Source: Auricularia sp. M13 (Eukaryota > Basidiomycota > Agaricomycetes > Auriculariales > Auriculariaceae). From it: a DNA stretch of 64,000 bases. The stretch spans positions 6,200,001 through 6,264,000 of the forward strand of contig CM073193.1 in the NCBI GenBank assembly GCA_037042915.1. The letters are read 5' to 3'. Shown here one piece after another: positions 1-64,000 of the stretch. A program made the position numbers and the translations under genes. Under the pieces are notes generated by a model. That model was not told where the DNA came from. It did not search any database and saw nothing but the letters and a program-made list of their open reading frames with translations. Every line of letters starts with the position of its first letter. The stretch's first letter is position 1.

Positions 1-1751
1 AGATTGGGTCGAGCGTGTCGCCAAACAGCCCGTGGACGAGACAGGCGAAACACCAGATGTGTGCATTATCGAGGTAAGCCTCACGTGTGTTTGCCGTTTC
101 GTTTAAGCTCACGCTGTTGACCAGCTTGGAGGCACAGTGGGTGACATCGAGAGTGCACCGTTCATCGAGGCCATGCGCCAGTTCCAGTTCCGCGTCGGGC
201 ACGACAATTTCGCGCAGATACACGTCTCGCTGATCCCCGACATGCACGGCGAGCAGAAGACGAAGCCGACCCAGACAACCGTCGGTGTCTCGCGCGGGCT
301 CGGCCTGCTCCCTGACATCGTCGCGTGCCGCCTGCTCGGAAATAGCCCGCTTCTGCCCGCGACCAAGCAGAAGATCTCCATGTTCTGCCATGTGTCGGAG
401 GGCCAGGTCATCGGCGTGCACGACGTCTCGTCGGTGTACCATGTCCCGCTCCTTCTCGAGGCGCAGGGCATTATTCCCTACTTCCAAAAGAGGCTCAACC
501 TCCACGAGCTCACCATCCCAAAATCCATGCTCGACCGCGGCGATGTGCTCCGTCGCCGCTGGCAAGAACTTACGAAAAAGTGTGTTTTATTTGGGGGTTC
601 TTGTAATGGGTCTGACATGAGCTGCTTGCAGTCAAGAACGACTCTTCGACGAGGTGACCATTGTCCTGGTGGGCAAATACACGAGCTTGAAGGACTCGTA
701 CATGTCGGTTATTAAGTCGCTTGAACACTCGGCGTTCCAGTGTAGGCGCAAGCTCAAACTTCAGGTTCGCATTTACGTGCGGGGGCAACTTGCCAGTCCT
801 GCCTGTTGACGTATTTCTGTAGTTGGTGCCATCGGAGGACCTCGAGCGGGAGACCCTCGAAACCGCCCCGGTCAAGTACCATGATGCCTGGCGTGCTCTT
901 GTTGGTGCGCAGGGCGTGCTTGTCCCCGGTGGCTTCGGCCAACGCGGCACGGAGGGCATGATCCTCGCCATCAAGTGGGCGCGCGAGCAGAACGTGCCGT
1001 TCTTTGGCATCTGCCTCGGGTTTCAGGTCGCTGTGGTAGAATGGGCGCGACACGTTCTCGGGTACAAAGGTCTGTGGCTTCGTCCTTCACATCCCACTTG
1101 CTGATTTGCTGACTGTGATTCAGATGCTAACTCGACGGAGTTGGACGAGGCTACTACGCATCCCGTCATCGTGTTCATGCCGGAGATAAGCACGACGGAG
1201 AAGGGCGGCACTATGCGTCTTGGACTGCGCCCGACCGTCTTCGAGCCCGACACGGAGAGCTGGTCGAAAGTGCGCCGTCTGTACGGCGGCGCACCCAAGA
1301 TCTGGGAGCGCCATCGCCACCGGTGGGAGGTCAACCCCAAGATGGTCGACGAGCTGGAGAAGAGTGGGTTGAGGTTCATCGGCAAGGACGAGAAGGGCGA
1401 GCGGATGCAGGTCTTCGAGCTGCCCAGTACGTCAGCGGCCTCTCAAGCCGTCAATCATGCGCTCATTGCTGCGTCCCTGGCACAGATCACCCGTACTTTG
1501 TGGGTCTGCAGGCGCACCCCGAGTTCTGCACGCGGCCGCTTGACCCGTCGCCGCCGTTCCTTGGGTTCGTCGCTGCCGCGTGCGGCCCGCAGGTGGTCGA
1601 GGAGCAGGCTGCGTATCAGGCGCAGCACTACCGGCCGCCGCACCCGCAGGGCGCCATGGTGTCTGAAGCGGAGCTTATCGAGTTCTCCAAGAACAAGTAT
1701 TCGACGCAGACGGATGCCGATGTGGAGACTCGCGTGAACGGTACTTCGTAG
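1..1751 (+). CDS. URA7: CTP synthase, 5'-truncated by the window edge
   Basis: Makes CTP from UTP, ATP and glutamine, the last step of de novo pyrimidine nucleotide synthesis. Six exons are visible: 1-73, 125-579, 632-764, 823-1069, 1124-1426 and 1486-1751, all with GT-AG borders. They encode 491 residues. Compared with the usual 560-580 residues of fungal enzymes, roughly the first 90, including the ATP loop, lie off the window. The synthase signature [14 protein letters not shown] follows the first intron. The glutaminase half begins near KYTSLKDSY and holds PGGFGQRG, the nucleophile motif GICLGFQ (the Cys) and the terminal His/Glu pair in LQAHPEF. All glutaminase catalytic residues are present, so the enzyme should work. 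The protein ends in a short polar tail (VETRVNGTS). The calcineurin gene starts about 270 bp downstream on the same strand. Confidence 0.95.
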
Positions 1752-2022
1752 CCGTGCGACGATTAGAGGATTCCGGTTCTGGTCTAGAGACTGAGTGTGC
1801 GATTTCCCGGAGCACATCATCATCATCATACACACTGCAGCGCCTGATATTAATACAAAGCACTGTGCCTGCGTTTTGTCCCGCACGTAAATTATTAACT
1901 TTTGGGAGAGATGTAATTCATCGTTGTTCGAATCACGTACTAGGGAATCTGACTCCGGTTCCGTTCTTGACCCGCTTCAATTCGCTCGCGCGTCCAAGTT
2001 GCCATCTCCCACGAGCGACACG

Positions 2023-4461
2023 ATGGCATCGATACAGGTCCACCTAGAGCGCGTAATCCACGAGATGACCGACAAGGCCCCCGTGCCCGACACCGACCTG
2101 ACCGTGCACCAGCTGGAGAATGGCGAGACGGTCAGCACGCAGGAGCGGGTCATCAAGGAGGTGCGCTGCTGGCTGGCCTTGGCCTCCAGATAATCCTGGT
2201 GCTCATTGTGCCGGCGCAGGTGCAAGCCCCGGCGATGCGGCTGCCGACGAACGAGGAGTTCTTCTCGGACGCCGACCCCAGCAAGCCCGACGTTGTCTTC
2301 CTCAAAAATCACTTCTACCGCGAGGGCCGGCTGACCGAGGAGCAAGCTCTGTACATCATAGACAAGACTACGGCCGTCCTGCGCGCTGAGCCCAACGTGC
2401 TCGACATTGAGGCACCGTTGACGCGTGCGTTGGCCGTCTTGGGCTTGCTTTCATTCTGGCTCACCTGATGCAGTTTGCGGCGATATCCATGGACAATATG
2501 TATGTTGCCTTGCTCGTTAACCGCAGGCTCGAGCTTATCGCTGGCCAGTACGATCTCATGAAGCTGTTCGAAGTCGGCGGCAACCCGTCAGAGACGCGGT
2601 ACCTCTTCCTGGGAGACTATGTCGACCGGGGCTACTTTAGCATTGAGGTGAGGCCCGTCTCCGCTCCGTCAGGCCTGTCCCAGCTGACAATGACGGACAG
2701 TGTGTTCTGTATCTGTGGGCGCTCAAGATGTGGTACCCGGACTCGCTCTTCCTGCTGCGCGGCAACCACGAGTGCCGCCATCTGACGGATTACTTCACTT
2801 TCAAGCTCGAGTGCAAGCACAAGTACTCCGAACGCATCTACGATGCGTGCATGGAGTCGTTCTGCGCGCTGCCGCTTGCGGCGGTCATGAACAAGCAATT
2901 CTTGTGCATCCACGGCGGGCTGTCGCCTGAGCTCCAAACCCTTGATGATTTACGCAGCGTGAGGACCTTCTTACCGCTCCACTGTACCCCGACTTACATT
3001 GCCGTGATAGCTCGACCGTTTCCGCGAGCCGCCTACGTCGGGGCTTATGTGCGATATCCTTTGGGCTGATCCTGTCGAGGACTTTGGGTCCGAGAAGACG
3101 CAGGAAAGCTTCATACACAACCACGTCCGCGGCTGCTCGTATTTCTTCACGTGCGCGAACCTTTCCCACCTGGTCACACGACCAACGCTCATTGAAATTT
3201 CTATTTACCATTATTATCAAGATACCAAGCAGCATGCCAATTCCTCGACCGCAACCAGCTCTTGTCCATCATTCGTGCGCATGAAGCGCAGGACCAAGGA
3301 TACCGCATGTACCGCAAGACCAAGACGACCGGTTTCCCCTCTGTCATGACTATCTTCTCTGCGCCCAACTACCTCGACGTCTACAATAACAAGGCTGCGG
3401 TTATCAAGTACGAGAGCAACGTCATGAACATCCGGCAATTCAACGCGACCCCGCATCCGTACTGGCTGCCCAACTTTATGAACGCGTTCACTTGGAGTCT
3501 GCCTTTCGTCGGTGAAAAAAGTGTGTGCCCATTTTCATTTTTTCACTGCGCGTCTGTAAAGGCTGCCACTTTCGCATTATGTCTCTCTTCACTGTACATT
3601 TCCGTGGCTGATCGCTGACCCACATTGATCAGTTACGGACATGTTAATAGCCGTCCTGAACTGTTGCAGCAAGGATGAGCTGGACGAGAGCGACGAGGAG
3701 GTCGTGCCGGTGTCGCCGACGACCGAGAAGGACGAGCGCAAGAAGGTCATCCGTAACAAGATCCTGGCCGTCGGCAGGATGGCGCGCGTGTTTGCTCTTC
3801 TTCGGTGGGCATAGCGATGCATTCTTCCGCGGACTTCACTCACCAGCGCATCTCGCAGAGAGGAATCCGAGCGCGTATCGGAATTGAAGACGGTGTCGGG
3901 TTCGTCGCGACTCCCGCCGGGTGCACTTGCGCTTGGTGCAGAGGGCATCAAGGATGCTATCACCTCGTTCGAGGATGCGTACGTGCTTTGCGCTGTGCTT
4001 CCTCGCGCTGGCGGCTGACGACATGCAGTCGGAAATCGGACATCGAGAACGAGCGCCTCCCGCCGGATCTGGTCGACCCGGACGACCCAGAGGCGATGGC
4101 GATGTTCTCTGCGCCGTCGACGCCGTCGGCGCAGACGGACTTCTCGTCGGAGCCTGTGACGCCGCCGCACGTGACGCCGATCGACACGACGCCGGCGTCG
4201 AGCGTGCCGCCGTCACCTTCCAGCGCCGGCGGGCTGGCGTCGCCGCGGACGCCTGGGTCGGCGTCGATCTTCAAGCGCGGGCACGCGCGCGCGTCGAGCC
4301 TGGGTACGACGACGACGAGCCCGAGCACGCGTCGGCGGAGCATCGAGAGCACGATGAGCCTCATCAAGGAGACGATGGAGGGCCGCAGCGAGCAGAGCGA
4401 GGAGATGAAGGCGCTTGCGGCCAACATTGCGAACGCGTCGCAGAAGACCGCTGGGTCTTAG
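2023..4461 (+). CDS. CNA1: Calcineurin A catalytic subunit, tandem copy 1
   Basis: Ca2+/calmodulin-dependent Ser/Thr phosphatase (PP2B) that acts with the calcineurin B subunit. Ten exons: 2023-2160, 2220-2424, 2474-2499, 2549-2647, 2701-2958, 3011-3150, 3222-3520, 3633-3804, 3859-3978 and 4029-4461. They give 629 residues. Metal and catalytic motifs are all kept: [30 protein letters not shown] and IRAHEAQD. The PxIxIT-docking strand reads VMNIRQF. The B-subunit helix ([12 protein letters not shown]), the calmodulin-binding segment ([20 protein letters not shown]) and the autoinhibitory [17 protein letters not shown] follow. A disordered tail ends in a Ser/Arg block, [13 protein letters not shown], also present in basidiomycete Cna1. 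The start chosen is the ATG opening [11 protein letters not shown]. This copy lacks the intron that copies 2 and 3 have after KLEC, and the one after EAQD. It has one inside LLREES that they lack. It is closest to copy 2. Confidence 0.95.
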
Positions 4462-4734
4462 AGACTTTATCTTACTTTGTTGCGGTCCTGTCGGTACATA
4501 GCTTGCAGAGTGTATATAGTCTGACCGTTCTCCCGCTATTGTATGTTTATTGGCTATTGATACGCTGAGGATGAGCGGATTTGGCAGATTCGGTGATTGG
4601 CATGACGGCGATGCTGGCAGACTCCGCGACTCTGCCTCATACCTATATTGTGTCCTGACCCGCCCGCCCGCCGCAACCGTGTTCACAGCATCTAAGGCAG
4701 CCCTCACAATCCCTGTAGCATACCCGATAACCAG

Positions 4735-7449
4735 ATGGCGTCCGCGCGAGCGCACATGCAGCGCGCGCTGCACCAGATTATGGACAAGCCACCGGTGCCC
4801 GACGTCGATTACACTGTCCACCAGCTCGAGAACGGGCTCACCGTCAGCACCCAGGAGCGCGTGGTCAAGGACGTGCGTAGCTGCGAGCTGATCGCGCTTG
4901 TGCTCGCGTGCTGACGGCTGGCAGGTCCAAGCGCCGGCGTTCAATTACCCGACGGACGAGCAGTTCTTCGCGGCCCACGACCCGACCAAGCCCGACATCG
5001 TATTCCTCAAGAACCACTTCTACCGCGAGGGCCGCGTCACCGAGCAGCAGGCACTCTATATCCTCGAGAAGGCCACCGAGCTCCTCCGCGCAGAGCCCAA
5101 CGTGCTCGACGTCGACGCGCCCATCACCAGTGAGTGCTGCCCGTTCGAGCCCGGCCCATCCTGACATGTTCGCGTGCGGTTTACAGTTTGCGGCGATATA
5201 CACGGACAATATGTGCGTGCGCGCGACTAGATCGGCGGGTGTTGCTGGCTGACGCCACCCCGCGACAGTTCGATCTCATGAAGCTCTTCGAGGTCGGCGG
5301 CAACCCTGCAGACACACGATACCTGTTTCTCGGCGACTATGTTGATCGCGGCTACTTCAGCATCGAGGTATGCATTGTGCAATGGGAGACGCAAGAGAAT
5401 TCCACAAGCAGGGCTTGGATACCTCAGCATACCTTCCTGGAACATTGGAGGAGTATTCCCATGAGTTGCAACAACAAACTCATGGGGGCAATGAGGGCAC
5501 ACATGCCAGTTGTTGCTCGCCTGCAACAGCGCTGCATGAATGTTTGTGCATGAGCTGGAGCACTGCACTGGTTTGTTGTTGCAACTCATGGAATACTCCA
5601 ATCTTTCAGGAAGGTATGCTGAGGTATGCAGGCCTCGCTCATGGAATGCTCTTAGTCGCTTCTACACACATCACAGGACACTGAACTTGTGCAGTGCGTG
5701 CTGTATCTATGGGCACTCAAGATCTGGTATCCTACCTCGCTCTTCCTACTCCGCGGCAACCATGAGTGCCGCCATTTGACAGACTACTTCACCTTCAAGC
5801 TCGAGTGTGCGTCACGCTCACTCTAGCTTGTGCACTATTGCTGATCGTCCGCGACAGGCAAACACAAATACTCGGAGCGCATCTACGACGCGTGCATGGA
5901 GTCGTTCTGCACGCTGCCGCTGGCCGCAATCATGAACAAGCAATTTCTGTGCATACATGGTGGCCTGTCGCCGGAGCTCAACACCATTGACGACCTGCGT
6001 AACGTACGCTGCGTCTTCCGTTATCTACTGCCTCGACTGACGCGGTGCAGCTGGACCGCTTCCGGGAGCCGCCCACACAGGGCCTGATGTGCGATATCCT
6101 GTGGTCGGACCCCGTCGAGGACTTTGGCGCGGAAAAGACGCAGGAGAGCTTCCTGCACAATCATGTGCGGGGGTGCTCGTATTTCTTCACGTGCGTGTTT
6201 TTCCCCCTTGGGTGGTCTGACGAGACCGATGACGATGACGACGTGCGCAGATACCGCGCCGCGTGCCAGTTCCTGGACCGCAACCAGCTGCTGTCCATCA
6301 TCCGCGCGCACGAGGCGCAGGACGCTGGGTGCGTGGAGCGCAAATTCACGACGCTCACCGCTCATCGCTGTCCAGATATCGGATGTACTCGAAAACGAAG
6401 ACGACTGGCTTCCCGTCGGTCATGACCGTGTTTTCCGCGCCCAATTACCTGGACGTGTACAATAACAAGGCCGCCGTCATCAAGTACGAAAGCAACGTCA
6501 TGAACATCCGCCAGTTCAACGCGACGCCGCATCCGTATTGGTTACCCAACTTCATGAACGCGTTCACGTGGAGTTTACCGTTCGTTGGGGAGAAGAGTGC
6601 GTCGTCTCTTCTGTGGCCCTTCTAGTCGCGCTTTGGCTTCATCTTACAATAGCTGACGATGCTGCAGTTACTGACATGCTAATCGCGGTATTGAACTGCT
6701 GTAGCAAGGAAGAGTTGGAAGAGAGCGACGAGGAGGTGCAGGTGTCGCCGACGGCCGCCAGCGTGCTGCCACAAGATGAACGGCGGAAGGTGATCAAAAA
6801 CAAGATCCTGGCGGTCGGGCGGATGGCGCGGGTGTTTGCGCTCCTTCGGGAGGAGAGCGAGCGCGTGAGCGAGCTGAAGACGGTGTCGGGGTCGTCGCGG
6901 CTGCCGTACGGGACGCTCGCGCTTGGCGCCGAGGGGATCAAGAACGCGATCACGTCGTTCGAGGACGCGTGCGTCGGGCCTTGCTATATGCGTTTTGCAC
7001 GCTGATTGACTTTTGCGGCGCGGGACAGGCGCAAATCGGACATCGAGAACGAGCGGCTGCCGCCCGAGCTCGTCGACCCGGACGATCCGTCCGCGCAGGC
7101 CATCCTCTCGCCCGGCGCGGAGCATGTGCCGGGCACGCCGCCGTGGGTGCCGCCTGTGGGCGCGATTGACACGAGCGGGTCATACATGAGCCAGCCGGGC
7201 ACGCCCACGTCGCCGCTGAGCCCGGGGAGCGCGTCGATATTCAAGCGCGGGCACGGGCGCTCGGCCAGCCTCGGGACGACGATGACGAGCCCCAGCACGC
7301 GGCGGCGGAGCATGGAGAGCACGATGAGCCTGATCAAGGAGACCATGGACCCCACGCGGCCGGCGTGGGCGCTCGGCCACCCCGGCGCGAACGGCGACGG
7401 CGACAGCGCCCACAGCAGTCCCGCGCCGCCGTCGCCCACGAGCCCCTAG
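4735..7449 (+). CDS. CNA1: Calcineurin A catalytic subunit, tandem copy 2
   Basis: Second complete PP2B catalytic subunit, starting 273 bp after copy 1 stops. Eleven exons: 4735-4872, 4925-5129, 5187-5212, 5269-5367, 5695-5806, 5858-6003, 6051-6190, 6251-6328, 6376-6596, 6668-6968 and 7029-7449. They give 628 residues. Every metal-ligand motif, the B-binding helix, the calmodulin segment and the autoinhibitory [17 protein letters not shown] are intact. The tail carries the same SPSTRRRS block but ends in a Pro/Ser stretch unlike copy 1. Intron 4 (5368-5694, 327 nt) is about six times longer than its neighbours because it holds a foldback element. Conserved reading frame and splice sites argue that this is a working gene. 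Which of copies 1 and 2 is the main CNA1 cannot be told from sequence alone. Confidence 0.94.
5391..5651. repeat. Foldback (MITE-like) element in intron 4 of calcineurin copy 2
   Basis: The two ends are imperfect inverted copies of each other. GAGTTGCAACAACAAAC near 5461-5477 matches GTTTGTTGTTGCAACTC near 5571-5587. ATACCTCAGCATACCTTCCT on the left is mirrored by AGGAAGGTATGCTGAGGTAT on the right. Arms are roughly 80-87 nt around a loop of about 93 nt. No clear target-site duplication was found, so the exact ends are approximate. It explains the single long intron in the calcineurin array. Confidence 0.75.
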
Positions 7450-7667
7450 CACGCTTTTGTGCGCGTGTGCCCGTTGTCGTTCGCTTTGCGCTGTTGCCCG
7501 CTGCCGTGTGCCGTGTATGCCGTTGTACGATTTGAATGAGAGAGTGATGACTCGTAGTGCAAGTGCCGATGTCGGGATTGCCTGTTGCGGGCCTTCGTTT
7601 CTTGTCTTCTGCCGTGCATACGCATAATTGGTGAGGCGCCGCCTGAGCCGCCACAGCGAGCCCTGGG

Positions 7668-9934
7668 ATGTCGCGCAACAAGACGGACCAGATCATCAAG
7701 GCGGCGACGCAGATACAGGAGAAGCAGCACAACCCGCGGCGCTCGGAGACGCTGGGCATCGTGCGCCGCGAGAACGGCACGCTGGTGCGCACGCGGGAGC
7801 GCGTCGTGGGCGATGTGCGTGGGCCCTTTGGCATCGTGCTGGCCGCTGCTGACGCCCGCGCAGGTGCCGCCGCCGGCCGCGGGGACGCCGAGCAGCGAGG
7901 AGCTGTTCAGCAAGAACGACCCGTCCAAGCCCGACCTGGGCTTCCTCAAGCAGCATTTCTTCCGCGAGGGCCGCCTGACGGAGGACCAGGCGCTCTGGAT
8001 CATCCAGCAGGCCACCGTCATCTTCAGATCCGAGCCCAATCTGCTCGACGTCGAGGCCCCCGTCACCGGTGCGCGCCCCGCCCTGTGCCACCCCGCAGCC
8101 CGTGCTGACCACCACCCCCGCGCGCAGTCTGCGGCGATATACACGGCCAGTTCGTGCGTGCTGCCCCCGCCCGCCCTGCGATTCCCTGTGGCTCACGCGC
8201 GCCGCGCAGTACGATCTCCTGAAGCTGTTCGAGATCGGCGGCAACCCTGCAGACACGCGATACCTGTTTCTCGGCGACTATGTCGACCGCGGTTACTTCA
8301 GCATCGAGGTGAGCTGTCTGCGAGCTTGACGCGTGAAGCGCTCACGCGCCGGCGGCGCAGTGCGTGCTGTATCTTTGGGCCCACAAGATATGGTATCCCA
8401 AGACGTTCCACCTCCTCCGCGGCAACCACGAGTGCCGCCACCTCACGGACTACTTTACATTCAAGCTAGAATGTGCGCGCTGCGTCTTGAGCCCGCCGGC
8501 GCTGCTTATTCCTGCATTCTAGGCTTGCACAAATACTCGGAAAAGGTCTACGACGCCTGCATGGAATCCTTCTGCGCGCTGCCGCTCGCGGCCGTCATGA
8601 ACAAGCAGTTCTTCTGCGTACACGGCGGCCTGTCGCCCGAGCTCATCACGCTCGACGACTTGCGTGCCGTTCGTCATGCTCCACTAAACTTTTCGTCCGC
8701 CCGCTGACCCGCTGTTCCGCAGCTCGACCGCTTCAGGGAACCGCCCACGCACGGGCTGATGTGCGACCTGTTGTGGGCCGACCCCATCGAGGACTTTGGC
8801 GAGGAGCGCACGCCGCAGAACTTTGTGCACAACCATGTGCGCGGCTGCTCGTTCTTCTACACGTACGCGTCTACATTCCGTGGCGCAATTGAGCCGTCGG
8901 CTGATTTCCACGCGTCGCGTCAATAGCTATCGAGCCGTGACCGCGTTCCTCGAGCGCAACAAGCTCATGGCCGTCATACGCGCGCACGAGGCGCAGGACG
9001 CTGGGTGAGTGGGCGTCTTCGGTCGCGTGAGCGGATAGGGGCTTACGCCGCGTGGCACAGGTTCCGGCTCTACAAGCGCACGGCGAGCTTTTCGTCCGTG
9101 CTCACGATATTCTCGGCGCCCAATTATCTCGACATGCACAACAACAAGGCGGCCGTGCTGCTGTACGGCAACAACTCGATGAACATTCGCCAGTTCAACG
9201 CGATGCCGCACCCGTATTGGCTGCCGAATTTCATGGACGCGTTCACGTGGAGTCTGCCGTTCGTGGGCGAAAAGAGTACGTTGTTCCTTATATAACTTTC
9301 TATTAACGTGAAAATGAGCTCATATGATCTGCTTCTAGTTACGGATATGTTGATTGCGATACTGGACTGCTGTAGCAAAGAGGAATTGGAGGAGGAGGAA
9401 GCGGACGAGGACGTTACCATGGACATCGACGAACGGCGGCGCGCGATCAAGAACAAGATTCTCGCCGTCGGGCGCATCAACCGTGTGTTCACGCTTCTGC
9501 GCGAGGAGAGCGAGCGCGTGTCGGAGCTCAAGGCGGGCATGGTGTCCGGCAAGCTGCCGTACGGCGCGCTGGCGCTCGGCGTGGACGGCGTGCCGGGCGG
9601 CTCGCGCTCGTTCGAGGACGTGCGGAAGCTCGACATCGAGAACGAGCGGCTGCCGCCGCAGCTCGTCGACGAGGACGTCGCGATGGAGGAGGTGCGGCGG
9701 CGCGGGTCCGGGAGCGGGAGCGGCGCGCCGCGGCTCGAGCGCCGCGCGAGCGTCGGCACGACGCGGAGCACGAGCCCGAGCAACCGGCGGCGGAGCATCG
9801 AGAACACGATGGCGCACATCAAGGAGGCGCTCGACGGCACCGCCGTCGCGGACGACCAGGCCGTCGCCGAACTCGCCGAGCAGCTCAGCAGGGCGTGGAC
9901 CCACACCAACTCGGCGAGGCCGCGCGCGCTCTAG
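7668..9934 (+). CDS. CNA1: Calcineurin A catalytic subunit, tandem copy 3 (divergent)
   Basis: Third PP2B catalytic subunit, 218 bp after copy 2. Ten exons: 7668-7814, 7864-8068, 8128-8153, 8210-8308, 8361-8472, 8523-8668, 8723-8862, 8927-9004, 9061-9275 and 9339-9934. They give 587 residues. The catalytic motifs [29 protein letters not shown] and IRAHEAQD are unchanged. Elsewhere it departs from copies 1 and 2. The N-terminus is new ([15 protein letters not shown]). The segment [15 protein letters not shown] becomes [18 protein letters not shown] is FEIGG, the acidic linker after the B helix is longer, and the Ser/Pro tail is shorter. The last intron, in the autoinhibitory region, is absent. 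The Ser/Arg block ([13 protein letters not shown]) is kept. It looks functional but specialised. Confidence 0.93.
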
Positions 9935-11018
9935 GGGCTGCCAGGATGTGTTGCTTTATAACCCTTTACCTTCCTTCCCTGTTTCCGTTGTCTCCCTCCC
10001 CCCTTTTTTTTCTGCTTTCCGCGTTTTCCCCTCATCTACACGGACGGTCTGTTGCGTCTTCTGTAATGCTGATTCAGTGCTGTGTGCCCCGCTCGCTCAT
10101 GCATGTACTCCAGCCCGGCCCCGACGAATGTAATTGCATACCTGTGTCGCACTACTCTGCTGGAATGTCGGATTGTATGCTCCCTTTCGTCTAAGGTCTT
10201 GTCCGCTCATGGTCCCGGCGTTTTTCTGTTTGTGCGACTTGCGCGAAGACGGAAATAAACTAGGAAGAACCCATGTGTGTCGCATACACGAATAGCCAAC
10301 TCAATGGGATCTCCAATTCAGTGGAGATGTAACACTTCAGTCGGGGAGTTGACCGGTCACCGTGCGAAGCGCCGCGGAGGTTCGCCAAGGTGAACTGTGA
10401 AGGAGCCCAGGAGGGTCCAGAAGGAGGCGCACTGGCTGCGGCGATGTCATTGCATGGCTCTGACGGTGAAGTGTAAAGTGTAAATGATGCACTCCCATTC
10501 ATTTTTAGGGTTGCAGTACGTGAGCCCGGAGCTTGCTGACCAGGAAAATCTTGCCGGAAGCGCGCGCACATTTTCCCGCCGGGTTTGGCGAGTGTCCCAC
10601 TGGCTGCTGGTCACACTGGCCGAGCGGGAATGAAGTGTCGGCCATGGGGCTCAAACGTTCCAGTCACCGCCTCCATCGAGACTTGTGTCATTCTGAGCAT
10701 TGTGCAGCGCTACGCAACAGTGGGGTTTCGTTTCAGGAAGCGGAGGCGTGGGAGAGTACAACGTCGTGTATGATGCTGAGACTGCGGTTCCCACGCGTCG
10801 TGATCACTGCGCCGGATGGAGAGCTTCGGATATATGTTGAAAAAGGGATTTCTTTGCCAGTGGATCTCGCGTAGCGAAAATGGAAGCTGTGATCTCTTGG
10901 GCAGATATGTCGATCAGTGATAACCGAGGCTTAGATAATCATATCTGATCTTGCCGCCCAGCCTGACATTGCTTGCGGCAGCGCCTCTCTGCCATAAATT
11001 CTACCTTGGAATCGCACG
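9935..11018. other. Intergenic, nothing recognised
   Basis: Follows the calcineurin array. The first 250 bp is pyrimidine-rich and reads like a 3' untranslated region and terminator zone. The rest has only short unrelated open frames and no repeat or RNA gene that I can see. Confidence 0.5.
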
Positions 11019-11870
11019 ATGCTGGACCAGTGTGCAATCGCCGCCATGCTGCCCGTCGAGATCGTCCTCCTGGTCGTCGACATCGCCGCGCGCAGCGACC
11101 CGGGCACTGGGGCAGCACTGGCCCTCGTCTGCCGTGAGATCGCGAAGACGGCGGTCCCGGCGCTGTATCACACCGTCATGCTGCGCACCTGGCGCAGCAC
11201 GCGCGCGTTCGAGCGGCTGCTGTCGGGGGAGGGCGTGTCGTCGAGCGTGTACGGCGGCGCGCACCTGGGCAGCGTGCGCAACGTGTCGGGCCCGTTCCTG
11301 CAGGACGAGAGCGTGCCGTTCCTCGCGCGCCGCTGCCCGCGCCTGCGCTCGCTGCAGCTGCTGCACCCGCCCGCGCACCCGATGGCGGCGGAGGTCTTCG
11401 TGCTCGCGCCGTTCTCCGGCGTCATCCGCGACGCGTCGGCCGTCCCGCGGATGCTGTTCCACTCCCAGGCCTCGCTCTGGCACGACCCGCCGCACGCCCA
11501 GCCGCACCCGACCCGCGTCCTCACCCACTTCAGCATGGCCCACAACCTCGCCGAGCCGCCGTCCGGCGCCCTCGCCACGATTCGTGCAATTCTTGCTTAC
11601 CCATGCCTACAAATCATGTGCGTCCGGCTGATGCAGTACGTCCCGCCCGCCCGGTTCGAGGACCGCGACATGCTCGAACACAACATGAGACGCACCGATT
11701 TCTGGAAGGCCCTCGAGGAACTGCGCGATCCGCGGGTGAGGGCCGGTCTGTACCTCGTCCATTCCGTCCAGACCCAGCGCCAGATGGTCGACCTCTGGGA
11801 GGAGCACATACGCGAGACGGATGACGTCTGGAGCTTCGGCGAGGCTGTATGCCCAGAGACGAGCGCATAG
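11019..11870 (+). CDS. F-box-like protein, intronless
   Basis: 283 residues in one exon. Residues 10-60 (LPVEIVLLVVDIAA, then ALVCREIAKTAVPALYHTV) match the degenerate F-box-like start common in polypore proteins of unknown role. There a Leu-Pro pair opens a helix followed by an 'ALVCR' helix and a 'LYHTV' strand. The remainder (residues 60-283) has no catalytic motif and is rich in Leu and Pro. F-box proteins normally connect substrates to the Skp1-cullin ubiquitin ligase, but no substrate can be inferred. The start is the ATG just before the conserved helix; the in-frame MLP eleven codons later is an alternative. Confidence 0.7.
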   Translation: MLDQCAIAAMLPVEIVLLVVDIAARSDPGTGAALALVCREIAKTAVPALYHTVMLRTWRSTRAFERLLSGEGVSSSVYGGAHLGSVRNVSGPFLQDESVPFLARRCPRLRSLQLLHPPAHPMAAEVFVLAPFSGVIRDASAVPRMLFHSQASLWHDPPHAQPHPTRVLTHFSMAHNLAEPPSGALATIRAILAYPCLQIMCVRLMQYVPPARFEDRDMLEHNMRRTDFWKALEELRDPRVRAGLYLVHSVQTQRQMVDLWEEHIRETDDVWSFGEAVCPETSA

Positions 11871-12132
11871 CATTACTCCCTTTTCTAACGAATTACCTAA
11901 CTCACTAATAGCTAATCTCGCTGCCCAGCATGTATTTATCGCCATGTAGCATTCCGCCACTCACGATCGCGAGTTGTATAGATGTAACTACAGCCGCATC
12001 TCTCACCCGTTTTACGCTATTCTCTCCACTACTAGACAAATAATACTTGCATTGTCGTGGCATGATCGTATAGCAGAGCAACGGACAGAGCGGGTACTAA
12101 CAGGAAACAGCGTGACAAAAAAAAGCAGCGGG

Positions 12133-12258
12133 AAAGCTCGGACAGCTAGGGAAGTGCATAGAGAGCTTGGGATAGCTAGTGAAATGCAACGAGAGCTGGG
12201 GATAGCCAATAAAATGCGAGGAAAGCTAATAAAGTGCGAGGAAAGCTGGGGGATAACT
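12133..12258. repeat. Degenerate minisatellite, about four units of roughly 30 bp
   Basis: Recurring words AGCTGGGGATAGC, AAATGC and GAGGAAAGCT follow one another with drift. The array overlaps the 3' end of the minus-strand F-box gene by a couple of bases, so it forms that gene's immediate 3' flank. Confidence 0.55.
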
Positions 12259-13876
12259 AGGGGCGCGGCAAGTACTGTTCGGTACTCCACTTGAATGAGT
12301 CCTCCGATTCGGAGTTCGTCTCGTCGAAAGGGAACGTGGTCGTGGTGCCGACGTAGACGGTTGCGGGGTATGAGCCTACGGACGTATGCTCTCGGCTCGT
12401 GAATTTGGGACCGAGGACGTTCAGGCGCTGCAGCTGAGGGGAGAAGCAGTCTTGGGCTAGCTTGGTCGCCAATTCGACGCACTGGTCCTCAGCCACATCG
12501 AGTTGGTTGGATCGTATCATGAAAGCAGGAGTTCGGGGTTCAAAGCAGAGCGTGAAGATACGTAACCGCGGGCATGCCGCAATGGGGCGGACGGCAGAGA
12601 TTTCCTCGAGCGTACCCTTGAGGAATAGCTCCTCCAGCGCATAGAACTCAAGGAACGCGTCCCGAAGCTCGGAGAGAGTCTGCCACTCGACCGCATAGAG
12701 GCGCAGTGCGCGCAGGCTGTGCCATAGGAGCGGGAGGATGCCCAAGAGGAAGGGTCCGGCCACGCCGCCCGAGAGACGGCGTACGAAGCCTTGCGCGTCG
12801 CGGACGCGGAGATGTGTGTGATGATATTCATCGAGCAGCGTGATGTCCTGGAGCTGGTCGACGATATCGCGAAAGAGTCCTTGGTCGAGAGGAGTGAGGT
12901 GGACGTTGCACTCGATGAGCCGGATTCGCGAGCACTCCAAGCGCGCCGTGAAGAACTGGACATGTCTGGCCGGGGTGTGGTGTGCCCGCAGAATCTGGAA
13001 CCCGCCCGATTTCTGACTGTATTCGCCCAGCAGCATGTGGTCGATGCACGTGCTGAGAAGAGGCTCGTCCCAAGACTGGTCTCCACATGCGTCCTCGCGC
13101 TGAGACAGGGGGAAAAACAATTCGAGCTGCCGGAGATGAGGGTTGGCCTGGATGATGGCGAAGAGGTCTGCCGGAGTGAGGCTGCTGGGGACATGGAGAA
13201 CGAGGACGCAGAGATGTCTGCAGGAGGCGACAACGCCGATGCCCCTCACGCCCCGCAAGAGTACAAGCTCATGCAGGGCCGGAAAACCTGTCTTCTCTGT
13301 TTGACTCTCATCCATACGAGGATCAATGAGCGCCAGAGGACCAGACCGGGGCTCGTCCCAGTGGACGTTCAGTCTCTCCAGCTGAGGCATCGCCGGAACG
13401 TGCAAGTAGGTTGCTTCCGGAGCCTTGCTAGAGAAACGCGCGGGACGCATTATATCGTCCAGGGAGAAGATGGCCGTCGGACCACGAGAGGGCGGCGGGA
13501 CGCGGATGGTCAGGCTACGCAGCCGGCCAAGATGCGGTGCGAGAGCAGCGAAAGCGGGATCGGGGGCTGAAGAGGGCCATGAGCTTTGCACCACGCAGAC
13601 ATCAAGAGGAGCCGCCTTGGACCGCGTAAGGAGCAGAGGCGCGCCAGTCCTGATTCTGTCGGTGTCGAACGTCAAGTCGGTCCACAGTATGGCCGTATTC
13701 AGCGCAATTTTGCGCCAGAAATGGCATACGTGAGTGGTCACGATGCGGTCGCGTAGTGGGAGGCGCAGAAAGACAAGGATGAGGATGTCTTCCGGCGGCT
13801 TGGCGATGTCGAATCCCACGGCCATCGCGTGCTTTGCTACCACACGGACAGCTTCCGGTCGAATGGGAGGAGACAT
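12257..13876 (-). CDS. F-box/leucine-rich protein
   Basis: 539 residues, single exon. The F-box lies near residues 27-75 (PPEDILILVFLRLPLRD, THVCHFWRKIAL, LWTDL). A linker RSKAAPLDV is shared with the interrupted F-box gene at 43405-54364. The body is a run of irregular leucine-rich segments (LHELVLLRGVRGIG, LEELFLKGTLEEIS, LRIFTLCFE). The predicted role is a substrate adaptor of an SCF ubiquitin ligase. Length matches the paralogues in this window (534 and about 536 residues). Stop and start are clean and nothing is missing. The target is unknown. Confidence 0.85.
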   Translation of the reverse strand: MSPPIRPEAVRVVAKHAMAVGFDIAKPPEDILILVFLRLPLRDRIVTTHVCHFWRKIALNTAILWTDLTFDTDRIRTGAPLLLTRSKAAPLDVCVVQSSWPSSAPDPAFAALAPHLGRLRSLTIRVPPPSRGPTAIFSLDDIMRPARFSSKAPEATYLHVPAMPQLERLNVHWDEPRSGPLALIDPRMDESQTEKTGFPALHELVLLRGVRGIGVVASCRHLCVLVLHVPSSLTPADLFAIIQANPHLRQLELFFPLSQREDACGDQSWDEPLLSTCIDHMLLGEYSQKSGGFQILRAHHTPARHVQFFTARLECSRIRLIECNVHLTPLDQGLFRDIVDQLQDITLLDEYHHTHLRVRDAQGFVRRLSGGVAGPFLLGILPLLWHSLRALRLYAVEWQTLSELRDAFLEFYALEELFLKGTLEEISAVRPIAACPRLRIFTLCFEPRTPAFMIRSNQLDVAEDQCVELATKLAQDCFSPQLQRLNVLGPKFTSREHTSVGSYPATVYVGTTTTFPFDETNSESEDSFKWSTEQYLPRP

Positions 13877-15573
13877 GGTAAAATCCTCAGTAGTCCCGAT
13901 ACACGCTAGCTATCCAGGAACAGTGGCTCTGGAGTGCGTGCTGGCAGGGCAATAGCATGAGCATTACCAATATACGCAACTCACAACTGTGGCGGACGCT
14001 TACCTGACGTCGCCTGCACTCGAGAATCGGCAAGCGCCCGCAGCTTCAGTATCTGAAGCCTCTGGCGATGCGGAAGGGCTGGCGGCGTATGCCTGCGGTA
14101 GTGTAGGAGAGCAAGATAGCAATCGGATCATGCCGCTTTTCACAACACATCTTGCGGACTGCCGCATGAGGTAATTTCAGCCTCTGTGCCCGACCCTGTC
14201 GCGGACCGGCTGGTAGTGAACCAATGTGGCTTCAACAGGCTGTTTTCGGCCTTCCTTACCAGTATCGTCGCCTCTCACACGACGCAGCATGGGTGTTGCA
14301 AAATCGCGGTGAAGGCTGCGCATGCCATAATCACAGCATTGCCTGAGTCGCAGCTGCCGCGGCATTAAATCGGATCCCCGGGCAGACGAGGGCAACGCGG
14401 GTGTCTCTACATTTCGTATAGGCCGGGCCGAAACCCAGAGGCGTCTAGCTGCCCACGAATGATCATGAGCCCTTTACTGGCGCCGGATGGTGCCTTCGTG
14501 CTGAGCTTCGCGACTGCGAGGTAAGTATGCGACTGGTGAATCCGCAACAGTTGCTAGGACAGTGACGTTCAAAGCGATGCGGACGTGGCAAGTCAGCTGG
14601 ACCGATGAGAAGTTCCAGGCGGTCCGATGAGAAGTTCCAGGCGGTGAATGCTGAGGAATCCAAAGCAGAGAGAATACCCGCATGCCAAAGGTCTCCGGAG
14701 AGGGAAATGAGATGTCACCGGCTCGCCAATGAGGAGCGGACAGTAGAAGAGGCTGTCCCTGTCTTCCATGTATCGATGACTGCAAATGCGAAACGCAGGG
14801 GATCAATGGCGTCGGATATCCGTGAGCATGTCAGCGACATTGCTTACAGAATTCCGAGTCACGGAGCTCCGTTGAATGGTCCCGGGGTTGCAAGGTGGAG
14901 GGAGCTTTGGAACTGTCCTAGGGCACGCCATTTGCACGGTCTTCTTCACGCGCAGGCTGCCTGGTCATAAAGCCAGTTGGCCACCAAGCAATGCGAGAGC
15001 CAGATCCTGCAGGCTGCAGCTCGGACGAGCTGCGACTTCCGACGGTGTTCAAGGACCTGTATCGGCGGGGGAAGGCATGCTTAATCATTTTGCGAGAGGT
15101 AGCAATGATCTGTTAAATTGTTTACCGTACCTCCCGTAGCGAAGAGTGCGAAGCGGATGCACGACCTTCTATCAATGTCTGTAACCTCTGCATGTTCGTG
15201 AGAAGTTAGCGCTTGCGATCCTGCAGCCGTACCTGTCTATACTAGCTTAAAGGGGCCTCGAGTCTTGACGCAAGCACACGGGATTCGCGTGCTTCGCGAT
15301 GAGGGACGAGGCGCCTTTCCAAGCATTCGGTACGCCGCCCATCTACACAAGCTCGGGCAGTATGTTCAATGAAATCTATCGAAATGCGCAATATATCGGC
15401 GTTAACAGGTCAATCCGACTCTCCGCAACGTGCGGCGAGGCCAAACCAGGTGGGGGGACATGGTGGCTCAAGAAAGAGTGTTCGTTTCCGGTTAGCGCCC
15501 GTCCCGACGCGTTGGGCGCTTTCATTTGTCGTTGCATTGTTCTCTTCTTTTGGGCAACCACAACAGGTTGATA
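13877..15573. other. Intergenic, no gene recognised
   Basis: Only short frames without recognisable domains. A perfect 21-bp tandem duplication (CCGATGAGAAGTTCCAGGCGG) sits near 14603-14644. It is otherwise featureless to the eye. Confidence 0.45.
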
Positions 15574-16021
15574 ATGCTGTTTCTTCCAGTTCATCTTCCC
15601 TGGCCAATTCTGCTGCATGCGCTCGGACTGGTATCCGTGGGCCTTGTTGTCCTCTTTTCTACACCGCAGCGTCCGGGCGAGGACAAGTCAGTCCTTGGGA
15701 TAGCGACCATCGCTCTGGGCGTGGCATGTATAGAGTCATTCTTTTGCGCTCAGTCGAACTATCACTGAGCGCTCCAGCACAGACATAGCGACGGCATATG
15801 TGCCACAGGAAGAAAACCAGTTCCTCCATGCAAGCGTGCCAGTTCGCATGCTGCTTGGTCTTTTGGCCGGCATTCGATGGGCGATGATTCGGCGCCGCGA
15901 TTCACGCATCTACGACAGTGCGAACGCCCTTCTTGTCATCGCGGCGTATGACGGCTTGGGCGGCGCGGCATTGGGATGGTATCTGGGTTCATACGGCGGA
16001 AAAACTATCGCGCACCGATGA
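15574..16021 (+). CDS. Small membrane protein, conserved in basidiomycetes
   Basis: Two exons (15574-15727 and 15789-16021, intron 60 nt, GT-AG) give 128 residues. A first hydrophobic helix (ILLHALGLVSVGLVVLF) is followed by a second (VLGIATIALGVAS). Next come a conserved-looking core, ENQFLHASVPVRMLLGLLAG, and a C-terminal Gly-rich helix (AAYDGLGGAALGWYLG). I recall similar small proteins annotated as hypothetical in many Agaricomycetes, with the same E-NQFLHASVP-R core and D-GLGG motif. The function is unknown; three to four membrane passes are plausible. The splice joins the frames precisely, which supports the model. Confidence 0.75.
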
Positions 16022-16629
16022 AGCCAGGGTCAGGCTCATGTCATTCTCTGGGGTTGCAGAACCGTTGACTTTCTGTATAGACGACCCAATCATCTTCTCA
16101 AACGAATCATAGGCATTTCCTCCGCACAGGCATTCCCGGCGATTTTTCAGGCCGACTTTGAGCGCCTTCTTTCCTGCAGCAGGTTGACACATTGCAAGAC
16201 TGGATGTGTGCCGCAGCTCAGGGTAGGGAGATGGATGTCTCTTTTCCCACACGTCTTGTCGGCCGAAGACGTCCATATTGCTCCCTTTCTGTGCCAATGC
16301 CTGGCCCCTCCACCGCGTTACGAGTCCTTGACGAGCTCGGGATGCGCGCATGCTGAAGAGGTTCAAGATTTCTCAGTTTCAGAATCAACGTCGCCATGAT
16401 GTTATTGGTACGAAACGAGATGCCAGTAGCCCGAAGTATAGTCCCTGAATGTCCGTAGAACTAATAGAGTTCATAATGCACCTCACAGGATGGAAGAATC
16501 ACCGATACAATTTGCGGTGAACGGGCGACGTGTGGTCAAGTAAATATCTTCGACCAGTCGCAACATCGACGTTTCGAAGATTCAGCTTCGGCCTCCGAAG
16601 CGGTCTCGAAAAGCAAGCGTACGGGATGC
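16022..16629. other. Intergenic, nothing recognised
   Basis: Lies between the small membrane-protein gene and the 3' end of the minus-strand kinase gene. It includes that gene's probable 3' flank. I see no repeat or RNA gene. Confidence 0.4.
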
Positions 16630-17809
16630 TCAGCTAAGGAAGGCTGAGGGGAACCCGAGTCTAGGCCGTACCGAAGCCAGCTGGCGCCTGTATGCACGAG
16701 CTGAGTCGTGTGTGGGCAAGGCACGGGCTGGCGATCGCTGCCAGTAGTTGCTGCGCCGACTGTAGCACAGTCGCACCAGGGCAGCCACGAGGCCCCGTTG
16801 CAGATGTGCAAGCTGTACTGCTGTCTCAGCCTCGCATTCGTCCAGGGTATCATGAAGCTGACCCGTATAACATAGAAAACGACTCTTTGGCGAAATTGAG
16901 TGCGATTTCGGGAAACGCGCGCTTGAAGGCGCGAATCAAACCCAGAGAGAAATCGCCCAGTATGGCTTTTGCTTCTGGGCCTATCCGGGTAGACTTGGAA
17001 AACAAGAATAGATACGCAGCTATAATTCTCAAGGGTGAGCCAACGTCGCATGGGAGGGTTCGGGAGAGGATGGAACTCACTGAATCTCGCGACATCTAGG
17101 CCAATGCGCCCCATTCCCGCGAACTCCCAGTCTATCACTGCGACCTTTGGCAACCCGTCTTCCCCAGGCACGATGAAGACGTTAGCGTGCCACATGTCGC
17201 CGTGGGAGAAGGCCAGACGATCCCCAGGGAGGCGATCCTTGTCGGCGTCGAAACGCAGCCAGGTCTCGTCGAGGGCCGCGCTCAGGCTCTCCGCATCGGG
17301 AATACCGCACGCCTCGAGCGTGCGGCGTAGCGGCCTGACTGTGGCGTTGAAGAGCACCGCATCCGCGTCCGGGTTGGAGAAATGGGTGCGCAGGCCGTCC
17401 AGCGCGCTCGGTGGCAAAGCCCACGTGGCCGCATGCAGGGTCCCCAGAAAGCGGCCCAGCGCGGCCCCAAGGCACGCCGCGTTTGTGCTTGTCGGGAGCG
17501 GAGATGCGAAAAGCCAATCTGCGACGGGAACCAGCTTGCCCAGGTCCGTCTGAAGCAGGACGTGCTGCTCCGGGGAGTAATGAAGAAGCTCAGGAACGAC
17601 TATTTGGGGATGTTGCCGCAGCAGATGCAGTGTTGAGGGCGGGAGAAGACTCCTAAGCGAAATGCTGCCAGAGAAAAGTTCCAGTGCACGAGCCTCCATC
17701 GCCTAATAACGGTTTAAGCATTGGAATCGAAGAAAAAAGCATTGCGCACCAGTCTCACGGGACTGAAGGGCACCTCTGGGCCTGGGTATCGCAGTGAAGC
17801 TGGAGCGTG
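16630..17809 (-). pseudogene. Choline/aminoglycoside-kinase-like gene, 3' part (split by a LINE)
   Basis: C-terminal part of a protein-kinase-like small-molecule kinase (APH/ChoK fold). Exons on the minus strand: 17809-17750 (ends in PFSPVRL), 17702-17081 and 17019 onward. It carries the helix-C motif EARAL, the catalytic loop FSHGDMWHANVF (His-Gly-Asp with the following Asn) and the metal-binding VAVIDWEFAG. A helical C-lobe (TAYLFLFSKS to SFSMLYG) follows. The nucleotide loop and ATP-binding Lys lie 11.8 kb away at 29613-29851, beyond the LINE. The splice pattern after SFSMLYG is not clear, so the 16630 end is tentative; the frame stays open to 16536. The substrate is unknown. As the coding exon is interrupted, this allele should be null. 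Confidence 0.8.
17796..17809. repeat. Left target-site duplication of the LINE
   Basis: GAAGCTGGAGCGTG, identical to 29613-29626, directly after the LINE poly(A). It lies in the kinase coding exon (reverse strand: codons for HAPAS). Confidence 0.9.
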
Positions 17810-20800
17810 GCTCGGGTCAGCTCACGCTGGCTTACCCGCTATGCACATCCAGCAGGCTATTCCCTGCCGCAAGCCATGCTATTACGGCGGATGTGTCGTT
17901 CGGTACGAACGGGGGGACATTGACGTAGTGTGCACGACCTGCACGGCGCACGCCGGTATATTGCGTCTCCAGTTTCCACTCCAGTACGTCCTTCTCCCAT
18001 CTTGCCGAGCTTTTCCTCACCCGAAATCGCAGCGGTCGTAATAGAACTTCATTACGTGCAGTCACGCTTTCTGCATTTTCCCCGTTGAGACGCTCATCAA
18101 TAACCGCGGACTTGTCTTGCGGCTGAAGAACAACCACACTTGCATCGACAAGTACTCGGGGTACGGTTACTTGATGCTACAGTGGAACGAGGGGCCGACA
18201 GATGGCTTCAGAGGCTCCTTCCATCCCGGTTATCCGAGTCGATAGATCGGGGACGGCACATGCTGGACGATCAAGCTCAACGTTGCGCGACTCATCAGAG
18301 ACATTGATCCCTATTCCGGCGAGCTCGAGGTTATGGCAGTTGAGTCTGACTATCCGTACAGGATCAACGGCTTCATGTTCGACTATGAGGGTACACATGG
18401 TCCTACGATGACGGGTGGACGATTATGGTACCCTCGCCATGAGTGCGACCTCGTCACCCATGGTTCGCTGTCATACTCGTATGCCGTCGGTCCCGATTTT
18501 CTCACCAATGAATCCGTTATCTACATCTCCGCGCGCATTTGTAACGGAGAGCGCCGCAAACACAGGAGGGTGGGGGGGCTTCTTCCCGGACCACCATGTC
18601 CGGCAAACGCGCACAACGCAGAAGCAATACCAACCCCCCCAGGAGCACTCAGCACGGCCTAAAAGCTATGGCAGAGCGCTAGAACGCAATCTATAAGATT
18701 TTCTTGTACATGCAAGTGCGTGGTGGGCGTGTAGCGTATCGAAGCAACATCGCCCGGCTCGAGAGTAGTAACACGAGCAATAAGGAAAGCGGGCCCGACT
18801 GCATGTTCGCAGCCGCCTGCGTGGCTATACCAGCGAGTGCCGAGCAAGCTGTCACAGCGAACGCGCGCGCTGCAGCTCGCAGCGATGAGCCGTATAAGCG
18901 CCAGTAACAGCGCGGCCTGCCAAGAGCAAGTCCAGCGCAGAAAATCGAGGACTGGTGCAGCGCTAGGGTGGGGGCCAGCATAGGCACCCTCGCGACCCAA
19001 TGCGAGGGGTTGAGCGTGCTGGACGCCGTGGGCATCAACCCAACCATCGACCGGCAATAGAGATAGCCGGAATCCCCGGGAGCGCCCGATATATGCCCCC
19101 GGCGCTAGATCAGCGGATGCCGCTACTCGAACGCAGGCCCGAACTTGCAAAATACGCAATCGCTGGCCGCTCCGGGCACAGTAACGTCTCGGAAAGCCCC
19201 AAGTGTACGAAAATGGATTGTAGGGCACTTGTAGACATGTATCGCAGTCGCCCCATAATTGGGGACAAAAAGCCAATTCCTAGCCCTGCGCCACCTGCAA
19301 AGGATGCCTCTGTTCCACGACTACCAATCCACCAGCAGCAAAGCTAACAGTGCAGGATGCGCGAATCCTCCTCGTGCTGGAGGAATGGAAGCCGCAGAAG
19401 AAAAACGCCTTCCTCAGGACGCCCAGGGGATTCGCGACGACCTCTCCTCGGTTTAAAGACGGAGAAAAGGCGAACAGAACCCCAAACTCGATTCCCCCTT
19501 CGAACATGGACGACGACCATGACCCCGCCGCAGACTTTGTCTGGGAGCCAATTCCAGGCTTTCCCATTCCGAGGCCGAGCTCTCCCGGGCATGTAGGCCT
19601 GCTACTCCGCAACAGCGACCAATGCAAGCTTTCGATCGCCCACGTACACCAGACGCTCAGCGAGCCAGCTCCTCCCAGGAGTGTCGGATGGCGCCTCGTC
19701 GGCGTCGCCGACATCCGACCTGAGCGCTGGTGAGCCCACTGACCTGGCCATGCCCACGGGGCCCCCTTCTCATAACGTTTAGACCGCGTGGGAGCCCACC
19801 TTGACAGGCCCACCAGTGGCGACGACGACAAAGTGCCGGTCACGGCGAGCTCGCATGCACGGCCGTGCGAGCCGGTAACGCCGAAGATCACGCCGGAACC
19901 CAGCCGCGAGTCCTCGCACAGCGGCGAGGACGCCAAGCCAACAAAGAAGCGCAAGAGGCGCGCGCCGCCGCGGCCAGCCACCCCGACGTGGACGGCCGCT
20001 GCATCCATCGACGCTGTGCTCAGCCAGGGCTGCCCGCCGGACACGAGAGCACGAGCGCGCATGCTATGCCTCGGCGGCTGCGGTGGATCATGGGCGAGGA
20101 ACGACGCGCGTGAGACGCACTGGGGCGGAACCCGGCGTGTGAGGCCAGACACGTACGCGCCATCCAAGGAACACCGCATGTAATAGACTACAACCGCTCG
20201 CTCGTGCTCCGCCAGCAAGCTAGAGCCAGGAAGCAGAGCGCAAAATAGATTTTGATATGAGTGCTACGCATGATCCCGATATATATATCGGTGCCACGTC
20301 AGCAAGTTATATATTTCCAATACATAAGAGCCGCCAGGCCCCGCCGGAGCTGCCCGTTTAGGAAGCCGCCTTCGAGAAATCGCCGCCTGGGGCTCGCTGA
20401 CACGGGCCGCACGACGCGGATTGCAATAAAGGTCACCGGACGAGTACTTATCCACCCGGCCGGGTCTTTGTAACCGAGTTACGTCATAATGGCCTAGACC
20501 CGGAGCAATTCCCGATGCCAAGCACGTCGTGGCTCCCACAAATACCCCCGGCGGCAGCTGCCCCGGGCTTGCCCTCTCCCCAATCCTTGGCCCGTCCTGA
20601 CCTGCGCTCAACTTCGCCCCCGGATGCGACGACCACCGCACTGGTGCCGACCATCTGACAGCGCCGGCCGACGCGCTTCCATCCGCCTGCTGCCTGGCCA
20701 GCGAGTAGGAAGTCGTACTCGTCCGGACCGCCGAAACTGCAGCCCCGCGAGCTGACAGGCGACGAGCTCTCCCATCCTCAGCATGCTGTCGTAGGCAAGC

Positions 20801-20939
20801 TCCCGGAAGGCGAAGTGAGGCGAACGGCCCTCTCTACGTGACGCCCGTAATGATATATCTAGACCGCTGCCTTTGCCATCGAGAGCCACCCTCCACCTCC
20901 TTGCCCAACAGCACCCAGCGCGCAACCAGCCCCATCAAA
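17810..20939 (+). other. Long 5' region of the LINE with coding-like pieces of unknown origin
   Basis: No complete gene is recognised. Around 17840-18550 there are protein-like stretches: PCYYGGCVVRYERGDIDVVC, then, after a possible intron with a consensus GTACGT donor near 17983, NNRGLVLRLKNNHTCIDKYS, GYGYLMLQWNEGPTDGF and IGDGTCWTIKLNVARLIRDI. One in-frame TAG near 18243 separates the last two. Two further frames (19506-19733, and 19788-20183 with a KKRKRRAPP basic patch) have no domain I know. This may be an element-specific leader, a captured host fragment, or older nested insertions. Confidence 0.45.
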
Positions 20940-23571
20940 ATGACCAACGACATCTTCCGCGGCGACGAGAGCGTATACGCTCCGCCTCCCCCGCCCACCT
21001 TGGGCGACTACGTCTATCCAGCCCTCCAAGCTACTACTGGAGAGTCGCTGACCCCGGCGTCCCCCTCGGACTCACTCAATGCCGAGGCCAGCTTCACCCC
21101 GGCTCGCCCGGCCACCGTCCGCAAGGCCGAGGACGCACTCTCCCCGACCCGCGAAAAATCGGCGCAAGACGCTCGCTGGGCGCGCCGCAAGGCCTCAATG
21201 GACACCCCCGTCGAGCCGTCGCCCCTCGTGGACCCGGCGGCCGCACTCGCCGACCCGGAGCCTCCGGCCAAGGAGACGCCGACTCCCACGCCCGCGCCCT
21301 CAGCGCCAGCTGAAGGCGGCACCGCCGCCACCGTCGCCACGGCCTCTGGACCCATCAGGCGCGCCGTCCAGACCCGCCCTCGCGCCGCAACTATCGTTCA
21401 CGACAAGGCGCCCGTCCGTCCAACGCGCCAGAGGTTCACGGCACGCGCGACCAGCCGGGAGTCCGTGCGACGCAGCTCGACGAGGCCAGGCTGCGCGGGG
21501 ACCGCCGGATACGTAAGCCACACCTCGTCCAGGCCCATTCCATCATACTCACTTACGCAGTTCATGACCGCGGACGAGGCGCCGCCCAGCAAAGTTCCGA
21601 GCGCGCCAGCCGTCGAGAAGAGCCTTGCGGTATGTGACATGGCACGCTCACCAGCTACACATCCTAATTGATGACAGAGCACGGACATGGACATCTCATC
21701 CGGCCAGCCTGTCGTCGCGGCGAACAAAACCGATGACGGAGACAGCGACCCCGACTTTTTCTTGAAGGCCAAGGACCTCCCCCCCAACCCTGACTCGCCG
21801 ACCGCAGCGCATACGCCCGCCAACGTGTGCGGGACCACCAGCACGCACAGCGCCTCCAGGAATGGCGCGAGAACTCTGCTATTGTGTCGCGCACGGCCGC
21901 CGCGAAGAACCTGCGCCAGCACTCGCGGTCCCCGCCTAGGATGCGCAGCAGCACCGTGGTCCGCACCCGCATCGCCGCGTACGCTATACCGCGGCACCCA
22001 GCGTCGGCCCAGGCGCGCACGTCCCGGGCCGCCAACGCGGACGAGCCTGCCAGCGCGGCCCCCCCGCTGTCCCCCCCAGCCAGGTCGTCGGCCCCTCCTC
22101 CACGCTCGGCGCCGCCATCAGTCTCACCCCAGGGTGCCGCGCCGCCCCTAGCTGCCCCAGCGCAGCCTCAGCCCGTCCCCCCGCAGGACGCGCACCTGCC
22201 GCAGCAAGCTGCCTTCGACGTCGACATGGACGACGCTGACGACCTTTACGACATTCCCGCGGCGCAGCGCCTCGCGAAGAGTCCGCGGCCGACTCTGACT
22301 CCGAAAACTCAGAGGCCAACTTCCAGCCCGTCGAGCAGGCCGCCGAAGCTGAAGCAGTCCCGCACATCGTCGTCCCCGAGCTCGCAAACGCCCGCTGCCA
22401 CGTCGGCGTCTCCTCCGACGACCGCAAGATCGACGGCATGGAGGCCGACTATCACCTCGACGGTTTGGACCCCGACATGAGGAAGGCATGGGACGGGTAC
22501 GCCGGCCCCAAATTCCTCGTCCTCCTTGACCGCGTCGGCGACACGAAGGAGCTGCGCGAAATGCGCGAGGAGGACGACATGGTTATCGTCGCGAAGGTCA
22601 AGAAGGACTTCGCCGACGCCGGCTTGACTGCCGACTTCGCGATAGCCAAGTGGGTCCGCGGCGCGCCGGAGAAGAGGCACCCGTACACGCTCCTCGCCTT
22701 CAACGTCTCCGGCCGCCAGCGACATATCGTCCTTCGCTACCACATGTGGGTACTGGGCAACACCAACTTCATCGCCGCGCGCTACCACCTCGAGGCGTCC
22801 GACTTCTTCGGCACCGTCGTCGGCACCAACCAGGACGCAGGGGAGATTCACGCCGCATGTGAGCGCTGGGCCAATGAGGCCGACGTCATCGAGGTCTTTG
22901 TAAAGTACGCCGCCGCCCCATCTCCTCCCGGCTCCTCCTCCCTTCCTTTCTCTCAGATCTGACACCACCGTTCGTGTAGGCACTTTGACAAACACCCCGA
23001 CGTCCCGGTCGCGGTGCTTGTCGAGCAGTTCATCGCCTCGATCCGCGTCGAACCCATCTCGATTACGGACAAGGTTCTGCAAGTCACCACGACCCAGCAC
23101 AACGTGTACGCGTACGCAGGCTATCTCTCGCGCGAGCTCCACCGCGAGCTGCGCGGCATCATTCGCGCCATCCCGCTCGTCAACCAGTTCAAGAACACGG
23201 GCTACATGGCCAACCCCGGATGGACGTGCCTCACGTGCGGCGCTCTCTCGCACCCCACAGGCCACTGCCCGTCCAAGAACGTCCCGGGCTGGCACCGCCC
23301 CTGGAAGAAGCAGGCGCCAGGCACCACGGCCCTCGTAGGCCCGGCCAACCCGCCCCACCAGCCGTCCAGCAACGCACGCGGCGGTCGAGGAGGTGCCTTC
23401 CGCGGCATCTCGCAGCGCGCGCGGGCACCGGCGCTCAGGCACGCGGCGGCCGCACGCGGAGGTGGCCATGCTCGCGGCAACGCTCAGGCTGGCCGCGGCG
23501 GACAGGGAGCTGGCACACGTGGTGGTCGCGGCGGCGGTCGCGGCGGCCGCGGCCGTGGATACGCTCTTTAG
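20940..23571 (+). pseudogene. LINE ORF1 (Gag-like, zinc knuckle), with introns and frame breaks
   Basis: Starts at MTNDIFRGDESVYAP. A Pro/Ala/Ser-rich disordered N-terminal third is followed by an acidic patch (FDVDMDDADDLYDIP) and a folded domain (GLDPDMRKAWDGYAG to EADVIEVFVK). Then come a CCHC knuckle CLTCGALSHPTGHC near 23230 and an RGG-rich C-terminus. Two canonical introns fit: 21630-21677 with a CTAAT branch site and 22905-22979 with CTGAC. Two single-base-type frame changes are also needed, near 21793 and near 22275, so this copy looks damaged. The RNA-binding role is inferred from the knuckle and RGG tail. Confidence 0.75.
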
Positions 23572-23960
23572 AAAGACCCCCCCCCCGTCCTCTACCCCCG
23601 CCCCCTTTTTCCCTTCTCCTCTACTCTGTGCGCCCTAGCTGGATGTACACGACGAGCCGCGCAATAGCATGACTTGACCTGCACGCTTCTAGACGTGTCC
23701 TTGTGTTTACACCCCGAATGAACTGAGTGCTTGCGACTTGATGCCCCTTCTTGACGCGCTAGCTGCGCAGAGAGATACAAAGTCGACGTTGCCTGAACCG
23801 GCGGCAATGTACCGAATACACTGGTCGGCCCAAATATACTAGCCGGCAACGGGATAGGAAAGCCGACTTAGTGTTAATGCGATGCATGAGGAGAGGAAAC
23901 GGCAGCCTATTTAGGCTTCGAACGCGCCGTGCGGAGACGCTTAAGCCTGACTGAAACTCT

Positions 23961-26900
23961 GTGCGTCCGGACGCGCAGAAGAGTAACGAAAGGCATAGTT
24001 CGCCGCGCTGGCCGGTAATGTCAGCTGTGCGGTGGGGGCGCGCTGGCCCACACTCGCGAGATATAGCAGCGCAATCAACTCCATCTCAAGACTCAGAAAA
24101 ACACTCGGTGACGAAAGACAGGTCGGTACACACGGCTCCGTCTGTCGGAGCGGCGGAGACTCAGTCTGCCACTTCGTCCGCGTATGAAGACGACGGGGTC
24201 CCAGGCGGCAGGCACGATGCGTATAGCGGCGCTGCCCACTCGGAGAGTAACAGCAGCGCCAGCGCGCTTTCCTTTCCCTCTTCGCAACAAAACCCGCAGC
24301 TGCCATGGCAGCAACGGAGCGAAGAGATTTCAAATGGTGCCGAGCCTTCTCAGGCTGGCCCATTACTACAATATTCGGATAGCTGGCTAAGAAGCAGCCT
24401 TCCGCCTAGGTCGTCGATGACACCCACATCGCCATCAGCGCACGAGAGCACTACCAGTGTCTCATCGGCATCCAGTTCTAATCACGAACAAGACCCGATT
24501 CTGAACGGGAAAAATACCAAGGCGTATATTAAAATTGCGTCCGAGAATATAAGAGGAAGAGGTGCCCCGAAGATTGCAGGTAGCTTGAAGTGGAGGAAAC
24601 TGGCGGACGACATTCGGCGTGATAAAATAGGCATTTTTGCACTGCAAGAAACGCACCTTACGGATGAGTACGTCGATGAGCTACACCTCTTCTACAGTCA
24701 CTTGAGAATTGAAAATTCTCCCCTGCCTGGGAATCCGTCAGGCGCAGCGGGAGTCGCGCTAATTTTCAACAAGAACCTCACAAATCACAAGTCAGTAACA
24801 ACGCATGTGATAATCCCGGGGCGTGCGATAATCTCCACGCTGAATTGGCACAGAGGTGTCAACCTCTCGGTGATGGCAGTATACGCTCCGACCAACCAGA
24901 AAGCGAATGCGGAATTCTGGAATAAAATCAAGAGAGTGCTACGTGCCGACAAATCAATTCCGCGACCAGATGTACTGCTGGGGGACTTTAACTTCGTCGA
25001 GGATCCGCTAGATAGATTCCCCGCGAAGCTGTCCAAAATAGACGCTCCGGCGTCCTTCGACAAACTAAAAAAGCACCTGAAAGTCGCAGACGGATGGCGC
25101 CACACCTTCCCTGACAAGATCGAGTGGACATGGCGAAATACGGCGCGGACGACAATGTCGAGACTGGACAGGATATACCTCACCAGGACAGCGTTGGCGG
25201 CAAGCCGGGGCTGGGAAATTAAACTGTCAGGCATCAACAGAGATGACCACAGTAGGGTACAAGTGGAGCTGACAAACCTGGACATGCCAGATGTCGGCCA
25301 AGGTAGATGGACGATGAGAGAGTCACTCCTACGCGACGAAGCCTTCATGAAGGCCGCAAACGAGTTGAATAAAGCTGCACACCAGGATATTATTGACCAA
25401 GCCCTCGGCAATCGCACTGCATTACTGAACCCCCAAACTACATGGGCAAAGCTGAAGGAGGACCTTGTTTCCCTTGCGAAGCGACGCACGCGTGAGACAA
25501 ACTGCGCTCATCTCACACTGTCGAACAAAGCGCTGCAAGAACGCGAAGAGGGCAAGCAGAAAATGCGGCTGGCGGACACGCAGGAGCAGCGTGAGGCCGC
25601 AGCAAAGCAGGTCGCGAGAGCGGAGAAGAACATCCACGACATTAAACACAGGGTCCACTGCCGCACTCTCACGCAAAGAACGACGCGCGCATGGGCCGAA
25701 GGCGAGACAATGAACAAGTCCTGGTTCCGCTGGGCAAAAGAAGGCCAAGCTCGAGACACAATGCTGCAGTTGATCAAACCAGGTAGCGACCCGCCCGTTT
25801 ATGTAGTGGGCTCGAAGAGCATGGCGGAGCTAGCTAAAGAATACCATGACTCGATCCAGCTCAAGGATCTGGATATAGACGAGAACGGGCGAGCAGAAGC
25901 CACCACCGACGTTTTGGACCACATTGAACGTACCGTGAACGACCAGGACAGGGAGCGCCTCGAGAAGCCAATCGACGAAGAGGACGTGGTGGAGGCGATC
26001 CTCACCTCGAAAAATGGCTCTGCGGCAGGCCTCGATGGCCTTATATACGAGCTGTGGAAGGTGCTGCATGCCAGACACTGCAGCTCGAAGAACGGCGAGC
26101 AGCCGTGGGCAAATATTGCGGCGATCATCACAGCGCTCTTCCAGGACATTGAGAAACACGGGCTTGTAGAGAAATCCTCTTTCACTGAAGGGTGGCTATG
26201 CCCCCTGTACAAGAAAGGAGACAAGTGCGACATTTCAAACTATAGGCCCATCACACTATTAAACACAGATTACAAATTGTACACCAAGATACTCGCCATA
26301 AGATTGGCCAGGGCAGCGCCGGACCTCATCCACGAGTCGCAAGCAGGCTTTGTGAGAGGTAGGAACATAGCCGACCACACCAAAATATCTGCACTGATGC
26401 TGGACTACGCGGAGGCAATGGAAGTAAACGGCGCGATAATCGCGCTGGACCAGGAGAAGGCCTATGACCGCATACGGCATGATTATCTCCACGAAGTACT
26501 GAAGCGCTTCGGCTTCCCAGAACATTTCGTCAACCAAGTTAAAGTTCTGTACGAAAATGCGTACACATCGGTCATGATAAACGGGTTCTTGAGCTCGCTT
26601 CCGAGTGACGCGGGGGTCCGACAGGGCGACCCCTGTCCTGCCTATTGTTCAACCTGGCAATTGAACCATTGTCAGCAATGATGCGCAGGTCGAACCTGCG
26701 CGGCTACCAAATCGAGGGACTGCAAGAGAAATTAATCGCGACCTTATACGCGGATGACACCACCGTCTACCTGCACGAGGACGACTCATACGATCTTCTG
26801 GCGTCAATCCTCGATAGCTGGTGTCTCGCGTCAGGCGCGAAATTCAACGTCGCAAAGACTGAGATCATTCCCCTGGGCTCTAGAGCATATCGCGCAGAGC

Positions 26901-29401
26901 TAATCGAGTCGCGGCGCCTCAGCCCGGTTTCGGCGCCCTTCCCAGACGGAGTGAGAATCGCCACGGACGGCGAGCCAACGCGTATTCTTGGGACTTGGCC
27001 TGGGAACGGCGTAGAAAATGCGAACGCCTGGTCGGTCATTATGGACCGCATACAAGACGCATTCGAAAAATGGGAACGGCGACGTCCGAGCATGAACGGC
27101 AGGAGCATGCTGTCGCAGGTCATAGTAGGAGGATACACACAATTCCTGACGGCAGCTCAGGGCATGCCTACAAAAATGGAACAGAAACTAGACAAACTCA
27201 CGTTGGACTTCCTGTGGGGAGGAGCACGAAGACACCCAATCAATATGGACGTGCTCCGCCAACCTAAAGACAATGGTGGGATAGGCCTGTTCTGCGCTGA
27301 GGAAAGAAACGAAGCCCAGTATCTCACGTGGGTAGGAGCGTACCTCGCAAAGCCTGAAGTGCGCCCGACCTGGGCCTTTATTGCCGACCATATTTTCAGA
27401 GCGGCTATTATAGGAAAAGACCGCAGATTAGTTCCCACAGATGCAAGAATAAACCCCTTTTACCAGGCGTGGCGGACGAATCCAAAGAAACTGCCTTTTT
27501 TTATGCGACAAATGGTTAGAGTGGCAAAAAAGCACCAGCTTGTCCTCGACGCACCGGTGATCTCATCGGAAGTTCGGGAATCAATGCCAATCTGGGCTCA
27601 CCCAGCTCTGGCGGATCCGGACGCGCTGAGGCGCGGTAAGCCAGAGATCAGATGCATACGACGCCACCATGCAGTGAGAACTGTGGAGGACCTGGAAGAA
27701 CTAGCTGAGCCGGACCACGAGGATCACGAGGCCGCCACTGACTGCGCGTGCGAGGACTGCATGACGGACCGTGCAGAAGGATGCAGGAAACCATACCGGT
27801 GTCAACTCCTCGCCGAAGATATTTTGAGCAGCATCATGGGCAAATGGAACACCTCCACAGCATGCGCAGAAGTGAAGCCGGATTTATGGACGGTCTTCGA
27901 AGACCAGCGCGCGAATGCGATAGCAGATGGCGAGGCCATAGTTTTTGATCCACGTCTAGACCCTGGCGACGACGCCGCAGACTACTATCGCGCATTTGTC
28001 GATTCCCTGGCCTTACAAGGCAGGAGCGCGGCCGAAACTATGCGAGCTGCAGCAGTAGAAAGAGAACCGTCCGCCTTGATACCAGAACCTATCCAAGCAA
28101 TCATCTACGGCGCGATGTGTCTAGCGGACACGAACGATGCACGTGGGGGTTACGCCGTTGTATTCCCAGACGGCGATGCTGAAGACTCTGCAGGCTTTTG
28201 CCCTGGCATGCAACACAGCTACATTAGAAGCGTAGCGATCGCGGCGATCGTCGCGATATCTCAGGTCCCGGCGAACCAGCCCCTGCACCTCGTATCGACC
28301 TGTAAACAGCTCGTCATGGTGCTGACAACACGCCTCCACTTCCACGAATCTCGAGGCTGGCTGGATATGCCGCGGGAAGCAGATGCCCTGCGCGCAGCAG
28401 TCTGCGCCCTGCGTGCGCGCACGGCGGAAACTACTTTCACCTTCATCAATAAAAAAAGAGCCCAGCACTGGCCGCAGATTTGTGATGCGAAGAAGACGGC
28501 GGAAGTTGCGGCGGACCTAGGGCCCGTACGCGAAGTCGACATGCTGAACTTTGTAAGCTTTGATAAGCCTGGGTTATCTATCCAAGGTATATCACAGAAT
28601 CTGGCACATCGGGCCATCAAGTACGCGAAGCTGGCCAAGTCCGGAACCCGGCGAGCGACGGCCGCGAATATCGAAATGGTAAAAGGGAGCCTTGCGCGGG
28701 CTCGGGGCCACGCGCCGACCACAACACAAATATGGAACAGCCTACGGACGCGGGATTTCTCACGAAATGTCAGGAATTTCATGTGGAAATGCCTGCATGG
28801 CGCACATAAAGTCGGCGAGTATTTCAGCAACATGCCGGAGCCATGGCGAAGTTACGCGCGATGCCCGACGTGCGAAGTTACGGAATCAATGGAACATATA
28901 CTTCTAGAATGCCCAGATACGCCGCACGAGCTCATATTGGGCCTGGTCCGACGGTTTTTTGCGCACAAACGGATCAAGGTGGATATTGATATGGGCATGA
29001 TCCTGGGCTGCGGGACGATGCACGTCGGAAATTTTAGCAGTAACCGTTGCAAGGCGGCCGAAAGAGCCTTCCGCATAGTTGTATCGGAATCCGCGTTCCT
29101 CATATGGAAGATGCGATGTGAGAAGAGGATCGAGCATTCGGAGGATCCTGACTGGACTGTTTCCAACGCCGAAGCTCGCGCGCGCTGGGTTAGAACAATA
29201 AAGCTACGCAGCCTCAGGGACAGGCTCCTGTCCAACCGCCAGCGTTACAAGCACTGGCCGGTCTCGGAATGGTTGGCCAAGGAAACTTGGATGAATTGCC
29301 TCAACATGGACAATTACTCGTTTGCCGCGATAGAAACTGCACGATGGCGACCCGGAGTTTTAGTGGGTACGGGAGGCGCCCAAGCCACAGGAGTGGGTTG
29401 A
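23961..29401 (+). pseudogene. LINE ORF2: endonuclease, reverse transcriptase, RNase H-like, zinc motif; one frameshift
   Basis: The endonuclease domain, about 24520-25290, has LQETH, VLLGDFNFVEDP and the terminal RDDHSRVQ. Reverse transcriptase, about 26020-27150, has LYKKGDKCDISNYRPITLL, AGFVRGRNIADH, ALDQEKAYDR, the catalytic TLYADDTTVY and the thumb region. A one-base loss in a C run near 26632 (after VRQGDP) shifts the frame in the middle of RT. The two open frames are 23961-26681 and 26645-29401. Next comes an RNase H-like fold (about 28080-28520) that lacks most active-site acids. A CX2CX7HX4C motif (CPTCEVTESMEHILLEC) near 28863 closes the protein. The first ATG is used, but the real start may be later. 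Confidence 0.88.
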
Positions 29402-29581
29402 GCAGCCTCCAAGCCCCACACTTACCTACCAGGTGTGTTAAAGGCCATTTCTCCGGGCGGAGACGTCGCCCCAACGTTTTATATGCGAGCGGCTAGCGCC
29501 GCTCGTCTCAGCCGTCCGCCTCACAGCGGACAAGGAGACTCTCTGGGTCACTTTGTGATTGCAGACGTCTCTGACGCTCCA

Positions 29582-29612
<31 letters not shown>
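29402..29612 (+). other. LINE 3' untranslated region, hairpin and poly(A)
   Basis: About 180 nt after the ORF2 stop, then a run of about 30 A from 29583. A perfect 7-bp stem GAGCGGC/GCCGCTC with a TAGC loop lies at 29487-29504. It may serve as a reverse-transcriptase recognition structure, but that is inference. Confidence 0.75.
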
Positions 29613-29614
<2 letters not shown>

Positions 29615-29851
29615 AGCTGGAGCGTGCTTTGCAATGAAGGACCTCAACAGCCAGGCGGGCTTCGATCGTTCTGCTGGGCTGGGCTGTGAATCGTCGTTGC
29701 CCTCATACAGTGGGGTGACTCGAACAGTAATGTTGACGCGTCCTCCATGCAATAGGTCGATGTTGTATGTCATGGAGTATAAGTCGTTGAGGTACGCTGC
29801 AAAGTCGAAGTGTGGCGTAGTGGACGACATAAACACAGGCACTCGCCCCAA
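29613..29851 (-). pseudogene. Choline/aminoglycoside-kinase-like gene, 5' part (split by the LINE)
   Basis: N-terminal lobe of the kinase whose remainder lies at 16630-17809. Reading from MSSTTPHFDF (ATG at 29830; an in-frame ATG at 29851 is possible) it shows a short N-terminal helix. The Gly-rich nucleotide loop IDLLHGGRVNITVRV follows, then the strand with the ATP-binding lysine (FIAKHAP). The frame then runs into the poly(A) tail of the LINE on the opposite strand. The 14-bp duplication at 29613-29626 is shared with 17796-17809, and coding phase is the same on both sides. Together the pieces give a family-typical order: G-loop, Lys, EARAL, HGD loop, DWE. Confidence 0.82.
29626..29627. repeat. 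Right edge of the LINE target-site duplication (29613-29626)
   Basis: GAAGCTGGAGCGTG follows the poly(A) tail at 29613-29626 and is identical to 17796-17809. The zero-length coordinate here marks the boundary where single-copy host sequence resumes. Confidence 0.8.
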
Positions 29852-30239
29852 TGCAGTGATGCACGACGCGGGCTATGTTTGCGTGAGAATATGTAGCTGT
29901 GAGATTGCAGACAGGACGATGCAAGCAGTTCTTTGTACTCATGAGGTGCATGGCATAAAGCTGCCGGATGGGCCAATAATTGCGCAGATGAAGCGCAAAG
30001 AAGTACAGAAGATACCCTGTAAATGCCCCCTCCTCCATTTTCAACATGCCAGACGTATGATTTCTCGGCAGGAAGGATGGAAATGGGCTCAACGAGGGAG
30101 CATTGCGCAGTTCGCGATTAGGCACCCCATTACTGCAAAGAATAGCAGCCCTGGATCTTTGCAGTTGTGGTAACCAATTAAAGAGCATGGAATGCTAGGG
30201 ATGAGTTAAGATTTTTGAGTTAGAAGGACTTGGAAGAGG
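29852..30239. other. Divergent promoter region between the kinase gene and LCB3-like gene
   Basis: The two host genes face away from each other here, so both promoters should lie in this stretch. I recognise no specific motif, repeat or RNA gene. Confidence 0.5.
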
Positions 30240-32304
30240 ATGACAACGGAAGCATCACTACATGATTTCGGGCGCCGGCGCTTTGGGTTCCGCATCCCGG
30301 AGAGCCCCGGCAGTGCAACACTCCGCCAGTTGGCTGTATTACTCCACCGCGACGCCCAGGCTGCGGCAGTCATGGAGCATCCTGTCGTCTCTGCCCAGGC
30401 CCGCGCCAACTTCTACGGGCTCACACGCGAGCTCAGCGACGACGGCAAGACCACGCCTGGCATAGACGACATCTCGCCCGAGCTCGTCGACCAGGTCGCT
30501 GATGAGCGTCCGGGCACGCAACCAGACGAGGTCTATGCCGCAGCTATGGCTCCCTGGCGCTACGCACTGCGTGCTTGGGTCGTGCGGTCGCTGGAGAAGG
30601 AGTCGCGCTGGTTAGGAGCGATGCAGGTTTGCCTGACGACTGCTCCTAAACCTTGTACCCTGACCCCTTGCATAACATAGGACCGTCTGCGCTCCCAGTG
30701 GCTGGATAACTATTTCGTGTACACTTCTTCGCTGGGCGTATGTTCCTGTTCATACGCAGTTGAGAATGCATTTACTAATCACGGGGGCTCAGACGCATAC
30801 GTTCTTCCTCATCTTCCTCCCTGCTTGCTTTTTCTTCGGGGGTGACGAGGCAGGCCGAGGGTAAGCGAGCCCTTAATATTTTCTGTTAAATTTGACTTTC
30901 TCTCAGGCTGATCTACATGCTTTGCATCGGCGTCTACTTGTCCTCATTTGTCAAGGATCTCGTTTGTGCTCCGCGGCCATTTGCGCCACCCGTCACGAGA
31001 CTTAGTGAGTCCATGACAGTCAAGCATCCTCTGCAAACTGTCGTCTGAACAAGTGCCAGCGATTGGAACGCACCACCTGGAATATGGTTTCCCTTCGACG
31101 CACTCTACAAACAGCGTCTCCATGGCGCTTTACGGCCACTCCATCGTCTACAAGCTTTACTCGTCCAATGCCATAGAGTCTTGGGTATATTACACATCCG
31201 CCGCTGTTCTGGCCTGGTACACGTTCACAATCGTATTTGGCCGGCTCTACACTGGCATGCACAGTATCACAGACTGTGTAGTGGGTACCACTCTGGGGTC
31301 TACCATCTGGTTGCTGCATCACACTCTGGGAGATGCCGTGGACCACTGGATGATCAATGCTGGATGGCAAGGTCCGTAGTCTTCCTCCATAGAGAAACGT
31401 CCTTAACACGATCCTTCAGTCCCGGCTGTTGTCATTCCTGTCGGTGAGCGAGTCGACACTATCAACTGCGGCATGGACTTACCTGAGCGACAGCATTGAT
31501 CATGGTCAACCAACATCCTCAACCGGTGGATGATTGTCCCTGCTTCGAGGACGCCATCGCGTGCATTGCCGTCGTCATGGGTGCTTTCCTGTCCCGCTGG
31601 CACTCCGTCAATGCTGGCCTCGATTTTGCGAGCGACTTCTTCTCGTCAAGAACCCCAGGCTGGCAGATGCGCGACTGGCAAGAAGGGACTGTGTGGATCG
31701 CCGTCAGCACCGTCAAGCTCATTGCTGGTAGATAAATCTTTATTTTCCCTGCAATGCATGCTGACGAGTGTAGGCATGCTTGTTATCGGCACATGGCGCA
31801 TGCTCGTCAAGTTCCTCATGCACACCATCCTGCCGCCTATTTACCGTGTGTTCGCGCGCATCGCGACGCTGCCCAACCGTCGCTTCTACACGCCCGCCAC
31901 GGACTACTCGAAGGTGCCCAATGCGCTGCAGCCCATCCCGTCCGTTATCGACCTGCCGTCGACGTTGCACGCACATTCGACTACGACCCTGCCCCATGCC
32001 CATATCTACCGCAAGTTTGGCGAGGGCCCTAAGCTGCGCAGCTCCAAACGGAGCGGCTACTCGACGCCCCTCAACAAAGAGTACTCTGAGTACTCCGAGG
32101 CCGGTGCATCTATCCTAGATTCCGACATCGAGGTCGTGAAGCATTACGACGCTGATGGTAAGCTTCATCTGTATCCCTACCGGCTGGTGCTGATGTCTTC
32201 CCTGCCCAGTCTTGACAAAAGTTATCGTGTACTGCGGCATCGCAGTCCTCGCGACTGAGGTTGTGCCGATTGGTTTCGAGTTGCTAGGTCTGGGATTGTA
32301 CTAG
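30240..32304 (+). CDS. LCB3: Sphingoid long-chain base phosphate phosphatase
   Basis: Membrane PAP2-family phosphatase that removes phosphate from dihydrosphingosine/phytosphingosine 1-phosphate in the ER, recycling bases into ceramide synthesis. Nine exons: 30240-30626, 30681-30737, 30793-30860, 30907-31004, 31060-31371, 31420-31443, 31494-31727, 31774-32157 and 32210-32304. They give 552 residues. The three active-site motifs are visible: KDLVCAPRP, YGFPSTHS and GRLYTGMHSITDC. Hydrophobic helices surround them (HTFFLIFLPACFFF, IYMLCIGVYLSSFV, YYTSAAVLAWYTFTIVFG) and a last one lies at the C-terminus (VIVYCGIAVLATEVV). HPQPVDDCPCFEDAIA is typical of fungal Lcb3/Ysr3. All phases join. The start is uncertain: the first ATG adds about 45 residues before the in-frame MEHPVVSAQ. 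Confidence 0.93.
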
Positions 32305-32624
32305 GTCTTCCCCGTCGTGCGCTGGTATTTGTCAACAAGTATATGTACTGGGACCGATCATACTTCCCCGGCCTTTATTAACTTTGCCCATCGTCTCGCT
32401 TTGGATATCGCCACGTAGATTTGCTCATCTGCGCCGCGCCAGCACGTTTTGATTGCCATGGTCGTCATTTATAGAGCGCTATATACCTAGATGACAATAA
32501 CGATCGTAGTTGACTCGAGGTCATATCATCCAGAGCTCTAGTACAAGGATGCGTAATACAATACAGGAGGCTTTGGGTCAGAGGTACACAAGTGTTGCTT
32601 TCTTTACTGATCAAATAGTGGCTT
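32305..32624. other. Convergent intergenic region
   Basis: Shared 3' flank of LCB3-like (plus strand) and the F-box gene (minus strand). Nothing else is recognised. Confidence 0.5.
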
Positions 32625-34229
32625 TCAGAATGTGCTCGCAATCTCATGGTCACCGATGAATTCGAACGGCTTGCTAGACAGGCGAGCAGACGGAAACCTA
32701 CCTCGATTGAGCAGGATAAGTCTGTCGAAGAGGCCCGTGTGGCGCGTTTCGTAGGCCTCATTGGTAACCAGCGCGGAATCCACGACCACAAGCTCGCGCA
32801 GCGGTCGTTGATAGCCGTGCAAGCGAACCGCCACGATCGCTGCAGCCAGGGTCCAGTGGGAGGACCCGTAAGTATACGAAGGACGCGCCAGTGGATGCAG
32901 CGCAGCGTCGGTGATCTCTATGACGACTGTCACAAGGCGCGGGCAGAGAACGGAGCGCTGTCTGTTGCCGAAGTGCAGTGCGGTCCCGACGAGATAGAGC
33001 TCCTCCAGGGCGAGGAGCTGGATATCGGAACGGCTGTTGAGCGCATCCACCCATTCCTCAACATCTACCCTTAACGCGCGGAGTGCGTCGAAGCAGGGCA
33101 GCGTCAGCAGAAGGCGCATAGCTATGCATGGAAAGATAAGTTGAAATCCGCGCTCGTCTTCGAGGCGAAATAGAGGTATTTCCCACAAGCTGCGCCGACA
33201 GTGTCGGAGGTCCAGAAAGCGGATAGTCTGCAGGTGCGGCAGGGAGTTCTGTATAATCTCCTGGAGGGTCGACGTGGCGATGAACTCTATATCTAACACG
33301 ATATAGAGAAGCGAAGGGGATGAAAGACGGCGCAAGAGCAATGAGAGCTCTCTCGTTTCGAGATGTTCTCCGGACAACAACAGAGTATCCATATCATGTA
33401 CGATGGGAGTGCCGTCTTCAATCCACTCTGTTCGGGAAACCCATGGGTTGGGCAGCATATACAACGCGAGGTTTCTGAGCAGGGGGTTCCTCAGCACAAT
33501 GGAGGAAATGTGCGCGATTTGCCAGTCACGGGGCCAATCAAGCGCCAGGGATCGCAGAGCTGTGCAGGGCGTCCAAAGTGCAGCTGAGAAATCTACACCA
33601 CGCAGGATAAGATGCTGAAGAGAAGCATGAACAATGCTGGTGGGTGCGCGTAGTGCGATGGTCAATTGGCCGTCGAGCTCCCGGTTCCAGTCAATGTGCA
33701 GTATCCGCAGCTGGTGGTCTCCAGGTAGTGCCAGTGTTATAGGCTGAGGAGGCATTTCTCCTGGTAGCAGGGATATAGGAGTGTCGGACCGTAGGTTGAG
33801 TTGATTTCTGGCTGGCCGGATGGAAAGGTGGCGCACTCGATACATGTGAGGCGAGATAGCATCGATGAGGTCGGGTGCTGCAGGCCTTTCACAATCGCGA
33901 TGACGATTGAGACGAATGGAAATTGGCGCGGCGCGGGAGAGGGCTAGTAATTCACGCAGGGCATCCATGCACTCGCCTCCAAGCTCAACGTCGGTCCATA
34001 ACGATGGTGTCTCGAATCCGAGTAAACGCCAATAATAGCAGACATGCGTGATGATGACGAGCTCTAAGGCAGGAAAGAGCGAGAATATGCGTACCAGCAC
34101 GTCTGCAGGTAACTGGTTGACGCGGGTGTCGCGAGCTAGACGAAGTCTTTGTTCGCTATGTAGCGCGTCGAGGTGGTGCAGGACGTCGCGCCGAAGTAAC
34201 TCCATTGCACGCACACACGCGTCTTTCAT
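32625..34229 (-). CDS. F-box/leucine-rich protein
   Basis: 534 residues, single exon. N-terminal LHSEQRLRLARDTRVNQLP leads into the F-box (LPADVLVRIFSLFPALEL, ITHVCYYWRLLGFETPSLW). Nearly the same opening occurs in the F-box gene at 43405 (HSQLRLRLSAASRINQLP), so the two are paralogues. The middle holds irregular leucine-rich segments (LQHLILRGVDFSAALW, LRSLALDWPRDWQ, LEELYLVGTALHFG). An SCF-type substrate adaptor is the likely role; the target is unknown. It converges tail to tail with the LCB3-like gene, 320 bp away. The frame is intact. Confidence 0.85.
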   Translation of the reverse strand: MKDACVRAMELLRRDVLHHLDALHSEQRLRLARDTRVNQLPADVLVRIFSLFPALELVIITHVCYYWRLLGFETPSLWTDVELGGECMDALRELLALSRAAPISIRLNRHRDCERPAAPDLIDAISPHMYRVRHLSIRPARNQLNLRSDTPISLLPGEMPPQPITLALPGDHQLRILHIDWNRELDGQLTIALRAPTSIVHASLQHLILRGVDFSAALWTPCTALRSLALDWPRDWQIAHISSIVLRNPLLRNLALYMLPNPWVSRTEWIEDGTPIVHDMDTLLLSGEHLETRELSLLLRRLSSPSLLYIVLDIEFIATSTLQEIIQNSLPHLQTIRFLDLRHCRRSLWEIPLFRLEDERGFQLIFPCIAMRLLLTLPCFDALRALRVDVEEWVDALNSRSDIQLLALEELYLVGTALHFGNRQRSVLCPRLVTVVIEITDAALHPLARPSYTYGSSHWTLAAAIVAVRLHGYQRPLRELVVVDSALVTNEAYETRHTGLFDRLILLNRGRFPSARLSSKPFEFIGDHEIASTF

Positions 34230-34784
34230 ATCTACACTGGAATGGAGACTTTGTGTTTTTAGATGTCACTCATTTGGGCAAATTATTACGGTAGGTACCT
34301 GGAAACGCCACCGGGTGAATATCTGGTATACACCTGATCAAACTCTTCTGTCAACAGGGATCGAAATGCAGAAATGAACGTCGTCGACGGCGCGTCATTC
34401 ATTGAAGAAGACATGGTGGTCAATGTAGAGGCCCCAACTTGAGGAGTGTGGCGAACGGTGTGAGTTCAAGAGGCGGACGTAGCCGGCCGGACCGGCGGAC
34501 CATCATCTGCACTTGCGTGTGGTACTTTCCTTGTACTTGCGTGGGAATTCGATGCTCATGCCCATGTGTGCTCGTTACTATGTTAAAGCAGCGACCTTAA
34601 GCGATAAAAGGAATTTGTTTAACTAGACATGATAAGGGCAAATTGGGCAGCCCTTGCCAAGTTATAAGCGACATGATGCACATTGCAGTCACACTCCTCC
34701 CGAGTCTGGTGGGAACTTGAAAGTTCCATAGATGCAAGCCGCATAGTATAGCGCTACGTTCTGCTTTGCTGAATGTACCACAGC
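34230..34784. other. Intergenic, nothing recognised
   Basis: Promoter side of the F-box gene at 32625-34229. It is AT-richer than coding DNA, with no repeat or RNA gene seen. Confidence 0.4.
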
Positions 34785-35574
34785 CTAAATGCCGTCTGTT
34801 AGAAATGTGTGGGCAGAGTGCGTTATTCGTGTGCGACGACGCTGGCAGGCCGCCCGAAGGCCTGCGATGAGCTCATGCGGGCAGGAAGGCATAGACGCCT
34901 CGCTGATTTGGGGATGCTGAAAGGTGAGCTCGCGTAGCGTCGGCCCTGGAAATACTGGTAGCAATTTTTGCAGGCCCACCTCCTGCTGCGGCACTGGGTG
35001 CCCAGGGATGTCGTACCATTCGAGGCACAGACAACGCAGCGACGCCTTTCAGGCGCTCAACAGCTCGGAAGCGTCCACAAGATCAGCCGTGTCCAAGACC
35101 AGCCTCTGGAGGCGTGGCGACCTCAGGTTTGCCGCGAATGTTCGGGTAGACCAGCATCGTCACACAATTGCCCTGCTCGAGGCATGCCATGAGTCGCGCG
35201 GTTACTTGGATGGGCGGCAGCACTAGCCACTCAATCTGTGCGCGAGACTGGTCGAAGAGGTGGCAGAAGAACAGTTCATCTGCTCTGAAGCAACGATAGG
35301 CGAGCCTGCGCAGCCTGAATGTAGTATACTGCGGGAATCGCAACGTCTTGCGGAACAGTTCCTGGCCCGTCGTGCCGTGAAAGAGGTGACGAACATCAGT
35401 ATCTGGGAATTGGATAGGGGAGACCTCGAGCACTTCGAGACGCGGCGTATTGAGCAGCATGGCGGCGATGAAGATACTGGAGAGCGGATTTCCGATTCGC
35501 AACTGTCGCAATTCGGATAGTGGGCAGATCTGCAGGCCCTTGTACGGTCTGGCGGCGTGTCCCAAAAAGTGCAA
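34785..35574 (-). pseudogene. Truncated F-box/LRR gene relic
   Basis: Leucine-rich segments remain (LSELRQLRIGNPLSS, LNTPRLEVLEVSPIQFPD, FRLRRLAYRCFRADELFFC, RLQRLVLDTADLVDASELL, LRCLCLEWYDIPGHP, LRELTFQHPQI), but no F-box is present upstream. A frame change near 35140 and one in-frame stop near 35055 break the reading. It belongs to the same family as the flanking F-box gene. A truncated, decayed duplicate is the simplest reading; the 5' part may have been lost when the neighbouring inverted-repeat element arrived. Confidence 0.7.
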
Positions 35575-35695
35575 GTTAGCTATGAGGATTGACCAAGTGT
35601 GATGAGTCCTGATAACAGGGTCAGCCGACCCCCTGCCTGATCAAACAGCTTCAGGGGGAATACTCGCTTATAGGCCTATTATACGGCTGACAAGG

Positions 35696-36455
35696 CCCCC
35701 GGCTTATCCCGATATAGGTCCGATCCTCCGCACATCGCGCCCTCGCAGAGGGCGCACCTCCGATCCTCCCTCCCCCAGATGGCCGGCGCGCAGCGCCGAG
35801 CTCAGATCTTCCCGCCCCCAAATCATCCTCCAGACGGCCATGGTCGCAGATGGCCTGGCATCCTTGGACCCGATGAGCCATGAGTAGCTGAACATTGGCC
35901 ATTCCCTTCACCATCAACTGCATTTGCTACAAATATCTTCTTCTAGCTGTCCTTACTTGCAGCTCTCTATGCACCTGAGGAACATACTGGCAGCAGCATA
36001 TTGACACTGGTTGCTACTGTATGTTGTCGCAATTTGACGTCCATGGCAACTCTCTAGCATCGGGATACACCCGATCTATGTCTTGTCATGCTTAGCTCAC
36101 CTTTCTGTGCCTCAATCTTCACAGCTTCGTAGCCTTTGTTTGCTTAAAGGCCCGATATCGCTGATAGCTCCGGGGAAGGATGCTCAAGTATCTGTGAATC
36201 AAGGCGGAATCAAGGACTTCAGCACTCAAATAAAGATGTTCAACAGTCCTATGCTAATATGACACCTGCCTAGGCCGATTTATGCTTTGGGATTTTTTTT
36301 TCCCGGCCCAGCCAGCGCAATTCTGAACCGTGGGAAAGCATTCGGCAATTTCCGATGTTGGATCTTCCGCCCCCCAAATTGGCCCTTGAGAGCGGTTTTC
36401 CGCCCCCCAAACGGGACCCCGGCCGGATCAAACCTCTCATAGGATAAGCCGGGGG
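35696..36455. mobile_element. Non-autonomous inverted-repeat element, 760 bp
   Basis: Starts with CCCCCGGCTTATCC and ends with its exact reverse complement GGATAAGCCGGGGG. Outside each end is the word GGCTGACAAGGC (35685-35696 and 36459-36470). On the right it is set off by a few bases, so whether it is a true target duplication or an outer part of the element is open. No coding frame of note lies inside, and the family is not identified. Confidence 0.55.
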
Positions 36456-36534
36456 CCTGGCTGACAAGGCCGATACAAGTTTATAATGCGGACAAGGCGG
36501 ATAAGAGCTGATCAGCTGCCCCGCCCAATATTAC

Positions 36535-36760
36535 GAAAACTCCCCCAGCTACCGCTCCTATGCGGCAGCTGGGTCTTACTTTCTGTATTTACAGTTGTAC
36601 ATTTACTACTTACTGGTATTACTAACTGGGGTACATTTTCTATACTTACTCCAGGTTGTGCATGACTTGTATACTTTTCGAACTTAGCCTGGATTTGAAC
36701 CAACGGCTTGCCTGCTGGCCACAAGCGCCCTCGCGCGAGCTACCAGCTAGGCTATTACGC
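36535..36760 (-). repeat. tRNA-headed SINE candidate
   Basis: On the minus strand, an A-box-like TAGCTGGTAGC (36739-36749) is followed 37 nt later by a perfect B box GGTTCAAATCC (36691-36701), the spacing of a tRNA promoter. The arms do not fold as an ordinary tRNA (the anticodon stem fails), so a tRNA-derived SINE is more likely than a tRNA gene. The downstream body runs toward lower coordinates; its end is not defined. From 36760 to 37346 I see only TATCAG/CTGATA-rich sequence and no gene. Confidence 0.5.
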
Positions 36761-37119
36761 CAATTGTCTGTACAGGTGGAGCAAAGTATACATGCCCGCT
36801 CCACCGCTCCACCGGACCTCCGCTCCATTGAACTGCGGCTCCCCTTCCTCCTGGAGGCCCCCCAAGCACCATCTCATGACTGGCCTGACCTCTCAGTAGC
36901 TTGGACTTGAGTGAACAGATGCTGGGGGTACTTGTTACTGGTGAGGGTTGATCACCTCTGATGAGGCCCTATCCCAGGCCGCAGAGCTCTGATCAGGCCT
37001 TGATCAGCGCCGGTCACTGCTTATCACTCCACAGTGACGAGTTATCAGTACTTACCAGGTCTTATAGGCGCTTAAGGCATCTCATAGGTGCGTATAGGCA
37101 TGTATCACGATACATAGAG

Positions 37120-38290
37120 CTCTGATAAGAGCATAATCGCTGATCACCGATTTGCGATTTTTGGGACACGTGGATGGAATCCCACTGGTCCCTAAGCTCG
37201 TAGAGATTGACGCGGACGACGCCCGTGCGCGTCGCCAGAGGTAGTTCGACTCCTGAGTCAAGCTTCTTGTGGTTGCCTGAGCCATAGCCCGTGGTGTTCC
37301 CCGTCATCAGCGACAACAGAGACGATGTCGCTGCTGACTATCTTCATACAGTGGGGAAACTTGAGAATGCCGGTCGATAAAATCGCATATACCACGGAAT
37401 CTACTGCATGGAGGACTATGGTGTATATATGAGACCTGTAGCTCTCGAGGAGCTCTATCAGGTGGTATATGATTACTGGCCAAAGGGTGCAATCCGGGGG
37501 TGAGAGAGAGGATCCGATGAAGAGGTCGAAAATCACATCGCCAGAAACGCGTCCTCCAGATTATTTGAGGTTGGCCTCTTATTCTATACGTAATTCTGAG
37601 GTGGGTTTACTATGAGTCAAAGTGGTTGGATATCCCATTCTGGAGCTAGTGCACCTGCAATTTCTGCTTGCTCAACCTCTCAAACAGCCAATGGCCTACC
37701 TAACTGCATTTCCCTGAACCAAGACATGCTCTAGAGTACACTATATGTAGTTTTAGGCTGTGAGAAGGAGTATCTGACCCTTGGTTGGCCATCAAGGTCA
37801 TTCAATTCCCGGATATAGAAATCATGGAATCCAGGTTAATTGAGGAATTGCTCCAGAATGGGATATCCAACCACCTTGACTCAAATAATAAAGCCACCTC
37901 AGAATTACGTATAGAATAAGAGGCCAACCTCAAATGATCTGGAGGACGCCTTTCTGGCGATGTGACTTTCGACCTCTTCATCGGATCCTCTCTCTCACCC
38001 CCAGATTGCACCCTTTGGCCAGTAATCATATACCACCTGATAGAGCTCCTTGAGAGCTACAAGTCTCATATATACACCATAGTTCTCCATGCAGTAGATT
38101 CCGTGGTATATGCGATTTTATCAACCGGCATTCTCAAGTTTCCCCACTGTAGCATCGCTGTTGGGAGCCTCGTCGGTTAGCGCATCATAGTCATCGGAGT
38201 CGAATGCTAGCTGGCTTCTAGTTCAGCACGTAGCAATTGGTCGCTGGTCTCTCGTGCGCGTTGTGATCGGAGGAGCGTCTGAGCGCATTT
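37120..38290 (-). pseudogene. Unrecognised coding-like relic, interrupted by a small transposon
   Basis: Minus-strand protein-like stretches lie on both sides of the element at 37349-38149. Upstream are SQRARETSDQLLRAELEAS and FDSDDYDALTDEAPNSDA. Downstream are MKIVSSDIVSVVADDGEHHG and, in another frame, GNHKKLDSGVELPLATRTG and VRVNLYELRDQWDSIHVSQK. At least two frame changes are needed even without the insertion. I do not recognise the family. It could be an old transposase gene or a decayed host gene; only fragments support it. Confidence 0.3.
37349..38149. mobile_element. Tc1/mariner-type MITE, 801 bp, long inverted arms, TA duplication
   Basis: Begins TA-CAGTGGGGAAACTTGAGAA and ends with the mirror image CCCCACTG-TA. 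The two arms, about 300 nt each, are nearly identical in inverse orientation and surround a spacer of roughly 200 nt. TA at both borders fits the Tc1/mariner/pogo target rule. Each arm holds an open frame containing FIGSSLSPPDCTLWPVIIYH, but this is a by-product of the duplication, not a known protein. Arm similarity is high, so the element is probably not ancient. Confidence 0.75.
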
Positions 38291-38977
38291 GGATCCTCGT
38301 GGTCGTGGAGGTTAACACGGTGGATTATATGCTCATGTTGTCACCAGTCACTAAGTAGTGCCCACGAGGTGCGGGAACTTGACGTTCACACCCGCCGCCG
38401 TGCTCCGCGCGTCGCCAGCGTGACATAGGACCTCTGTTCGTGGCTGCCGACTGACTTCGCCGTGGCAAAGATTCCGGAAAAGCCGTTAGGATGCCATGGC
38501 TGTGCGAGCGATATGCCTGGCAGACTGGCAGTGAGTCTACAATGATGATGGGGCAGAGGAAAAGAAAGCTCGGTACCAACTCAGCACCCAAGCTCTGACC
38601 AATGGTTTCGAAGCTCCGGAAACTGAAGGAAAGACTTGAGTTTATATTGAGGTGTTAACAAGAGATATTAGCTACAGTGGATTCAGAGACACAAAGGACA
38701 GAAGGGGAGCACAGCGATGTGCAATTACTAACGGGCACTAAAAGGAACGAAAGGTATTCATCATGTGGGCAGACGAGTTTGGATTTCGAAGGACGATCGA
38801 CACAGTGACGGAGACGGAAAGTCGTGAGGGCGAGGCAGAACGAATAGGAGCAGGCAGATAGAGAGACCGAGACCAAGACGAGAAGACAGACGAGACAGAT
38901 ATGCAGTATAAGTCAATAGTGTGCAAGATGCGAGCCGAGATGTAGTCGAATACAGAGCCGGTGGATGAAGACGAAAT
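38291..38977. other. Intergenic, nothing recognised
   Basis: Includes the 3' flank of the minus-strand gene at 38978-40419. No repeat or RNA gene was seen. Confidence 0.4.
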
Positions 38978-40419
38978 TTAGGAGGAAGATGGACGCGTGA
39001 AGAGCTCGACGGGGATGCCTTTCCGCCGCAAGCCCTCGCGCGATCGCCCGCTGGTCCGCGAGTTGGCGCTGGAGCTACTCTTGCTCTGCCTGCTGCTGCT
39101 GGCATTGCTGTGTCCGCTGGCGCTGCTGGCGTGCGTGCTGGTGGAGAAGCGCGAGCGGAGACGCACCGGCACCGACTCGATGGGGACGGCAAAGTAGTCG
39201 TCCAGCAGGCTAGACGGGAATCCGGTCGAGGTCGACGCGAAGGACGATGCGAGCGAGGCACGGCGGTGCGAGTCGGAAGGCCGGACGTCAACGGGAATGT
39301 CGGTGGGCACCGGCGAGCGGGGAGGTGTGGGGCGCGCGCGGGGCACGTTCAGGTTGAGCATCGCGTTCTTCGGAGGCCTTGACGGACGGAGCGGCGACAA
39401 GGGAGTTGCAGAGGTCGATGCAACTGGAGGCGCCGGCGGCGGGCGGTTTGGGATCAGGTGTGCGTACGAACCACGCCTGCGCGAGGGCGTGGGCGAGGTG
39501 GGCGAGGTCGGGCCGGCGTGCAGCGGGGCAACAGGGCCGGCTGGCGCGACTTGGTCCTCCTCCTCAGCATTAAGAGGATTGTCCAGAGAGGACGTCAGCA
39601 GGGAGAAGATTTCGTTGATGCGGCGCTCCCAGAGGTCGTCGCGCTCGGCGTCGGGTCGTTCTCCACCACGCCGTCCGAATGACGGATCTTCGGGCGCGGC
39701 GGGAGCGGCTTCTCGCGACGCGGGTCGAGGGGCCGTGCGGGCACACCCTCGTCGTCGGAGTGCGACGGCGTCCGCGGCGAGGCGGAGGAGGTGGAAGATG
39801 AAGTGGAGGCTACTGAAGGCGTTGGAGATTGCGCGCTGCGCTCATGACTAAGTGCGTCTGGCGTCGTGGGCGTGCGTGGGCATGCCGGAGAAGAGGGAAT
39901 GGGCGACGAAAGGCCGGCCTCTTGCGGCGGGTGCGGGAAAGTGAATACGAGCTCCTGCTCGAGGTCGTCGTCGGTCGAGTCGTCATGGAAAACAGCAGGC
40001 GAGATAATAAGGTCCGACACCACGTTCAGGCGCGAGGTAGAGATGAAGCCCAGCGGGCGAGGGCGGTGCTTGCGCGCCTTCTTGATGCTCGGGGACAAGG
40101 GCGAGTCCTCGTCGGTACTCCAGGCGCTGCTCGTAGGCTCATCCTCTTCCGAAACGAGGGGAAGGACTTCGAGCTGCTTTGCGCGCGAGGAGCTGGTCGA
40201 TATTTTGCGTGAGACGCGTTGCCGGCGCATGAGGGCTGGCCGCTTTGGCGCAGGTGCTTCGGCCGGCAGTGGTGAGGATGCGGGTTGGGACATGGGTTCG
40301 TATTCGGTGCTGGAGAAATCCTCCAGGTCCGGCAGGAACGACACGTATTCGTTAGGTCCTTCTGAGAGCAAGTCAGCACGAGCAATGAGTGCACGAGGTT
40401 GGAGGAGCACACCGGTCAT
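38978..40419 (-). CDS. Disordered Ser/Pro-rich protein with an apparent frameshift
   Basis: Two overlapping frames together read as one protein of about 480 residues. The first (40419 to about 39650) has PNEYVSFLPDLEDFS, a basic/Ser patch, acidic DDDLEQELVF and a Pro-rich EKPLPPRPKIRHSDG. The second continues as ERDDLWERRINEIFSLLTSS, then TPSRRRGSYAHLIP and RRKGIPVELFTRPSSS. The change of frame falls near 39648. No GT-AG intron fits there, so a one-base deletion, real or a sequencing slip, is the simplest cause. DDLWERRINEIFSLL looks like the only folded, helical part. It resembles fungal Ser/Pro-rich regulatory proteins, but no family is recognised. A divergent promoter is shared with the PEBP gene. 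Confidence 0.6.
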
Positions 40420-41957
<1,538 letters not shown>

Positions 41958-42357
41958 GCAGCCATCGTGGTCGAATGAAGCTTTGCTGTACTTGTACGAC
42001 ATTACCTCCTTCAATACGCGCAAAGGGATACAGAATGGACGATACACATTCCTAAGCATTTTTCTGAGCCGTTCAATAATAGCAAAGTTCAAGAGTCTCC
42101 AGTCCCGAGTCCAAGAAGGAACGGAATGGGCTCATATAGAAGTTTCGGGCCCGTGCGAGCTTCCGAGTCTGAAGCGGCAGCGTTCCCACATGCATCTCTC
42201 AACCTCTTCGACAAAGAAGGCGCTATCATGCAACCGAATTGGCTCGGCACCTCGTGTCCAAAATCGTCTCACCGAAAAAATCAGCTGACATGGCTGCAGG
42301 TCTGCCCATGGCGGCCTACTTAACTAATACCTCAGCCTACTCGCACATTCCATAATC
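41958..42357. other. Intergenic, nothing recognised
   Basis: Lies between two plus-strand genes. It holds the PEBP 3' flank and the promoter of the GFA-like gene. No repeat was seen. Confidence 0.4.
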
Positions 42358-42940
42358 ATGGCCCAGTTCATCCCCATCCCTCCCTCTAACTTCAAGCCAG
42401 AAACCCGCACGGGAGGTTGCCTGTGCGGAGCCATGCGCTTCGAGTACAACGGCGTACCACTCGAACAGGTGCACGTCCTCTCATGCGACTGCAACTTGTG
42501 CACAGTCCAGGGTATACTAGCCTAGTGAGCTTGGTATGCCAGGCCGATTTATTGCTGAGAAAACCGTATTCGCGCTTCGTCGCAGTTACACGAAACCCGG
42601 CTGCGTGAAGCTGACCAAGGGCTCGTGGGGCACGCTCCGGTCCTACACATACTACCACGACTACTACGAGCACGACATCGTTTACCACTTCTGTGAAACG
42701 TACGTGTGCGATGGGGAGAGGCGAGTTAGGCGCTCAGACCACTGGGAACTTAGATGTGGTTCGTTTGTCGGCAGCGAGTACCCCGACTTCACCATGATCA
42801 ATGCGCGTCTTTTCGACGATGTTGATGTGAGCAGGTTGACGCTCAGAATGTTCAAGGCCAAGGGGAGGACGGCGAGGATGGACGCGGAGGAGGCGAAAGC
42901 CAAAGAAACCGGTGCTGGTTCGGGCACTGTTCGAGAATAA
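42358..42940 (+). CDS. GFA/CENP-V-like zinc-binding protein
   Basis: Three exons (42358-42511, 42543-42699, 42754-42940) give 165 residues. The cysteine pattern is that of the glutathione-dependent formaldehyde-activating (GFA) fold. CLCGAMRFEYNG near residue 21 is the structural zinc pair, CDCNLCTVQG near residue 43 the second cluster and HFCETCGSF after the second intron the third. The fold is used by S-hydroxymethyl-glutathione synthases and by CENP-V; the substrate is unknown. The first intron is only 31 nt, short even for a basidiomycete. The segment after it (RFIAEKTVFALRRSY) is less typical, so that junction needs transcript support. Confidence 0.72.
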
Positions 42941-43404
42941 ATATTAGACTATCTCCTGACATTTGGAATTGGGAGCTGACGTATTGCGCGAAATCTACGG
43001 TGTAAGTTGTTGCGGTGGACCTCGCCCGGACACATTATGCGCTCCCGCGGCGAGCGACAGCCATCAGATAGAACATTATGTTCCTCTTTCAGATCGATCG
43101 TATTGATAAGCTACACAGGTGCCTCTGAGCTCGAGGGCGCTGGGGTGATGCATATGGGGAGGAGAACGCGAACCGGTCGCCGCTTTAAATTTGACACCGG
43201 CCGTTACCAGATTACATCGCTCATGACGGCTACAACTTCTCTGCCTGAAGATCTGAAGGCCGCAATCTTCACAACTTTTGAATCAATCTACTCCGCATCA
43301 CACGATGGGTACAGCAAACTTTCTTCTTCAACTATCAGCCTGCCGGTGCTGAGTATACTTTCAGCAGGCATGTTGATGGCCACCGTATTGCTTGCCTCGC
43401 TACA
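42941..43404. other. Intergenic, nothing recognised
   Basis: Promoter side of the interrupted F-box gene. Short frames only. Confidence 0.4.
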
Positions 43405-43823
43405 ATGGAGGCATTCCGGTCTAGTCTGCTTGATTACGTCGCTTCCATTCATAGCCAACTGCGCCTTAGGTTGAGCGCCGCCTCGCGTATCAACCAGCTC
43501 CCTATCGACGTCTTGATTCGCATTTTTTCGGCAATGCCGTTCAAGGATCTTGTCACTGCCACTCATGTCTGCCACCACTGGCGGAAGACTGGCCTGGAAA
43601 CCGCGGCGCTATGGTCCAGCCTGGAGCTGGACGGTTCCGCCTCAATTGACGCTCCCATGCTGCTTGCGCGTTCTAAGGCGGCGCCACTCGATGTGTGGAT
43701 GTCGCCCGGATGGCGGAGTAAGATGTGCGGAAAGGAGCTCATCGCTGTCCTTGTTCCCCATTTGCAACGTCTACGCTCGTTGGACATTCGGCCCAGTGTG
43801 CAAAACACCACCTCACCATGGAA
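43405..43823 (+). pseudogene. F-box gene, 5' part (interrupted by a chromovirus)
   Basis: Encodes the first 139 residues of an F-box protein. An N-terminal helix (IHSQLRLRLSAASRINQLP) is followed by the F-box (LPIDVLIRIFSAMPFKDL, THVCHHWRKTGLETAALW) and the linker RSKAAPLDVWM. The reading stops being host sequence at the left LTR. The 5-bp TGGAA before the LTR is repeated after the right LTR, and the second half at 53168-54364 continues in the same phase. Without the insertion the protein would have about 536 residues, like its paralogues at 12257 and 32625. This allele should be inactive. Confidence 0.85.
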
Positions 43824-44028
43824 TGTGGCGGAGCACGCAACCTGTGCGGCCACGAGAGTATTTGCTTCCGTTCACCTAGTTCCGTAGTATTTAACCCCCG
43901 AGTTCCGTGTTGTCCCTTAGCTAGTCTTTTCCCTTTTCCCCCCGGAATACGAGGTCTTACGCACGTTCTGCCGTCTCGACTGCGCAAGCCTCAAGACCTT
44001 CGTGTAGCGCTGAGTATCTCACGCTACA
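43824..44028 (+). repeat. Left LTR, 205 bp
   Basis: Begins TGTGGCGGAGCACGC and ends CTCACGCTACA. The copy at 52963-53167 looks identical by eye. It contains TATTTAA, a possible TATA-like element. Confidence 0.93.
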
Positions 44029-44113
44029 TATTTTTGAACGCGTAAAAAATTGACCTCAACGCCGAGCAGGTTGCTGGCCTGATCACCCAACACACCCGCC
44101 GGTTAGAGACGAC

Positions 44114-47100
44114 ATGGCCGATGTTTACAAGGCCGTTATCGATACCCGAAATATCATTGCCGGGTCAGATGCAGTCTCCGGCATAGCGACACGTCGCCGT
44201 GCTCGCTCGCTCGGAGAACTGCCCGACACTGCGGCAGCGTCGTCAACGTTCCTACGTGAGCTATCGACGCTCACATCGCTATCGAACCAGACGACACACC
44301 GCGTGACGGACGCATCGCGCGCCGCGTCAGCGCAGTCGGCGGTGGAGTCGCAAGGCTCCTCGCCATCGGCGAGACTTGTTCTTGCCTCAGAGGACTCTGC
44401 AGTGCCGCGTGCAACAGCGAGTCCGGGCTATTTGCCCAAAGCTACCGCGAGTGGTTCAGAACCGTCTCGGGCAGGTACGCTGAGCCCGTCTCGCGGCGGG
44501 CAAAGCTCTGTAGTGAGCTTTCCAGACACCCTCGATGATGAGGGGTTTGTCGTTCCCAAGAAAACCGCGAAAACTCGCAGTCGTAATAGTTCTCTGTCCA
44601 GTATCCTGTCAGGGAATGGAACAGTATTCAATAAATTGTTCTATGACCCAGAGGATGAGAACGACACCAAGGAGGGCAATGAGCACACTGTCTCCTTGGC
44701 AGAGACTGCGGTCAAATCTGAGGCTGTGAAAACAGTCAGCTGGTCTGATCTGGATGACGAAGACCCACTGGGTCCGATCCCTGCGGAATGGGTAATCACG
44801 GACGGAACTCAAGATCCGTATGTGGGAATAGCATCTTGGGAACCGCAGCGGACGTCTACCCCAGTTCCTCAGGAACCGGTAAATGTCTTTGATGAGTTGA
44901 TTGCGATAGCAATGGCGTCAATGACGCCTCAGCAACGCAAGAAATGGCGCCGCAGACAAGCACGCATGGCAAGCGCAGATGACGCAGATGGAGATTACTC
45001 GTACGAGAGTGCGAGTTCATACCATAAGTCTGACCAAGTCCGCGAAGATTCAAAGCCCGTAATGATGCTGGCAGGAGCCAAGATCGTTACCGAAAATGAC
45101 GGAGAGCCAAGACTCACTGCGGAACAGAAGGGCAAAGGTCGAGCTACGGAGCCGCAGGCTGGACCGTCAAGACGTAGTCAATACAGGACTACAATGGAAG
45201 AGGTAACGGACGAGGAGGATACTCGTCCAGCGCAAGTACGATTTGATGAGCGCTTGGCTCGTCAGATGCAAGCTGAAGAAGATGAGCGTGCAGCTGCGGC
45301 GGTAGCGGCTGCAGAAGAAAGTGAGAATCGCTCAATCCATGTGAGCTACAGAGGTAGCGATGGGAAGGAATATACTGTCGAATTGCCAGCGGAACAGCTA
45401 GAGGATGTCCTGAAGTTTAGGAACCCGACTAGCATCCGTGTTGAGCCGAAGCCTGTGCGAGCACCGGAGCGCAAATCCCGAAAACAGACCGTTGAACCCG
45501 CTCAGATTACCAAGCCTATTGTGAAGCTTGGTGCGGGTACCCACGCGAGTGGAGGTATCGTAAATATGATGGTGCCCGAGAAGCAAATGCCGCTGAACAG
45601 TGTACTGTCTCGGGCATATGACCGTGTGAAATCGAGATCGGTCACTCCGGCAACCAGCGGAGGACCGCCTTCCGATTCTTCGAGGTCATCGAGCAGCTCG
45701 TCATCTGATTCAGAATCGAGTGAGCCGTCGTCGGTCAGCTCGAATGATTCAGAACGCACGCGCAAGCGGAAAAAGGCGCGCCGCAAAGCTTGGAAGGCTA
45801 AGCAGCGGCGCCGTCGGATGGAGCTGGCAGCTACCAAACCAGAAGCACCTGATCAGTATGATGGATCAGCGAACTGGGATACGTTCAATGAGTTTATGAT
45901 ACTCACGAAGAAGTACTTCAAGGACGCATACGTGCGACCGAAACGTCAGGTTGGAAAAATGCAAACGATGCTGAGTGGGAAGGCCAAGCGATACTACATG
46001 AGTCAGGTAGCTGGCGACGAAGGAAAATGGGATTTAGACAGCTTCTTCATAAGCTTGTACAATTTCTGTTTTCCTGCGGACTTCCGGTCGAAGCAACGTG
46101 AGCGTTTCGATAATTACAGACAGCTCAACTTGTCAGTGATTGAGTACGAGGCCAAGCTGCGGTCCATAGCCAACAGTGTCGGTGACATTACGCCTGCACA
46201 ATTCGGCACGAGATTTGTGTCTGGCCTGCGTCCGGAAATCAAAGACCGAGTCCGACTTGACGGTTTGAGCGGGGAGACTCATGACGTGAAAGTCATATCG
46301 GATTATGCACAGCGGATAGAAGCCACGCTTCAGGCCGCAGAATCAGAGTCCCGGAAAGTCGGATCCAGCAGCAGTCGCTCATTTACCTACGGGCGAAGCA
46401 ACGATCTGCGGACTCGACGGAACGGAGAGTCCGAGAAACGCCCACAGAGCGATGTGAAGCGCACCTTTTCACAGGGCGATGGTAGGCGTAGCTTTCCGAA
46501 CACATCTCAGCAGAGAAACGTCCAGAGTAAGCCGGCTCACCAGAAACCGCAGAGCGCAAGGTCGAAGTTGACAAAGGAGGAACGCGAGCAGCATCGCGCT
46601 GAGGGCCTCTGCTTCAGATGTCACAAAGGAGGGCATACTGAGAAGGACTGCAAAGAGTATAACTCAGTAAAAAGACCACCCGGAAAGGCGTTTAGAGCAG
46701 CTCGCATTGATCTGGGTGAGGCACAAGTTCGTCATCAGATTAACCGAGCGGCCGAAATGGGCTTACTTGCGGTGAGATACTCGGAGCCATGTGCTGATAT
46801 CGAGTTCATGGACTTGAGAGACAGTGTGTTAGCTCAGTGGCTCGACGAAGAGCTGAAGCGCGGTGCTCCGTTCCCAGGAGATAATTATGGCGTATGGCCA
46901 GAGAAACCGCGGTTCTCTCTCAGGCGCTGGATCATCGATTCTACTGTGTATGCAATTACCGATGCGCTAAACGAGCGGGAATACCTGATCGACGCTAGAA
47001 CGCTGTTTGACGAGAGTGTCAATTTGGTTGACTGGTTGACACAGCGGAAGCTGGAAGAAAGATCAGACGCTGAGACGGAGGGCGCGCGGATTGATTGGAA

Positions 47101-50100
47101 CATTGTATTTGCGCAAGCGGACCACTGGCGGCACCTGGCAATTGCAGAAGCCGCCAATGATGCTGAAACACGTGGCGAGCCGGATATTCTGCGCCAGGTC
47201 GCAATGAACACAGTGGTACCACCTGTGGATGATAGGGTCAGAGTGCGTTTGCGGGAGACAAACGGCACTTACTATCGCCGCTTAAGGTACTTCGACTACC
47301 AGAAGAAACAGTTCACTCGCACACGCATCTCAGAAGCCGAGTGCGAGGAAGCCGATAGGAACCGCTGGAGAGCGGGAGACTGGGACTACATGATGAAAGT
47401 TCAGCGACAGTACCTCGGTAATGGTTTACCATACCCAGAAACGCTTTATATCCCACCGAGTGACGTCGGGGATATCCCTGACTGGTTAGTTGGTGGATGG
47501 CGAGGACCATTCTGGGATGGCAAATTCCACGCCGTCGATTTGACCAACGAGTCGGATACAGCGTCGACAAATTCAGTGCGCGGTTGTAACCGCTGCGGAC
47601 GCGGAAGTCACAACTCCGAGGAGTGCCTATGGTCTGGAGAAGCGTATGTGGCTGACGGATCTGACAGCAGTTCAGATACGTCAGGAAACGACGCTGACCA
47701 GGAGTCCGAATCAGCTGAAGCACCACAAATGCGATTGAGCATGGCTCGGATAAGTAAAGGCAAAGAATCAACTGCACAAGTGCCAACTCACCTGGAGCGC
47801 ACAGCCATGCGGCCAAAAGACTTGACGAGAGTCCTGCCAAATCCGCTCATTGTAGTAGTAAAGATCAACGGAAAGAGCGTACGAGCCCTGATTGACACAG
47901 GATCGTCGGGAGACTTCATCTCGACGACGCTGGCAGATCAACTCAAACTCAAGAAGCAGCCACTGGTGAAGCCGATACAATTGAATTTGGCGGTGAGCGG
48001 ATCGCGCAGCATGATTAATTATGGCACGACCGCAACACTGGAATACCAAGATATATACGAAAACCGCTATTTTGACATTGTCAATATTGACGGCTATGAC
48101 GCGGTGCTAGGGCTTACGTTTCTCAACGAGCACAAAGTCCTACTTGGATTCAACCCATCGCAGGTCGCCATTGGATCGGAGAGCATAGCAACGATCTCGA
48201 ACTCGCAAGCACAAGTTCTGAGATCAATGCAAATGCTGCACGAACGAGATAAGATTGACGCACTCAGAGAGGAGCTGAGATTTTACGCACTTCCGATCTG
48301 CAAAGACGCACTGTCGACTCCATTACCACCGTTGCGGGAGCTGAACCACAGGATACCCCTGGTCGACGAAAAGAAGGTATACCCATGGCGACCTTCGCAA
48401 TGTCCGGAAGCTCTCAGACCGCTGTGGCAAGAGAAACGCGATGCGTATCTTTCCACCGGTCGCTGGGCGTACCGAACTGGAACAAACGCGATGCCAATGT
48501 TAGTAATTAAGAAACAAACATTGGCGGACGGAAAAGTTCGCATACGCACGCCAGTTGACAGCCGGGAACGCAACCGGAACACCATGCGGATGGCCTCACC
48601 GCTCCCGGACATCGAAGGCATCTTGAACAATGTCGCACGTCACAAGTACTGGTCGCTGCTGGATAGCCGCGACGCGTTTGAGCAAATCCGAGTGATTCCA
48701 GAGCACGAAGATCGTACTCTGTTCACGACGCCTGATGGCACAATGATTAGTCGCGTCATGCAACTCGGAGACAGGAATAGCGGCGCAACGTACCAGACAA
48801 TCATGAATCACATATTCGCGCCATACATCGGCAAATTCATGGATGTATACCTTGATGACCTGGTGATTTATTCAAACACTCCGGAAGAGCACGTAGAGCA
48901 CGTAAAGCAAGTAATTGACTTACTGCGAGAGAATACGTTCTACTTGAGTGAGAAGAAGTTGTTCTTCTTTGTCGAGAAGCTCAAGCTGCTAGGGCACGTC
49001 ATTGACGAGCGCGGAATCTCGATGGACCCTAACAAGGTCGAGTGCATCGAGAACTGGAAGGTGCCTACTGATCGGAAGACACTCCATGGGTTCTTGGGTG
49101 CAGTAGGGTACCTTGCGCCTAATTGCCGCGGTATACGGATTCCCATGGGCGCGTTGACGCCGCTCACAAGCAAGACGAAGCCCTGGAAATGGGGACCCGC
49201 TGAGCAACGGGCATTTGATGACGTGAAGCAAATCGTCGCTGCGCACCGTAATTCCAGGCGTAAGCCGCTTGATTACAGCGTGGATGCGCCGCCGATAAAC
49301 GTCGTGACGGACGCTTGCTTCACTGGTGGTGGTGGCCTCATTTCCCAAGGCGAAGACCTGGAAACAGCGTCAGTAGTCGCGTTTTGGTCCGGGAAATTCA
49401 ATCCCGCGCAGCAGAATTACCCTACACATGAGCAAGAACTGTTAGCTCTTGTTGAGACGTTGAAGCGGTTCCGATACATACTCACAGGTGCACATTTCCG
49501 AGTATTTTCGGACCACAAGTCATTGACATCGTTTATGACTCAAAAACATTTGTCGCCACGGCAGGCACGCTGGATGGAGCTGCTGGCCGAGTTCGACTTC
49601 GATATTGAATATATTGAAGGAGAGCGGAACGTGTTCGCCGATGCTCTGTCGAGAATGTACGAAAATGAACCGCGGGGCGTAGTCCGAGCGGCGAGTGAGT
49701 ATGTAACGGCAGATCGAGAGGATAACGTACCTATGGAGGTCTTGGACCAGGTATCAGCACCTACGGGCACCGGCCAGCCAGCCGCTGCAGCGGTGATGAT
49801 GCTCATGACACGAGCTCAGGCCCGAGCCGCAGGCCTAGCAGACCCAGCAAATAAGCCGATTAGCGATGCCACCATTGCAGAAATGCTTCAACGTACTGCT
49901 GCTGGTGCGAATCGAGTACAGGACAAGCAAGCAGATCGTAGAATGGAGCAGCAGAAGGGCGTTGATCGGCCGAGTCCGGATGCTAAAAGCGTCGCGGGAT
50001 CAATTTCGCCGGAGCGCGCAGTTCACATTGCCGGTGACCGGGAGCGCGAAATACAGGAGATGCCGCAAAATGAAGATCTGGACGAAACTAGCACAGCTCC

Positions 50101-52795
50101 CAGACCTCATAGTCCAGTGCAGCCTCCCAGCCCAGAGCAGGAACTGGAGGGCGTGTCGGCACCGCGGCTGACGGACCTGATCGCCCGAGGCAACCCGGAT
50201 TACAACTTTCCGAGTTGTCTTAAAGGACGGTATGCCGAGGACAAGTTCTTCAAGACGGTTCTGGAATCTCCAGAACAGTTCAGGAATTTTGAAGTGAAAG
50301 GCGGGCTTGTGTTTCTTCGGGAATCTGAACAAAGGATTCTTTGCATTCCGGATATCAGGATTGGAGCTCGTCGAGCTCGCGAAATCATCATCGCACATGC
50401 TCATTCAATTCTAGCTCACTTGGGAGCTAGAAAGACCTTGCAGTATCTCAAAGAGAGCGTATGGTGGAAGGACATGGTCGCCGACGTCCGTGCTTACTGC
50501 GACTCATGCAAAACTTGTGAGATGGGCAAAGCGCCGAATCACAAGCCATATGGTATGCTGCATACACTGGAGGTACCCAAACGTCCTTGGCAATCGATAG
50601 GAATAGATTTCGTTGGGCCGCTGCCCGAATCTCGCAATCGGCACGGGGCATTTGATATGATTTGCGTCATTATTGACCATCTCACCATGATGGTACACCT
50701 GATACCGACGAAACAGTCTTATCGAGCGAAGGAGATTGCAGAGCTGATCTTTGAGCACGTGTACAAGCTGCACGGATTGCCTGAAATCATTGTCTCGGAC
50801 CGAGACTCACTGTTCACGAGCCGATTTTGGACGGAATTGCACAAGCTGACAGGCACTGAGCTGCGGATGTCCACGGCATATCATCCGCAGTCGGATGGTG
50901 CTACTGAACGCGCAAACCGAACGATCGTACAGATGTTGCGCCAGTGCATCTCCGCAGACCAGAAAGACTGGGTGCAACGACTACCAGCCGTCGAATTCGC
51001 GATGAATAACGCGAGATCAGAGACCACTGGCTTTGCGCCGTTCATGCTGAACACAGGCAGGATGCCAAGGTCGCTCCTTTGGACGGACAAATCGGAGTTC
51101 CCCGGCGTGCGCAGGTTTGCGCAACAGGTCAAGGATGCAGTTACTGCAGCGCATGATGCAATTCTGGAGGCGCGTGTTAAGCAGACACGCGCAGCAAATC
51201 GGCACAGAAAGCCAGCACCTTTCGAGATGGGCGACTTGGTCTACATTTCAACAAAGAACTTGCGTTTGCCAAAGTTTCGTAGCCGCAAGCTCTATCCGAA
51301 GTTCATCGGACCATATGAGATTATTGAAGCGAATCAGGAGGTTGAGACTTACAAGATCAACTTGCCAGATGAACTGAAGGCTCGTGGAATACACCCTAGA
51401 TTTCACGCATCGCTGCTGCGTATCCATGTGCCAAATGATGATCGAAGATTCCCAGGACGACTTGCTAAGCAAGCATACAACCTGGCGAATGAGCCACAGG
51501 ATGACTGGGATGTCAAAGAAATCAGTGGACATTCGGGAACTGGCAGAGATGCCGTGTTCAAGGTAGTATGGAAGTCCGGAGACCATACCTGGATGAGATA
51601 TGGCGAGATCAAGCACCTTGAACCCCTGAGATCCTATCTCGAGGCTCAGGGCGTGACCACAGTGTCAGGGTTACCACGAGGTGCTCATTATCCATCAGAC
51701 GAGGTCCAGATGATGCTGGGCTGTGCAACTTTTGGGGTAAAACCTTCGGAGGCTCATAAAGGCAAGGGACATGGGGATTGCGCGTTTCACACGTCGCTCT
51801 CATGTCCATCGAAGCCCGCGATAAAGATCCCGCCAATCACCCGAAGCCAGACGGTGACGGCGGGAAAGGTTCGTGAGGGCGGTACCGTTACCTTCGACGA
51901 GTTCCTCACAGAAGTAATGCAGGAGGCAGAGGAATTGCGGACGTGCTCGCTCGCGATCGCATCAAGGGCTGGGAGAAGCTCTACGAGGAGCATGGCACTG
52001 AGATCAACGGTACCAGCGCTGCGCCAGTCGGCTACGCGGAATGGGCTCTCGAGCGCCAGCGCAAGAGCATCTTCGACTCTATCAAGTCCAAGCGCGGCGC
52101 AGGCGGCGGAGGAGGTGACGACACACCCTCTACAGTCGTCTCGACGGCTACGCCAGTCCCTGCGACGCCAATCGCTGGAACGGACGCGCTCCGCGGACAG
52201 CCAGGCAGCGCTGTTTCCGTTGCTGCAGCTGCCGGCGTCACCCTCAGTGCGGACCTCACGTCCACGCTATTCGCGTCGTACATACGCAACAACGAGCGCA
52301 ATAGTACGCGATGGCGAAGTTGCCTGTCCAGGTTGCGGTACGCTGATCAGTCTCCAGGCGAGGTTGCAGCTGCGTTCAGTCAATCCGTCCTCAAGGGACG
52401 CGGCGGATTTCGTGGCGGACGCGGTCGCGGTCAAGGCGGTGGACGTGGCGGGTTCAAGCGCAAGAATGAGGACGCGAACTTCGAGGATCGCAAGAAATTC
52501 AAGCCATCCAATTCTCCAGTCGACGACAGTGTCCTCGGGACCCGCATTGACTGCAAGATCACCGCGTTCATGTCCGGCGGCCAGCCTCCCAACTTTTCTA
52601 ACCGCGAGCTCGCAGTCATCAAGCCTGAGCAGCGCGAGCAGATCGCGGCCGAGAACGATCGCCGCAGACATGATCTCCAGGCCAAGCAGCGTATCGAGGC
52701 TATCAAAGACACGCGTACGATTCTTGCCGCCTCAATCAAGCTCGGTCTCCCGCTCAGCCCAGTCGAGCAACCCAAGGAGCTGGGAAAGGAGGTGA
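44114..52795 (+). CDS. Chromovirus gag-pol reading frame (element part)
   Basis: One long frame holds the usual Metaviridae order. Gag is rich in Ser and charged residues and has a CCHC knuckle near 46610; a second knuckle-like motif lies near 47590. Aspartic protease is near 47885, reverse transcriptase about 48340-48960, RNase H about 49300-49650, integrase zinc region and core about 50380-51100, and a chromodomain about 51510-51640. The part after about 51940 overlaps the additional 3' frame and is probably not a real domain. A chromodomain-type integrase is known to guide such elements to particular chromatin. Confidence 0.88.
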   Translation: MADVYKAVIDTRNIIAGSDAVSGIATRRRARSLGELPDTAAASSTFLRELSTLTSLSNQTTHRVTDASRAASAQSAVESQGSSPSARLVLASEDSAVPRATASPGYLPKATASGSEPSRAGTLSPSRGGQSSVVSFPDTLDDEGFVVPKKTAKTRSRNSSLSSILSGNGTVFNKLFYDPEDENDTKEGNEHTVSLAETAVKSEAVKTVSWSDLDDEDPLGPIPAEWVITDGTQDPYVGIASWEPQRTSTPVPQEPVNVFDELIAIAMASMTPQQRKKWRRRQARMASADDADGDYSYESASSYHKSDQVREDSKPVMMLAGAKIVTENDGEPRLTAEQKGKGRATEPQAGPSRRSQYRTTMEEVTDEEDTRPAQVRFDERLARQMQAEEDERAAAAVAAAEESENRSIHVSYRGSDGKEYTVELPAEQLEDVLKFRNPTSIRVEPKPVRAPERKSRKQTVEPAQITKPIVKLGAGTHASGGIVNMMVPEKQMPLNSVLSRAYDRVKSRSVTPATSGGPPSDSSRSSSSSSSDSESSEPSSVSSNDSERTRKRKKARRKAWKAKQRRRRMELAATKPEAPDQYDGSANWDTFNEFMILTKKYFKDAYVRPKRQVGKMQTMLSGKAKRYYMSQVAGDEGKWDLDSFFISLYNFCFPADFRSKQRERFDNYRQLNLSVIEYEAKLRSIANSVGDITPAQFGTRFVSGLRPEIKDRVRLDGLSGETHDVKVISDYAQRIEATLQAAESESRKVGSSSSRSFTYGRSNDLRTRRNGESEKRPQSDVKRTFSQGDGRRSFPNTSQQRNVQSKPAHQKPQSARSKLTKEEREQHRAEGLCFRCHKGGHTEKDCKEYNSVKRPPGKAFRAARIDLGEAQVRHQINRAAEMGLLAVRYSEPCADIEFMDLRDSVLAQWLDEELKRGAPFPGDNYGVWPEKPRFSLRRWIIDSTVYAITDALNEREYLIDARTLFDESVNLVDWLTQRKLEERSDAETEGARIDWNIVFAQADHWRHLAIAEAANDAETRGEPDILRQVAMNTVVPPVDDRVRVRLRETNGTYYRRLRYFDYQKKQFTRTRISEAECEEADRNRWRAGDWDYMMKVQRQYLGNGLPYPETLYIPPSDVGDIPDWLVGGWRGPFWDGKFHAVDLTNESDTASTNSVRGCNRCGRGSHNSEECLWSGEAYVADGSDSSSDTSGNDADQESESAEAPQMRLSMARISKGKESTAQVPTHLERTAMRPKDLTRVLPNPLIVVVKINGKSVRALIDTGSSGDFISTTLADQLKLKKQPLVKPIQLNLAVSGSRSMINYGTTATLEYQDIYENRYFDIVNIDGYDAVLGLTFLNEHKVLLGFNPSQVAIGSESIATISNSQAQVLRSMQMLHERDKIDALREELRFYALPICKDALSTPLPPLRELNHRIPLVDEKKVYPWRPSQCPEALRPLWQEKRDAYLSTGRWAYRTGTNAMPMLVIKKQTLADGKVRIRTPVDSRERNRNTMRMASPLPDIEGILNNVARHKYWSLLDSRDAFEQIRVIPEHEDRTLFTTPDGTMISRVMQLGDRNSGATYQTIMNHIFAPYIGKFMDVYLDDLVIYSNTPEEHVEHVKQVIDLLRENTFYLSEKKLFFFVEKLKLLGHVIDERGISMDPNKVECIENWKVPTDRKTLHGFLGAVGYLAPNCRGIRIPMGALTPLTSKTKPWKWGPAEQRAFDDVKQIVAAHRNSRRKPLDYSVDAPPINVVTDACFTGGGGLISQGEDLETASVVAFWSGKFNPAQQNYPTHEQELLALVETLKRFRYILTGAHFRVFSDHKSLTSFMTQKHLSPRQARWMELLAEFDFDIEYIEGERNVFADALSRMYENEPRGVVRAASEYVTADREDNVPMEVLDQVSAPTGTGQPAAAAVMMLMTRAQARAAGLADPANKPISDATIAEMLQRTAAGANRVQDKQADRRMEQQKGVDRPSPDAKSVAGSISPERAVHIAGDREREIQEMPQNEDLDETSTAPRPHSPVQPPSPEQELEGVSAPRLTDLIARGNPDYNFPSCLKGRYAEDKFFKTVLESPEQFRNFEVKGGLVFLRESEQRILCIPDIRIGARRAREIIIAHAHSILAHLGARKTLQYLKESVWWKDMVADVRAYCDSCKTCEMGKAPNHKPYGMLHTLEVPKRPWQSIGIDFVGPLPESRNRHGAFDMICVIIDHLTMMVHLIPTKQSYRAKEIAELIFEHVYKLHGLPEIIVSDRDSLFTSRFWTELHKLTGTELRMSTAYHPQSDGATERANRTIVQMLRQCISADQKDWVQRLPAVEFAMNNARSETTGFAPFMLNTGRMPRSLLWTDKSEFPGVRRFAQQVKDAVTAAHDAILEARVKQTRAANRHRKPAPFEMGDLVYISTKNLRLPKFRSRKLYPKFIGPYEIIEANQEVETYKINLPDELKARGIHPRFHASLLRIHVPNDDRRFPGRLAKQAYNLANEPQDDWDVKEISGHSGTGRDAVFKVVWKSGDHTWMRYGEIKHLEPLRSYLEAQGVTTVSGLPRGAHYPSDEVQMMLGCATFGVKPSEAHKGKGHGDCAFHTSLSCPSKPAIKIPPITRSQTVTAGKVREGGTVTFDEFLTEVMQEAEELRTCSLAIASRAGRSSTRSMALRSTVPALRQSATRNGLSSASARASSTLSSPSAAQAAEEVTTHPLQSSRRLRQSLRRQSLERTRSADSQAALFPLLQLPASPSVRTSRPRYSRRTYATTSAIVRDGEVACPGCGTLISLQARLQLRSVNPSSRDAADFVADAVAVKAVDVAGSSARMRTRTSRIARNSSHPILQSTTVSSGPALTARSPRSCPAASLPTFLTASSQSSSLSSASRSRPRTIAADMISRPSSVSRLSKTRVRFLPPQSSSVSRSAQSSNPRSWERR

Positions 52796-52875
52796 AGAGC
52801 GCTGACAAGCAGCAACTGCAGCCGGTAACGCTGCCGCCCCAGGAGAAGACCGGCACCCCAATGCAGTTGGAATAA
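51943..52875 (+). CDS. Additional 3' reading frame of the chromovirus, Gly/Arg-rich
   Basis: 310 residues downstream of the chromodomain, in a frame different from gag-pol. It shows a helical N-terminus, an RGG-type Gly/Arg stretch in the middle (near 52400-52450) and a charged helical C-terminus that ends about 90 bp before the right LTR. There is no signal peptide or membrane segment, so it is not envelope-like. The RGG block suggests nucleic-acid binding. I do not recognise the family. Confidence 0.6.
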   Translation: MLARDRIKGWEKLYEEHGTEINGTSAAPVGYAEWALERQRKSIFDSIKSKRGAGGGGGDDTPSTVVSTATPVPATPIAGTDALRGQPGSAVSVAAAAGVTLSADLTSTLFASYIRNNERNSTRWRSCLSRLRYADQSPGEVAAAFSQSVLKGRGGFRGGRGRGQGGGRGGFKRKNEDANFEDRKKFKPSNSPVDDSVLGTRIDCKITAFMSGGQPPNFSNRELAVIKPEQREQIAAENDRRRHDLQAKQRIEAIKDTRTILAASIKLGLPLSPVEQPKELGKEVKSADKQQLQPVTLPPQEKTGTPMQLE

Positions 52876-52962
52876 ATTCGCTAAAAAATCTGACCATAGT
52901 TTATTTAGATACCGTGACCCTTTGTACGCTACCCTCACGTGTTCGTATAGCGGGAGGGCGTA

Positions 52963-53167
52963 TGTGGCGGAGCACGCAACCTGTGCGGCCACGAGAGTAT
53001 TTGCTTCCGTTCACCTAGTTCCGTAGTATTTAACCCCCGAGTTCCGTGTTGTCCCTTAGCTAGTCTTTTCCCTTTTCCCCCCGGAATACGAGGTCTTACG
53101 CACGTTCTGCCGTCTCGACTGCGCAAGCCTCAAGACCTTCGTGTAGCGCTGAGTATCTCACGCTACA
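52963..53167 (+). repeat. Right LTR, 205 bp
   Basis: Same sequence as 43824-44028 as far as can be seen. It is followed at 53168-53172 by TGGAA, the target-site duplication that also precedes the left LTR. Confidence 0.93.
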
Positions 53168-54364
53168 TGGAATCATGGGTGGGTGTTGCCAACGTTGCCG
53201 CCTCGTCAAATTGCCATGCCTGTGACATCCCTTACCCGCTTGTCCACATTGCGCATAAATTGGGACGACATCGAGACCAGGATCTGCCTGACCTTGCCCG
53301 CCACTGACGTCGAAGAATGGGCAGGTGTTCCGCCGCTGCCGCTGCGCGAGGTTCATATCTTGCGTGGGGTTGACGACATCGGGTTCACGCTGTGCTGTAC
53401 CCAATTGAGAATCCTCGTCCTCAATATCCCCCCCACAGTCTCAACCCCGGATGTACTACGCGTCTTGGCGACCAGTTCCGTTTTGCGCCATGTTGAACTC
53501 AGGCTTCCTAACCCGGACCTGACTTTTTCAAGACCTCCTTCCAATGTCTCACACGACAGAATCCTGCTGTCACACTGCATCGAATATCTCCTGTTGGGCG
53601 AATATGGTCCTGCTGGAGAGCCAAGGGGAAATCCTTCTATTGATTCTACAGCCTATAATCAGGCACAGGCGCTGTTGTACCTCTCCCACATCGGCCACTC
53701 GCATATTCGGCATATCGACATTCAATTAATGCTGGGCACGAATTACTATGACATCTTCTCCGAGATGGTCTCTTGCCTCTCACAAGTCACCGTGGCTGAT
53801 ATCTCCGGGATCATGTGCTATGTCCTGGACGAGTGCGGATATGTGAGGCACTTCCCATACTGCTACCGTTCTCCTGGACTATTCGTTCCAATAAAGCCGC
53901 CGGTGGAATCGCGCGTCTGCAGATTGCGGATTTCGATGCATGACTGGAGCCGCCTTGCAGGCCGTCCGGGCATGACATTTCCCTGCCTAGAGGAACTGTT
54001 CCTCAGAGGGCGTGGATCCATCATGCAAGATCAACCCTCAGCAACTTGCCCGAGATTGCGTGTACTCACTCTCTGCTGGAGTGGGGAACTCTATCTAGCT
54101 GTCGATCCCATATTCTCAATGGGCCCCGACGCCTGGCTCGCTGCCGGCGTTGCAGCAGCTGCGCGCCGCGTCTGCATCGGCTTACGCCTTCACCAACTTC
54201 GCCTCCTCAGGATCGCTGGGCCAGACCTGCATAACCAAACTTACGCATGCGATTTCCACCTCCCACGGGTCATTCAGACTTCACCGCTTTCTTCATCATC
54301 AGAATTTGGAGAGAGCATTGTAGACGATTTTCCGATCTCTGAATCGTATATGCACCTCGAATGA
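53168..54364 (+). pseudogene. F-box gene, 3' part (interrupted by a chromovirus)
   Basis: Continuation of the F-box gene begun at 43405. Leucine-rich segments include LTRLSTLRINWDDIETRI, LREVHILRGVDDIGFTL, LRILVLNIPPTVS, LRHVELRLPNPDL, LEELFLRGRGSIMQ and LRVLTLCWSGELY, ending near ESYMHLE. The LEELFL and LRVLTLC spacing matches the F-box gene at 12257. No internal frame break is visible, so the gene was intact when the element arrived. Confidence 0.85.
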
Positions 54365-54439
54365 CCATCATTCGTTACACCGCTCTAGCTTCTCCATGGC
54401 CACTGAAGCACTATAATACTACGTACTCGGTTTCCGCTA

Positions 54440-54811
54440 CTGTACGCGCACGTCACATTACCACGGCCTTCGACCTGTGACATGGGGGACACATTACCAC
54501 GAGCAGTCTGTGACATGTGACCCTTACCTACCGTCAGCGCAGAATCATCCTATTTTAAAGCATACAATGCGACTCTGCGAGAGTCCAATAAAGAGGATGA
54601 AGTATGATCATATATAACATGAGATAGCATAGTAAGTAAGGCCTATTGCGCGCAGCGCAGCAAAAAAATGGCATATTTCGAAGCTTTGGACATGTTGTGA
54701 CATGTGGGAAACATTACCACCACCCGTTTGTGACCCGTGACAATCGCGTTTTATTACCACACCACGAAGGGCCTGTGACCCGTGACGTGGTAATGTGACG
54801 CGTGGGTACAG
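54440..54811. mobile_element. Small inverted-repeat element (MITE), 372 bp, TA duplication
   Basis: Left end TA-CTGTAC, then GTCACATTACCACG. The right end is the mirrored CGTGGTAATGTGAC ... GTACAG-TA. The interior repeats the words GTGACATGTG, GTGACCCGTGAC and ATTACCAC several times in both orientations. The TA borders suggest a Tc1/mariner-type transposase in trans. No coding capacity. Confidence 0.65.
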
Positions 54812-54897
54812 TACAGGCGAGCAGTAGTACCATAATATCCAATGGTCTATGTTCTCGGGATCGAGGCCCAAGGGTCGTAGCTGAAGAATTCATCTTG

Positions 54898-56098
54898 TCA
54901 AGCCTTCTCCGCCAGAAACTCGGGCGTTGCCCTGAGAAACTCTTCGAACGTCCTCGGGCGTCTGGGTAGGCCTTCCCTGATATTCTGCTGCTCTGGAGCC
55001 GACTCTCGACCAAAGTAGTAGCCGTACTCGCCCATGAACGCGAGGTCGCGCATGTCGTCGACCACGTGCGGCGGGAACCCCTTTGCCTTTGCGCGTGCGA
55101 GATAGTCCTCCATTGGGAGCGGCCGGATGGCGATCTTCGTGCCGCGAACTGCCCAATTCAGACATGTGAGCACTGGCCTTGACCGTCGTGAGGTGAGACA
55201 GTGCCAGTGCTCACCGCGGCTGAATATCTCTGCGGCCTGCACATTCGTGAGGAGCTCGCCATATGTGTGTATCGTCTTTCCGCCGGCACGGAACTCCGGC
55301 GACTCGATGGCGTAGCGCACGAAGAGGCCGTAGTCGTGCGCCATGTCCATGTACGGCGCGGGGATCTTTGCGGCGGTCAAAGGGTGGTCCCACACCCAAG
55401 AGCCGTTCTCGAGCCTGCGCGGTCCGAGTCGCTCGTCCTCCAGATTCGTCATGTAGCTATAGTTTCATATCGGCGGGGAATGCGAGCCAGCGTGATCATG
55501 AGTAGTGGTGGCGGTCGCAACAATTGGGGCACGACGTACAGTCCCGCCTGAACGTCCACGGTGGGCAGCTGAGAAAACGCGTACGCAGTGACGGCGGCCT
55601 TGCCGTCGAAGTGGTACACATGCGTGTACTTGCCGCCGCTGCCCTTGGTGACGTCCGGCAGCCCGGACCAGATTAAAAGCTTTGCGCCGGCCGCTTTCGC
55701 AGCATCCACCATGAGCTTCCCCTCGGCGATCTCGCGCGCGACGTCCGTGTGCTCCCAGAAGTTTGTGACGGCCTGGATGAGTGGATCGTACGGCGCTGTT
55801 ATCACCTCCCGTCCTCCGAGTCGTACGGATACAAAGATACACTTACAAAGACAATGTCGGCGCCGTGGAATGCCTCGCGCACCGCGGATTCATTGCCGAT
55901 TGCGACGGTCGCAGCAATTACCTCGACTCCGAGCTGCTTGAGGTTCAGCGCGGCGGGCTTGCTGGCGTCGCGGGTCAGACCGCGGAGACGGTACGGCTTG
56001 TCGGACTCGATGAGGTTGCGGACGACCGACCCGCCCTGGATGCCGGTCGCGCCGACGACCACGACAATCGGGCACTGCGTATCACTAGAGATGGTCAT
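54898..56098 (-). CDS. NmrA-like NAD(P)-binding protein
   Basis: Four exons on the minus strand (56098-55847, 55805-55540, 55456-55215, 55148-54898) give 336 residues. The Rossmann nucleotide loop is VVVVGATGIQGGSVVRNL near residue 12, followed by the strand-end Arg (LRGLTRDASKPAA). The NmrA-family middle follows (AGAKLLIWSGLPDVTKGSGG, VYHFDGKAAVTAYA) and then YMTNLED. Members sense NAD(P) redox state or act as atypical short-chain reductases; NmrA itself restrains the GATA factor AreA. The catalytic Tyr-x3-Lys of true reductases is not evident, so a regulatory or atypical role is likelier. All phases join. Confidence 0.88.
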
Positions 56099-58645
56099 GG
56101 TCTTCAGAGTCTCTATGGTAGGTTGTTCAAAGCTTTCTTCCTTTATATATGTACAGCTGGACGCGCTCTGGAGAAGCGCAGGCTATTGCTGAGTCAGGGG
56201 CGCTAACTTTGTCAGCCCCGAGGTGCCGCGGACGAGGCCTTTAAGTACTGGGCCAGCTGAATGAAGAGCCCAGTTCCTCCAGGTGGACGCAAGAAGGATC
56301 TTGCGCTCAAGCAGTTCGAACAACTTGTTCCGGACATAACGGACACTGAAACCGACCGCACCGTTCAGACGACCGTGACCAGAAAATGCTCGCTTCTCGC
56401 TCTGGACGCACTTGAGGATAGGTTGGTATATCACTGCTCTGGTGGCTTGGTAAATGTACGCCGGACTCTTCAGAATTCGCAATCATTGCGAGTGCAGTGG
56501 CAAAACTCCAGCCGCCTGGATTGATTCACGCTTCCTCAAAGTCATAGTAAGTGACTGGTGGCATATGGTTTCCGCCTTAAGAGAGGCTCTCAGATGCAGC
56601 TGCGCCACCAATTCTCCGACGCGAAGTCCCATGACGGTCACCGATAACATGTTTATCTTCCCCTTGCTTCATACCGCGAGGAACAGCGTGGTCACGCGCC
56701 TCAGGAGCATCTCGTCGACGTGGAGAAAAGAGCAGCCGTTCCAAGACGATAGCGCGCGATTCTCTGCAACGGCGGGAATCAGGGAGGGAGCACTCACGCG
56801 GGGGGGGGGGGGGGTTCCCTTCCTTGACAGCTGTCCACCCTCAGTTCCCTCCGTCACGGCGAACACTTCCCCGCAGGGAACAGCGCCACCACCAACCCGG
56901 CCCCATATGCATTGCGTGCTCGCAGCGGCATTTGGCGTTCAGCAGGACCAGGGGCCGCCTTTTATGTCGCTCACGGGGTTTGCTCACGCGTCTCCGGCCG
57001 TTACGTACACGGGCAGTCAGATGTCGCGAAGCAGGCCTCAGGGCGCCGAAACGTCGGGCGCTCTTTGGCATTAAAGTCCTGGACGATCGACAGAGCAACG
57101 TTTTGGACGGACGCTCCTATCTCCTCAAACGACGTTCGTTCGTTCGAGGGCGGCGTTTTTTCACGTGCGCGGGTCTTTAAAGCTCGTCCTCTTATCTCCG
57201 TCTCCGTCTCCGTCTTCCTCCCTCCTCCCTCTTCCTCTTCCCATCCCCCATTCCAGCCATGCCCCACGCCCGTGACGCATCTCCAGGACAACGCTTCGCT
57301 CGCGCACCTTCGACGCGAAGCCCCGCCCGCGTCAGGTGCGCATCGCCACCCAGTCAGCTGACATTCGCGTGCGCGGCGAACGTGGACGCTCCCCCGCCGC
57401 GGCAGTGCGCCTCCAGCTATATAAAGTCCTTCTCACCCGCAGGCGCGGAGAGAGAGAGAGAGAGCGTCGTCCACCCCACCCCCTCCTCCTCCTCCTCCTC
57501 CTCGGTTCTCCTTGCGCTCGGCTCTCATCTCATGCGCCATAAAACCGCGGGAAGACGCTATCTATCCCACGCACGCACGCACGCACGCACTCAGACCGCA
57601 AAACCTCGGAGCGAACTTTAACGTTCAACTGCGAAGCTGAAGCCTGAAGACCGCTCGGATTGGATTGGTTTAAGTATCCACGCGCACGCGACCGTCTCAG
57701 CTCTCCCGCAGCACCTCCCTCAAGACGCTACACGCGTCCCGCTCTAGCTGGAGGACGCAAAACCTCGGAGCGAAGTTGAAGACCGCCCGGTTTATCCGTC
57801 CGCGCCATTCCCCACCTCCCGCAGCGCCATCGTTCGCACGCCGCAAAACCTCGGACGTTCGAAGCTCACGGCCGCCCAATTATCCGCTACGCCCCGCCAC
57901 GCACCACGGCCCCGCATTGAACACCTCAAGAGTCAAATATCGCCGCGGCGCACCGCCAAACTCTCGTTCCCGACGCGGCTTCGAGTGCACTTTCGATCCC
58001 AACCGCACGACAACTTCGACTCTTCGCCTCCCCTTCCCCTTCCCTTCTCCCGCGTTGCGCTGACCCACCTCACATCCCCAACCCATCCAGCGCGATAAGG
58101 ACCCAGCACCGAGCGCTCAGCCGACCCTCCCCAGGCACCGTCGCCGGTCACCTGATCTGACCCGGCGCAAGCTCCTAAAGGCGGCGCGCTGGCCCGGCGC
58201 GCTCAGTCGGGCCTCAGTATAAAGGACCGCGACATTTGACTGAGAGTGAGAGTTGCAGATTCAGATTCAGATAGCGCGTTTGTTGGATTCCGGTTCGGAG
58301 AGCGTAGGTAAGTAATGGTACACAGACACTGGGCAGTGATAGCGGAGCATAGGCGGGGAATGAGGACGGAGGAATGGAGGAATGGAGGAAATGAGGAATG
58401 GAGGAATGGGCAGGAGGGTCAGAGCTTTGTACAACGCCCCCGTCGAGGGGCGGCTGGGGGCGGGGGGAAACTACGGAGGGGAGAGCGCGAACGGAGCGAC
58501 GAGGAGGAGGAGGAGGAAAGAACTGGGCAGCAGCAAGCAGGTACACGAAACGCGGACAACATACAAACGGCGGCGCGTGGCAGAGGTAAGCGCGGGCGGG
58601 GCTATAGGGTACAGTGCGTGAGGTGTCGGTCGAGGCGCGCGGGCG
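56099..58645. other. Intergenic 2.5 kb with simple repeats and short diverged repeats
   Basis: No convincing gene. It holds a G run near 56802-56813, CT-rich and (TCCGTC)n sequence near 57190-57250, (GA)n near 57450, (CTC)n near 57482, (GCAC)n near 57573 and AG-rich (GGAATGGAG)n near 58370-58410. The phrase GCAAAACCTCGGA recurs at about 57598, 57757 and 57843 with similar flanks (GAAGACCGC). This could be a promoter with a long leader for an untranslated transcript, or a decayed repeat. The last few hundred bases are the 3' flank of the bHLH gene. Confidence 0.45.
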
Positions 58646-60632
58646 CTACGAGTCCATCGCGACGTCCTCGGTCTTGACGGCGACGCCGAGCCGCTGCACG
58701 GCGCGGCCGCGGCCGCGCTCCTCCTCGTCCGCGGCGCCGGCGCGCGTCGCGGGCCGCATCTCCTCGTCGCTCTCGGTGCTCGCGCGGGCCGACGCCGACT
58801 GCGGCGGCTCCTCGAACATGGTGGCCATGACGCCCGAGCCGGCGAGCAGCATCTGCATCTCGTCCGCCGCGCTCGTGCTCGGGCCCTGCGGCGGCGTCTG
58901 GCCGTTGCGGAACGAGGAGAGCTGCTGCTCGAGCTCGCTGTTGCGGTTCGCCTGCGCCGTGACGAGCTGTTGCAGATACCTGAGTGTAAGCAAGAGAGAG
59001 AGAGAGAAGATAAGAGTCGTCAGCGTCTGGATTGGATTGGATTGGGGGGGCGGGCGTGCGCACCGGATGTACTCGACGCTCTTCTTGAGGATCATGCCCT
59101 TGTTGGCCTTCATCGGGCCGTTGTCCTTGCCGTCCTCGCCGCCGTCGTCGTCGGCTGCGCCGGGCGAGCCGCCGTTGCCGTTGGTGACGGCGAAGAGCGC
59201 CTGGCCGACGGACGGGGTGCTGCCGGCGGTGGGGTCGAGCATGATCTCCGGGATAAGCGTGGCGAGCTCGGAGATCTTCTCGTTGATGTTGTCCCGGCGG
59301 CGGCGCTCGACGGCGTTGTGCGACTCGCGGCGGCGGCGGCGCTTCTCGGACGCGAGCTGGGCTCTTCTGCAGGCGTCAGCATCGGGCACGGGAGAAGCGG
59401 TGGGGAAAGAGCGCCGTGCGGGCGCGTCCAGTGAGCGTGAAAAGGATTTAGCGAGCGGGCCAGCGCGCGGCAGATGTTGACGCAGGATTTCAAGGCCGGG
59501 CGTGTGAACGCGCTGGCTGACACCGAAGGGAAGGCATGGATGGGAGGTGGAGCGGGCATGGGATGGGGAAATGGGGTGCGCGCGGTGCGGGGGCTCCGGC
59601 CCGAGGTTCGGCCGAAGCTCTATGGCTGGGAGAAGAAAACACTCACTGCTTGGCGGCGGGGTCGTCTTGGCCGCCGTCCTTGCCGGGCGCGGTGGACGGC
59701 GGCGGCGGCGAGGTGCTCATCGTGCTGACGGCGCCGAGCGAGTGGGCCATGCCGTTCGTCGTGGCAAAGCTGCTGGCGGTGACGCTGCTGAAGGGGCCCG
59801 AGGGGGCGAAGGACGAGTAGCTGTCTGGCGTGGGCAGGTAGCTGGGCGTCGAGGGCGTCGCCTGCGGGTGAGACGGGTTGGAGAGGTAGGCGGACCAGTG
59901 CGAGTGCGGGAGCGACTGGGCGAGGCCGTGCAGCGAGGAGGACGGCGGCGGCGGCGGGGAGACGGAGTGCATGCTCATGTTGAGCGGGCTGATGGGGATG
60001 GGCAGCGTCGGCGGGCGCGAGGGCGCGGCGGCCGAGATGGGCGACGGCGAGGAGAGGTCGCGCTTGATGCCCGTTGCGATCTGGCTCGGCGCGTTGCTCG
60101 CCGCCGCCGCGGTGCCGCGCGTCGAGCGCGCCGGCTTGGAGCGCGAGCGCGAGCGGCTCGTGAGCGAGTTGCGGTGGGCGAGCGCCGAGTACGAGTCTGC
60201 TGGCGACGGCAGCGCGCGGAACTCGTTGCTGCTGCCGCCGCCGCCGCCGCCGTTGCTCAGGTGCTGGGAGAAGTGCGAGAACGGGTCCGCGTTGTGGAAC
60301 GGGGGCCCGTGGTGGCTCTGGGACGGGAACGAGGCCGGGTGGGCGCCGACGCCGACGCCAAAGATGTCGTGGGGCGGGCGCGAGTACAGGGCGCTGTCGT
60401 TGTTGTTGTTGGCGGTGGAATTATTGTTGCCCCCTGCGTGATTCGAATGCGGGCCCTGGTGCTGGTCACCGGCGCTGGCAGAGTGGGAGTGGGCGTGGGG
60501 GCCGTGGCCGTGGCCAATGAGGGCGACGAGATCCTCCTCAAAGGACTGCTCCTTGGCCGGGTTGTACGAGTTGAAGTAGAGCGAGGACGGCGAGGTCGGG
60601 TCGTGCTCGCTGCTCTGCTTGTAGAACGACAT
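58646..60632 (-). CDS. bHLH transcription factor
   Basis: Three exons on the minus strand (60632-59647, 59366-59064, 58979-58646) give 540 residues. The N-terminal 330 residues are disordered (His-rich, Gly-run, Ser/Pro-rich), typical of an activation region. The DNA-binding part begins at about residue 337: basic region KRRRRRESHNAVERRRRDN with the H-E-R residues that read an E-box, helix 1 INEKISELATLIPE, helix 2 MILKKSVEYIRYLQQL. The helices are separated by an unusually long loop of about 45 residues. A short leucine-bearing coil (ANRNSELEQQL) follows, so a bHLH-zip dimer is possible. Best remembered likeness is to fungal Rtg3/Nuc-1/SREBP-class factors; the exact orthologue is not assigned. 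Confidence 0.87.
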
Positions 60633-63517
60633 CGGAGAGGGGAGAGGGGGAAAACGTTCCGGGGTCTCCGGTCCGCCGCGCTATTATGAGTCCCTGCCTC
60701 CCGAGAGCCCGACGTGGCATCTGCGCCCGTCCTGTGTGCCCTCCCACATGCCCCTCCTCCGAGTCGCACATGCACGACGATCGCAAAATAGACTTTGTTT
60801 CGCCGCTTTCTCCGCTCACTCCTCACTTGCCTGCACTTTTCCCCCACTCGCCGCGGAATCTGTTCCCTCTCCTTGCCTGTGATACTGTACCCCGCTCAAG
60901 GCTGCGGCATCTGCATCAGCTTCTCCAGAGGTCCTTTTCTTCCAGTCATCCAACTGGCCCCTGTCCCTTGGCAGATGTTCTCTCGCACGGACACCCAACA
61001 TCGTCGAATAAGCAGCAGCCGCTGACTCATTTTTCGTTTTTAGTTTTTTTTTCCCCGACGAAATTGAACTGGCCGGTGGGTCTGCGTCATGCTGACCTCT
61101 GAGTCTGACATGTTCACACCTGCGTCAGCGCCGATGTCCACGGCCGCAGCGCTCTCGAAATCTTGCAGATGTGCTTTATTCTTGGTCTATATTATATACG
61201 TATGCCCTGACTGCAACTGGATCGAGCGACCCTCGAACTTGAAGCTCCCGCGCCTGCAGTGACAACGACACACGGCGAGCGCTAGCCAACCTGGCGCCGA
61301 CGATACTCAGGCTGGTCTGCAGTCTAGCCCCGCCCTGCGCGAGATAGGCAACAGAGCCAAGTTCAGCTTGGCCTCAGGCCCTGCGAGTCGGTCAGTCCCA
61401 GCAGCACGACGTGCCAGCTCACTCTTGTCCTGACGGTCGCCACACGGCGTCCGTCCGCCTCCACCCGACTCCAACTGGCTCATGATTACGACGCGAGCTA
61501 GCGCTCCCGCGCTTCCTTCCTCAAACTCGACTCTTGCAGTCCAGTGTAATTCTCTCCCCACACGGCACCAGTGGCTTCCCATCTTCTTCGTTTGCTGTAC
61601 TCGATGCCCAGGTACGTGTTTCGCTGGCAGTCACCAGTCACTCCCAGGCCGGGCGGAGACAGTTGCATTCGGACCTCGACCTCGGTGCAAACTGTTCTGG
61701 GAACGGCGCACGGCGCTCGCGGGGCGCTACAGTTAAATACGTCCCCGTGCGATGTTCAATAGCCGCTGGCGAGTCACTGTGCACCTCGTTCCGATTCGCA
61801 GTCGTTCGACCGCAATTTCAAGTTATTGGTTCCCATTTCGCGCCCCGAGCTCGGACACATGCATGCATGGCAACGGGCACCGAATCTGAATCGCAAATCC
61901 GATACAGTATCAGTATGGCAATGGGCTCGGAGCCGGGGTAGGTACGCCATGGCCGACGTCATGCCGTGGCCTTTGCGCATCTCATATCTCATAAGGGATT
62001 AGATTGGGATGAGGACGACGAGCGGTATCCGGGGTCCCGCCGTCCGAGCTGAAGGGTCGTCTTTCCCGCGCTCCGTCGACGGGACGTAATTTTGACGCTC
62101 CCGCGGCCGCGAACTTCTGCCACTCGCATTGGACGTCGTGTGCGGCAGTCTCAGCGCTTGCTTGGCATGACAGTCTCAGCGCCCCGGCCGTACAGTGCGA
62201 CTCTCCTCTAAGTATGGGTTTACCTCGCCCATGCGATAGATCTAGAGCCTGCAGTAAGTTATATGAAGGGATTTACTTAATTAAGCTCGTGCGAACGGCA
62301 CCGCCTCGACGCGGAGGGTCGGTCCGGCGCCACACACGAGGTTGCAATCATACGATACGAGACCGAGCGACCCTGCCTGCCTGCGTTAGATACTGTAGGA
62401 GAAGTCTCACTGGCAGCAGCGCGCGGGGCAAGAACCTGCCAGCGTCGACCCTGGTGGTTGGGTATGATTATGTGCAAACGCCGAACAGAAGTAGGAGTAT
62501 CCTTGCAAAGTTACCTAGAGGCTGACAGTGGCGCGCATGGTCCCAGACCGAGTCAACTCGGAGAACTCACTCCGAGTCGCAGGGCTGCAGTATGTCTGAC
62601 CGTGCCTGAGATCCTGGTCCCCCCCCCGAGACGCATGTTGCTAGCGCTGCTGGGAGGCGGACATTGGCACTGGGACGTCTTTAATTGGCTGAGCTCATAC
62701 AGTGCATCGGGGGGCGTCTGAATCACCGGCGAAGGCTCATCGCCGCCGTCCTGCCAGCGACGCCCACTTCATCCGACGCTCTGCTGTGAGACCGCGACAC
62801 TGCTCGCAATGGGCAACGGTGCGTCATGCCGGGTGTTTGCACCGTGGACTCGGAGCTCTACTCTATAGCTAATGCTTACTGTTACTGTAAGGACAAACAC
62901 AGTCACAGTCCGTCTCGACAACTTCTCCCGGTGGCAGCGATACAGTACAGTTGCATGTTGCATGTGGATGTGGATGTGGATGTGGCGCGGGGCGTGTCGG
63001 GATACGACTGGATGATAGGGGCGCGGCAACCTGCCCGTGAGAGCGGCGGTCGCCGCTGGGGTGGCTGGCGACTTTCGTCATTGGGCTGCCAACCAGACAG
63101 CGAGTGGCGGAGATGGTCAAGTTACAGTATGACGATGTGAGATATGGTAGTAGACTGCTTCGAGTACAGCAACGCTGCGCTTCATGAGAAGGCTCTGAGT
63201 CAATCGTTTTCACTCTCGAGACGGGCGTGACTCCGGACAGAGAGTGCTGCCAGCACACTGCCGTTTGCTCCCCAACATCAGAATTTATTGTGTCTAAAAG
63301 ATCAGTTATTTTCAGGTCTTACTACGGTTCACCGATTGAACTTTTGCTGGTTGTCATGATTGCTTTGTTTTTCTGTTGCGGGGTTTGAACTTTCATCCAC
63401 AGCTCTGAGTCGGACTCCCTCCGAGTCGTTGCCCACGGCCTGCCGCGGCTCCCACGCACGCACCACGCGTAGTACCGCAGCATTTCTTGCGAATAGCGCC
63501 CTCTTCCAAACCCGCAG
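60633..63517. other. Intergenic 2.9 kb, no gene recognised
   Basis: The first part is the promoter side of the bHLH gene. Elsewhere only short frames without domains. A (GTGGAT)n microsatellite lies near 62962-62981 and an imperfect inverted repeat around GAGTCAACTCGGAG / CTCCGAGTCGC near 62548-62580. No tRNA or transposase was seen. Confidence 0.45.
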
Positions 63518-64000
63518 CCATCGACAGTCTTCCAAACGAGATTCTGGCCTACATTTTTGATCACCTGGATGACCTTCGCACCACTTTGTCCGTGGCACAC
63601 GTGTCCACGAGCTGGCGCATAATCGTTCATTGTCATCCGTCTTTTGGGAGCTACGTTCGCTTCATCTACTCTGATGAAGAAGGACGCAATTGGGATGCGA
63701 GATGCTCTCTCTTCGTCCAGCAGGTCACCTGCTCGTCGCTGCCGCTACACCTGACGATCCGATACTATGGACACGAGAGGCTGGTTCTGAACACTCTGCT
63801 TTCCGTCCTCTCGCAGACCATGGATCGCGTCGTGTCGTTGGAGCTCTCGCTGCACGCGCGCCAGCCGTCAGTGATGTACAAGATACTCGACACGCCCGCC
63901 CCGTTACTTGAATGGCTACGCATAGGAAGGGCAGGTCGGCCTTTCGGCTTCGACAAACGCCCGCATGTGGCCTCTACGATCTTCAGTACGCCCGACCGCT
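63518..64000 (+). CDS. F-box protein, 5' part, runs off the window
   Basis: An acceptor-like CCCGCAG at 63511-63517 opens an exon with the F-box at once: IDSLPNEILAYIFDHLDDL, then SVAHVSTSWRIIV and a following tryptophan (PSFWSYVRF). Leucine-rich sequence continues to the window end (LVLNTLLSVLSQTMDRVVSL, LLEWLRIGRAG). The frame is open with no stop. The first exon with the start codon was not identified, and it could lie within a few hundred bases upstream. Its F-box type (SLPNEIL) differs from the other F-box genes in the window. Confidence 0.75.

What the first reader, a model, noticed from the sequence alone, without database searches (positions are those of the whole stretch)
2023..9934. 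Three complete calcineurin A genes in tandem
Seen: three head-to-tail genes of 629, 628 and 587 codons, each with every phosphatase motif, B-subunit helix, calmodulin segment and autoinhibitory region. Known: fungi usually carry one catalytic subunit gene (CNA1). A local triplication with retained function implies dosage or specialisation of Ca2+ signalling, for example by nucleus, stage or substrate.
Basis: partly seen in the sequence, partly recalled or inferred. Interest (0 to 1): 0.85.

Follow-up and report, generated by a model that had tools for sequence, protein, structure and literature searches.

The report
Four tandem calcineurin A genes
A wood-ear-type mushroom carries four neighbouring, long-diverged genes for the calcium-activated phosphatase calcineurin where fungi are usually said to have one, and one of the four keeps its catalytic residues but has a rewritten surface where substrates normally dock.

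Summary
Three intact calcineurin A genes (here A, B, C: 629, 628, 587 aa) lie head to tail at 2023-9934. A fourth, D (537 aa), lies just outside the window, beyond the CTP synthase gene. The own-genome search found calcineurin-type C-terminal regions only here and one likely calcineurin B locus. Protein identities of 53-81% and pairwise dS of 0.78-1.90 exclude an assembly duplicate. The host looks like an Auricularia. A and B are sister clades, each with members from A. subglabra, Exidia and a third Auriculariales isolate; C has an Exidia ortholog; D has one unnamed, transcript-like ortholog. So this is an old expansion shared by related genera, and plain dosage is unlikely. D keeps all 11 active-site residues checked, but 10 of 12 otherwise invariant sites on its PxIxIT-docking strand are changed, 9 of 12 in its ortholog (best scan p 0.006 and 0.037 over three widths). 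Best reading: four Ca2+/calmodulin-controlled phosphatases sharing one B subunit, with D altered in substrate docking. Function is inferred; only sequence was tested.

The parts
1..1751 (+). 3' part of the CTP synthase gene lying between copies D and A; its ATG is outside the window at C1:6199350 (read by eye). Copy D itself lies wholly outside the window, upstream of this gene, at C1:6197002-6199114 (L009:7002-9114, + strand, 537 aa, 10 exons)
   Evidence: Glutamine amidotransferase class-I match on an 80-aa exon piece, E 8.1e-16; start and stop read by eye; the whole gene was not modelled. Copy D:
2023..4461 (+). Calcineurin A copy A, 629 aa, 10 exons
   Evidence: Gene model; 95% to an Auricularia subglabra protein
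3427..3435 (+). NIR codons of copy A (PxIxIT-docking strand; human N330-I331-R332)
   Evidence: sequence
4735..7449 (+). Calcineurin A copy B, 628 aa, 11 exons
   Evidence: Gene model; 96% over 585 columns to a second A. subglabra protein
5368..5694 (+). Intron 4 of copy B, 327 bp, holding a palindromic insertion (58-nt arms 84% complementary; 21-nt arms 100%)
6503..6511 (+). NIR codons of copy B
   Evidence: sequence
7668..9934 (+). Calcineurin A copy C, 587 aa, 10 exons
   Evidence: Gene model; 83% to an Exidia glandulosa protein
9182..9190 (+). NIR codons of copy C
   Evidence: sequence

Best explanation
This is an old tandem expansion of the gene for the catalytic (A) subunit of calcineurin in the Auriculariales: D - CTP synthase - A - B - C, all on one strand. 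SHOWN by sequence: four intact reading frames with all 11 active-site residues checked, a B-subunit helix, a calmodulin segment and an autoinhibitory segment; orthologs in related genera; one calcineurin B locus found. INFERRED: each A subunit pairs with the same B subunit and is switched on when Ca2+/calmodulin lifts the autoinhibitory segment. A and B keep every docking residue checked in the PxIxIT groove and probably do the conventional work, divided by expression or by their differing tails. C is moderately diverged and keeps NIR. D is a catalytically competent calcineurin whose PxIxIT-docking strand has been rewritten, so it should ignore ordinary PxIxIT substrates and anchors, relying on the LxVP side or on a different motif, and should not sit where PxIxIT anchoring puts calcineurin (septa, in Aspergillus fumigatus).
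For: Four intact genes. C-terminal calcineurin matches at one place only in the own-genome search. A and B clades each with three Auriculariales lineages, A+B 100/99 support. C ortholog in Exidia (P0122), whose listed contig length equals that of Exidia A and B. C and D orthologs with uninterrupted 590- and 535-aa frames on 2083- and 1749-base contigs, which 9-intron genes cannot give unless the source is spliced RNA. dN/dS about 0.13-0.37 from NG86, rough because dS is near saturation. D active site 0 of 11 changed, but PxIxIT strand 10 of 12 changed; ortholog 0 of 11 and 9 of 12. Scan over all 12-site windows puts the peak at 323-338 in both (p 0.006 and 0.037). N330, Y288, M290 and I331 contact PxIxIT peptides (PMC6677818 passages); the NIR-to-AAA mutant is PxIxIT-binding-defective (PMC6728138 passage) and mislocalises CnaA in A. 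fumigatus (PMC3749960 section 14).
Against: No expression, enzyme or localisation data. D has also changed elsewhere (63 of 236 invariant catalytic-domain sites, 7 of 20 on the LxVP/B-subunit face), so general relaxation is not excluded; the scan is weaker at other widths (D 0.064 and 0.029; ortholog 0.052 and 0.110 at 8 and 16 sites), and the two are not independent. The ortholog keeps N330 and Y288. D is known from this genome and one unnamed source only. Where C and D branch is unresolved. The structure prediction of the D ortholog was poor (mean pLDDT 60).
Confidence: 0.65

Rival explanations
1. Dosage: the copies are redundant and retained to give more calcineurin.
For: All four keep the active site and the regulatory segments; A and B are 81% identical and nearly unchanged at invariant sites (3 and 2 of 297), so dosage or expression division may fit that pair.
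Against: One B-subunit locus found, which would cap holoenzyme amount; old divergence (dS 0.78-1.90); clade-conserved changes in C and D; no gene conversion keeping copies alike (12 tests, p 0.21-0.98).
Confidence: 0.15
2. C and/or D are decaying relics, or D is a decoy that binds the B subunit or calmodulin and restrains the others.
For: D is on a very long branch, lacks the long Ser/Pro-rich tail and has lost part of its docking surface. No C or D match named A. subglabra or isolate MPI-PUGE-AT-0066 appears among the 120 rows listed in each.
Against: Intact frames over ten exons; 0 of 11 active-site changes in D and its 68%-identical ortholog; transcript-like contigs for C and D orthologs. 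A decoy would not need an intact active site.
Confidence: 0.17
3. Assembly duplication of one gene.
For: None found.
Against: 53-81% protein identity, different intron sets, orthologs elsewhere.
Confidence: 0.01
4. C and D are much older paralogs, kept here and lost in most other Agaricomycetes, rather than copies born in the Auriculariales. (This concerns origin and can hold together with the best explanation's function.)
For: Free trees put C outside A+B: with D, beside the outgroup. Holding A+B+C together costs 7.9 log units (p-AU 0.057), B+C together p 0.007. A and B share E270D and D348N; C and D keep D348.
Against: All four sit in one array; treekit warns of long-branch joining; A+B+D and A+D are not rejected (p 0.24, 0.257); introns group A with D and B with C, which fits local origin.
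Confidence: 0.3

Closest known systems
Calcineurin A (PP2B catalytic subunit), basidiomycete CNA1 type (e.g. Cryptococcus, 6tz8)
   Same: A and B are near-canonical (3 and 2 changes at 297 invariant positions); D residues 26-388 match 6tz8_A at E 3.4e-157; catalytic, B-binding, calmodulin and autoinhibitory segments present in all four.
   Different: Four copies at one locus; C has 34 and D 81 changes at 297 otherwise invariant positions; D lacks NIR and the long Ser/Pro-rich tail.
Mucor circinelloides CnaA/CnaB/CnaC with one CnbR (PMC3764228, abstract and passages seen)
   Same: Several catalytic subunits with a single B subunit in a fungus.
   Different: The passages do not describe a tandem array: synteny around the three genes was not conserved. 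Docking strand of the Mucor copies not examined by me.
Engineered NIR-to-AAA calcineurin (human, PMC6728138; A. fumigatus, PMC3749960; passages and section 14 seen)
   Same: Same three positions are affected in D (N330T, I331F, R332L); in those mutants PxIxIT binding or septal localisation is lost.
   Different: D is natural, and two of its replacements are bulky hydrophobic ones within a largely rewritten strand, so it could bind something else rather than nothing. Its ortholog keeps N330.

Membership tests
Calcineurin A (PP2B catalytic subunit) | PPP metallophosphatase domain with intact active site | tested here: met
   PF00149 in B, C and D, the three proteins scanned; 0 of 11 active-site positions (numbering recalled) changed in A, B, C, D
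Calcineurin A (PP2B catalytic subunit) | Best relatives are calcineurin A rather than PP1/PP2A | tested here: met
   D, the most diverged: among the 60 solved chains shown of 94, calcineurin chains have E 1.8e-121 or better and the next, non-calcineurin, chains 1e-69 or weaker. Lists for A, C and D hold many proteins named PP2B or calcineurin; B was not searched separately
Calcineurin A (PP2B catalytic subunit) | B-subunit-binding helix | tested here: met
   Aligned in all four; face 341-361: changed at 1, 1, 0 and 7 of 20 invariant sites in A, B, C, D. Binding itself not testable
Calcineurin A (PP2B catalytic subunit) | Calmodulin-binding and autoinhibitory segments | tested here: met
   Changed at 0, 0, 2 and 7 of 32 invariant sites; ERLPP core present in all four. 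Binding itself not testable
Calcineurin A (PP2B catalytic subunit) | PxIxIT-docking groove (Y288, M290, N330, I331, R332) | tested here: inconclusive
   Met in A and B (0 of 5 changed); C 2 of 5 changed but NIR kept; NOT met in D (5 of 5 changed; ortholog 3 of 5). A substrate-docking feature rather than a defining one, so D is still filed as calcineurin A by the other rows
Calcineurin A (PP2B catalytic subunit) | Ca2+/calmodulin-dependent phosphatase activity with CNB; FK506/CsA sensitivity | not testable with these tools
   Needs protein or strains

The most novel reading that the evidence does not exclude
The array is a natural docking-code expansion: four calcineurins share one B subunit and one calmodulin signal but read different substrate motifs, and D is a natural calcineurin that has left the PxIxIT code for another motif (or for LxVP alone), with a drug-binding face that may also escape FK506 or cyclosporin complexes (L354M, V357L, G358A, E359S).
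Probability: 0.25. Interest if true: 0.75.

Novelty: new variant of a known kind. Interest (0 to 1): 0.5.

Why it matters
PxIxIT docking is treated as a general rule of calcineurin targeting: N330, I331 and R332 are kept in 181, 182 and 181 of the 182 relatives compared. A natural paralog that keeps its catalytic residues and Ca2+/calmodulin control segments but rewrites that strand, beside conventional copies and probably sharing their B subunit, would let one ask directly what PxIxIT docking is for, and how one Ca2+ signal can be split among several phosphatases. It also widens the picture of calcineurin copy number in mushroom-forming fungi.

Tried and rejected
Assembly duplication: rejected on divergence. 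Recent triplication: rejected, orthologs in other genera. Gene conversion: I noticed a long identical stretch in B and C exon 4 and tested runs and windows of identical synonymous codons; none stands out (12 tests, p 0.21-0.98). C from B by duplication: disfavoured (p-AU 0.007), although introns and gene order suggest it. Transposable-element family in B intron 4: the palindrome found no second place in the genome (that search skips common words). Structure of the D ortholog (P0171): mean pLDDT 60, so no fold search was run. Shared upstream DNA: longest exact match between upstream stretches of calcineurin genes 7-8 nt; 7-9 nt for CTP synthase against A, B, C, and 11 nt against D, not followed. 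A bacterial promoter scan on 300 bases is not meaningful for a fungus.

Limits: the three protein searches list 120 of 7,864, 7,879 and 7,966 matches; absence from a list is not absence from a genome. The 182 background proteins come from those lists, hence close kin of the queries; P0104 (a human construct) was dropped, and the 10 Auriculariales-type rows were set apart. The main tree used 48 of the 197 sequences at hand (193 found plus the 4 models), searches used 29 and 28. No fungal genome other than the host could be searched, so neighbourhood in relatives rests on equal contig lengths. Not in print: searches (listings only) showed no paper on calcineurin A copies in Auriculariales; the library holds open-licence papers only.
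Full report
CHECK. All 37 introns of the four models are GT-AG. A Pfam metallophosphatase search of the host genome (C1:6200001-6264000 is the window) also hit just upstream of it. Splicing that stretch gave a fourth full gene, D, 537 aa, at C1:6197002-6199114. The order is D - CTP synthase - A - B - C, one strand, with spacers of 235, 271, 273 and 218 bp by my coordinates.

COPY NUMBER. With protein A as query the own-genome search gave 47 matches. All those reaching past residue 388 (the B-helix, calmodulin and autoinhibitory part) lie in this array; hits elsewhere stay within residues 83-356, as expected for PP1/PP2A-type phosphatases, though I did not name those genes. So one B locus was found; the exon-wise search could miss others.

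AGE AND RELATIVES. Protein identities are A/B 80.9, A/C 64.6, A/D 56.0, B/C 64.7, B/D 56.6, C/D 52.9%. dS (NG86) is 1.07, 1.13, 1.75, 0.78, 1.55 and 1.90 in that order. The best hit of A is an Auricularia subglabra protein at 95%. A. subglabra, Exidia glandulosa and Auriculariales sp. MPI-PUGE-AT-0066 each supply one A-type and one B-type protein, and the two of each species show the same longest-contig length (489221, 291725, 175118), which I take to mean one contig. The tree of 48 rows has A 100/99, B 99/95 and A+B 100/99; without C the A and B clades hold (95/99, 92/95) but their union is unresolved. D has only P0171 (unnamed, 68%). No C or D match named A. subglabra or MPI-0066, and no D from Exidia, is among the listed rows. 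P0003, P0121 and P0171 are full-length frames with longest contigs of 2042, 2083 and 1749 bases; since A, C and D have nine introns each here, I infer spliced RNA, so C and D orthologs are probably transcribed in a relative.

WHERE C AND D COME FROM is open. The tree joins C with D, with a long-branch warning. Without D, C goes beside the outgroup; A+B+C together p-AU 0.057, B+C 0.007. Without C, D is unresolved; A+B+D 0.24, A+D 0.257. Intron positions say otherwise: of 11 positions, one is in A and D only and one in B and C only, matching gene order (A is the calcineurin gene nearest D, and C adjoins B). A and B share E270D and D348N, while C and D keep D348. No gene-conversion tract was found (12 tests, p 0.21-0.98).

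WHAT CHANGED. Among 182 other proteins, 297 columns are at least 98% invariant. Changes there: A 3, B 2, C 34, D 81; orthologs P0121 34, P0122 33, P0171 80. In the catalytic domain (236 sites, human 20-361): C 28, D 63, P0171 61; active-site set (recalled numbering) 0 of 11 in every copy. On the strand 323-338, which carries NIR: A 0, B 0, C 3, D 10, P0171 9 of 12. LxVP/B-subunit face 341-361: A 1, B 1, C 0, D 7, P0171 8 of 20. Calmodulin/autoinhibitory 391-470: 0, 0, 2, 7 and 10 of 32. The strand was picked by eye (hypergeometric p 4e-5 in D, 4e-4 in P0171), so I scanned windows without choosing a place: 323-338 is the peak at 12 sites in both (p 0.006, 0.037); at 8 sites 0.064 and 0.052, at 16 sites 0.029 and 0.110. 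The signal is therefore moderate, and the two rows share ancestry. I331F, R332L, Y324L, P338E and M290L are common to both; P0171 keeps N330 and Y288. C's own changes peak at 288-298 and 285-300 at widths 8 and 12 (p 0.084 and 0.071).

MEANING. Published work seen as passages places Y288, M290 and I331 in the PxIxIT pocket and N330 in hydrogen bonds to it (PMC6677818), uses the N330/I331/R332-to-alanine protein as a PxIxIT-binding-defective mutant (PMC6728138), and finds that NIR-AAA removes CnaA from septa in A. fumigatus (PMC3749960 section 14). D should therefore dock differently. D and C also lack a Ser-Pro in the linker between B-helix and calmodulin segment, where A and B each have one; in A. 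fumigatus that linker is phosphorylated (PMC3749960 abstract). In Mucor, CnaA changes N370D and S378T in the B-subunit/FKBP12-FK506 region gave FK506 resistance (PMC3764228 passages); D's face there is altered at other positions, so altered drug sensitivity is a guess only.

VERDICT. A variant of a known enzyme family, with one copy (D) that makes a good test of docking.

Noticed in passing
window 5368-5694: Intron 4 of copy B is 327 bp (other introns of the four genes 47-112 bp) and holds a palindrome with 58-nt and 21-nt arms, a MITE-like look; no second genomic place was found.
   Followed up: partly
C1:6120106-6120924 (outside the window): The UNC-50 gene lies about 76 kb upstream of the array. 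Two listed proteins (P0160 Leucocoprinus, P0173 Meripilus) carry PF00149 plus PF05216 in one model, hinting that the two genes are neighbours in other mushrooms.
   Followed up: partly
P0023 and P0154 (Suillus subluteus): Two calcineurin A proteins with the same longest-contig length (1394755); one has N330Y in the docking triad: perhaps an independent local duplication.
   Followed up: no
window 44114-52795: A 2893-aa open frame with protease, reverse transcriptase, RNase H and integrase domains: a long retroelement, Ty3-like by domain order.
   Followed up: no
window 24018-29401: Two adjoining frames, the first with endonuclease and reverse transcriptase, the second with weak zf-RVT and reverse transcriptase matches: a LINE-like element split between frames.
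   Followed up: no
window 12257-13876 and 32625-34229 (- strand): F-box-like proteins; 16536-17699 (-) is a phosphotransferase-family (APH) protein.
   Followed up: no
L009:1624-4511: A gene that by eye looks like the TORC2 subunit Sin1 lies upstream of copy D (name from memory, not tested).
   Followed up: no
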